A stretch of 37,757 nt of DNA from Gaiellales bacterium. Its GTDB lineage: Bacteria; Actinomycetota; Thermoleophilia; BMS3ABIN01. Positions 1-37,757 of the stretch are shown here, piece after piece; positions within the stretch are counted from its first letter, which is position 1, and the number at the start of each line of letters is the position of its first letter. The stretch lies in contig QZKG01000034.1 of the NCBI GenBank assembly GCA_003599855.1, positions 1 to 37,757 on the forward strand, given 5' to 3'. A model generated the notes under the pieces. The model made no database searches, had not been told where the DNA came from, and saw only the letters and a program-made list of their open reading frames with translations. A program made the position numbers and the translations under genes.

Positions 1-766
1 CCACCGCCGGCGGGTCGAGCATCATCCAGCGGCCGCTGAAGCCGGCACGCAGCGCCCCCAGCTCGAAGTGCAGCATGGCGATGCCGCAGTCGAGGCGCTT
101 GGGTATCCAGTAGGTGTCCCGGGGGCTGTCCACCGAGAGGGTGACGGCGTCATCCGCCACGGCGAACCGCCAGGGCTGCCGGTTCATAACCGACGGCGCC
201 AGGCGCGCCGACTCGAGGCCCGCGCGGGCCCAGCCAGGCCAGCTTCCCTCCGGCAGGCCGGTGGTCAGCTCCGTGACCGGCTTGCGCCCGCGGCTGCGCG
301 CCACCGTCTTGAACAGCCGGTCCTTGCGCGTCAGATGCTCCTTGCGGTATCCCAGGGGGGTGACGGCCAGGACCTTCTCCCCCGCCGCGAGCTCCACGTG
401 GGTGGCCACCACCCGCGGGAAGAAGAACCCCCCGACCCAGCAGGTGGAGAGACCGATGCTGACGGCCTCCAGGACGACGCCCTCCCCCAGGTAGCCGGCA
501 AGCTGCTCATGCCAGGGGTTGCCGGTGTCGCCGATGAAGGCCGCGTAGGCGGGCGCGCCGTCGATCCTGCCGTAGGAGCCCGCGATGCCCCGGGAGACCT
601 CGTCGAAGCGGCTGCGGACGATGACCGCCCGCGCCCCGGCAAGCCCGGCCCAGGCGCAGGCCTTTTCCAGGCGCGCCAGCGCCTCTTCCTCCACCGGGAT
701 ATCCTTGTAGCTGCGGTATGAATGCCTTGCGGCGATGGCCTCATGCCAGTGATCAGGGGGTGTCAA
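1..766 (-). CDS. Nitroreductase-fold (TM nitroreductase-like) protein, C-terminus cut by the window edge
   Basis: The reading frame is open from a TTG at 766-764 to the left edge, about 255 codons. An AGGAAAGG ribosome site lies upstream (+ strand 771-779). The N-terminal stretch HEAIAARHSYRSYKDIPVEE is the usual opening of flavin nitroreductases, where the Arg/Ser-rich segment contacts FMN phosphate. Later come GLSTCWVGGFF, APSVMNRQPWRF and DCGIAMLHFELGA, which fit the two-lobed, single-chain 'TM nitroreductase' type in which two nitroreductase half-domains are fused. Such proteins bind FMN and reduce unknown substrates with NAD(P)H. The substrate cannot be told from sequence. The frame has strong third-position G/C and no competing gene on the other strand. 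The end of the protein lies outside the window. No neighbour suggests a pathway. Confidence 0.72.
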   Translation of the reverse strand, partial: MTPPDHWHEAIAARHSYRSYKDIPVEEEALARLEKACAWAGLAGARAVIVRSRFDEVSRGIAGSYGRIDGAPAYAAFIGDTGNPWHEQLAGYLGEGVVLEAVSIGLSTCWVGGFFFPRVVATHVELAAGEKVLAVTPLGYRKEHLTRKDRLFKTVARSRGRKPVTELTTGLPEGSWPGWARAGLESARLAPSVMNRQPWRFAVADDAVTLSVDSPRDTYWIPKRLDCGIAMLHFELGALRAGFSGRWMMLDPPAV

Positions 767-904
767 GGGGGCCTTTCCTGCCGTTTTGGTGATTATCGCA
801 TCATCGGCAGGAAGTGAAACGCCGGGGCAGAAATTGTTTGACGAACCCCGCGGCGTGAGAGGAAAGGAGCACGCCGTCCACCGACCGACCGTGAGAGGTG
901 AGCC

Positions 905-1684
905 ATGGGACAGACGATACCGGCCGCTACGCTCGGCCGCCTGCGGAAGCTGAACCTGGCGATGGGACTCCTGCACCTGGCTCAGGGGATAGCCATGCTG
1001 CTGTTGAGCAGCGGCTTCGCCCTGCCGGTGACCACCTCCTTCCTGGAGTTCGACCCGGCGGCGGGCAGGCTGGAGCCGGTGACCGAGACCCTCTTCGACC
1101 TGCGCATCGGCCCGCTGGTGGCCCTCTTCCTCTTCCTCTCGGCCATCGCCCACTTCTGCCTCGCCGCGCCGGGCATCAACGGCTGGTACAACCGCAACCT
1201 TCAGAAAGGCGTCAACTACGCCCGCTGGATGGAGTACGCGCTCAGCTCGTCGGTGATGATAGTCGTCATCGTCATGCTCACCGGCATGTACGACGCCGTC
1301 AGCCTGATGCTGATCTTCTCCCTGAACGCGACCATGATCCTCTTCGGCTGGATGATGGAGCGCCACAACCAGACCACCCAGAAGGCCGACTGGACCTCCT
1401 ACTGGTTCGGCTGCCTCGCCGGCGCGGTCCCCTGGGTGGCGGTGGCGCTCTACCTCTTCGGCTCCGGCGGCGAGGGCGGCGGGCCGCCGGCCTTCGTCTA
1501 CTGGATCTTCTTCTCTATCTTCATCTTCTTCAACGTCTTCGCCGTGAACATGGCGCTGCAGTATAAGAAAGTGGGGCCCTGGCGCGACTACGTCTTCGGC
1601 GAGCGGATGTACATCGTCCTCAGCCTGGTGGCCAAGTCGCTGCTGGCGTGGCAGGTCTGGGCGGGGACGCTCAGGCCGGTCTAG
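905..1684 (+). CDS. Heliorhodopsin (retinal-binding seven-helix membrane protein)
   Basis: A 259-residue seven-helix membrane protein with the full heliorhodopsin signature. The retinal Schiff-base lysine is K244 in LSLVAKSLLAWQVWAGTLRP (helix 7). The counterion glutamate is E110 in WMEYALSSS (helix 3). Two histidines that are conserved in the family sit at H24 and H83. NMALQYKKVGPWRDYVFGER precedes helix 7, as in the founding member 48C12. Heliorhodopsins are known to sit in the membrane inverted relative to type-1 rhodopsins, have a slow photocycle and generally do not pump ions, so a light-sensing or signalling role is inferred. ATG at 905 follows GAGAGGTGAG. No carotenoid cleavage enzyme or partner gene is visible nearby; the downstream gene is an extracytoplasmic beta-propeller on the same strand after 90 bp. 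I am very sure of the family and unsure of the function. Confidence 0.95.
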   Translation: MGQTIPAATLGRLRKLNLAMGLLHLAQGIAMLLLSSGFALPVTTSFLEFDPAAGRLEPVTETLFDLRIGPLVALFLFLSAIAHFCLAAPGINGWYNRNLQKGVNYARWMEYALSSSVMIVVIVMLTGMYDAVSLMLIFSLNATMILFGWMMERHNQTTQKADWTSYWFGCLAGAVPWVAVALYLFGSGGEGGGPPAFVYWIFFSIFIFFNVFAVNMALQYKKVGPWRDYVFGERMYIVLSLVAKSLLAWQVWAGTLRPV

Positions 1685-1774
1685 GGGCGTTACGTAAATG
1701 GGGCAACCAGGGCAGGGTGATGGGACCCGTCCGTATATTTTTTTGTCATCAGGGCCGGACTTTCCGGGTGAGCC

Positions 1775-3184
1775 ATGAGAAACCGTTGGGTGATAATCTT
1801 GCTGCTGCTGGCGGCAGCCGGCGCGTATTACTATTTCTTCGTCCGCGCCGGCGGGCCGCAGGCCAACGGCATGAGCTACGCCCCGGCGCTCTCCGCCGAC
1901 GGCGACCGGGTGGCCTTCCACTCGGAAGCGGACAACCTGGTCCCCGGCGACGGCAACAAGGCGCCCGACGTCTTCGTCAAGGACCTGGAGAGCGGCGAGA
2001 TGCTCAGGGCTTCCCAGAGCGTCGCGGGCGAGGAGGGCGACGCCGGCAGCTATAACGCCTCCATCGACGCCGACGGCCGCCTGGTGGTCTTCACCTCCGA
2101 CGCCTCCAACCTCGTATCGGATGACGACAACATCTGCGTCGAGGACGGCAGGCGCTTCAACTGCCCTGACATCTTCCTCAAGGACCTGGAGAGCGGCGAG
2201 GTCGAACGGGTATCCACCGGCCCCGGGGGTGAGCAGGCGAACTGGAAGAGCGAGGCGGCGGCGATCTCCGCCGACGGGCGCTACGTGGCTTTTTCCTCCT
2301 ATGCCTCCAACCTCGTGCCGGGCGACACCGCCCTCTGCAGCGAGCAGCAGAACACCCGCAACTGCTCCGACATTTTCCTCAAGGACCTCGAGACCGGCGC
2401 GGTGACGCTGCTGTCCGCCGCGGCGGCAGGGGAGCCCGGCGACGGCGACAGCTTTGGCCCGTCCATCTCCGCCGACGGCCGCTTCGTCGCCTTCCACTCG
2501 CGCGCGGGGAACCTGGTCCCCGGCGAGAGCAACGGCGTCCCGGACGTCTACGTCAAGGACACCCTCGACGGCAGCATCGAGCGCGTCTCGGAGGTGACCG
2601 GAGGCATCGGCGGCCTGGCCGACAGCTACAATGCATCCATCTCCGCCGACGGGCGCCTGGTGGCCTTCATCTCCGCCGCCGACAACCTCGTGCCGGGCGA
2701 CGCCAACGGCCGGGAGGACATCTTCGTCCGGGACATGGAGTCAGGCGTCATCAAGCTGGTGTCCATCTCCGCATCGGGGGTGGTGGCCGGCGGCAACAGC
2801 TCCCGGCCGGCGATGGCGGGAGATGGCGGCAGCGTCGCTTTCGACACCACCGCGGCCAGCCTCTATCCCGGTGACACGGCCCGCTGTGGTGAAAACGACG
2901 GCGCCCCCAGCTGCTCGGACGTGCTGCTCAAGGACCTGGGGGACGATTCCGTCCTGCTGGTCTCGGGGGACAGTGACGGCGCCCAGGGGAACTGGAACAG
3001 CTACTCCCCCTCGGTGTCCGCCGACGGCGCCCTGGTGGCCTTCGCCTCGGAGGCGTCCAACCTGGTGCGGGGCGACAGGGATGCCTGCTCGGACGCCACC
3101 GGTTCCTTCAACTGCTCCGACATCTTTCTCAGGGAAATCGCCAGCGGCAAGGTGACGCGGATCTCAGTCCCCGCCCGGGAGTGA
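1775..3184 (+). CDS. Membrane-anchored or secreted seven-repeat beta-propeller (PD40/TolB-like)
   Basis: 469 residues. One N-terminal hydrophobic segment (residues 5-20) acts as signal anchor, so the rest is extracytoplasmic. Seven tandem repeats of about 50-62 residues follow, each with the core S-x-SADGR-x-VAF-S-x-A-x-NLVPGD, then D-IF-KDLESG, as in PD40/TolB-type propeller blades. One repeat per blade would give a closed seven-bladed propeller. Repeats 1, 4 and 5 have a short loop (PGDGNKAPD, PGESNGVPD, PGDANGRED). Repeats 2, 3, 6 and 7 carry a longer loop with a cysteine pair 9-10 residues apart (for example CVEDGRRFNC, CSEQQNTRNC), likely disulfides. Such propellers bind partners or sugars; no catalytic residues are evident. 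ATG at 1775 follows GGGTGAGCC. It could be cotranscribed with the heliorhodopsin gene 90 bp upstream, but that spacing also permits a separate promoter. Confidence 0.82.
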   Translation: MRNRWVIILLLLAAAGAYYYFFVRAGGPQANGMSYAPALSADGDRVAFHSEADNLVPGDGNKAPDVFVKDLESGEMLRASQSVAGEEGDAGSYNASIDADGRLVVFTSDASNLVSDDDNICVEDGRRFNCPDIFLKDLESGEVERVSTGPGGEQANWKSEAAAISADGRYVAFSSYASNLVPGDTALCSEQQNTRNCSDIFLKDLETGAVTLLSAAAAGEPGDGDSFGPSISADGRFVAFHSRAGNLVPGESNGVPDVYVKDTLDGSIERVSEVTGGIGGLADSYNASISADGRLVAFISAADNLVPGDANGREDIFVRDMESGVIKLVSISASGVVAGGNSSRPAMAGDGGSVAFDTTAASLYPGDTARCGENDGAPSCSDVLLKDLGDDSVLLVSGDSDGAQGNWNSYSPSVSADGALVAFASEASNLVRGDRDACSDATGSFNCSDIFLREIASGKVTRISVPARE

Positions 3185-3216
3185 CGCGCCGGTGGCGGGT
3201 TGTTGCGACGGCCCGC

Positions 3217-3245
3217 TTGTTTCGGGACGCCCAGGTGCGTAAAAT
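3217..3245 (+). promoter_or_regulatory. Probable sigma-70 promoter of tRNA-Asp
   Basis: TTGTTT at 3217-3222, a 17-bp spacer and TAAAAT at 3240-3245 lie 13 bp before the tRNA 5' end, a distance that fits a short 5' leader. Called by eye from spacing and position only. Confidence 0.5.
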
Positions 3246-3258
3246 ACATGATTGGCGC

Positions 3259-3336
3259 GGGGGCGTAGTTCAGTTGGTCCAGAACGCCGGCCTGTCACGC
3301 CGGAGGTCGCGGGTTCGAGTCCCGTCGCTCCCGCCA
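3259..3336 (+). tRNA. tRNA-Asp (anticodon GTC), CCA encoded
   Basis: A complete cloverleaf is visible. The acceptor stem GGGGGCG pairs with CGCTCCC (one G-T pair). The anticodon stem CCGGC/GCCGG holds the loop CTGTCAC with anticodon GTC at 3294-3296. The T arm carries GGGTTCGAGTCCC. Discriminator G is at 3333 and an encoded CCA at 3334-3336. Confidence 0.96.
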
Positions 3337-3351
3337 GATCAGTTTTGCCGA

Positions 3352-3384
3352 GGCTGTCCCCCTGCCGGGGCAGCCTTGTTTTTT
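3352..3384 (+). terminator. Intrinsic terminator of tRNA-Asp
   Basis: GGCTG/CAGCC and CCCC/GGGG form a stem with one bulged T around the loop CTGCC. The run TTGTTTTTT follows directly. It lies 15 bp after the tRNA 3' end. Confidence 0.8.
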
Positions 3385-3493
3385 CCAGCCGGGCGCCGGT
3401 GGGTGCCCGCACCGGGGCAGGACTGGCGGCGGCCGCGTAAAACAAGTGATAGATGCCGGCGGCAGCAGGCGGCCGGCGGTCACGGGAGGCGAT

Positions 3494-3775
3494 ATGAAGT
3501 TCTCCGAGATACCCGAGGGTGAAGGGGTCAAGGGCGAGATCGACGGCAGGAACGTCGCGGCCTTCAAGGCGACGGAGACAGAGCTGCTGCTCTTCGAGAA
3601 CTCCTGCACCCACATGAACTGCCCCACCGACTGGAACAAGGAGGACAAGACCTGGGACTGTCCCTGTCACGGTTCACGCTTCTACGCTTACGGCAGCGTC
3701 ATCAACGGACCCGCCACCGAACCGTTGCAGCAGCTCGACTTCCGGGTGGAGAACGACGAGATCATCCTGTTCTAG
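3494..3775 (+). CDS. Small soluble Rieske [2Fe-2S] protein
   Basis: 93 residues from ATG 3494, which has GGGAGG at 3484-3489; a longer upstream frame (to 3446) lacks a ribosome site and looks noncoding. The two Rieske boxes are complete: CTHMNC (ligands C38 and H40, extra cysteine C43) and CPCHGS (ligands C56 and H59, extra cysteine C58). The additional C43/C58 pair is the disulfide typical of the high-potential bc-type Rieske centres. There is no membrane anchor or catalytic domain, so this is a single-domain electron carrier like the Rieske domains attached to DadA-like oxidoreductases and the ferredoxin components of dioxygenases. No oxygenase or cytochrome bc gene lies near. The gene follows the tRNA-Asp terminator and converges with the stress-protein gene. 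Confidence 0.9.
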   Translation: MKFSEIPEGEGVKGEIDGRNVAAFKATETELLLFENSCTHMNCPTDWNKEDKTWDCPCHGSRFYAYGSVINGPATEPLQQLDFRVENDEIILF

Positions 3776-3778
3776 GCG

Positions 3779-3808
3779 CAGCGCCAGCCGCTGCAGCTGT
3801 TGGCGCTG
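3779..3808. terminator. Hairpin between convergent genes, possible bidirectional terminator
   Basis: CAGCGCCA at 3779-3786 pairs with TGGCGCTG at 3801-3808, an 8-bp perfect stem lying exactly in the 33-bp gap between the converging Rieske and universal stress protein genes. No long T tract follows on either strand, so terminator activity is only suggested by position. Confidence 0.4.
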
Positions 3809-4258
3809 CTATTCCTTCCAGGGGATGACGGTCACGGGCACCTTGGCTCCGTGGATGACGTTGAAGGCGACGTTGCCCAAAAGCGCCGCTGCCAGCGCCC
3901 TCCGGCCGTGAGAGCCGATGACGATGTGGTCAGCGCCAGACCTGTCCGCCTCCGCCAGTATCTCCTGCCAGGGATGGCCTTCGATGACGCTGGTGGCAGC
4001 CTTCGCCCCGGCGGCTTCCGCCTTGCGGGCCAGGCCGGCAACGGCCTCCTCGCCGTACCGGCGGCGCTGCTCAGTGACTTCGTTGATATCGAGGCTGACC
4101 CCCGCCTCCAGCTCGTAGCCGAACGCGGGGGCGACTTCGTCGATCACATTGATGAACAGCAGCTCGGCCCCGGTGTCGCTGGCGAGCTGGATGGCGAAAT
4201 CGGCGGCGTGCTCCGCCCGTTCGGACCCGTCTGTGGGCACCAGTATCCTTGTGATCAC
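3809..4258 (-). CDS. Universal stress protein (UspA family)
   Basis: 149 residues from GTG at 4258, chosen because AAGGAGGAG lies just upstream; the extra 25 upstream codons come from an A+T-rich leader and do not resemble the family. The N-terminus ITRILVPTDGSERAEHA is the classic Usp strand-1 and ATP-binding aspartate segment (D near residue 10). The C-terminal GSHGRRALAAALLGN follows the G-x2-G-x9-G-(S/T) nucleotide motif except that the last S/T is N, so ATP binding is likely but slightly altered. Usp proteins are cytosolic dimers induced under stress. It converges with the Rieske gene. Confidence 0.92.
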   Translation of the reverse strand: MITRILVPTDGSERAEHAADFAIQLASDTGAELLFINVIDEVAPAFGYELEAGVSLDINEVTEQRRRYGEEAVAGLARKAEAAGAKAATSVIEGHPWQEILAEADRSGADHIVIGSHGRRALAAALLGNVAFNVIHGAKVPVTVIPWKE

Positions 4259-4542
4259 GGCTCCTCCTTGTGGGTTGCTGGGTAATGATTCAATACTGCT
4301 GATATATACTCCTTTGTCCGTGAAAAAATACATCTTTGGTCTGATTTTTTCGCGAGGGGTTTGTGATAAATTTTTGATTAGGGAGCATCCCCCTGGGGGT
4401 GAGGGTGAGGCGTATCCGTCGTTCGAGTCATTGCCCGCCGGCCGGGATCAGGAGGCGCGTGGGCCGCGGCCGGAGCGCCAGCCGCAGCCGATGATGGTCA
4501 GCCGCTGTAGACCATGCTGCTCAGCCGCGTCCCCAAAGCCGG
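4259..4542. other. Intergenic region with A+T-rich leader and a short imperfect duplication
   Basis: 284 bp without a gene. The part next to the stress-protein gene (4290-4380) is far richer in A+T than the neighbours and probably holds its promoter, although I cannot place the -35 and -10 boxes. GGTCAGCCGCTGT occurs at 4496-4508 and again at 4541-4553, 45 bp apart; the second copy contains the stop codon of the lipoprotein gene. Confidence 0.5.
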
Positions 4543-5724
4543 TCAGCCGCTGTCGACGATGGTGGTTTCCGTTCCCGGCTGGCCCTCGCCCCCGGCGGCG
4601 TCCTGAGGGTCCTCGCCCGCGGTTCCCGTGGTGGTGGTCCCGCCGCCGTCATCCCCATGCGGCTGTCCACCGAAATTCCTGATGAGGATGTCCTCTACCG
4701 GGAAGCCCTTGGCGCCATAGCCGGACAGCGTCCAGCCGTAGAAGAAGAAGCCACTTGTCCTGGGGAGCGCCAGCGCCATCACCATGTCCGCCACTTCCGC
4801 CTGCTGCTCCTCGTTGAGCCAGGTGCCGGTTTCCAGTTTCACATCCAGGTTGTTATTGCGGGGCAGCCGCAGGTCGCCGACGATGACCCCCTTGAGCCCG
4901 TCGCGCGCCGCCACCGCCTCCGCCCTGTCGAGCACCTCTTCCACGTAAGAACGGAACCTCTCCTCGTTATAGACGTGGCCCCAGGGGTGGATGTCGATGA
5001 CAAGATAGTCGTAGCCCCGGTAATCGAGGAGCTCGAAGTCGTGCTGGCCGCCCGCGGTGGGGGCCTCCTCGATATCGGCTGCCACCTTGGCCGCCAGCGG
5101 TCCCTGGAAGCGTTCCCTGAGGGCCGGCAGGATCTCCTGCAGCCAGCCGCTGCAGGTCTCGTTGCCCAGGACGAGGTTGCAGCGGCTCAAGGGCGCGAAC
5201 AGCTCTGCCTGCCGCTGCTCCGCCACATCGGCCCAGCCCAGGACGTCTTCGGTGAGCTTCCTGAGCAGGGCATCATCGGCTTCAAGGCTCTCGGGGAAGC
5301 CCGGGCCGGCCGTGGTGGGCGCCAGGAAAACCGCGAGCCCTTCACGGTGAAGGTCGTCGACCACCCCGGGGACGGTGACCTCGGCGCCCTGGAGTATCAC
5401 ACGGGGCTTGCCGCCCGCCCGCTCGGTTATCAGCACCGGCGGCTCCAGGGCAACCACGTTGAAGCCTCCCTTGAGCAGCCGGCTGGCGTCTTTGAGCAGG
5501 TGGTTCCAGTAAGTCGTCCCCGGCTCGTTGATGCCCTTGTAATACACCAGCGAAAGCCGCTCGTGTCCCGGCTGCTCCTGCCCGGCGGTCGAGGTGGTCA
5601 GGATCCGCGTTTCTTCGGCACAGCCGGCGCCCGCCAGGAGCAGGGCTGCCAACAGCAGGAGCGCTACCGGCGCCGCCCTCCTCACGCACGCCCGGAGCCG
5701 CTTCCGTGTGTCTCCAGTGGTCAT
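4543..5724 (-). CDS. Lipoprotein with TIM-barrel glycoside-hydrolase-like domain
   Basis: 393 residues. A basic N-terminus, a hydrophobic core and the lipobox LAGAGC (lipidated C35) mark an exported lipoprotein. The body has the rhythm of a (beta/alpha)8 barrel: LVYYKGI, GFNVVALEP, GLAVFLAPT, NLVLGNE, YDYLVIDIHPWG, GVIVGDLRLP, GFFFYGW. LVLGNE (N188-E189) fits the strand-4 Asn-Glu acid/base of clan GH-A enzymes. At the place expected for the strand-7 nucleophile I see VGDLRLP with D284 instead of glutamate. The tail (from about 350) is Gly/Thr-rich and probably disordered. It may be a glycosidase-like binding protein or a divergent hydrolase; I do not recognise the exact family. It is the last gene of a minus-strand unit with no close partner. 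Confidence 0.6.
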   Translation of the reverse strand: MTTGDTRKRLRACVRRAAPVALLLLAALLLAGAGCAEETRILTTSTAGQEQPGHERLSLVYYKGINEPGTTYWNHLLKDASRLLKGGFNVVALEPPVLITERAGGKPRVILQGAEVTVPGVVDDLHREGLAVFLAPTTAGPGFPESLEADDALLRKLTEDVLGWADVAEQRQAELFAPLSRCNLVLGNETCSGWLQEILPALRERFQGPLAAKVAADIEEAPTAGGQHDFELLDYRGYDYLVIDIHPWGHVYNEERFRSYVEEVLDRAEAVAARDGLKGVIVGDLRLPRNNNLDVKLETGTWLNEEQQAEVADMVMALALPRTSGFFFYGWTLSGYGAKGFPVEDILIRNFGGQPHGDDGGGTTTTGTAGEDPQDAAGGEGQPGTETTIVDSG

Positions 5725-5815
5725 GAAGTGATATTAGCATAGTTAGAAGCAGGCGCCCTGCGGTAAAATATAGTAGGGACAACAGGAAGGGCAACGGCGA
5801 GAGGGGATGGCGGTC

Positions 5816-6118
5816 ATGGTTACCGTAACCTGTCCATATTGCGGCATGCAGTGCCATACCAGCTGCCCGGAGGTCATGATAGAGTGCGCCTACTGCGGCC
5901 AGCCTTTCGCGGAAATACGCAGCGATTACCAGCGCCTGGTGGTGCTGGGGCGTGACGTCGACGGGGTCTGGGATATCGCCGAGCGCCTGGCCGAGCGCCT
6001 GCAGGAAGAGGGGGACCTGGAGAGCGAGGTCATCGTCGACCGCCGCCTGGCCGCAGAACCCCGCGAAGGGGAGGAGCGGCGGCGCTATGGCATGATGGTC
6101 GGCGGGACCGTCAGGTGA
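5816..6118 (+). CDS. Small cysteine-rich zinc-ribbon protein, unknown function
   Basis: 100 residues from ATG 5816. An in-frame ATG at 5807 abuts GAGGGG (5801-5806) with no spacing, whereas 5816 sits 9 nt after it, so I prefer 5816. The N-terminus has CPYC (C6, C9), then C13 and C17, then CAYC (C24, C27), a zinc-ribbon-like knuckle pair with two extra cysteines. The rest is charged, helical (DIAERLAERLQEE) and ends in a basic tail. It is likely a cytosolic zinc-binding protein. Nothing beyond metal binding can be deduced. It shares strand with the small membrane protein downstream (63 bp gap). Confidence 0.65.
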   Translation: MVTVTCPYCGMQCHTSCPEVMIECAYCGQPFAEIRSDYQRLVVLGRDVDGVWDIAERLAERLQEEGDLESEVIVDRRLAAEPREGEERRRYGMMVGGTVR

Positions 6119-6181
6119 GGGCTGTCTGGGGAGCCTCAGTGTGAAAGGCCGCGCTGCCGGCTCCGGGAGCGGGGTCTTGCC

Positions 6182-6592
6182 TTGCCTGAGGTGACCCTGG
6201 CTCACAAGAGCGCGTTGGCCACGGTGATACTTGCCGTCGCTGTATCACAGCTGGGCTTGATCGGCGCGGGGCGCGGCTGGTGGCTGTCTCTTTCGTCCCG
6301 GGGGCGCCTGAAAGCGGTCAAGGCGCATCGCGCCGCGGGCTATGCCGGCCTGCTGCTCATCTTCATCATCGCTTATTACTGTGTCTTCGTCTTCGGTTCC
6401 ACCGGCACCATCCGCTCCGCGATCCACGCATTCCTGGGAGCTTCGGTTGTCATGCTGGTCACGGTCAAGGTCATGGTGGCGAGGGTCTTCAGGGGATATC
6501 TCCAGCGGCTGCCGGTACTGGGTGTGGCGCTGGCGGCGGCCATCACCGGGGCCTGGGCGACGAGCGCCCTCTGGTATTTCATATATTTCTAA
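6182..6592 (+). CDS. Small four-helix membrane protein with possible haem histidines
   Basis: About 136 residues with four predicted membrane helices. Start TTG 6182 is provisional; GTG 6191 is an alternative, and GGAGCGGGG lies upstream. A histidine sits at the start of helix 2 (H49, KAHRAAGY) and another at the start of helix 3 (H82, AIHAFLG). H-x3-GY and H-x2-LG pairs of this kind occur in small cytochrome-b561-like and DUF4405/DUF6529-like membrane proteins, so b-type haem binding is possible but unproven. Polar and charged segments at 40-50 and 103-107 lie between helices. The small gap to the zinc-ribbon gene suggests cotranscription. It converges with the STAS gene. Confidence 0.6.
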   Translation: MPEVTLAHKSALATVILAVAVSQLGLIGAGRGWWLSLSSRGRLKAVKAHRAAGYAGLLLIFIIAYYCVFVFGSTGTIRSAIHAFLGASVVMLVTVKVMVARVFRGYLQRLPVLGVALAAAITGAWATSALWYFIYF

Positions 6593-6630
6593 GGAGCCCG
6601 CTGACCGGGCAGGGCTGCGATCCGGCCGGG

Positions 6631-6978
6631 TCAGCCGGTCAGGCTGGCAAGGGCCTCAGCGCGCGTCGCGAAGATGTCGAAGACGCTGGTCAGGCCGGTG
6701 ATCTGGAAGATCCAGTTGACGTTCTCATCCACGCTGACGAGCACCAGCCGGCCGTCGCTGGGTTTGAGCCGCTTGACCCCGCCGATCAAAACGCCCAGGG
6801 CCGAGCTGTCGATGAAGTGGACCGCCGACATGTCGATGACGATCCTGAGGGCGCCGCCATCGATGATGGACACAAGGTTCTCCTTCAGGCGGGGAGCAGT
6901 GTAGAGGTCCAGTTCGCCGGCGACGGTGATCACGGCAGCGCCGTCTGTGACGGTTTCCCTGTCGATGTTGAATTCCAT
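6631..6978 (-). CDS. STAS-domain anti-sigma factor antagonist (SpoIIAA/RsbV type)
   Basis: 115 residues from ATG 6978, preceded by GGGAG at good spacing; 14 upstream in-frame codons have no family similarity. It is a single STAS domain: ITVAGELDLYTAPRLKENL, then IDMSAVHFIDSSALGVLIG, where S58 in the DSSA loop is the serine phosphorylated by the cognate anti-sigma kinase in this family. Unphosphorylated antagonist captures the kinase and frees a sigma factor. No kinase, phosphatase or sigma gene is adjacent, so it is an orphan antagonist here. It is divergent from the ferredoxin gene across a 294-bp region that contains the ferredoxin promoter. Confidence 0.9.
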   Translation of the reverse strand: MEFNIDRETVTDGAAVITVAGELDLYTAPRLKENLVSIIDGGALRIVIDMSAVHFIDSSALGVLIGGVKRLKPSDGRLVLVSVDENVNWIFQITGLTSVFDIFATRAEALASLTG

Positions 6979-7121
6979 CAGGATCTCCCAGTCCGTTTTT
7001 ACCTTGATGCCCCGGTGCATCTGCGGCCTGAAACAGGATCAGGACCATCGTCAATCATACAGCATCCGGGGTCACAGCTTAAGTCATACCCCGGCCGCCG
7101 CCGCGTAAACCCCGCGCGTTC

Positions 7122-7149
7122 TTGACCCCGGCGCGCCAGATGCTATTAT
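7122..7149 (+). promoter_or_regulatory. Probable sigma-70 promoter of the ferredoxin gene
   Basis: TTGACC at 7122-7127, a 16-bp spacer and TATTAT at 7144-7149. It lies in the 294-bp gap between the divergent STAS and ferredoxin genes and implies a leader of roughly 115 nt. Called by eye. Confidence 0.6.
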
Positions 7150-7272
7150 TTTACATCGATAAAACATGCCGGAAAGCCGCGGCTGCCGGTGGTTTTCAAA
7201 AACTGCTGCCGTGGTATTAAAGGAATGTTTCCAAGCTAGAGTCCCGCTTCGGGACAGGAAAGGAGAACGTCA

Positions 7273-7467
7273 ATGAAAGTCAGGATCGAACCGAGGGACG
7301 AGTGTTTGGGCGACGCCATCTGCTGCGATGAGTGCCCCGAGGTTTTTGCAATGGATGACGATGACCTCGCATATGTGACCAACGAGTCGCCGGACGAGAG
7401 TCTGCGCGAGGCCGTCCAGAACGCCGCCGACGAATGCCCGGCGGAGATCATCATCATCGAGGACTGA
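7273..7467 (+). CDS. Single-cluster ferredoxin with Asp at the second ligand position
   Basis: 64 residues, ATG 7273 after GGAAAGGAGA. Residues 11-22 read CLGDAICCDECP: C11, C17 and C21 match the first, third and fourth positions of the usual CxxCxxCxxxCP motif, and D14 replaces the second cysteine. The distal cysteine is C55 in DECPAEII. This is the arrangement of small monocluster ferredoxins that hold [3Fe-4S] or Asp-ligated [4Fe-4S], as in Pyrococcus furiosus ferredoxin. An extra C18 is adjacent. The protein is very acidic, as expected for an electron carrier. It probably forms a unit with the cupredoxin gene 49 bp downstream, although the partners act on opposite sides of the membrane. 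Confidence 0.9.
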   Translation: MKVRIEPRDECLGDAICCDECPEVFAMDDDDLAYVTNESPDESLREAVQNAADECPAEIIIIED

Positions 7468-7516
7468 CGTTCCCTGACAGCCTGCGGCCCCCGGGACGCG
7501 GGGAGGAAGGACGACC

Positions 7517-7885
7517 ATGACAGTCCGGGCAACCAGGAGCTTGGCGCTCGCGGCCGCCATCATCGTGGCGGCTGCGCTGGCGGCTTGCGGCGGGGAGAAG
7601 GAAGAAGCCACCGGCCCCGTGGCTACCGGCGGCGCCGCCCAGGTGGAGATGAAGGATATCAGTTACGCCCCGGAGGACGTCACGGTCAAGGCAGGACAGA
7701 AAGTGCTCTGGGTCAACAATGACCCGGTGGGCCACACCGTGACCGATGAGAGCGGCCGGTTCGACTCGGGCGTCATCGGCGGCGGCGGTGAGACCTTCGA
7801 GCAGGTCTACGACGAACCGGGGACATATGCCTACCACTGCACGATCCACCCGACGATGAAGGGAACGGTCATCGTCGAGGAGTGA
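7517..7885 (+). CDS. Cupredoxin (plastocyanin-like) lipoprotein
   Basis: 122 residues. The signal peptide ends in the lipobox LAAC (C24), giving a membrane-tethered extracytoplasmic protein. A type-1 copper domain occupies about 42-120 with all four ligands: H73 (VGHTVT), C108 and H111 (YHCTIHP) and axial M114. The C-x2-H-x2-M spacing is that of short-loop plastocyanin/pseudoazurin relatives. It should be a one-electron carrier on the outer face of the membrane. GGGAGGAAGG precedes ATG 7517. A strong terminator follows. No oxidase or reductase partner is encoded beside it. Confidence 0.93.
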   Translation: MTVRATRSLALAAAIIVAAALAACGGEKEEATGPVATGGAAQVEMKDISYAPEDVTVKAGQKVLWVNNDPVGHTVTDESGRFDSGVIGGGGETFEQVYDEPGTYAYHCTIHPTMKGTVIVEE

Positions 7886-7924
7886 AGTGCGGGCGAGGCC
7901 CGCGCAGAATCACAGGCATTACCG

Positions 7925-7956
7925 GAGAACGCGCCCAGGGGCGCGTTCTCTTTTTT
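7925..7956 (+). terminator. Intrinsic terminator after the cupredoxin gene
   Basis: GAGAACGCGCC (7925-7935) and GGCGCGTTCTC (7940-7950) form a perfect 11-bp stem with loop CAGG, followed by six T. It ends the ferredoxin-cupredoxin unit and separates it from the reductase gene. Confidence 0.93.
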
Positions 7957-7994
7957 ATGGCGGCGGCTGCCCCCGTGGGCCAGCCGCGGTCAAG

Positions 7995-8022
7995 TTACTG
8001 CCTGGGCGGCCGAGGGTAGGAT
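7995..8022 (+). promoter_or_regulatory. Possible promoter of the glutaredoxin-reductase gene
   Basis: TTACTG at 7995-8000, 16 bp, then TAGGAT at 8017-8022, 31 bp before the start codon and just after the preceding terminator. The -35 is a weak match, so this is tentative. Confidence 0.35.
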
Positions 8023-8053
8023 GTACTGGACGGACCGCCGCACCGGGAGGACC

Positions 8054-9250
8054 ATGAAGCCCGAGATAACCATATACACGATGCCCACCTGACCCCACTG
8101 CATCCGGTTGAAGGCCCACCTCCGTGAGAGGGGGATAGATTTCAACACGGTGGACGTGGCAGACGACACCGGGGCGCTGGCCGAGATGAAGGAGCTCACG
8201 GGCAAGAGCTATGTGCCCCAGATCTTCGTCGGCGGTGAATATATCGGCGGCTACGACGAGTTCACCCTCTATGAGGCGCGGGGCGAGCTGGACAGGGCGC
8301 TGGGGATCGAAGCTGCCGACCGGGACGGCAGCGTCATCCACGACCTGATCATCGTGGGTGGCGGCCCCGCCGGCCTCACTGCGGCCGTCTATGCGGCCCG
8401 CAAGAACATGGACACGCTGCTGATCGCCGAGATGCTGGGCGGCCAGCCCATGGAGACGGCCGAGGTGGAGAATTACATGGGCTACCAGTTCGTCACGGGT
8501 CCTGAGCTGATGGAGCGTTTCGAGGAACAGACACGCAGGTACCGGATCGGCATCCGGGAAGGCGAGCAGGTCACCCGGGTGGAGATGGAGGGCAAGATCA
8601 AGCTGGTCGTGACGGCCGCGGGTGAGCGTTACCGGGCGCGGACCCTCATCATCGCCACCGGCAAGCGCGCGAAGTTCCTGGGGGTGCCCGGCGAGCGAGA
8701 GTACGCCGGCCGGGGCGTCAGCTACTGCGCCACCTGTGACGGCCCGCTGTTCCAGGGGCAGCCGGTGATGGTGGCCGGCGGCGGCAACTCCGGCCTGCAG
8801 GCCGCCCTCGAACTGGCGCCGACCTGTCCCGCCGTGCACCTGGTGTCGCTCACCGACCTCACCGGGGACGAGATCCTCCGGGACAAGGTGCTGGCAGACG
8901 GGCGCATCACCAGGCATATCCGCTGGAAGCCGGTGGAGATCCGCGGGAACAGCGGCGTGGAATCGGTGGTCATAGAGGCGGTGCAGGACGGCGGCGAGCG
9001 CCGGGAGATCGAGGTCAGGGCCATCTTCGTGGAGGTGGGCATGAGCCCCAACTCAGGCTGCGTGGTCGACCTGCTGGACCTGAACGCCGCCGGCGAGATA
9101 ATCATCGACCAGGAGGGGCGCACCGGCCTGCCGGGGGTGTTCGCCGCGGGGGACGTGACCCAGGTGCGCGACAAGCAGATCGTGGTCGCTGCCGGCGAGG
9201 GCGCGAAAGCCGCGCTTTCTGCCCACGAGCACCTGCTGAACAGCAAATGA
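8054..9250 (+). CDS. Selenocysteine-containing glutaredoxin fused to AhpF/thioredoxin-reductase-like flavoprotein
   Basis: 398 residues if the in-frame TGA at 8090-8092 is read as selenocysteine. ATG 8054 has GGGAGG at 8045-8050, while no start downstream of the TGA has a ribosome site. The reading is MKPEITIYTMPT-U13-PHC16, where glutaredoxins have C-P-x-C, so the TGA falls exactly on the catalytic cysteine. The glutaredoxin domain (1 to about 85) continues with YVPQIFVGGEYIGG. The flavoprotein part has the FAD motif GGGPAG (102-107), the redox pair CATC (C225, C228) and GGGNSG (242-247). The second nucleotide-binding segment lacks the HRR of NADPH-specific thioredoxin reductases and resembles AhpF, suggesting NADH. 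Predicted role: electrons flow from NAD(P)H through FAD and C225/C228 to the selenol glutaredoxin centre for thiol reduction. Adenine deaminase follows after 39 bp. Alternatives are a sequencing error or a decaying gene. Confidence 0.85.
8093..8133 (+). promoter_or_regulatory. Possible bacterial SECIS-type hairpin following the in-frame TGA
   Basis: Directly after the TGA, CCCCACT (8093-8099) pairs with AGAGGGG (8127-8133) with one A-A mismatch. Then CA/TG, CGG/CCG and AGG/CCT continue the stem towards a CCCA loop. Position and size fit bacterial selenocysteine insertion elements, which lie in the coding sequence just 3' of the UGA. I folded it by eye and cannot judge its stability against other folds. 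Confidence 0.4.
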
Positions 9251-9289
9251 CAGGACGGTGGTCCGCACCGGGCAGAAAGGGAGGCGCTG

Positions 9290-11017
9290 TTGGGGCTTGA
9301 GGAACTGATCGCTGTGGGCAGGGGCGACGCCCCCGCCGACCTGGTTATCACAAATGCCACCGTGGTCGATGTGCTCGCCGGCCGCCTGGCTGTCACCGAC
9401 GTGGCCGTGCACCAGGGGCGGGTCGCCGGGTTCGGCTCTTACGAGGGGCGGGAGGTCATGGACCTGGAAGGCCGCTACCTCGCCCCCGGCTTCATCGATG
9501 CCCACCTGCACATCGAGAGCACCATGCTGACGCTGCCGGAGTTCGCCCGGGTGGTGGCGCCGCGGGGGACCACCGCAGTGGTCTGCGACCCCCATGAGAT
9601 CGCCAACGTCCTGGGGATAGAGGGCATCAACTACATGCTGCGCGCCAGCGCCGGCCTGCCGGTCACGGTGTACGTGATGCTGCCTTCCTGCGTGCCGGCC
9701 ACCGCCATGGAGACTTCGGGGGCAGAGCTGAGCAGCAGCGACCTGGCGCTGATGCTGGGCCAGGACAGGGTGCTGGGCATCGCCGAGATGATGAACTACC
9801 CGGGGGTGATCGCCGGCGACAGCGAGACGCTGGCGAAGATACGCATCGCCGAATGGCGCCGCGTGGACGGGCACGCTCCCGGCCTCACGGGCAAGGACCT
9901 CTGCGCCTACATCTCGGCCGGCATCCATTCCGACCACGAGTGCGTCACTGCCGCCGAAGCTGGCGAGAAGCTGGAGCTGGGTATGTACATCATGGTCCGC
10001 GAGGGTTCGACGGCCAGGAACCTGGAAGAGCTGGTCAAGGTCATCACTCCCGACAACTCACGCCGGTTCATGCACTGCAGCGACGACAGGCACCCGGGCG
10101 ACCTGCTGGCCGAGGGCCACATCGACCACAACATCCGCCGGGCGATAGCGGCGGGGGTCGACCCCATGACCGCCTACCAGATGGCCACCATCAACACCGC
10201 CGCGTACTTTGGTCTCCGGGACGCCGGCGCCATCGCCCCCGGGCGGCGCGCCGATTTCGCCGTCCTCGACGACCTCGAGGCCGTCACCGTCTCCCGGGTG
10301 TTCAAGGGCGGCCAGGTGGTGGCTGAAAACGGCCGCGCCCTGGCTTTCACGGCTGAGCTGCCCGGCCGCGTGGTGCGCAGCACGGTCAACATCAGGGATG
10401 CCGGCCCCGACCGGCTCCGGGTGGCCGCGGGCGAGGGGCCGATGCGCGTGATCGGCATCATCCCCGACCAGATCGTGACAAGCAGCCTGTTTCTCGAGCC
10501 CCGGGTGGAAGCAGGCCTGGCCGTCGCCGACACCGGGCGCGACATCCTCAAGCTCGCCGTCTTCGAGCGTCATCTGGCATCCGGCAACGTCGGCATCGGC
10601 TTCGTCCAGGGCCTGGGCTTCAGGCAGGGGGCCATCGCCACCTCGGTGGCCCACGATTCCCACAACGTCATCGTGGCCGGCGCCGGCGACGCCGACATGA
10701 GCCGGGCCGTGGAGGAGATCGTGGCCATGCAGGGCGGCGCCGCGGTGGTGGCCGGCGGTAAGGTGCTGGCCGCGCTCGAGTTGCCCGTGGCCGGCCTCAT
10801 GTCCGACCAGCCTGCCGAAGCAGTGGCCGCCGGTTCGGCGGCGGTGATCGCCGCAGCCGCGGACCTGGGCTGCGCCCTGCATGACCCGCTCCTGGCTCTC
10901 TCCTTCCTGGCGCTTTCGGTTATCCCCGAACTGAAACTCACCGACATGGGGCTGGTGGACGTGGGCCGGTTCCAGCTGGTCGGGCTGTTCGGCGATCAGG
11001 CTCATCCGGCACGCTGA
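9290..11017 (+). CDS. ade: Adenine deaminase (EC 3.5.4.2)
   Basis: 575 residues, start TTG 9290 with GGGAGG 6 nt upstream. This is the amidohydrolase-superfamily adenine deaminase (Ade/AdeC type), not the eukaryote-like adenosine deaminase homologue. The metal-site strand-1 motif is DAHLHIES (H72, H74). Further hallmarks are CDPHEIANVLG, MLPSCVPAT, GIAEMMNYPGV, GHAPGLTG, SAGIHSDHE and CSDDRHP. The C-terminal half holds the family's second domain (GNVGIGFVQGLG, SVAHDSHNVIVAG). Length matches the family. The enzyme converts adenine to hypoxanthine and ammonia in purine salvage and uses Mn or Fe. It lies 39 bp after the glutaredoxin-reductase gene, so the two may be cotranscribed without an obvious functional link. 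Confidence 0.96.
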   Translation: MGLEELIAVGRGDAPADLVITNATVVDVLAGRLAVTDVAVHQGRVAGFGSYEGREVMDLEGRYLAPGFIDAHLHIESTMLTLPEFARVVAPRGTTAVVCDPHEIANVLGIEGINYMLRASAGLPVTVYVMLPSCVPATAMETSGAELSSSDLALMLGQDRVLGIAEMMNYPGVIAGDSETLAKIRIAEWRRVDGHAPGLTGKDLCAYISAGIHSDHECVTAAEAGEKLELGMYIMVREGSTARNLEELVKVITPDNSRRFMHCSDDRHPGDLLAEGHIDHNIRRAIAAGVDPMTAYQMATINTAAYFGLRDAGAIAPGRRADFAVLDDLEAVTVSRVFKGGQVVAENGRALAFTAELPGRVVRSTVNIRDAGPDRLRVAAGEGPMRVIGIIPDQIVTSSLFLEPRVEAGLAVADTGRDILKLAVFERHLASGNVGIGFVQGLGFRQGAIATSVAHDSHNVIVAGAGDADMSRAVEEIVAMQGGAAVVAGGKVLAALELPVAGLMSDQPAEAVAAGSAAVIAAAADLGCALHDPLLALSFLALSVIPELKLTDMGLVDVGRFQLVGLFGDQAHPAR

Positions 11018-11186
11018 GCCCGCAGAGCCGAGGGCCGCCCGCCTGGCATCCGGTTTGCCGGCATCAGCCGACCGTATATACCCGGACTCATATCAAATAT
11101 TAAAAACTAAAGCCCGCGCCCGCAATTGCCGAGAATGGCGATTAATAACACGTCGTTTCATGGTGTTCCAAGCGAAGGAGATTGCA

Positions 11187-11996
11187 ATGGGGGGAGCGCG
11201 GCGTTACTTCAACCTGGCGGGGTATATCCTGCTAACCGCCGCCCTGTTGATGGCGGCGGGCACATCGACAGGCATCGGCGGCGACAAGGTCGGTGAGAAC
11301 GGTTACGAGGTCGGCAGCGCCAGCGCGGCGCCCGCGACCGCCAAGGTCGGCGACATGATCCACCTGGCCGGATCAGGGATGATCCCCGACGAGAGCCTCC
11401 TCTTCTACTTCGGCGTGCAGGTCGACACCATCGTGTACATCGTCGACGTGGGCTACGGCAGCAGCGACTCCGGCGGCAACTGGAGCTTCGACACGCCCGT
11501 GCCGCCCAGCGTCCAGGTGGCGGACATGAACGCGCCTCCGGATGTGGCCATCCCCGCAGCACCCGACCCCGCGGCAGGGGTTGCGCCGGCAGCAACCGCA
11601 CCGGAGCCCGCGGCGGTCAGCCCTGCGGCAGCCACGAGCGCCCCCCAGGGGGTCTCCAGGCTCTTCAGCGGCGGCATGGTGCCCGGCTTCTCGCCCACGG
11701 CGGGACTGGCCGAGGGCGACTGGGTGCCCGTGACCGAAGGAGCATGGCACTACGGCGCTCTTGCCTTCGACGATTACGGGACTTACTACTTCACCAACAC
11801 CAACTTCATCGAGGTCACGGGCGGCACGGTGGACGATTCCGGCAGCAGCCCGGGCTCATCCAGTCCCTACACCTCATCCTACGGGTCCACCAGCGGTGAC
11901 ATACTGCCCGAGACGGGCTGGCCGGCGGCAGTCGTGGCCCTGTGCGGCTTGATCTGCATCGCGGCGGGCTTCCTGCTCAACCGCAGGGAAAGCTGA
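11187..11996 (+). CDS. LPETG-anchored surface protein, unknown function
   Basis: 269 residues from ATG 11187, which has AAGGAG 7 nt upstream; the longer frame from 11055 covers an A+T-rich leader. An N-terminal signal segment (about 8-24) is followed by an exposed domain with GDMIHLAGSGMIPDESLLFY and SSDSGGNWSFDTP, then an Ala/Pro-rich linker (about 110-155), a second small region, and a Ser/Gly-rich spacer. The C-terminus is a textbook sortase signal: LPETG at 240-244, a hydrophobic stretch, and the basic tail NRRES. It should be covalently attached to peptidoglycan, which supports a Gram-positive envelope. The exposed part has no domain I recognise. No sortase gene is in the window. It stands alone between adenine deaminase and the B12 riboswitch. 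Confidence 0.82.
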   Translation: MGGARRYFNLAGYILLTAALLMAAGTSTGIGGDKVGENGYEVGSASAAPATAKVGDMIHLAGSGMIPDESLLFYFGVQVDTIVYIVDVGYGSSDSGGNWSFDTPVPPSVQVADMNAPPDVAIPAAPDPAAGVAPAATAPEPAAVSPAAATSAPQGVSRLFSGGMVPGFSPTAGLAEGDWVPVTEGAWHYGALAFDDYGTYYFTNTNFIEVTGGTVDDSGSSPGSSSPYTSSYGSTSGDILPETGWPAAVVALCGLICIAAGFLLNRRES

Positions 11997-12020
11997 CTAT
12001 TTTGCCACTGCTATTCCCGG

Positions 12021-12049
12021 TTGAATTCATCGCCGGGCGGTTATATAGT
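12021..12049 (+). promoter_or_regulatory. Probable promoter of the riboswitch-bzaF unit
   Basis: TTGAAT at 12021-12026, a 17-bp spacer and TATAGT at 12044-12049, placing the start of transcription near 12056, immediately before the riboswitch aptamer. The -10 is identical to the one proposed for the nuo operon. Confidence 0.65.
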
Positions 12050-12063
12050 CCCGCGTGGAAACA

Positions 12064-12223
12064 GAATATGGCTGGGTGCCCGTAAGGGAGAATAGGGAAG
12101 CCGGTGCGAGACCGGCGCGGGCCCGCCGCTGTAACCGGGGTTTTCCTTCCCCATGCCACTGGGCCGCGGTCCGGGAAGGCGGGAGGGAAGCGCGTGACCC
12201 GGGAGCCAGAAGACCTGCCCAGC
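12064..12223 (+). ncRNA. Cobalamin (adenosylcobalamin-type) riboswitch aptamer
   Basis: The conserved landmarks occur in order: GGGTGCC then GGGAATAGGGAAGCCGGTG (B12 riboswitch 5' core), GAGACCGGCGCGGGCCCGC with CGCTGTAACC (the CCCGCxxCTGTAA element), GCCACTGGG, and AGCCAGAAGACCTGCC (the B12 box, 12205-12220). This combination is specific to cobalamin riboswitches. It is followed by an intrinsic terminator and then the ThiC-like gene, so high cobalamin should stop transcription. Edges are approximate. Confidence 0.93.
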
Positions 12224-12276
12224 CTCCATAGAAAAGCCGCTCTTCGGGAAGCAAGAGGATGGCAGGATGCCAGATG

Positions 12277-12307
12277 CCCTTGAGCCTCACGGCTTCAAGG
12301 GTTTTTT
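12277..12307 (+). terminator. Riboswitch-controlled intrinsic terminator
   Basis: CCCTTGA+GCC pairs with GGC+TCAAGGG (one bulged T) around the loop TCAC, followed by six T at 12302-12307. It sits about 55 nt after the B12 box and 38 nt before the start codon. The expected mode is transcription attenuation: terminated when cobalamin is bound. Confidence 0.9.
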
Positions 12308-12345
12308 GCTGTTCAAGGGGGCGGCCCTGAGATGACGGAGGCGTC

Positions 12346-13617
12346 ATGAAGACAGAACTGGAAAAGGCACTGGAGGGCAAGACAACCGGACGGGTCAGGC
12401 AGTTAGCCGAGAGCGAGGGCGTCCCGGCGGAGCAGCTCAGGCAGGCGGTCGCGGACGGCGGCGCCGTGGTTGTCTCCGGCCGTGGCCGCGGCGGCGCGGT
12501 GGGCATCGGCCGGGGCTTGAGGACCAAAGTCAACGCCAGCATCGGCACTTCTTCAGCCATCATCGACCTGGGCATGGAGCTGGAGAAGGCGCGCGTCGCC
12601 CGGGACTCGGGCGCCGACACCCTGATGGAGCTCAGCACCGCCGGCGACCTCGACCACATCCGCCGCTCGGTGCTTTCCGAGGTGGGGCTGCCGGTGGGCA
12701 GCGTGCCGCTCTACCAGGCCAGCGCCGAGGCCGCCGCCGGGCACGGCTCCCCCTACGCCATGGACGACGACCTCCTCTTCGAGGTGATCGAGCGCCAGGC
12801 CCGGGACGGCATCGGTTTCATGGCGATCCACTGCGGCATCAACCGCCGGACCGTGCAGGTGCTCAGGGACCAGGGCGGCCGGGAGGGCGGCGTGGTCAGC
12901 CGCGGGGGCGCCTTCATGATGGGCTGGATGGGGCAGAGCGGGCGCGAGAACCCGCTCTACGAGCAGTTCGACCGCCTGGTGGAGATCCTGCGCGAGTCGG
13001 ACGTGGTCCTGAGCCTGGGCAACGGCATGCGCGCCGGCGCCATCGCCGACTCCACCGACAAGGCCCAGATCCAGGAGCTCATCATCAACGCGGAGCTGGC
13101 CGACCGGGCGCGCCGGGCGGGCGTCCAGGCGATGCTCGAAGGCCCCGGGCACATCCCCATCGACGAGATCGAGGCCAACGTCATCCTGCAGAAGCGCTTA
13201 AGCGGCGGCAAGCCCTTCTACATGCTGGGGCCCATCACCACCGACATCGCCCCCGGCTACGACCACATAACCGCGGCCATCGGCTCCGCCTGGGCCGCCG
13301 GCTACGGCACCGACTTCATCTGCTACGTCACCCCCTCGGAGCACCTGGGGCTGCCCTACCCCGGCGACGTGCGGGAGGGCGTGATGGCGGCGCGCATCGC
13401 CGCCCACGTGGGCGACATGGTCAAGCTGGGGAAGCGCTCCCGCGACCTGGAGATGGGCAACGCCCGCCGCGGGCTCGACTGGGAGCGGCAGTACGCCCTG
13501 GCGCTGGACCCGGCGCGGGCGCGGGCCATCCGCGGCGAGCGGCCCGGCAGCGGCCAGGAGGAGTGCAGCATGTGCGGCGAGCAGTGCGCCCTCAAGGTGG
13601 CGCGGGAGTGCGTCTGA
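12346..13617 (+). CDS. bzaF: ThiC-family radical SAM enzyme, probably 5-hydroxybenzimidazole synthase BzaF
   Basis: 423 residues, ATG 12346 with GGAGG upstream. The whole protein is ThiC-like: IGTSS, GINRRTVQVL, VSRGGAFMMGWM, ENPLYEQFD, EGPGHIPIDEI, FYMLGPITTDIAPGYDHI, CYVTPSEHLGLP. The C-terminal radical SAM cluster motif is CSMCGEQC (C407, C410, C414). Two things point to the BzaF branch rather than thiamine ThiC. The gene is under a cobalamin riboswitch, not a TPP riboswitch. And residues 226-231 read NGMRAG where ThiC, as I recall it, has DGLRPG. BzaF converts aminoimidazole ribotide to 5-hydroxybenzimidazole, the precursor of the cobamide lower ligand made without oxygen. No other bza, cob or thi gene is adjacent, so the later O- and C-methylation steps may be absent or elsewhere. 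Residual doubt: a ThiC that has acquired B12 control. Confidence 0.85.
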   Translation: MKTELEKALEGKTTGRVRQLAESEGVPAEQLRQAVADGGAVVVSGRGRGGAVGIGRGLRTKVNASIGTSSAIIDLGMELEKARVARDSGADTLMELSTAGDLDHIRRSVLSEVGLPVGSVPLYQASAEAAAGHGSPYAMDDDLLFEVIERQARDGIGFMAIHCGINRRTVQVLRDQGGREGGVVSRGGAFMMGWMGQSGRENPLYEQFDRLVEILRESDVVLSLGNGMRAGAIADSTDKAQIQELIINAELADRARRAGVQAMLEGPGHIPIDEIEANVILQKRLSGGKPFYMLGPITTDIAPGYDHITAAIGSAWAAGYGTDFICYVTPSEHLGLPYPGDVREGVMAARIAAHVGDMVKLGKRSRDLEMGNARRGLDWERQYALALDPARARAIRGERPGSGQEECSMCGEQCALKVARECV

Positions 13618-13735
13618 ACCGGCAATGCAAGAAATGTGAGCCATCGATGGGGACGTTGCTGTACTAACGGTACTTATCCAGGACTGCCGTGGGCCGGCAG
13701 CAGCGCCCGTGGGTGAGGGCGGACCATAATAATAG

Positions 13736-13811
13736 TGGTGGCGAGGCCCGGAATTGAACCGGGGACGCCAGGATTTTCAGTCCTGCGCTCTACCAACTGA
13801 GCTACCTCGCC
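13736..13811 (-). tRNA. tRNA-Phe (anticodon GAA), CCA encoded
   Basis: On the minus strand the acceptor GGCGAGG pairs with CCTCGCC. The D arm reads AGCTCAGTTGGTAGAGC. The anticodon stem CAGGA/TCCTG holds CTGAAAA with anticodon GAA. The T arm carries GGTTCAATTCC. Discriminator A and an encoded CCA follow (complement of 13736-13739). Confidence 0.96.
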
Positions 13812-13835
13812 GAGAGGTGTTCCGACGCGAACATC

Positions 13836-13853
13836 CAATATTCTACAATATTG
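13836..13853. repeat. Short perfect inverted repeat in the tRNA-Phe / diguanylate cyclase gap
   Basis: CAATATT (13836-13842) and AATATTG (13847-13853) are separated by CTAC. It lies in an A+T-rich patch upstream of tRNA-Phe and could be part of its promoter or an operator. No further support. Confidence 0.35.
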
Positions 13854-14043
13854 CGCCCGGCTGCGCGCAGCTTCAGCCATTTGCCGCGGTACGCCGCGCT
13901 GCCACAATCCGCGCCGGCCGCCATTCCGGCGTTTTGTCCCGCCGGGCGCAATTGGGTATCATGTGAATTGCAGGAGCTTTATCCACTCGCGCAGGCTTTC
14001 GGCGGGGAGCCACTCGCGCGGCAGGGAGCATGTTTGTGATCTC

Positions 14044-15699
14044 ATGGCTGACATGATCGGGAACACGAAAGCGGGTGAAGCGCAGGCTCGCCAGCTCGAA
14101 CGGCTGCGGGCCGAGCTCGACCTGCTGCACAGCATCAACCGGGCCCTGGTGGGCGCCGCCAGCCTCGAGGACACGCTGCAGAAGGTCGTCGAGGGTATCA
14201 CGGCCACCCTGGGTTACGCCGCCGCCGACATCCAGCTCCTCTCCGAAGACAAGCGGCACCTGGTCATGAGCGCCTTTTCCGCCGACAGCGGCGTCGTCAG
14301 GCAGATAGAGAAGGTCACCGGCCTGAAGATAAAGGGGCTCGAGATCCCGCTGTTCAGGCAGAGCGTCAACTGGCCCGTCATCGTCAAGGGCGAGCCTCTC
14401 GTGACGCAGGACATGGAGCGGGTCTTCGCCGATATCTCCGACTCCAACACCCTGCGCAAGCTGGCGCCGATGCTGGCAAGGATAGCCGGTTTCAGCGGCG
14501 TCATCCGGGTCCCCCTGCGCAGCCCGGTGGGCATCATCGGCCTGCTGGGCATCGCCGGCCACACCCCCCTGAGCGAGGGAGACCTGCAGATGGTGCAGCA
14601 TTTCGCCGGCCAGGTGGGACTGGCCATCGAGAAGGCACGGCTGGAGCAGCAGCTGCGCGAATACTCCGAGCACCTGGAGACGATGGTGAGGGAGCGCACC
14701 CGGGAGCTGGAGGCCATCAACCAGATAGCCGCCACCGCCAGCCGTTCCCTCAACCTGGATATCATCCTCAAGAACGCGCTGGCCAAGGTCCTCGAGGTGC
14801 TCGACCTCAAGGTCGGCGCCGTCTTCATCACCGATGAGCGGAAGGCGACGGTGAACCTGATGTTCCACCAGGGCCTGCCGGAGGACATGGTCCGGGCCCT
14901 GGATGTGGTGGACGTGGGCGACGGCTATCCGGGCCTGGTCGTCCAGCAGGGGGAGCCGATCGTGGAGAACAACCTCGACGCGATGCAAGTGGGGGACGAA
15001 CTGCTCAAACGCCATGCCGAGTTCAAGTCCATCGTAGCCGTGCCGCTCGATTCCAAGGGGACCGTCCGCGGCGTGCTGGCGGTGCTGAGCGAGCACAAGA
15101 ACCGCTTCTCCAACGCCGAGGCGAAGATGCTGGCGACCATCGGCAGCGAGGTGGGCGTGGCCCTGGAGAACGCCTGGCTCTACGAGAAATCCTACGCCCA
15201 TTCCAAGAAGATGGAAGAGCTGTCGATCACCGACAGCCTCACGGGGCTCTTCAACCGGCGCCACTTCTACCGCCGCCTCAAGGAGGAACTGGCCCGCGCC
15301 ACCCGCCAGAAGCACCCGCTGTCGCTCCTGGTGGTGGACCTGGACAACCTCAAGGGCTATAACGACAAGTTCGGCCACCTCAAGGGGGACGAGGCCCTGC
15401 GCGGCGTGGCCCAGGCGATCAGGGCCGGCATCCGGCAGGATGTCGACACCGGCTACCGCCATGGCGGGGACGAGTTCGCCGTCATCCTCCCCTACAGCGA
15501 CCACGTCGAGGCCCGGGTGGTCGCCGAACGCATCCGGCGCACCTTCGAGGGCTTCTCCTTCCCGGGCACGAGCCTCAGTATCGGCATCGCCCAGCATGGC
15601 GGCGAGGAGAAGGTGGACGACCTGGTGACCCGCGCCGACACCGCCATGTACGTCGCCAAGAACTTCGGCGGCAACCGGGTCTACGTCGAGAAGAGCTGA
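14044..15699 (+). CDS. GAF-GAF-GGDEF diguanylate cyclase
   Basis: About 551 residues from ATG 14044. The frame is open up to GTG 13963, but those 27 codons look noncoding; no candidate start has a well-spaced ribosome site (GGGAGC lies 14 nt before 14044). A first GAF domain spans about 15-195, a coiled coil (REYSEHLETMVRERTRELEA) links to a second GAF at about 225-390, and the GGDEF domain occupies the last 160 residues. The active site is intact: DSLTGLFNRRHF and RHGGDEFAVIL, so c-di-GMP synthesis from two GTP is expected. The inhibitory I-site expected as RxxD before GGDEF reads QDVD with R one residue further out, so feedback inhibition may be weak or lost. There are no membrane helices, so this is a cytosolic sensor; the GAF ligands are unknown. 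It stands alone. Confidence 0.9.
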   Translation: MADMIGNTKAGEAQARQLERLRAELDLLHSINRALVGAASLEDTLQKVVEGITATLGYAAADIQLLSEDKRHLVMSAFSADSGVVRQIEKVTGLKIKGLEIPLFRQSVNWPVIVKGEPLVTQDMERVFADISDSNTLRKLAPMLARIAGFSGVIRVPLRSPVGIIGLLGIAGHTPLSEGDLQMVQHFAGQVGLAIEKARLEQQLREYSEHLETMVRERTRELEAINQIAATASRSLNLDIILKNALAKVLEVLDLKVGAVFITDERKATVNLMFHQGLPEDMVRALDVVDVGDGYPGLVVQQGEPIVENNLDAMQVGDELLKRHAEFKSIVAVPLDSKGTVRGVLAVLSEHKNRFSNAEAKMLATIGSEVGVALENAWLYEKSYAHSKKMEELSITDSLTGLFNRRHFYRRLKEELARATRQKHPLSLLVVDLDNLKGYNDKFGHLKGDEALRGVAQAIRAGIRQDVDTGYRHGGDEFAVILPYSDHVEARVVAERIRRTFEGFSFPGTSLSIGIAQHGGEEKVDDLVTRADTAMYVAKNFGGNRVYVEKS

Positions 15700-15810
15700 C
15701 GCCCCGCCCCGGGCGCCGCCGTCACCCCGGTTCTCCTGAACGGGTGTCTCAGCCCGTGACAGATGATACAATCAATAACCCGTCTGAAAAGATACTGCGA
15801 GGGAGCCGTC

Positions 15811-17259
15811 ATGCCTGAGACATTCCAGAACCTGATCGGGGGCAAGTGGGTCGACAGCGCCTCCGGCGAGACCTACGCCAACGTGAACCCGGCGGACACC
15901 GATGACGTGGTGGGCCATTTCCAGTCGTCCACGGTGGAAGACGTCAGGGCCGCCATCGCCGCCGCCGGCGAGGCCCGCGCCGAATGGAAGGCGATGGGCG
16001 CGCCCAGGCGGGGCTTCATCCTCTCCAAGGCGGCCCGCATCATCGAGCGCGACCTGGAAAAGATCGCTGAGGGCCTCACCCGCGAAGAGGGCAAGACGCT
16101 CGTCGAAGCCAGGGGCGAGACCGCCCGCGGCGTGCAGATCTTCGATTTTCACGCCGGCGAGGGCTGGCGGCTCACCGGCGATACGACGCCTTCCGAGTTC
16201 CCCCGCACGATGCTCTACACCGTGCGCGAACCGCTGGGCGTCGTCGGCCTGATCACCCCCTGGAACTTCCCCATAGCAATCCCCGCCTGGAAGCTGGCGC
16301 CGGCTCTCGTCAGCGGCAACACGGTCGTCCTCAAGCCGGCGAGCACCGCGCCGCTGACGGCGCTGCGCATCGTCGAGGCGCTGGTGGAAGCCGGGCTGCC
16401 CGACGGCGTGCTCAACTTCGTCACGGGCTCCGGTTCCGTGGTCGGCAACGAGCTGGCGGCCAACCCGGCCGTCCGTGGCGTTTCCTTCACCGGCTCGGAC
16501 ACGGTGGGCAGCGACCTTTACAGCCAGGTGACCGGCCGCGGCGCCAAGTGCCAGTGCGAGATGGGGGGCAAGAACCCGCTGATCCTGATGGACGACGGCG
16601 ATGTCGACAAGGCGGTGGCCTTCGCCCTCAACGGCGCCATGTGGTCCACGGGGCAGAAGTGCACCGCCACCAGCCGCGCCATCGTCCACAAGGATGTCAT
16701 CGATGAGTTCACCGAGAAGGTCGTCGCCGGCGCCCGGGCGATCAAGGTGGGCAACGGCCTCGACCCCGAGACCCAGGTGGGGCCCGCCATCGACGAGGCC
16801 CAGATGAACGCGGTGCTGGCGTATATCGATGTGGGCAGGCTGGAGGCGGAGCTGCTCTGCGGCGGCAACCGTTTGACCGACCCCCCTCATGACAGGGGTT
16901 ATTTCGTGGAGCCGACCGTGTTCGGCGGCGTCACCAACGACATGCGCATCGCCCGGGAGGAGATCTTCGGCCCGGTGCTCGGCATCATCGGGTTCTCGGA
17001 ATTCGAGGAGGCGATGGCCATCGCCAACGATACCCGTTTCGGCCTGGCGGCGTCGCTAGTCACCCGTGACCTCAGCCGGGCCATGGAGTTCGTCGACGGC
17101 ATCGAGGCGGGCCTCGTCCATGTCAACACGCCCACGGTGGGAGCCGAGGTGCAGGTGCCCTTCGGCGGCATGAAGGATTCCAGCACCGGCACCCGTGAGC
17201 AGGGCCAGGTCGCGGTGGATTTCTATACGGAACTGAAGACGGTCTACCTGGAGTACTGA
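15811..17259 (+). CDS. Aldehyde dehydrogenase, 2-oxoglutarate semialdehyde dehydrogenase-like
   Basis: 482 residues from ATG 15811 (GAGGGAG upstream; 16 further upstream codons ignored). The catalytic set is complete: N152 in ITPWNFP, E250 in CEMGGKN and nucleophile C284 in GQKCTATSR. The segments FQNLIGGKWVDSASGE, GEGWRLTGDTTPSEFPRTMLY and YTVREPLGVVGLITPWNFP are most like alpha-ketoglutaric semialdehyde (2,5-dioxopentanoate) dehydrogenases, EC 1.2.1.26. Substrate assignment is reinforced by the next gene, an FAH-family protein of the type that dehydrates 2-keto-3-deoxy-pentonate to 2,5-dioxopentanoate. Together they would form the last two steps of oxidative pentose (Weimberg-type) or uronate breakdown into 2-oxoglutarate. 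A general NAD(P)-aldehyde dehydrogenase role cannot be excluded. Confidence 0.88.
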   Translation: MPETFQNLIGGKWVDSASGETYANVNPADTDDVVGHFQSSTVEDVRAAIAAAGEARAEWKAMGAPRRGFILSKAARIIERDLEKIAEGLTREEGKTLVEARGETARGVQIFDFHAGEGWRLTGDTTPSEFPRTMLYTVREPLGVVGLITPWNFPIAIPAWKLAPALVSGNTVVLKPASTAPLTALRIVEALVEAGLPDGVLNFVTGSGSVVGNELAANPAVRGVSFTGSDTVGSDLYSQVTGRGAKCQCEMGGKNPLILMDDGDVDKAVAFALNGAMWSTGQKCTATSRAIVHKDVIDEFTEKVVAGARAIKVGNGLDPETQVGPAIDEAQMNAVLAYIDVGRLEAELLCGGNRLTDPPHDRGYFVEPTVFGGVTNDMRIAREEIFGPVLGIIGFSEFEEAMAIANDTRFGLAASLVTRDLSRAMEFVDGIEAGLVHVNTPTVGAEVQVPFGGMKDSSTGTREQGQVAVDFYTELKTVYLEY

Positions 17260-17352
17260 TCAGGCTGGTCCCGGACGCGTGCAAGAATTATCAGGGACCG
17301 ATTGCCACCCTTGGGCGATGAAAGTGAGGCTCCTGCCGGAAAGGATGTGGAG

Positions 17353-18285
17353 ATGCAGCTGGCGCAGATATACATACCGAGCGCGGGGCAGCGGCTGGGC
17401 CTGGTGGATGACGGCCGGATCGTCGACCTGACCGCCGCCGAGCCGTCACTGGGCTCCTTCCTCGACCTGCTGGAGGCGGCGGGCGGGAAGGCCGCGGTCG
17501 TGAAGGAGATCGCCGCCGTGGCGGCGGCAAAGGCGGACAGCGGCGAGGTCTTCAGCTACCATGAGTTCGACCGCGCCCCGGCGGACGATGAGCCCCACCT
17601 GCTGATGCCGGTCCATGCCCCGGAAGTCTGGGGATTCGGCGTCACCTACAAGCGCAGCGCCGAGGCCCGCGACGCCGACGTGGCGAAAACCATGGATTCC
17701 AGCGCCAGCATCTACGACCGTGTCTACCACAGCGACCGCCCCGAGTGCTTCTTCAAGGCGACGCCGCCCCGCTGCGTCGGACCCCACGGTCCCATCGGCA
17801 TCCGCAGCGACTCGGAGCTCACCGCCACCGAGCCGGAGCTGGCTTACGTGCTGGGCGCTGAGCGGGAGATCGTCGGCTACACCATCTGTAATGACGTCTC
17901 CGCCTGGGACCTGGAGCGGGACAACCCCCTCTACCTGCCACAGTCGAAGATCTTCAGCGGCTGCTGCGCCCTGGGGCCCGTCATCACCCTGGCGGCCGGG
18001 GGGCCGGACCCTTATGACCTGGAGATAACCTGCCGCATCATCCGCGGCGGCGAGCCGCTTTACGAGGACTCCACCAACAGCGGCCGCATCGGCCGCACCT
18101 TCGAAGAGCTCAACGAATACCTCTACCGGGACAACCCGGTGCCCGTGGGCACGGTGGTCTCCACCGGCACCGGCATCATGGTCCCCAACGAGCATAACCT
18201 CATTCCCGGCGACGTGGTGGAGATCGGGATAGAGGGGATCGGCGTGCTCTCAAACCCTGCCGTGAGGCTGGGGAAGTTGAAGTGA
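17353..18285 (+). CDS. Fumarylacetoacetate hydrolase-family protein, probable 2-keto-3-deoxy-pentonate dehydratase
   Basis: 310 residues from ATG 17353, with AAGGATGTGGAG upstream; the frame extends to TTG 17302 without support. It has the FAH fold: WGFGVTYKRSAEAR, metal ligands E160 and E162 (TEPEL) and D181 (CNDVSAWD), then a Gly/Thr-rich segment STGTGIMVP near the C-terminus. The long insertion with SIYDRVYHSDRPECFFKATP and the absence of a hydrolase-type His-Glu pair fit the branch containing the Sulfolobus 2-keto-3-deoxy-D-arabinonate dehydratase (EC 4.2.1.141). Pairing with an oxoglutarate semialdehyde dehydrogenase 93 bp upstream supports this. The sugar (arabinose, xylose or other) cannot be told. 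Other FAH hydrolases or decarboxylases remain possible. Confidence 0.83.
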   Translation: MQLAQIYIPSAGQRLGLVDDGRIVDLTAAEPSLGSFLDLLEAAGGKAAVVKEIAAVAAAKADSGEVFSYHEFDRAPADDEPHLLMPVHAPEVWGFGVTYKRSAEARDADVAKTMDSSASIYDRVYHSDRPECFFKATPPRCVGPHGPIGIRSDSELTATEPELAYVLGAEREIVGYTICNDVSAWDLERDNPLYLPQSKIFSGCCALGPVITLAAGGPDPYDLEITCRIIRGGEPLYEDSTNSGRIGRTFEELNEYLYRDNPVPVGTVVSTGTGIMVPNEHNLIPGDVVEIGIEGIGVLSNPAVRLGKLK

Positions 18286-18392
18286 CGGGAGGGATGGATG
18301 ACCCTTGCCATCATAGTCTGGCATAGTCAAACTGACGGTCCTCGTCATCTGCGATAGCTGAGCGGTCCAGCGGGATACGCCAGTGAGAAGGG

Positions 18393-18977
18393 ATGCAGAG
18401 ATTGAACACAGTTGACGCCATCAGGCAGAACAGCGGCGGGCGGGCGCGCCTGCTGGCCGCGCTCACGGTTATGCTACTGGCGGCCCTGGCGGCCGCGCCC
18501 GCCGGTTGCGGCGGTGACGGGGGCGACACCGGCACTCAGCCGGCAAGGACGGCGGCCACCGCAGCCACGGACCGCGACGACGGGCCGAGCCCGGCCGAGG
18601 TCGACGCATACGTCGAGCAGGTGCGGGAGCTGGTGCACGTCAGCGACCAGCTGAACGGCGACTACCGCTTCCTGGTGGAGCGTTACAACAGCGGGGAGTC
18701 GCCGGACGAGGACGTCATCACCCAGGCCGAGAGCAACGCCATCGCCTACAGGGACATGAAAGCGCAACTCGAAGGCATGCGCGTTCCCGAGGGGATGGAG
18801 GACGCCCACGGCCTCATCGTCTCGGGGTTCGGCAAGTGGCGCGAGATGTACGAACTGGACGCCCGCGGCGTCCGCGACAAGGACAGCGCCCTGCTGGACC
18901 GGGCCCGCAAGCTGGACAGCGAGGCCGTGGCCGATGTCAACGACGGCATCAGCGAGATCAACCGCCTGAAGAACTGA
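18393..18977 (+). CDS. Small helical lipoprotein, unknown function
   Basis: 194 residues. A basic N-terminus, a hydrophobic stretch and the lipobox APAGC (C39) indicate export and lipidation. ATG 18393 directly abuts AGAAGGG; the exact start is uncertain and TTG 18402 is possible. A Thr/Ala-rich linker (about 47-66) precedes a predicted all-alpha domain (EVDAYVEQVRELVHVSDQL, YRDMKAQLEGMRVPEGME, then two more amphipathic helices). The motif 'M-x-VPEGMEDAH-L' is reminiscent of extracytoplasmic helical proteins in actinobacteria, but I do not recognise a named family. The sequence shows no enzyme motif or metal site. It converges with the ferritin-like gene (7 bp between stop codons). Confidence 0.75.
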   Translation: MQRLNTVDAIRQNSGGRARLLAALTVMLLAALAAAPAGCGGDGGDTGTQPARTAATAATDRDDGPSPAEVDAYVEQVRELVHVSDQLNGDYRFLVERYNSGESPDEDVITQAESNAIAYRDMKAQLEGMRVPEGMEDAHGLIVSGFGKWREMYELDARGVRDKDSALLDRARKLDSEAVADVNDGISEINRLKN

Positions 18978-18984
18978 CGACCGC

Positions 18985-19419
18985 CTAGGCGTACGGATAC
19001 AGGTGCCGCTGGAAGTCCTTCAGTTGCCCCAGGAGCTTGTAGTGCTTCTTTTCGTCAGCCAGCAGGTAGGAGAGCAGGTGGCGGATGACGAAGTGACGGC
19101 TGTTCTCATACTCCCTCATGGCCATATCGATGGAGCCCTTCTCGATCTCCAGGTGCTCGTCCAGCAGCGCCGACAGCTCACCCAGCTCGTCCGGCTCCAG
19201 GGTGATGGTGCCGTTGAGCGCTTCGATGATGAAGCCGAGGACCACCTTGTGCTTTTCGGAATCTGACTTTATCGAGTCGACGATTATCTCCACCAGACGG
19301 TTATCGGTGGCGCTGAGGATCTTGTCGCATTGCGCGATGGTGACGTCCTCCAGTTCCATCCATTTCTTTATGTCCCCTTCGAAAACGGCCTGTTTTTCAA
19401 CCTTGTCGCTGACAGCCAT
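18985..19419 (-). CDS. Ferritin-like / rubrerythrin-like four-helix protein
   Basis: 144 residues; AGGAGG precedes ATG 19419. Four long helices are predicted, with acidic residues and histidines in the positions of ferritin-like proteins: E22/E24 (MELEDV), S54-E-K-H57 (SDSEKHKVV), E91/E93 (HLEIEKG) and E123-x-x-H126 (ADEKKHYKLL). The last is a full ExxH iron motif; the first has serine where the glutamate is expected, so a complete di-iron site is doubtful. There is no rubredoxin domain. The role may be iron or peroxide handling, or only structural. It lies downstream of nuoN on the same strand, separated by 188 bp, so it could be transcribed separately. Confidence 0.7.
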   Translation of the reverse strand: MAVSDKVEKQAVFEGDIKKWMELEDVTIAQCDKILSATDNRLVEIIVDSIKSDSEKHKVVLGFIIEALNGTITLEPDELGELSALLDEHLEIEKGSIDMAMREYENSRHFVIRHLLSYLLADEKKHYKLLGQLKDFQRHLYPYA

Positions 19420-19607
19420 TGTCCCATCCTCCTCAATACATGCATTTTCAGGTAATGGTTTTATACCCGGAAGGCTCGATTCCTATCAGAGAAGGGGCAT
19501 CGACGGGACGGCTGTGGCGCGGCCTGGCTTACAGGTCGGCTATGTTCGGGGAATCTGCCCGGGAATGTCCGTCCAGCGCTTGGCTGCTGGTCAGGACAGG
19601 GGCCCGG

Positions 19608-21125
19608 TCAGGGCGCGACGGCAGCGCCCGGGGCGGCGTCCGCCTCCTGGACGGCCTCCGGTTGGGGGCCGGTGAACATCTTGTGGACCGCGTCCTGGGC
19701 GTTGTCCAGCACCGGTCCGGGGAAGATGCCCAGCGCTACCACTGCCAGGGCCGCCAGCCCCAGCCCGGCGCCCAGGTCGACCGAGCGGCCGTTTAATTCC
19801 TCCAGCTCGGTGTCGGGGTCGCGCATGTACATATAGACGATTACCCGCAGGTAGTAGAAGGCCGAGACGAGGCTGAAGAGGACGCCTATCACCGCCAGCC
19901 AGGCGAGGCCGGAGTTCACCACCGCGGCGAACAGGTAGAACTTGGCGAAGAAGCCGGCGGTGGGCGGTATGCCCGCCAGCGAGAGCATGAACAGCGTCAT
20001 GATGCCGGCGGTCCAGGGATAACGCCTGTAGATGCCCGATACCTTCTCCAGGCTGTAGTCGAAATCGGCGCGGTTGGCCAGGTGCACCAGCACGCCGAAG
20101 GCGCCCATGTTCATGAAGGCGTAGGCGGCCAGGTAGTAGAGGATCGCCGCCTTGCCGAAAGAGACGTCGGCGTAGCCCTCGGCCGCCAGCGCCAGCAGCA
20201 GGTAACCCACGTGGGCGATGCTGGAGTAGGCCAGCATGCGCTTGAGGTCGGTCTGGACGATGGCCATGGTGGCGCCGATGAGCATCGTGCCGATGGCGAT
20301 GACGATGAAGAGCGGCGCCCAGATGTCGTTCTGCTGAGACAGCATGTGGGTCAGGAAACGGATGATGGTGGCGAAGACAGCGATCTTGGGGGCGACCGAC
20401 AGGAAGGCGGCCGCCGGGGTCGGCGAGCCCTGGTAGACGTCCGGGGCCCAGTTGTGGAACGGCGCCGCGGCGACCTTGTAGGCGAACCCCGCCAGCAGCG
20501 TCACCACCGCCAGAACCATGACGCTCTCCGGGGCGTCCCCCGCCGCGATGGCGTCCCCGATGGCGTAATAACTGGTGGCGCCGGTGGTGCCGTAGAGCAG
20601 CGCCATCCCCAGGAGCAGGAAGACCGAGGCGAACGACCCCGTCAGGAAATACTTGAGCGAAGCCTCGATGGACTTGCTGTCATAGCGGAAGAAGCCCGCC
20701 AGGATGTAGCTCGACAGAGCCATCAGCTCCAGCCCCACGAAGAAGGTGACCAGGTCGATGGCCGCCACCATCACCATCATGCCCACCGTGGTGAAGAGCA
20801 CCAGCGCATAGTAGTCGCTCAGCAGCCGGTCGTGGAGGTGCAGGTGCTTCTCCGAGAGGAGCATCGCTACGATGGCCACCGCCAGCAGCAATATCTTGAA
20901 GTAGACGGCGAACCTGTCATTGACCACGGCGCCGTTGAAGTATGTAGCCACCTCGTCCCGGGTCCACCAGGTGACCACGATGGCGGTCACGCAGGGGGCC
21001 ACCCCCAGCCAGCTCAGGCCCCGCCGTCCGTCCCTGGGCAGCAGCGGGTCCACCAGCAGCAGCACGATGGCCGCCAGGACCAGCATCAGTTCGGGGACCA
21101 GGGCCACTACGTCATGCGCATCCAA
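19608..21125 (-). CDS. nuoN: NADH-quinone oxidoreductase subunit N
   Basis: 505 residues, 14 predicted membrane helices of the antiporter (Mrp-like) type, one of the three proton-pumping subunits of complex I. Typical stretches are FFVGLELMALSSYILAGF, AAAPFHNWAPDVYQGSPTP (lysine K on a broken helix), LAYSSIAHVGYLLLALA and LSLAGIPPTAGFFAKFYLF. The glutamate in VGLEL and the lysines in AYKVAA and DLKRMLAYSS are the expected proton-path residues. The start is TTG 21125, which overlaps the nuoM stop region and has GGGAGG 8 nt upstream. It is the last gene of the operon. I see no clear terminator after it. Confidence 0.96.
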   Translation of the reverse strand: MDAHDVVALVPELMLVLAAIVLLLVDPLLPRDGRRGLSWLGVAPCVTAIVVTWWTRDEVATYFNGAVVNDRFAVYFKILLLAVAIVAMLLSEKHLHLHDRLLSDYYALVLFTTVGMMVMVAAIDLVTFFVGLELMALSSYILAGFFRYDSKSIEASLKYFLTGSFASVFLLLGMALLYGTTGATSYYAIGDAIAAGDAPESVMVLAVVTLLAGFAYKVAAAPFHNWAPDVYQGSPTPAAAFLSVAPKIAVFATIIRFLTHMLSQQNDIWAPLFIVIAIGTMLIGATMAIVQTDLKRMLAYSSIAHVGYLLLALAAEGYADVSFGKAAILYYLAAYAFMNMGAFGVLVHLANRADFDYSLEKVSGIYRRYPWTAGIMTLFMLSLAGIPPTAGFFAKFYLFAAVVNSGLAWLAVIGVLFSLVSAFYYLRVIVYMYMRDPDTELEELNGRSVDLGAGLGLAALAVVALGIFPGPVLDNAQDAVHKMFTGPQPEAVQEADAAPGAAVAP

Positions 21126-22688
<1,563 letters not shown>

Positions 22689-22691
22689 CAC

Positions 22692-24593
22692 TTACCCCTG
22701 TCCGGTTTGCAGTAGCACCCAGGCAGCCAGCAGCGCCAGCGCCCCGATGAACATGGTGAAAAGGTAGGCCTGCAGCCGGCCCGACTGCGTGGGCCTGAGC
22801 GCCTTGCCGACGCCGCGGAAGAAGCGGGCGGCGCCGTTGACGAAGCCGTCGATGCCAGCGTCGTCGACGAAGCGCCAGAGGACGCCGCTGAACCACTTGA
22901 CGGGGTTGACGATGACGGCGGCGTAGATCTCGTCGACCCAGTACTTGTTGTAAAGGATGTAGTACATCGCGCCGGTCCTCGCCTTGACCATCTCCGGCAG
23001 CTGCGGCCGCTTGATATAGAACTGCCAGGCGGCGAAGATGCCGCCGAGGCCGATGGTGGCCGAGAGCGCCATCAGCAGCGCCGACACGGCGCCGAAGCCG
23101 TGGCCACCCTCAGCGGGCAGGACGCCGGCGAACACGTGGTGGAGCAGGTTGTCGATGTGACCGTCCTCCGGCGGCAGCCCCAGGATGAGGCCGATGAGCG
23201 CCGACGGCACCGCCAGGATGATGAGCGGCGCGGTCATGCTCGGCGGCGACTCGTGGGCGTGGGCGAAGACCTCCGGGTCGGTGCGAGGCTCGCCGTGGAA
23301 GGTCATGAAGATGAGCCTAAACATGTAGAAGGCGGTTAAAAAGGCCGTGACGATGCCCACTGCCCAGAGCAGGTAATAGCCCTCGTGGAACACCCCGGCC
23401 AGGATCGAGTCCTTGCTGAAGAAGCCGGCGAAGCCGGGGGCGCCGGATATGGCCAGGGCGCCGATGATGAAAGTCCAGTAAGTGATCTTCGTCTTGCTCT
23501 TCAGGCCCCCCATCCTGCGCATGTCCTGCTCGCCGGAGAGCGCGTGGATCACCGAGCCGGAGCAGAGGAACAGCAGCCCCTTGAAGAAGCCGTGGGAGAC
23601 CAGGTGGAACATGCCCGCCGCCCAGGCGCCTACACCCAGGGCCAGGAACATGTAGCCCAGCTGGCTCACGGTGGAGTAGGCCAGCACCTTCTTGATGTCG
23701 TTCTGCACCAGGCCGATGGAGGCGGCGAAGATGGCGGTGAAGCCGCCGGTGATGGCCACCACCAGCATCGCCGTCTCCGACTCGGCGAAGAGGGGGCTGG
23801 AGCGGGCCACCATGTAGACGCCGGCGTTGACCATGGTGGCGGCGTGGATCAGGGAGCTGACCGGGGTGGGACCCTCCATGGCGTCCGGCAGCCAGACGTG
23901 CAGCGGGAACTGGGCGCTCTTGCCCACGGCGCCGGTGAAGAGCAGCAGGCAGATGGCGGTCATCATGCCGCCGCCCACCGCTGTTTCGCTGTCGAAGACC
24001 CCGGCGTAGCTCAGGGTGCCGAAGGTGATGAAGATGAGCATCACGCCGAGGCTGAAGCCGAAGTCGCCCACCCGGTTGACCAGGAAGGCCTTGGTGCCCG
24101 CCGCCGAGGCGCTCAGCTTGGGGAACCAGAAGGAGATGAGCAGGAAGGAGCAGAGCCCCACCGCCTCCCAGAACACGTAGAGCAGCAGGTAGTTGTTGGC
24201 CAGCACCAGCATGAACATGGAGAACATGAAGAGGTTGAGGTAGGCGAAGAAGCGGTAGTAGCCCTGGTCGCCGTGCATGTAGCCGATGGAATAGACGTGC
24301 ACCATCAGGCCCACGGTGGAGACCACCAGCAGCATCACCGCCGCCAGCTCGTCCACCAAAAAGCCGATATCCACCTGGAAGCCGCCCACGGCGATCCAGG
24401 AGTAGGCGTTCCAGTCGAGGGTCTGACCCCGCTCCACCTGCACCAGCAGGAACATGCACAAGAGCCAGGAGACCGCCACCGAGGCCACCGGCAGGTAGTG
24501 GCTCTTCTCCCCGAAGTAGCGCTTGCCTAACAGCAGCGTCACCATGAAGGAGACGAGCGGCAGGACCGGTATCAGTACGACGGCTGCTTTCAT
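22692..24593 (-). CDS. nuoL: NADH-quinone oxidoreductase subunit L
   Basis: 633 residues, a typical NuoL length. It is the distal antiporter subunit with the long lateral helix at the C-terminus. Recognisable segments are YVFWEAVGLCSFLLISFWF, GKSAQFPLHVWLPDAMEGPTP, NDIKKVLAYSTVSQLGYMFL and SGAPGFAGFFSKDSIL. The C-terminal region has NKYWVDEIYAAVIVNPVKWF, the usual end of NuoL before the last helix. Key lysine and glutamate residues are in place. The ATG at 24593 directly follows the nuoK stop codon. Confidence 0.97.
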   Translation of the reverse strand: MKAAVVLIPVLPLVSFMVTLLLGKRYFGEKSHYLPVASVAVSWLLCMFLLVQVERGQTLDWNAYSWIAVGGFQVDIGFLVDELAAVMLLVVSTVGLMVHVYSIGYMHGDQGYYRFFAYLNLFMFSMFMLVLANNYLLLYVFWEAVGLCSFLLISFWFPKLSASAAGTKAFLVNRVGDFGFSLGVMLIFITFGTLSYAGVFDSETAVGGGMMTAICLLLFTGAVGKSAQFPLHVWLPDAMEGPTPVSSLIHAATMVNAGVYMVARSSPLFAESETAMLVVAITGGFTAIFAASIGLVQNDIKKVLAYSTVSQLGYMFLALGVGAWAAGMFHLVSHGFFKGLLFLCSGSVIHALSGEQDMRRMGGLKSKTKITYWTFIIGALAISGAPGFAGFFSKDSILAGVFHEGYYLLWAVGIVTAFLTAFYMFRLIFMTFHGEPRTDPEVFAHAHESPPSMTAPLIILAVPSALIGLILGLPPEDGHIDNLLHHVFAGVLPAEGGHGFGAVSALLMALSATIGLGGIFAAWQFYIKRPQLPEMVKARTGAMYYILYNKYWVDEIYAAVIVNPVKWFSGVLWRFVDDAGIDGFVNGAARFFRGVGKALRPTQSGRLQAYLFTMFIGALALLAAWVLLQTGQG

Positions 24594-24902
24594 CTATCCT
24601 CTCATGTCGTGGAGTTCGTCGACCCCGAGCTTCTCCCGGAGCCGGTACTGGGCGATGGCCACCGCCAGGCCGATGGCGACCTCGGCCGCCGCCAGGGCGA
24701 ACACGAAGAACACGAAGACCTCGCCGAGGCCGGCCCCGTGCGGCGAGTAGTTGGAGAAGGCCACCAGGGCGATATTGATGGCGTTGAGCATCAGCTCGAT
24801 GCACATGATGATCAGGATGATGTTGCGCCGGGCCAGCACGCCCCAGCCGCCGATGAAGAACAGCACCGTCGCCAGGATGAGGTAGTGTTGCAGCGGCGTC
24901 AT
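24594..24902 (-). CDS. nuoK: NADH-quinone oxidoreductase subunit K
   Basis: 102 residues, three membrane helices, start ATG 24902 overlapping the nuoJ stop as ATGA. It carries the two buried glutamates of NuoK: E in MCIELMLNAINIALVAF (helix 2) and E in LAAAEVAIGLAVAI (helix 3), which belong to the central proton axis. Length and sequence are ordinary for the family. A longer frame upstream (to 25118) is the overlap with nuoJ and is not used. Confidence 0.97.
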   Translation of the reverse strand: MTPLQHYLILATVLFFIGGWGVLARRNIILIIMCIELMLNAINIALVAFSNYSPHGAGLGEVFVFFVFALAAAEVAIGLAVAIAQYRLREKLGVDELHDMRG

Positions 24903-25396
24903 TGCTTCTCCCTCTTGGCCAGGAGGACCGCGCCCACGATGGCCACCAGCAGCACTAGCGAGACCACCTCGAAGGGGAAGGCGTAGCTGTTGAAGACCAG
25001 TTCGGCTATCTTCTCGTCCTCGGGGTTCTGCGCCAGGCTCTCGGAGCGGTAATTGGCGCTGCCCAGCACCGCGGTGAAGACGATGGTGGCTACGGCCACG
25101 AACACCAGGGCCAGCCACGACTGGCGGCTGAAGAAGAGCTTCAGGTCGCCGGTGCGGTGGCGGGTGAGCATGATGGCGAAGATGATCAGGATCGAGATGG
25201 CGCCCACATAGATCAGCACCTGGGCCGCCGCGATCAGTTCGGCGTGGAGCAGGATGTAGATGCCCGCCACGGCGATGAAGCAGAGCACCATCGACAGGGC
25301 GCTGTGGATGAGGTTCTTGAAGGACACCACGCCGATGGCGAAAACCACCACCATGAAGGCCAGTATGTAGAAGGCGGTGGGCGAGAACTCAGTCAT
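24899..25396 (-). CDS. nuoJ: NADH-quinone oxidoreductase subunit J
   Basis: 165 residues with five membrane helices. NLIHSALSMVLCFIAVAGIYILLHAELIAAAQVLIYVGAI is the conserved NuoJ helix 2-3 region with the pi-bulge segment and a membrane glutamate. The start ATG 25396 overlaps the end of the preceding chimeric gene by 8 nt, so the two are translationally coupled. This is the gene expected directly after nuoI in canonical operons, and it here follows the gene carrying the putative NuoI C-terminal half. Confidence 0.96.
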   Translation of the reverse strand: MTEFSPTAFYILAFMVVVFAIGVVSFKNLIHSALSMVLCFIAVAGIYILLHAELIAAAQVLIYVGAISILIIFAIMLTRHRTGDLKLFFSRQSWLALVFVAVATIVFTAVLGSANYRSESLAQNPEDEKIAELVFNSYAFPFEVVSLVLLVAIVGAVLLAKREKQ

Positions 25397-27785
25397 CAGC
25401 GCCTCCCTTGACCTTGCCGTTCCCGCCCGGGGCGGCCGGCGGCCGCGGCTCGGGCGGCGTCTGGCCGCGGGCCTCGGCGAGCATGTTGCGCCTGAGGGCG
25501 CCGTGCTCGAAGGTGGAAAGCTCGAAGTCGGGCGTCTGGGCCAGCGCCCCCGCCGGGCAGACCTCGACGCAGTCGCCGCAGAAGATACAGCGGGTGAGGT
25601 CGAGCTGCCAGTCGGTGAGGGTCCGCTCCCGAAGGAACAGGGCCCCGGTGGGGCATTTGCTGGCGCAGCGGCCGCAGGAGACGCAGTCGGTCTCGTAGAG
25701 CGGCGCGTCGAAGGGCGTGGAGACGACCATGTCCGAGCCGCGCCCGATGAAATCGTAGACCCCGGAGCCGGTGATGTACTTGCAGGCGCGCACGCAGCGG
25801 CCGCAGGCGATGCAGCGGTTGGGGTCGCGCTTGACGAAAGCGTGGCGGGTGTCGCGCCCGTAGATATGCTGGTTGCCGGGGAAGCGGTTGCCCTCCGCCT
25901 TGAGGATGGCGAAGCGGTTGCCCTCGTCCACCGTCAGGCCCGAAGCGATGGCGTAGCGCCTGAGCTTGCAGGTCTCGACCCCCTCGCAGATGCATTGCAG
26001 GCAGCGGCGGCCTTCCAGCGTGGCCGCCTGCTCGGAGAGGCCGTGCTCCACCTCGCGGAAATTGTCCTTGCGTTCAGCGGCGGCCGCCTGGGGCGACTGC
26101 TGCCGCTCCACCTTCTCCTGGCGGAAGGCCGGGATCGCCAGCATCTCCGGCCGGGCCGGCGGCACCTCCGCCTCATACGCCGCCATGTCCGCGCCGGAGA
26201 GCCAGGCGTCCATGGCCCAGGCGGCGCGCTTGGCGGCGCCGATGGCCTCCACCACCGTCGCCGCGCCCGTGAAGGCGTCGCCGGCGACGAAGACTTCCGG
26301 GCGCCGGGTCTGGAAAGTGACCGGGTTGGCGTCGATGGTCTTCCACTTGGTGGCGTCGATGCCGCAGGATTCATCGAAAAGCGGCCGTGACTCGCCGCTC
26401 TCAGCGTCGTCGAAATAAATCTTGGGTGACTGGCCGATGGCCGGGATGATCGAGTCCAGCTCGATGACGTGCTCGGAGCCCTCCACCGGCTGGGGCCGCC
26501 GCCGGCCGCTCTCGTCTGGCTCGCCCAGCTCCATCTTCTGGCACTTCACGCCCGTGACCTGCCCGTTCTCGCCGATGACCTCCACCGGCGTGGTGAGGAA
26601 GACGAAGTTGACCCCCTCCTCCTGGGCGTCGCGGACCTCGATCTCGTGGGCGGGCATCTCCTTTTGGGTGCGGCGGTAGATGACGGTGACCTCTTTGGCG
26701 CCCAGGCGGATGGAGACCCGCGCCGCGTCCATGGCCGAGAAGCCGCCGCCGATGACCGCCACCCTGTCGCCGATGTCCGGCGGGTTGCCCAGGGCGACCT
26801 CGCGCAAATACTCCACCACCGGCAGCACGCCCTTCAGGTCCTCTCCCGGGACGCGCATGCTGTTGCTCTCGTGGGCGCCGATGCCGATGAAGACGGCGTC
26901 GTAGCCCTCCGCCAGCAGGCTGTCGATGGAGCAGTCGGGGCCCATGGCGGTGTTGGTCTTGAGCTCCACCCCCATCTTCCAGAGCGGCTCCAGCTCGGCG
27001 TCCAGCAGGCGCTTGGGCAGGCGGTACTCGGGGATGCCGTAGCGCAGCATGCCGCCGGGCTCCGGCAGCGCCTCGAAGATGGTCACGGCATGGCCCTTCA
27101 GGGCCAGGTAATAGGCGTTGGTGAGGCCCGCGGGGCCGGCGCCGATGACCGCCACGCGCTTGCCGGTGGCGGGCGCCGGCTCCTCGGGGAAGAACCCCTT
27201 GCTGATGGCGACGTCGCCCACGAACCGGTGCGACAGGCGGATGGAGATGGGCTCGTCCACGGCGCCGCGGCGGCAATGGCCCTCGCAGGGGTGGGGGCAG
27301 ATGCGGCCGACGATGGCCGGGAAAGGCAGGTTGGCCTTGAGCACCCGCTGTGAATCCTCGTAGTTGCCGGTGGTCAGGAGGCCGATGAAGGCGGGCGCGT
27401 CGACGTTGGTGGGGCAGCCGTACTTGCAGGGCGGCAGGCAGTAGGCGTTGTGGTCCGAGAGCATCAGCTCCAGGTAGGTCTTGCGCAGGCGCTCCAGGTG
27501 CTCGCTGGTGGTGGTGACCGCCATGCCCTCGGCGCAGTAGGTGGCGCAGGAGGCCACCGGGCGGTCCTCGCCCTCCACCTCCACGACGCAGACCCGGCAG
27601 CCGCCGTAGGGCTCCAGCTCCTTGAGGATGCAGAGGTGGGGGATCCTGATGCCGACGGATTTGGCCGCCTCGAGGATGGTGTCGCCGCTGTGGGCCTTGA
27701 CCTCATGGCCGTCGATGGTCAGCGAGACCAGCTGGCCGCGGTCGGCGTCCCTCAGGGGCGGCAATATCTGGGGCCGTTTCATCAT
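25389..27785 (-). CDS. Chimeric complex I input subunit: NuoG-type [2Fe-2S] + GltD/NfnL-like flavoprotein + NuoG/HydA clusters + NuoI C-terminal half
   Basis: 798 residues from ATG 27785, overlapping the previous stop as ATGA. Order of domains: a NuoG/HydA N-terminal [2Fe-2S] with C52-x10-C63-x2-C66-x13-C80; a GltD-type cluster region (C116, C120, C124 and C163, C167, C171); an FAD motif VIGAGPAG (214-221); an NAD(P)H motif VIGGGFSAMDAAR (345-357) with the RR of VIYRRTQKEMPA, which favours NADPH in GltD relatives; an FAD motif FVAGDAFTGAATVVEAI; C595/C598/C606; then two [4Fe-4S] motifs (C658-C668, C701-C711) as in NuoG and HydA; and a last one, TRCIFCGDCVEVCP (C733-C743), followed by TPDFELSTFE, which matches the second half of NuoI. 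The molybdopterin-like half of NuoG is missing. It should bring NAD(P)H or ferredoxin electrons into the complex. Confidence 0.88.
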   Translation of the reverse strand: MMKRPQILPPLRDADRGQLVSLTIDGHEVKAHSGDTILEAAKSVGIRIPHLCILKELEPYGGCRVCVVEVEGEDRPVASCATYCAEGMAVTTTSEHLERLRKTYLELMLSDHNAYCLPPCKYGCPTNVDAPAFIGLLTTGNYEDSQRVLKANLPFPAIVGRICPHPCEGHCRRGAVDEPISIRLSHRFVGDVAISKGFFPEEPAPATGKRVAVIGAGPAGLTNAYYLALKGHAVTIFEALPEPGGMLRYGIPEYRLPKRLLDAELEPLWKMGVELKTNTAMGPDCSIDSLLAEGYDAVFIGIGAHESNSMRVPGEDLKGVLPVVEYLREVALGNPPDIGDRVAVIGGGFSAMDAARVSIRLGAKEVTVIYRRTQKEMPAHEIEVRDAQEEGVNFVFLTTPVEVIGENGQVTGVKCQKMELGEPDESGRRRPQPVEGSEHVIELDSIIPAIGQSPKIYFDDAESGESRPLFDESCGIDATKWKTIDANPVTFQTRRPEVFVAGDAFTGAATVVEAIGAAKRAAWAMDAWLSGADMAAYEAEVPPARPEMLAIPAFRQEKVERQQSPQAAAAERKDNFREVEHGLSEQAATLEGRRCLQCICEGVETCKLRRYAIASGLTVDEGNRFAILKAEGNRFPGNQHIYGRDTRHAFVKRDPNRCIACGRCVRACKYITGSGVYDFIGRGSDMVVSTPFDAPLYETDCVSCGRCASKCPTGALFLRERTLTDWQLDLTRCIFCGDCVEVCPAGALAQTPDFELSTFEHGALRRNMLAEARGQTPPEPRPPAAPGGNGKVKGGADD

Positions 27786-29599
27786 TTGAGCGCGCACCTC
27801 CCGGACTTGCAGGCGCCGCCCTTGCCGATGTGGTCCTTGAACTCCTGTTGGAAGAACTCGAGCCCGGTGAGCAGGGGCCTCACGGCTCCCCGCCCCAGGC
27901 CGCAGAGGGACCCGTCAGCGATGTCGTGGGCCAGCTCCTGGGCCAGGGCCAGGTCCTCTTCGGTGCCCTTGCCGTTGCAGATGCGGTCGACTATCTCCAG
28001 CAGGCGCCGGGTTCCCAGCCGGTCCGGTACGCATTTGCCGCAGGCCTGGGAGGCCGACCAGGAGAGGCATTCCCGCGCCAGCTGGACGATGCAGGTCCCG
28101 TCGCCGATGACGCGGATGGTGCCGGAGCTCAGGTTGCCCCCGGTCTCGGCGATGGAATCGAAGTCCAGCGGGATGTCGAAGAGGCCAGGCGAGATGAAGC
28201 CGCCGCCGGGAGCGCCGATGAGCGCCGCGCGGGCGTCGGCGGTGAGGCCGCCGGCCGCCTCGGCCAGCTTCTTGAGGCTCCAGTTCATGGGCGCCTCGTA
28301 AAGCCCGGGCCGCGCTACCGCCCCGGAAAGGGCGAAGAGCCTGGTGCCGGGCGCGTGCTCGGCGCCGATCTGCTGGAACTCGCGGGCGCCGTTGGCCATG
28401 ATCCAGGGCAGCGCCGCCAGGGTCTCCACGTTCTCGACGATGGTGGGCAGGCCGTAAAGGCCGCTCCTCGACGGGTACGGCGGGCGCACCCGCGGCATCG
28501 GCCGCCGCCCCTCGATGGTTTCCAAAAGCGCCGTCTCCTCGCCGCCGGCGTAAGCGTCCGGCACCGCCAGGACCGTGATGGAGAATTCGAAGCCGGTTCC
28601 CTCGATGGGGGCGTCCAGCAGCCCCTCCTCCCGCGCCGCGGCGATGGCGGCCTCGAGCCGCTCCACCGCCCGCGCGTAGCGGGACTCTATATAGACGATC
28701 CCCTCGCGCGCGCCGATGGCCCAGGCGGCGGCCATCATGCCCTCGATGACCCGGAAGGGGCTGTTCTCCAGGATGACGCGGTCCTTGTAGGAATCAAGGT
28801 CGCCCTCGCTGGCGTTGCAGATGACGTACTTGCGCGGCGCCTCGGCTTCCAGCGCCTCGCGCCACTTGGCGCCGGTGAGGTAGCCGCCGCCGCCCCGCCC
28901 CCTGAGGCCGCTGATGGTGATTTCCTCCACCAGCTCCGCCGGGGTCATGGAGGCGAACTGCTCCACCGTCGCCCGGAAGCCGCCGGCCGCCCCGTAGGCT
29001 CCGATGTCGGCCGGGTCGCCGGCGGCGAAACCGCCCAGGACCACCGGGGGGCAGCCTTCGACGGTGACGTACTCCTCCGGGTACTCGAGCGCCTCGGTCT
29101 TCCCCGGCGCCCCGGGCCCCAGCTGGTCGTAATAGCTGGCCACGGCGAAGGTCTGGCTCAGCCAGACGCCGTTCCTGCTGGCCATGCGCGCGAGCACTTT
29201 AGGCGTCAGCGTCTCGGCGTCGATGAGCGAGGCCGCCAGGCAGCTGCCGCGGGCGGGCGGCAGGGGGCCGTCCCCCTCGCTCAGCCAGTCCCCCAGCTCC
29301 AGCGTCTGGCTCCCGGGCCTGACCCAGGCGAGCATGGGGCCGGCGCCGGCGTCGAAGGTCATCATCTGACCGGGCTTGGAATCCTTGAACGACACCTTGA
29401 TGGCGGTGCCCGGGCAGGTCTGTTCGCAGAAGGTGCAGGAGATGCAGCGCGGCGTCACGCCGTCGTCCCTGAGGCGCAGGCGTATGAGCCCGCGGCTGCG
29501 TTCCGGCAGGTGGCGCCGCTCCTCGGGATACTGGACCGTCACTTTGCGGGTGAGCATGTGGCTGATGGTGGCCTGGAGCCCTTTGAGCAGGCCGATCAT
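27782..29599 (-). CDS. nuoF: Chimeric complex I subunit: NuoI N-terminal half + reduced NuoE + NuoF
   Basis: 605 residues. Residues 1-70 match the N-terminal half of NuoI (GLLKGLQATISHML, KVTVQYPEERRHLPERSRG) with one [4Fe-4S] motif, C52-C55-C58-C62; the second NuoI motif is absent. Residues about 112-165 resemble the helical start of NuoE (LTPKVLARMA, WLSQTFAVASYYDQL), but the [2Fe-2S] thioredoxin-like part with its four cysteines is missing. NuoF follows: FMN loop SGLRGRGGGGYLTGAKW (230-246), CNASEGD (261-267), AGGEETALLE, GLYGLPTIVENVETLA. The N3 cluster motif reads C520-GK-C523-VP-D526, with aspartate for the third cysteine and C566 as the distal ligand. Predicted NADH:FMN entry site of complex I. 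Start GTG/ATG region 29599 lies 36 bp after nuoH. Confidence 0.9.
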   Translation of the reverse strand: MIGLLKGLQATISHMLTRKVTVQYPEERRHLPERSRGLIRLRLRDDGVTPRCISCTFCEQTCPGTAIKVSFKDSKPGQMMTFDAGAGPMLAWVRPGSQTLELGDWLSEGDGPLPPARGSCLAASLIDAETLTPKVLARMASRNGVWLSQTFAVASYYDQLGPGAPGKTEALEYPEEYVTVEGCPPVVLGGFAAGDPADIGAYGAAGGFRATVEQFASMTPAELVEEITISGLRGRGGGGYLTGAKWREALEAEAPRKYVICNASEGDLDSYKDRVILENSPFRVIEGMMAAAWAIGAREGIVYIESRYARAVERLEAAIAAAREEGLLDAPIEGTGFEFSITVLAVPDAYAGGEETALLETIEGRRPMPRVRPPYPSRSGLYGLPTIVENVETLAALPWIMANGAREFQQIGAEHAPGTRLFALSGAVARPGLYEAPMNWSLKKLAEAAGGLTADARAALIGAPGGGFISPGLFDIPLDFDSIAETGGNLSSGTIRVIGDGTCIVQLARECLSWSASQACGKCVPDRLGTRRLLEIVDRICNGKGTEEDLALAQELAHDIADGSLCGLGRGAVRPLLTGLEFFQQEFKDHIGKGGACKSGRCALK

Positions 29600-29635
29600 C
29601 GCGCGGCCCCGGCTGATTCAGTTGTCGTCATGGCT

Positions 29636-30805
29636 TCAGTCACTGGTCTGTTTGGAATTGCCCCGGTAATACTGGGAGCGCATGCTGGCCGTGCGGCTGA
29701 TGACCCAGGGGCCATAGTCCGTCAGGCGGGTATACAGGCGTTTCTTGAGCAGCAGGCGCTTGACCACGATGGGCATCAGCAGCACGAAGGCGATCATGAT
29801 CACCCAGCTGAAGATGGCTATGGGCCACAGATAATTGTCCGGCATGAGCACGATGAAGAAGGCGGTCACGGTCAGGTTCACCAGGCTCAGGGGGATGAGG
29901 ATCTTCCAGGCGAAGGTCATCAGCTGGTCCACCTGCAGGCGCGGGAAGGTGGAGAAGAACCAGATGATCAGGAAGGCGAAGATGCAGACCTTGATCACCA
30001 GCCAGGCGGGGCCGCTGATGAAGGGGCCGCGCCAGCCGCCCAAAAACAGCGTCGACGCAGTCAGCGCCCAGACGGTCACGTTGCCCCACTCGATGAGGCC
30101 GTAGAAGAAGGCGAAGCGCATGCCGCTGTACTCGGTCATGTAGCCGCTCACCAGCTCCGATTCGGCCTCGGGCAGGTCGAAGGGGGTGCGGTTGAGCTCG
30201 GCGACGCCGGCGATGATGAAGACCAGGAAGGACATGGGCTGCACCAGGATGAACCAGACACCCTCCTGGGCCGCCACGACGCTGTCGAGGCTGAGGGAGC
30301 CCGCCAGCAGGGCGACCACGATGATGGTGAGCAGCAGCGGGATCTCGTAGGAGATCATCTGGGCAGCGGCCCTGAGGCCGCCCACCAGGGAATACTTGTT
30401 GTTGGAGGCCCAGCCGCCCACCAGCATCCCCAGAACGGCGAAGGCGCCGATGGCCACCAGGTAGAGAAGACCGATGTTGAGGTCGGCGATGGTGTAGGAC
30501 TCGCTGAAGGGGATGACCACCTGCACCAGCATGGGCGTGGTGAAGGCGATGGCCGGCGCCAGCAGGAAGAGCCAGCGGTTGCTCCTGGCCGGCGTGATGT
30601 CCTCCTTGGTGAAGAGCTTGATGCCGTCGGCGATGGGCTGGAAGATGCCCTGGGGCCCCACGCGGTTGGGGCCCAGGCGGTCCCCCATGAAGCCCCAGAG
30701 GCGCCTGAGCAGGAAGGGGAACACCAGGCCGCTCACGTGGATCACCGCCAGGGCGATGACCAGCGCCACGATGAAGCGTACGATAAGTTCGATTATTTCA
30801 GCCAT
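29636..30805 (-). CDS. nuoH: NADH-quinone oxidoreductase subunit H
   Basis: 389 residues, eight membrane helices. It has the quinone-tunnel signatures of NuoH: RLGPNRVGPQGIFQPIADGIKLFTKED, AELNRTPFDLPEAESELVSGYMTEYSGMRFAFF and FSTFPRLQVDQLMTFAWKILIP. The charged residues of the E-channel are present. It docks NuoD/NuoB to the membrane arm. The C-terminal tail (from about 355) is basic and extends somewhat beyond the shortest family members. It precedes the NuoI-half fusion, matching the usual H-I gene order. Confidence 0.97.
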   Translation of the reverse strand: MAEIIELIVRFIVALVIALAVIHVSGLVFPFLLRRLWGFMGDRLGPNRVGPQGIFQPIADGIKLFTKEDITPARSNRWLFLLAPAIAFTTPMLVQVVIPFSESYTIADLNIGLLYLVAIGAFAVLGMLVGGWASNNKYSLVGGLRAAAQMISYEIPLLLTIIVVALLAGSLSLDSVVAAQEGVWFILVQPMSFLVFIIAGVAELNRTPFDLPEAESELVSGYMTEYSGMRFAFFYGLIEWGNVTVWALTASTLFLGGWRGPFISGPAWLVIKVCIFAFLIIWFFSTFPRLQVDQLMTFAWKILIPLSLVNLTVTAFFIVLMPDNYLWPIAIFSWVIMIAFVLLMPIVVKRLLLKKRLYTRLTDYGPWVISRTASMRSQYYRGNSKQTSD

Positions 30806-30817
30806 GCATGGCTCCCC

Positions 30818-31951
30818 TCATCGGTCCACCGCCCCCATGATCGGGTCGAGGCTGCCGGCGATGGCGATCACGTCGGCGATGTTGTTGCCCGGCAGGATGC
30901 GGGGCAGCGTCGAGATGGCGACGTAGCTCGGGTCGCGGAGCTTCAGCCGGTAGGGCCTCAAGCCCCCGTTGGAGACCAAGTAGTTGCCCCACTCGCCCCG
31001 GGGCGACTCCACGGCGCGGTAGATCTCGCCCGCGGGCGGCCTCAGCATCGGCGGCGTCTTCACATTGACCGGCCCGCCGGGGAGGCCGTCGAGGGCCTGC
31101 TCGATGATGCGCACCGACTGGCGGAACTCCTCGATGCGGCACTTGTACCTGTCGTAGCAGTCGCCATGGCGGCCCACCGGCACCTCGAAATCGAGCTTGG
31201 GGTAGACCGAGTAGCCCTCGGCCTTGCGCAGGTCCCAGGCCACGCCTGAACCGCGCAGGTTGGGCCCGGTGAGGCCGTAGTCCACCGCCTCGTCCGGCTC
31301 GTAGACGCCGATGCCCAGGGTGCGGGTGAGGAAGATCTCGTTGTCGGTGACCAGCTGTTCGTACTGGTCCACCATCTTCGGAAAAGTCCTGAGGAAGGAG
31401 CGGCAGGCGGACTCGAAGCCGTCGGGCAGGTCCTCCTTGACGCCGCCCACGCGCATGTAGTTGTACATCATCCGCTGGCCGGTGAGCATCTCCAGCAGGT
31501 CGAGGATGTCCTCGCGGTCGCGGAAGGTCCAGAAGAAGGGCGTCCAGGTGCCCAGGTTGAGCAGGAAGTCGCCGATGGAAATCTGGTGGCTGGCGATGCG
31601 GTTGAGCTCGCCGGCGATGACCCGGAGGTACTCGGCGCGCTCGGGGACCTCGATCTCCATCAGGTCCTCCACGGCGCGCACGTAAGCCCACTCCATGAAG
31701 ATGCCCGAAAGGTAGTCGCAGCGGCTCAGCATGGAGAGGTACTGGTAGTAGGTGCGGTTCTCCGCCAGCTTCTCGAAGCCCCGGTGCAGGTACCCGAGCG
31801 CCGGGTCCACGTCGATGACCAGCTCGCCGTTGAGCCTGAGGACCAGCCTCAGCACCCCGTGCATCGACGGGTGCTGGGGGCCCATGTTGAGCACCATCTC
31901 CTCGAGATGGAAGTAGGGGCGGTCGGTCTTTATCCTGGGCCTGACGGTCAT
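30818..31951 (-). CDS. nuoD: NADH-quinone oxidoreductase subunit D
   Basis: 377 residues from ATG 31951, which overlaps the nuoC stop as ATGA; a longer frame to 32017 runs inside nuoC. NuoD is the 49-kDa homologue that forms the quinone pocket with NuoB. Family motifs are LNMGPQHPSMHGVLRL, ALGYLHRGFEKLAENRTYYQ, RCDYLSG, ELNRIASHQ, TGPNLRGSGVAWDLRK and ESPRGEWGNYL. The His and Tyr that bind the quinone head (HPSMHG, and Y in the DYLSG region) are kept. The C-terminus ends in DPIMGAVDR, as is usual. The gene is separate, not fused to nuoC. Confidence 0.97.
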   Translation of the reverse strand: MTVRPRIKTDRPYFHLEEMVLNMGPQHPSMHGVLRLVLRLNGELVIDVDPALGYLHRGFEKLAENRTYYQYLSMLSRCDYLSGIFMEWAYVRAVEDLMEIEVPERAEYLRVIAGELNRIASHQISIGDFLLNLGTWTPFFWTFRDREDILDLLEMLTGQRMMYNYMRVGGVKEDLPDGFESACRSFLRTFPKMVDQYEQLVTDNEIFLTRTLGIGVYEPDEAVDYGLTGPNLRGSGVAWDLRKAEGYSVYPKLDFEVPVGRHGDCYDRYKCRIEEFRQSVRIIEQALDGLPGGPVNVKTPPMLRPPAGEIYRAVESPRGEWGNYLVSNGGLRPYRLKLRDPSYVAISTLPRILPGNNIADVIAIAGSLDPIMGAVDR

Positions 31952-32489
31952 GAGCGCGTCTTCCGGTCGGGCTCGCCGGGCAGCCGGAGCGGCGGCGAGG
32001 CCTTGTCCCATTTCCATTCCTGGCGGCGCACCCGGTGGGGCTGCTCGTCCTTGCGCAGGGGGTGCACGCCGCCCTTGACGCCGGTGAGGATGCGGTTCAG
32101 CTCCGGATGGCCGGTGTAGATGATGCCGAAGAAGTCGTAGGTCTCGCGCTCGTGCCAGCAGGCGGTCCGCCAGATGCTCGAAACCGAGGGCAGCGTCGGG
32201 CGCTCGCGGTCCAGGTCCACCCGCAGGTCGGCGGTCAGCTGGTGGTTGATGGAGCGCAGGAAGTAGACCGCCTCGATGCGGTCCTCGAAATCGGTGGCGG
32301 TGACGTAGACCAGGTACTTGAAGGAAAGCTCGGCGTCGTCGCGGATGGCGCGGCAGACGATGGGCAACTCCTTGCCCGCCAGGCGGATGAGCAGCCGCCC
32401 GCCCTCCTCGATGGCGATGCTTTCGATATGCTCTCCCGCCAGCTCCTCGACCCGCTCCAGGGCGGCCTCGGCTGTCAGCTCTTCCCTGG

Positions 32490-32499
<10 letters not shown>
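31948..32499 (-). CDS. nuoC: NADH-quinone oxidoreductase subunit C
   Basis: 183 residues. NuoC (30-kDa) motifs are present: [48 protein letters not shown] and GHPELNRIL. It binds along NuoD in the peripheral arm and has no cofactor. It overlaps nuoB by 10 nt at its start and nuoD by 4 nt at its end, so translation is coupled through B-C-D. Confidence 0.96.
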
Positions 32500-33038
<539 letters not shown>

Positions 33039-33039
33039 C

Positions 33040-33408
33040 TCAGGTCCATTCCAGGGCGTCTTTGCCCCATGCGTAGAAGAGGCCGAGCAGCAGGACGAAG
33101 ATGAAGATCATCATCTCGATGAAGCCGGTCATCCCCAGGTCGCGGTAGACCATCGCCCAGGGGTAGAGGAAGACCGCCTCCACATCGAAGATGACGAAGA
33201 GGAGGGCGTAGATATAGTAGCGGACGGCGAAGGGGCTCCAGCTGTCCCCGGTTGGCTCGATGCCACATTCGTAGGGGGTGAGCTTCTCGGGGTAGGCGTG
33301 GCGCCGCTGGACGAGCCGGGATACCCCCAGGACGGCGAGGACGAAAGCGATATCAGCAAGGCCGAGGACGGCGACAGACAGATAGCTGTAGGCATAATCA
33401 GAAGTCAA
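33040..33408 (-). CDS. nuoA: NADH-quinone oxidoreductase subunit A
   Basis: 122 residues, three membrane helices, first gene of the operon. The start is TTG 33408, supported by AGGAG 8 nt upstream. NuoA features are [12 protein letters not shown] and [23 protein letters not shown], with the loop cysteine near the quinone site retained. Downstream genes follow tightly (B after 1 bp). Confidence 0.96.
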
Positions 33409-33431
33409 GCTTCACTCCTGTCCTGCGGGCA

Positions 33432-33562
33432 GGCAGCAACTTCCTGCCAGTGTCCTGGCCACATAAAGCCCCCTTGAATATCCTCCCGGCATGAAAAGAA
33501 GGAACCTGACCGACCCGGCGTCGCGGGCCGGGCACCACAACCGGTGCGCTTATAAAGGTTCC
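33432..33562 (-). ncRNA. Structured 5' leader of the nuo operon (hypothetical)
   Basis: In the leader upstream of nuoA, GGAACCT (33501-33507) pairs with AGGTTCC (33556-33562), closing a stem that encloses CCCGGC/GCCGGG (33514-33519 with 33527-33532) and CACC/GGTG (33533-33536 with 33543-33546). Nearer the gene, GGCAG/CTGCC (33432-33436 with 33444-33448) and GCCAG/CTGGC (33446-33450 with 33455-33459) overlap and exclude each other. I do not recognise a named riboswitch; this may be an attenuator, a protein-binding leader or chance folding. Confidence 0.35.
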
Positions 33563-33603
33563 CCTTAGAAGCAAGTCGTCAAGACCTTCGTTTGCCGAGC
33601 ATT

Positions 33604-33632
33604 ACTATATTGAAAGCGCCGGGGAATTACAA
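33604..33632 (-). promoter_or_regulatory. Probable nuo operon promoter
   Basis: On the minus strand, TTGTAA (complement of 33627-33632), a 17-bp spacer and TATAGT (complement of 33604-33609). This implies a start near 33597 and a leader of about 190 nt. The -35 lies inside one arm of the 12-bp inverted repeat at 33626-33676. Confidence 0.55.
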
Positions 33633-33676
33633 ACCGTAAAACCGCATTTTTTTGGCTTAATCAGACGGTTTGTAAT
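33626..33676. repeat. 12-bp inverted repeat overlapping the nuo -35 region, candidate operator
   Basis: ATTACAAACCGT (33626-33637) and ACGGTTTGTAAT (33665-33676) are perfect inverted copies separated by 27 bp that contain a T7 tract. The promoter-proximal arm covers the proposed -35 of nuo. It could be a two-half-site operator or an upstream hairpin. Confidence 0.55.
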
Positions 33677-34147
33677 CGGATAAATCCGGTTTCGACAGCC
33701 GGCGCCACGGCAGCCTCCGGCCGCTTCCTCACGAGATTGAGCGACGAAGGATTCTGCTCTTCTATTCTGATTGGCCGCCCGGGGGCATTCCTGTCGCTAA
33801 CGCCCGCGGCCACAAAGCCGAATGCAGGCGCAGTCCCATCAATCGCAAATATATGAGCGTGCCGAGACCAATAAGGGGACACCATACTCATTTCAAGGAT
33901 GGAATCGTCTAAATAGGTATGGTGTCCCTCTATTTTCTCTTGCCTTTTTCATTCGGAGGCGGATTATGCGACGTGGTGGGGTGCGCCTCTGCCCATGTAC
34001 ATGTAAACATTTGATTGAGGCAGCAGCGTAGCCCTCCGTTCGACCGGCTTACCTCTTAGGGCATCCCCGGCTTGGGGTTTGCCAGCTACACCTGTTGACG
34101 CTGGCGGCCCGGGGGGATCGCCGTCGCTAATGCTGCCTCGGAATCTC
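33677..34147. other. Long intergenic stretch without a convincing gene
   Basis: About 470 bp between the nuo control region and the end of the CPBP protease gene. Short open frames on both strands lack ribosome sites and family similarity. Base composition is less G+C-rich and more uneven than in the flanking genes. The one clear structure is the inverted repeat at 33876-33928. It may be the remains of a mobile element. Confidence 0.5.
33876..33928. repeat. 12-bp inverted repeat of the GGACACCATAC type
   Basis: GGGACACCATAC (33876-33887) and GTATGGTGTCCC (33917-33928) are perfect inverted copies around a 29-nt A+T-rich loop; a T-rich stretch follows. Palindromes with the core GGACACCATACT are, to my recollection, found beside IS200-like / REP-associated tyrosine transposase genes. 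No transposase is present here, so it would be an orphan remnant. A terminator for the minus-strand CPBP gene is a less likely alternative. Confidence 0.55.
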
Positions 34148-35041
34148 TTAGAAAAGCTCCCGGAAGTTTACGATGACCGCGACGGTGTTGACCACGAAAT
34201 GCCCGGCGATGGGCAGCCACAGCGAGCCGGTGACGCGCAGCATGAGGGCGAAGCCGAAGCCGATGGAGAAGAGGATGGGCATCAGCCCCCAGTGGGGCAG
34301 GTGGGCCAGGGCGAAGATTGTCGAGGAGGCGATGGCGGCGAGGAAGAAGCCCAGGCGCTTCTCCAGCCCGCGGTGGATGACGCCGCGGAAGAGGAACTCC
34401 TCCACGAAGGGCGTGGCGATGGCGACGGTGATCAGGGCGATGACGAAGCCGCCCCAGGTGAGCCCGAAGGGCTCCACCACCTCCTGCCGGGGCAGCTCGA
34501 AGAGTTCGTACGCCTCCACCAGCGAGGTGTAGGTCGCCGGGATGACCAGGTAGCAGCCGAACATCGTGGCTATCCAGATGCCCAGCGCGTAGCCGAAGCG
34601 CGTGGGGCGAAAGCCGAAGGTAAAGCGGTCGAAGGCGTAACCGCGGGCGCGCAGGTAGAGGAGCGGGCCGCCCACCTCAACGGCCCAGAAGATGACGTGG
34701 AAGGACGATACGCCGGTGGGGGTGTCGAGCCAGGTCTCGATGTCGAAGCCCGGGTCGACGATGGCGGTGGCCACCCCCAGCACGACGAAGGCCGCCACCT
34801 GTGCGGCGAAAGCGCCTACTACGACTATGAGGACCACGGCCAGCGTGTCGAGGGCGCCCCACTGGGGCAGCGGGTGGCCGTCCCGGTCCACCAGCAGCAG
34901 CGGGCGGGAGGCCGTGTACTCCCCCTGGTGGCGGGGGAGCCCCGGCGGCGTCCCGCGGGCGTCGCGCACGAGCAGGAAGTACGCGGACAGCGCCAGCACG
35001 GCGACCAGTACCGCGGTGGTGATGATCTCTTCAGGGCTCAT
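34148..35041 (-). CDS. CPBP-family intramembrane metalloprotease (CAAX/Abi type)
   Basis: 297 residues, about eight membrane helices. The three conserved motifs are intact: PFVEEFLFRGVI (EExxxR), FALAHLPHWG (FxxxH) and HFVVNTVAV (HxxxN), forming the glutamyl-type intramembrane protease site. Bacterial members are of diverse or unknown role (bacteriocin immunity, peptide processing). The start ATG 35041 lies 16 bp after the slipin stop with a weak AGGA upstream, so it is most likely the last gene of an nfeD-slipin-CPBP operon. A cytosolic loop (30-58) separates helix 1 from the core. Confidence 0.92.
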   Translation of the reverse strand: MSPEEIITTAVLVAVLALSAYFLLVRDARGTPPGLPRHQGEYTASRPLLLVDRDGHPLPQWGALDTLAVVLIVVVGAFAAQVAAFVVLGVATAIVDPGFDIETWLDTPTGVSSFHVIFWAVEVGGPLLYLRARGYAFDRFTFGFRPTRFGYALGIWIATMFGCYLVIPATYTSLVEAYELFELPRQEVVEPFGLTWGGFVIALITVAIATPFVEEFLFRGVIHRGLEKRLGFFLAAIASSTIFALAHLPHWGLMPILFSIGFGFALMLRVTGSLWLPIAGHFVVNTVAVIVNFRELF

Positions 35042-35056
35042 GGGGTCCTGCCGCCG

Positions 35057-35839
35057 CTAGCTTTCCGGATCTTTGCCCTTACCCGTCCGCGCCTTCTCCA
35101 CGAAGGGCGAGAGCAGGTCGATGGGCACGGGGAAGATGGTGGTGGAGTTGTGCTCCGAGGCCACTTCAACAAGCGTCTGCAGAAAGCGCAATTGCACCGC
35201 CACCGGCTGGTCGGAGATGACACTGGCGGCCTCGTGCAGTTTCTCCGAGGCCTGGAACTCGCCCTCGGCGGCGATGACCTTGGCGCGGCGCTCGCGCTCG
35301 GCCTCGGCCTGCTTGGCCATGGCCCGCTGCATCGTCTGGGGGATCTCCACGTCCTTGACCTCGACGGTGACGACCTTGATGCCCCAGGGGGCCGTCTGCT
35401 CGTCGATGATGATCTGCAGCTGCTGGTTGATCTTGTCGCGCTCGGCCAGCAGGTGGTCGAGGTCCGACTGGCCCAGGGTGCTCCTCAGGGTCGTCTGGGC
35501 GATCTGGGAGGTGGCCATGATGTAGTTCTCCACCTCGACGATGGCCTTGGTGGGCTCGATTACCTTGAAATAGACCACGGCGTTGACCTTGGCGGGGACG
35601 TTGTCCTTGGTGATGATCTCCTGGGGCGGGACGTTCATGGTGACGATGCGCAGGTCGACCTTGACCATGCGGTCGATCACCGGTATCAGGATGAAGAGCC
35701 CCGGGCCCTTCTGGCCGATGAGGCGCCCCAGGCGGAAGATGACCGCCCGTTCGTACTCCTTGGCGATGCGGATCGCCGACATGAAGAAGGCGATGGCGAC
35801 GAAGATGAGTATCAACACCAGCGCGCCGGTGGTTTCCAT
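35057..35839 (-). CDS. Slipin (stomatin/SPFH-domain membrane scaffold)
   Basis: 260 residues from ATG 35839, with AAGGAGG upstream; the frame to 35950 crosses a leader with repeats. One N-terminal membrane helix (about 4-22), then the SPFH domain: [59 protein letters not shown], and a helical coiled-coil ([15 protein letters not shown]) ending near [14 protein letters not shown]. Stomatin-like slipins form ring or microdomain scaffolds and are commonly paired with NfeD, as here (nfeD directly upstream). In Pyrococcus the NfeD protease domain cleaves the slipin C-terminus; the C-terminal hydrophobic strand needed for that is present. Confidence 0.95.
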
Positions 35840-35859
35840 GACTGCCTCCTTGTCCTGGT

Positions 35860-35916
35860 TGAAAGGGACGTTGTTTCCTAAGTTTCCTGAGTTAAGCAGT
35901 TCCTGAAAGGGACGTT
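35860..35916 (-). repeat. Direct repeat pair in the slipin leader
   Basis: TGAAAGGGACGTT occurs at 35860-35872 and 35904-35916, 44 bp apart, between nfeD and slipin (AACGTCCCTTTCA on the coding strand). The second copy also follows GTTCC-like steps. It may be a local duplication or paired binding sites. Confidence 0.45.
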
Positions 35917-35968
35917 CCTGCCTTTTTTGCCTTGTTATGGCTGTTCCCACGCCTGGCCGACTCTGCCC

Positions 35969-37171
35969 TCACACCGTCCTCCTCACCTTGAGCATCAGGC
36001 CGCTGATGCCCACCACCTCGATCTCCTCGCCCTGGGGAATCGCTTCCCCGTCGACCGTCTCCGCGCTCCAGATCTCGCCATGGACGAAGACCTGCCCCAT
36101 GGGGTCGAGGTCGCTGCGGGTGTAGCCCACTTCGCCGATCATGGCGTTCCTGCCCGACTGGTCCGGCAGGCGGCGGGCCGACACCGCAGCGCGCACGACG
36201 AAGATGAAGAACAGGGCGGTGAGGGCCGCCAGGGTGAGGTTGAGCGCCGGTGACACCTTCAGGAACGAGGCCGAGGAATCGAACAGCAGGAATGAGCCGA
36301 CGATGAGGCTCACCACGCCGCTGCCGCTTAAAAGGCCGTGGCTGGGGAAGAAGAGGTCGGCGCTCAGCAGGGCGATGCCCAGGACGATGACCACTACCCC
36401 GGCATAGTTGACCGGCAGTATATAGAGTGCGTAGACGGCCAGGGCCAGGGCGCTGAAACCGGCGATGGCGCCGAATCCGATGCCGGGGTTGGCCAGTTCG
36501 TAGGCCAGGGCCAGCAGCCCCAGCAGGAAGAGCAGGTAGACGATGTTGGGGTTGAGCACCAGGTGGAAGAAGCGCTCGCGGAAGCTCATCGCCGCCTCGG
36601 TGACGGTGGCGCCATCCGTGTCCACCACCAGCTGTTTGGAGACGGTGGTGAAGCCGTCCACCTCCCCCAGCACGGCCGCGACGCTGTCGGCCTTGAACTC
36701 AGCGACCCCCTGATCGACGGCCTCGTCCGCGGTGAGCGACAGCGACTGGCGCACCGCCAGTTCGGCCCAGTCGGCGTTGCGGCCGGAAGCCTCGGCCAGC
36801 GAGCGCAGGTAGGCGGCCGAGTCGTTGAGCACCTTCTCGCCCTCGGCGCTGGACAGGTCGACGCCGTAGACCACCGGGTGGGCGGCGCCGATGTTGGTGC
36901 CGGGCGCCATCACCACCACGTCCGCGGCCATGCAGATGAAGGCCCCGGCCGAGGCAGCCCGGCCCCCGGAGGGCGATACATAGGCGATGACCGGCAGCGG
37001 CGAGGCGGTGATGCTCTTGACGATCTCCCGCATCGGCTCGTCGAGGCCGCCGGGCGTATCGATGGTGATGAGCACCGCCCCGGCCCCGTCGGAGGCGGCC
37101 TGCTCGATGCCGCGGGTCACGAAGCCGCCCACCTGGGGGTCGATGATGCCTTCGATGGCGATGAGGGTCAC
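35969..37171 (-). CDS. nfeD: Long NfeD protein with ClpP-like serine protease domain
   Basis: 400 residues from GTG 37171, which overlaps the upstream stop as GTGA. Residues 1-165 form a ClpP/SPP-type protease domain: LITIDTPGGLDEPMREI, SPSGGRAASAGAFICMAAD with catalytic S74, and K113 (GEKVLNDSA) as likely base. Four to five membrane helices follow (about 210-345), then a C-terminal OB-fold NfeD domain (NAMIGEVGYTRSDLDPMGQVFVHGEIW). It is the usual partner of the slipin downstream. Unusual: I find no signal peptide. The frame can be extended upstream only about 35 Gly/Arg-rich codons before a stop, none hydrophobic. Topology of the protease domain is therefore uncertain, unless the first helix acts as a reverse anchor or a frameshift hides the N-terminus. 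Confidence 0.9.
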   Translation of the reverse strand: MTLIAIEGIIDPQVGGFVTRGIEQAASDGAGAVLITIDTPGGLDEPMREIVKSITASPLPVIAYVSPSGGRAASAGAFICMAADVVVMAPGTNIGAAHPVVYGVDLSSAEGEKVLNDSAAYLRSLAEASGRNADWAELAVRQSLSLTADEAVDQGVAEFKADSVAAVLGEVDGFTTVSKQLVVDTDGATVTEAAMSFRERFFHLVLNPNIVYLLFLLGLLALAYELANPGIGFGAIAGFSALALAVYALYILPVNYAGVVVIVLGIALLSADLFFPSHGLLSGSGVVSLIVGSFLLFDSSASFLKVSPALNLTLAALTALFFIFVVRAAVSARRLPDQSGRNAMIGEVGYTRSDLDPMGQVFVHGEIWSAETVDGEAIPQGEEIEVVGISGLMLKVRRTV

Positions 37172-37757
37172 GCTCTTGCCCTGGCCCTGGGCGCGCCCGG
37201 AGCCGCCGCCCGTGGCTTGACCGCCGGTCCGGCCACACCCGCCTGATCGATAATATCGTCCAAATCAAGTCCGCTATCGTCGTCAGTTGAGCTGCTCTCC
37301 GCCGGGGAAGTTTTGCTCTGGGCGGACGGTACCGGGCCGGCCAGATCATCGAGTAGAGAATCTTCCATAACTACCAGTGCAGCCTGCTTTCCGGACGGGG
37401 TTGTTTCAGGCAACTCAAAGTCCTCTGGCTGCCCGGGCCTGGAGCTCACCGGAGTTGCTTCGTCCCAGTTCAGCTCGTCCACCGGTTGAGAAGCCGGCTG
37501 CGACTGCGGCTGGCCGAAAATATGCTCCAGGTCGAACCCGCTGTCGCCCTTGTCAGCGGCTTGTTTTTCCTCAGGCTCGACCGCGAGACCCATCATCGCG
37601 GCAAGATCGTTCGGCTGCTCAGCCGGTTGGGCCTGCGCTGGCGCGGCGGGCAATTCGCCGTCAAGCTCGTCGATGGCCGCCGGCTCCTCAGCTACCGCGA
37701 ACGGATCGACTGCGGCCGGCCTGGTTGTCTCCAGGGGTGCGGCGGGCGCTTCAGGCA
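37168..37757 (-). CDS. C-terminal part of an acidic, low-complexity protein, cut by the window edge
   Basis: The frame is open from the right edge to the stop at 37168, about 196 codons, and overlaps nfeD by GTGA. It is rich in Asp, Glu, Pro, Ala, Ser and Gln. Short acidic-hydrophobic modules recur: AAIDELDGELP, FDLEHIFGQ, DELNWDEA, FELPETTPS, LDDLAGPV, LDLDDIIDQAG. It ends in a basic, Pro/Arg-rich tail (PRAAAPGAPRARARA). This looks like a disordered region with repeated short binding motifs. There are no membrane segments or catalytic motifs in the visible part, and I do not recognise a family. A TTG at 37653 could be an internal start but the frame clearly continues beyond the window. Overlap with nfeD suggests cotranscription. 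Confidence 0.6.
   Translation of the reverse strand, partial: PEAPAAPLETTRPAAVDPFAVAEEPAAIDELDGELPAAPAQAQPAEQPNDLAAMMGLAVEPEEKQAADKGDSGFDLEHIFGQPQSQPASQPVDELNWDEATPVSSRPGQPEDFELPETTPSGKQAALVVMEDSLLDDLAGPVPSAQSKTSPAESSSTDDDSGLDLDDIIDQAGVAGPAVKPRAAAPGAPRARARA

What the first reader, a model, noticed from the sequence alone, without database searches (positions are those of the whole stretch)
25389..29599. nuoI appears split between two chimeric genes by insertion of an electron-input module
Between nuoH and nuoJ, where nuoI normally lies, two adjacent genes carry the two halves of NuoI. The first begins with NuoI residues up to and including the first CxxCxxCxxxCP motif (C52-C62) and continues as NuoE/NuoF. 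The second ends with TRCIFCGDCVEVCP plus TPDFELSTFE, which matches the second NuoI cluster and C-terminus, directly before nuoJ. Order: H - I' EF - G'/GltD I'' - J. No whole nuoE, F, G or I exists in the operon. The simplest reading is that an NADH-dehydrogenase module was inserted into nuoI between its cluster motifs in an 11-subunit-type complex I, so that two polypeptides must meet to rebuild NuoI. Domain calls are read from the sequence; the insertion history is inference.
Basis: partly seen in the sequence, partly recalled or inferred. Interest (0 to 1): 0.93.

Follow-up and report, generated by a model that had tools for sequence, protein, structure and literature searches.

The report
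Complex I with a split NuoI
In this actinobacterium and many relatives, the iron-sulfur subunit NuoI of respiratory complex I is encoded as two halves on two different proteins that flank a transhydrogenase-like electron-input module, so the two proteins likely have to join to rebuild its iron-sulfur clusters; the input is predicted to take electrons from NADPH.

Summary
Between nuoH and nuoJ the window encodes X1 (605 aa: NuoI N-half, linker, NuoF) and X2 (802 aa: 2Fe-2S, GltD-like, NuoG-type ferredoxin, NuoI C-half). The halves align to complementary parts of the same NuoI chains (Nqo9 6-77 and 85-149). No intact NuoI or NuoE was found in the genome, 90.7% complete. It is no artefact: 17 of 18 same-family relatives carry X1 full length, 10 of these without an intact NuoI. 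The half-motif cysteines are invariant in 53 aligned X1 and 63 aligned X2. Another family of the class keeps a fuller form (I'-NuoE, NuoF with extra clusters, X2-I''), also between H and J. Ktedonobacteria and oxoacid:ferredoxin-oxidoreductase loci carry the same cassette. Trees fit one origin. The module is of StnABC/NfnABC type, not a plain NADH module. In the window lineage NuoE and NuoF's ferredoxin domains are missing and the NuoF flavin pocket looks eroded. Best reading: two polypeptides assemble a split ferredoxin whose clusters take cysteines from both chains, with NADPH as predicted donor. Pairing and donor are untested.

The parts
27782..29599 (-). X1: NuoI N-half + linker + NuoF domain, 605 aa
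   Evidence: aligned with 52 relatives
29369..29599 (-). I': NuoI N-terminal half (residues 1-77), with N-terminal helix region, YPE motif and first CxxCxxCxxxCP (C52, C55, C58, C62)
   Evidence: NuoI models E 1.8e-17; NuoI chains in PDB; cysteines invariant 53 of 53
29009..29368 (-). linker of X1 (residues 78-197), in the place where another family of the class has NuoE
   Evidence: no Pfam match there; comparison with I'-NuoE proteins
27827..29008 (-). NuoF domain of X1 (residues 198-591), some flavin-pocket motif residues changed, third N3 cysteine is Asp
25389..27797 (-). X2: 2Fe-2S + GltD-like + NuoG-type ferredoxin + NuoI C-half, 802 aa; likely starts at ATG 27785 or 27782, overlapping the X1 stop
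27504..27731 (-). N-terminal 2Fe-2S domain of X2 (residues 23-98)
   Evidence: PF13510 E 6e-21
26190..27440 (-). GltD/NfnB-like domain (two cysteine sets, FAD and NAD(P)H Rossmann folds; residues 120-536)
   Evidence: PF14691, PF07992; NfnB/StnC structures
25638..25844 (-). NuoG-type 2x[4Fe-4S] ferredoxin domain (motifs a and b; residues 652-720)
   Evidence: PF22117 and Fer4 models; cysteines conserved
25467..25628 (-). I'': NuoI C-terminal half (residues 724-777), second CxxCxxCxxxCP (C737, C740, C743, C747) and NuoI C-tail
   Evidence: cysteines invariant 63 of 63
33040..33408 (-). nuoA
   Evidence: PF00507 E 6.1e-40
32490..33038 (-). nuoB
   Evidence: PF01058
31948..32499 (-). nuoC
   Evidence: PF00329
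30818..32017 (-). nuoD
   Evidence: PF00346
29636..30805 (-). nuoH
   Evidence: PF00146
24899..25396 (-). nuoJ
   Evidence: PF00499
24594..24902 (-). nuoK
   Evidence: PF00420 E 8.1e-26
22692..24593 (-). nuoL
   Evidence: PF00361, PF00662
21126..22691 (-). nuoM
   Evidence: PF00361, PF01059
19608..21125 (-). nuoN
   Evidence: PF00361 and its place after nuoM

Best explanation
The NuoI subunit of this complex I is encoded as two halves, one at the front of X1 and one at the end of X2, which likely assemble into one ferredoxin domain whose [4Fe-4S] clusters would each take cysteines from both proteins, wiring a StnABC/NfnABC-like module, predicted to be fed by NADPH at X2's GltD-like flavin site, to the quinone-reducing core, which is predicted to pump protons. 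Shown: the two complementary halves, their cysteine conservation, the operon order, the failure to find any other NuoI or a NuoE in this genome, the relatives, and the kinship of X1/X2 to NfnABC/StnABC. Inferred: assembly across chains; that the module entered nuoI as a cassette, once; and that in the window lineage the NuoF domain, without NuoE and with an eroded flavin pocket, is now mainly a scaffold, so that ferredoxin-linked bifurcation was lost while another family of the class kept the parts for it.
For: Complementary halves of the same NuoI chains, including the N-terminal region and the C-tail, which generic ferredoxins lack. Cysteine sets invariant in 53 of 53 X1 and 63 of 63 X2; in the full lists, 119 of 120 I'-NuoE proteins keep the first motif, and motif c ends 119 of 120 X2 hits, the other being a cut-off protein. 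X2 has three cluster motifs (two expected to pair as in NuoG/HydA) and X1 has one, so the odd ones fit each other. No NuoI over the cut-off in G000, nor in 10 of the 17 same-family relatives that carry X1, three of them listed at 98-100% completeness. I' found upstream of X2 in 58 of 78 named loci. Split halves form a clean group against 20 intact NuoI, support 100 joined, 68 and 66 for each half alone. dN/dS under 0.3 for both halves in 5 of 5 pairs. Module kinship: X2 to 9bov_A E 8e-194 and Foldseek 1.4e-70, X1 to 9bov_B 2.9e-42. StnC takes NADPH at its GltD-like FAD (PMC10482914, passages). NuoF: the Asp of CNADE is kept in 9 of 53 and the first Asn of NNVET in 0 of 53, against 4 of 4 for both in the other family and 2 of 2 in canonical NuoF.
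Against: AlphaFold2 gives pLDDT mostly under 50 to both half-ferredoxins, but also to the known NuoG-type ferredoxin of X2, so it neither supports nor refutes; no complex was modelled. Motifs b and c of X2 have a spacing that ferredoxin models accept (FdxA_fam E 2.4e-14), so pairing inside X2 is conceivable. The own genome is 90.7% complete. N3 cysteines 1, 2 and 4 are kept in 53 of 53 and many flavin-pocket residues in 46 or more of 53, so NuoF may still carry electrons or FMN. Flavin-contact roles of the residues are recalled, not tested. Seven Ktedonobacteria loci hold an X2 with no I' upstream. One I'-NuoE protein (P0053) has lost a motif cysteine. In L157, one of the 78 loci, neither half is recognised.
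Confidence: 0.72

Rival explanations
1. Motifs b and c of X2 form a dicluster ferredoxin within X2, while motif a and I' of X1 are unpaired or bind single clusters, so no polypeptides need to meet.
For: TIGR01971 and FdxA_fam can align across motifs b and c; spacing is ferredoxin-like.
Against: a and b match the NuoG-type pair (PF22117 654-720) and stay conserved. c is followed by the NuoI C-tail. I' keeps all four cysteines in 53 of 53 and a YP motif at the NuoI place in 52 of 53, unexplained if unpaired.
Confidence: 0.12
2. The window complex still takes NADH at the NuoF domain of X1, as ordinary complex I does, and the GltD-like part is secondary or regulatory.
For: NuoF fold predicted with pLDDT mostly above 90; Lys of the GxKW site kept in 52 of 53, the two Glu of GEET in 51 and 53 of 53, N3 cysteines 1, 2 and 4 in 53 of 53.
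Against: CNADE Asp kept in 9 of 53, first Asn of NNVET in 0 of 53, third N3 cysteine in 32 of 53; NuoE not found in the genome. GltD cysteines and most Rossmann glycines of X2 are invariant in 63 of 63.
Confidence: 0.25
3. The layout arose not by insertion of a cassette into nuoI but by partial duplication of nuoI and two separate fusions, with later loss of the whole copy.
For: Some genomes hold both an intact NuoI and the split form, so an intermediate with several copies is plausible.
Against: The break falls at one place, leaving about 7 residues of Nqo9 outside both alignments, and the order I' ... F ... X2-I'' is the same in the lineages seen, as one insertion would give.
Confidence: 0.3
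4. X1 and X2 are a separate soluble transhydrogenase that happens to lie in the nuo operon, and the complex I lacks NuoI.
For: The module is closest to soluble NfnABC/StnABC; two loci with oxoacid:ferredoxin oxidoreductase genes use the cassette with no other nuo genes nearby.
Against: I' keeps the NuoI N-terminus in the 50 Nuo-type loci listed but not in those two loci; X1 and X2 lie between nuoH and nuoJ in many relatives with overlapping codons in the window; no other NuoI over the cut-off in 10 genomes.
Confidence: 0.06

Closest known systems
StnABC / NfnABC (Nfn-Bfu) electron-bifurcating transhydrogenase (PDB 8oh5, 9bov, 9n5u; PMC10482914, PMC9304861)
   Same: X2 is collinear with the StnC/NfnA-type subunit through 2Fe-2S, GltD and NuoG-type ferredoxin; X1's NuoF domain matches the B subunit best. 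The f3 family of the class also has NuoE and the B subunit's 2Fe-2S and C-terminal ferredoxin.
   Different: Sits inside a complex I operon; X2 ends in half a NuoI instead of the FdhF-like domain of StnC; the window form lacks NuoE, the N-terminal 2Fe-2S and the C-terminal ferredoxin of the B subunit.
Nuo-Bfu (predicted complex I with a BfuABC module; PMC9304861, passages seen)
   Same: A bifurcation-type module replaces NuoEFG in a nuo operon; the f3 family fits this idea.
   Different: The held main text has no occurrence of NuoI, GltD, Actinobacteria or Ktedono-, and the passages seen place Nuo-Bfu in other phyla; the window form lacks the bifurcation parts.
NuoI / TYKY / Nqo9 of respiratory complex I
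   Same: Both halves together match it over most of its length.
   Different: One chain there, two chains here, with the split between the two cluster motifs.
Designed and natural half-ferredoxins, 'semidoxins' (PMC12648291, passages seen)
   Same: A dicluster ferredoxin made from two chains.
   Different: The designed ones are identical halves that dimerise; here the halves differ and are fused to two large redox subunits.

Membership tests
Respiratory complex I (proton-pumping core) | NuoA, B, C, D, H, J, K, L, M, N present | tested here: met
   Pfam matches; same order in relatives
Respiratory complex I (proton-pumping core) | one-chain NuoI | tested here: not met
   none over the cut-off in G000; the top two hits are the halves
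Respiratory complex I, 14-subunit type | NuoE, NuoF, NuoG as separate subunits | tested here: not met
   NuoE not found in the genome; F and G-like parts are in fusions
NuoI | N-terminal region with YP motif, two CxxCxxCxxxCP motifs, C-tail | tested here: met
   all present, but divided over two proteins
NuoI | two [4Fe-4S] clusters N6a and N6b | not testable with these tools
   cysteines invariant; clusters need spectroscopy or structure
StnABC / NfnABC (Nfn-Bfu) | GltD-like domain with FAD and NADPH sites joined to 2Fe-2S and NuoG-type ferredoxin | tested here: met
   sequence and fold matches; NADPH use itself not testable
StnABC / NfnABC (Nfn-Bfu) and Nuo-Bfu | NuoE-type subunit with 2Fe-2S cluster | tested here: not met
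   not found in the window genome; present in the f3 family
StnABC / NfnABC (Nfn-Bfu) and Nuo-Bfu | B subunit with N-terminal 2Fe-2S and C-terminal 2x[4Fe-4S] (exit to ferredoxin) | tested here: not met
   C-terminal ferredoxin motifs absent in 53 of 53 window-type and 6 of 6 Ktedonobacteria-type proteins, present in 4 of 4 of the f3 family; no C-x4-C pair in residues 96-140 of 53 X1 proteins
Nuo-Bfu | electron bifurcation or confurcation with NADH and ferredoxin | not testable with these tools
   predicted lost in the window form because parts are missing

The most novel reading that the evidence does not exclude
NuoI was broken once by an Nfn-type bifurcation cassette, and the resulting split ferredoxin, with both [4Fe-4S] clusters held jointly by two polypeptides, became a portable plug: it connects the module to complex I in Thermoleophilia, to a NuoB island in Ktedonobacteria and to an oxoacid:ferredoxin oxidoreductase elsewhere, and in the window lineage it makes an NADPH-driven proton-pumping complex I whose NuoF is a relic.
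Probability: 0.45. Interest if true: 0.93.

Novelty: new variant of a known kind. Interest (0 to 1): 0.86.

Why it matters
NuoI carries the two clusters that hand electrons to N2. The solved NuoI chains that both halves matched here (2fug_9, 7ar7_I, 5lc5_I and others) are single chains. A natural, conserved split would show that complex I can be rebuilt from the inside by a different electron-input machine, which bears on how the N-module was acquired. It gives a natural two-chain dicluster ferredoxin, relevant to the old idea that ferredoxins arose from half-size pieces. It also predicts an NADPH-driven complex I, and cultured Ktedonobacteria carry the split cassette, so pairing and donor can be tested at the bench.

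Tried and rejected
AlphaFold2 of X1 and X2 alone: not used as evidence on the split, because the known NuoG-type ferredoxin of X2 also scored under 50. Assembly error or single broken genome: rejected, since the layout recurs in many genomes. Halves as decaying remnants: rejected on cysteine invariance and low dN/dS. Generic ferredoxin origin of the halves: rejected on NuoI-specific N- and C-terminal matches. The first Gly of the NuoF GAGxF motif, absent in 53 of 53 X1, was dropped as a sign of erosion because both canonical NuoF compared have Ser there. G022 and G057 (family f5) have nuo-like genes and, in the same open frame, a GltD-like part and a dicluster region matching NuoI profile 40-121: judged a different fusion, not followed. 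A phylum scan of 396 genomes with the X2 C-terminus found matches in 20; 9 cover at least 114 of 127 columns (8 of the window's family, own genome included, plus G027), the other 11 stop at column 94 or before; only 10 first-look candidates per genome were scored, and the f3 genomes were not among those listed. Literature, listings only unless said: complex I + NuoI + Thermoleophilia (none), NuoI + split + fused (one paper), bifurcation and NuoEFG, Ktedonobacter + nuo, split gene/TYKY, Nuo-Bfu, split or half ferredoxin, Thermoleophilia + complex I. No listing showed a split NuoI; passages of four papers were seen. Subscription papers are mostly not held.
Full report
What is in the window. On the minus strand lie nuoA, B, C, D, H, then X1 (29599-27782), X2 (27797-25389), then nuoJ, K, L, M, N. 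Stop and start codons overlap at X1/X2 and X2/nuoJ. X1 is NuoI-like at residues 3-77, has an unassigned linker, and is NuoF-like from 198 to 591. X2 has a 2Fe-2S domain, a GltD-like domain, a NuoG-type double ferredoxin motif, and a third CxxCxxCxxxCP motif followed by the NuoI C-tail.

The halves are NuoI. Residues 1-80 of X1 alone hit NuoI models first (E 1.8e-17); residues 722-802 of X2 alone hit the NuoI-related formate hydrogenlyase subunit (1e-12) and NuoI (1.4e-12). Among solved structures the best hits of both are NuoI/TYKY/NdhI chains. On Thermus Nqo9 they cover 6-77 and 85-149, so the break lies between the two cysteine motifs. In dicluster ferredoxins each cluster takes three cysteines from one motif and the last from the other (recalled, not tested here), so a working NuoI rebuilt from these proteins would have both clusters bridging two chains.

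No spare copy found. In the own genome (77 contigs, 90.7% complete) the two best NuoI hits are X1 and X2 themselves and nothing passes the cut-off; NuoE (PF01257) was not found. Of 18 same-family relatives, 17 carry X1 over its whole length. Seven of the 18 also have a NuoI over the cut-off; the other 10 with X1 do not, among them G002, G005 and G015, listed at 98-100% completeness. G004 (86% complete) has neither. In the f3 family, 3 of the 8 genomes searched have a NuoI over the cut-off (in these genomes only 60 first-look candidates were scored).

Conservation. In 53 X1 proteins (all hits, the window included; alignment), C52, C55, C58 and C62 are invariant. In 63 X2 proteins (the window and 62 of the 119 other listed hits; 425 hits in all), C737, C740, C743 and C747 are invariant. 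In the complete lists, 119 of 120 I'-NuoE proteins keep the first motif (P0053 has lost one cysteine). Of 120 X2 hits, 118 fit the three-motif pattern; P0205 is cut before motif c, and P0261 keeps b and c but departs from the pattern at motif a. dN/dS in five pairs was 0.05-0.13 for I' and 0.04-0.29 for I'', the latter on only 48 codons; in two of the five pairs dS is near or above 1, so those values are rough.

Related forms. (1) The f3 family of the same class has A B C D H - [I'-NuoE, 253 aa] - [2Fe-2S-NuoF-double ferredoxin, about 635 aa] - [X2-I''] - J K L M N. (2) Ktedonobacteria, with cultured species such as Ktedonobacter racemifer, Dictyobacter and Thermogemmatispora, have a four-gene island NuoB - [I'-linker] - [NuoF] - [X2-I'']. 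All 8 genomes tested (5 named Ktedonobacteria species, 2 MAGs titled Chloroflexi or Proteobacteria, 1 actinobacterial MAG) also have a NuoI over the cut-off; stretches from K. racemifer (nuoD to M) and Dictyobacter kobayashii (nuoA to M) show an ordinary nuo cluster around it. (3) L103 and L185 have I'-NuoE, NuoF and an X2 extended by a TPP-binding domain (PF02775 E 1.9e-18 and 2.5e-19), next to an oxoacid:ferredoxin oxidoreductase alpha gene and, in L103, a gamma gene. There I' lacks the NuoI N-terminus. Of the 78 loci kept from the best 80 of 369 relatives, I' lies upstream of X2 in 58; 10 contigs end too soon, 7 are lone X2 copies in Ktedonobacteria, and 3 fail the pattern: L093 is cut at the contig end, L158 has X1 but no I'' in the same open frame as the rest of X2, and L157 shows neither half.

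Origin. With 46 distinct split pairs and 20 intact NuoI, the joined alignment separates split from intact with support 100; I' alone and I'' alone also separate with none misplaced but support only 68 and 66. The f1, f3 and Ktedonobacteria-type groups are clean in the joined tree; with I'' alone, f1 and the Ktedonobacteria type each have one misplaced row. Of 78 loci, 50 passed the strict pattern and 28 were not used; L164 and L174 gave no intact sequence. In a reduced set with the two oxidoreductase-type loci added, these fall inside the split group (split plus these versus intact: 81). The alignments are short. One origin with later spread between phyla is the simplest reading; an insertion of the E-F-X2 cassette into nuoI would give the order directly, but duplication with fusions is not excluded.

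What the module is. X2 matches 9bov_A (residues 22-745, E 8e-194) and StnC 8oh5_C (24-744, 1.2e-180), and the same chains lead by Foldseek. X1's NuoF matches 9bov_B and 8oh5_B. In StnABC, NADPH is oxidised at the FAD of the GltD-like part and the HydBC-like part bifurcates (PMC10482914, abstract and passages). A complex I with a BfuABC module in place of NuoEFG has been predicted as Nuo-Bfu in other phyla (PMC9304861, passages). The f3 family has the parts for that. The window lineage does not: NuoE not found in the genome, no C-terminal ferredoxin on NuoF, and in NuoF the Asp of CNADE is kept in 9 of 53, the first Asn of NNVET in 0 of 53 and the third N3 cysteine in 32 of 53. Other pocket residues are kept in 46 or more of 53. 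The six Ktedonobacteria-type NuoF examined (four named Ktedonobacteria, two MAGs) have lost the CNADE Asp in 6 of 6, but keep the first Asn of NNVET in 4 of 6 and all N3 cysteines.

Mechanism. Predicted path: NADPH to FAD of X2, through its 4Fe-4S sets and NuoG-type ferredoxin, to the split NuoI, to N2 in NuoB, to quinone, with protons moved by H, L, M, N. The genome has heme-copper oxidase-type genes (three hits over the cut-off, one of them partial), so a respiratory chain is plausible. Not tested: cross-chain pairing, the donor, the role of the NuoF domain. AlphaFold2 did not help: both half-ferredoxins and the control ferredoxin scored mostly under 50.

Verdict. Its reading is right in the main point (NuoI split around a module) and needs correcting where it calls the module a plain NADH dehydrogenase. 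It is a new variant of complex I, related to Nuo-Bfu and Nfn-Bfu, and strange enough to deserve a structure.

Noticed in passing
L103:3348-11305 and L185:2040-9652: The same split-ferredoxin cassette sits with oxoacid:ferredoxin oxidoreductase genes, and X2 is fused to a TPP-binding domain (Pfam): a use of the split ferredoxin outside complex I.
   Followed up: partly
L105, L121, L127, L130, L140, L141, L144: Ktedonobacteria hold X2-I'' genes with no I' upstream in the fetched stretch, perhaps alternative partners for one I'.
   Followed up: no
L186 (G000:C5:48000-62000), 4943-12957: The window genome has a second NfnABC-like cluster with a NuoF-like gene, a GltD-like gene and a 2Fe-2S-GltD protein ending in a molybdopterin oxidoreductase domain.
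   Followed up: partly
L067 and L072 (G022:C26, G057:C7): Family f5 genomes have nuoA-H-J-K divergent from nuoB-C-D and a GltD-like protein with a NuoI-like dicluster region in the same open frame: another fusion of the two.
   Followed up: no
L089:5267: In one genome titled bog_752, NuoF and X2 lie in one open frame of 1750 aa.
   Followed up: no
L158 (G013): The X2 open frame breaks before I'' in this MAG, a frameshift or sequencing error; I'' is still found by tblastn.
   Followed up: no
window 27782-29599, residue 526 of X1: The third N3 cysteine is Asp in 13 of 53 X1 proteins (window included) and Gly in 8 of 53, while the other three N3 cysteines never change.
   Followed up: partly
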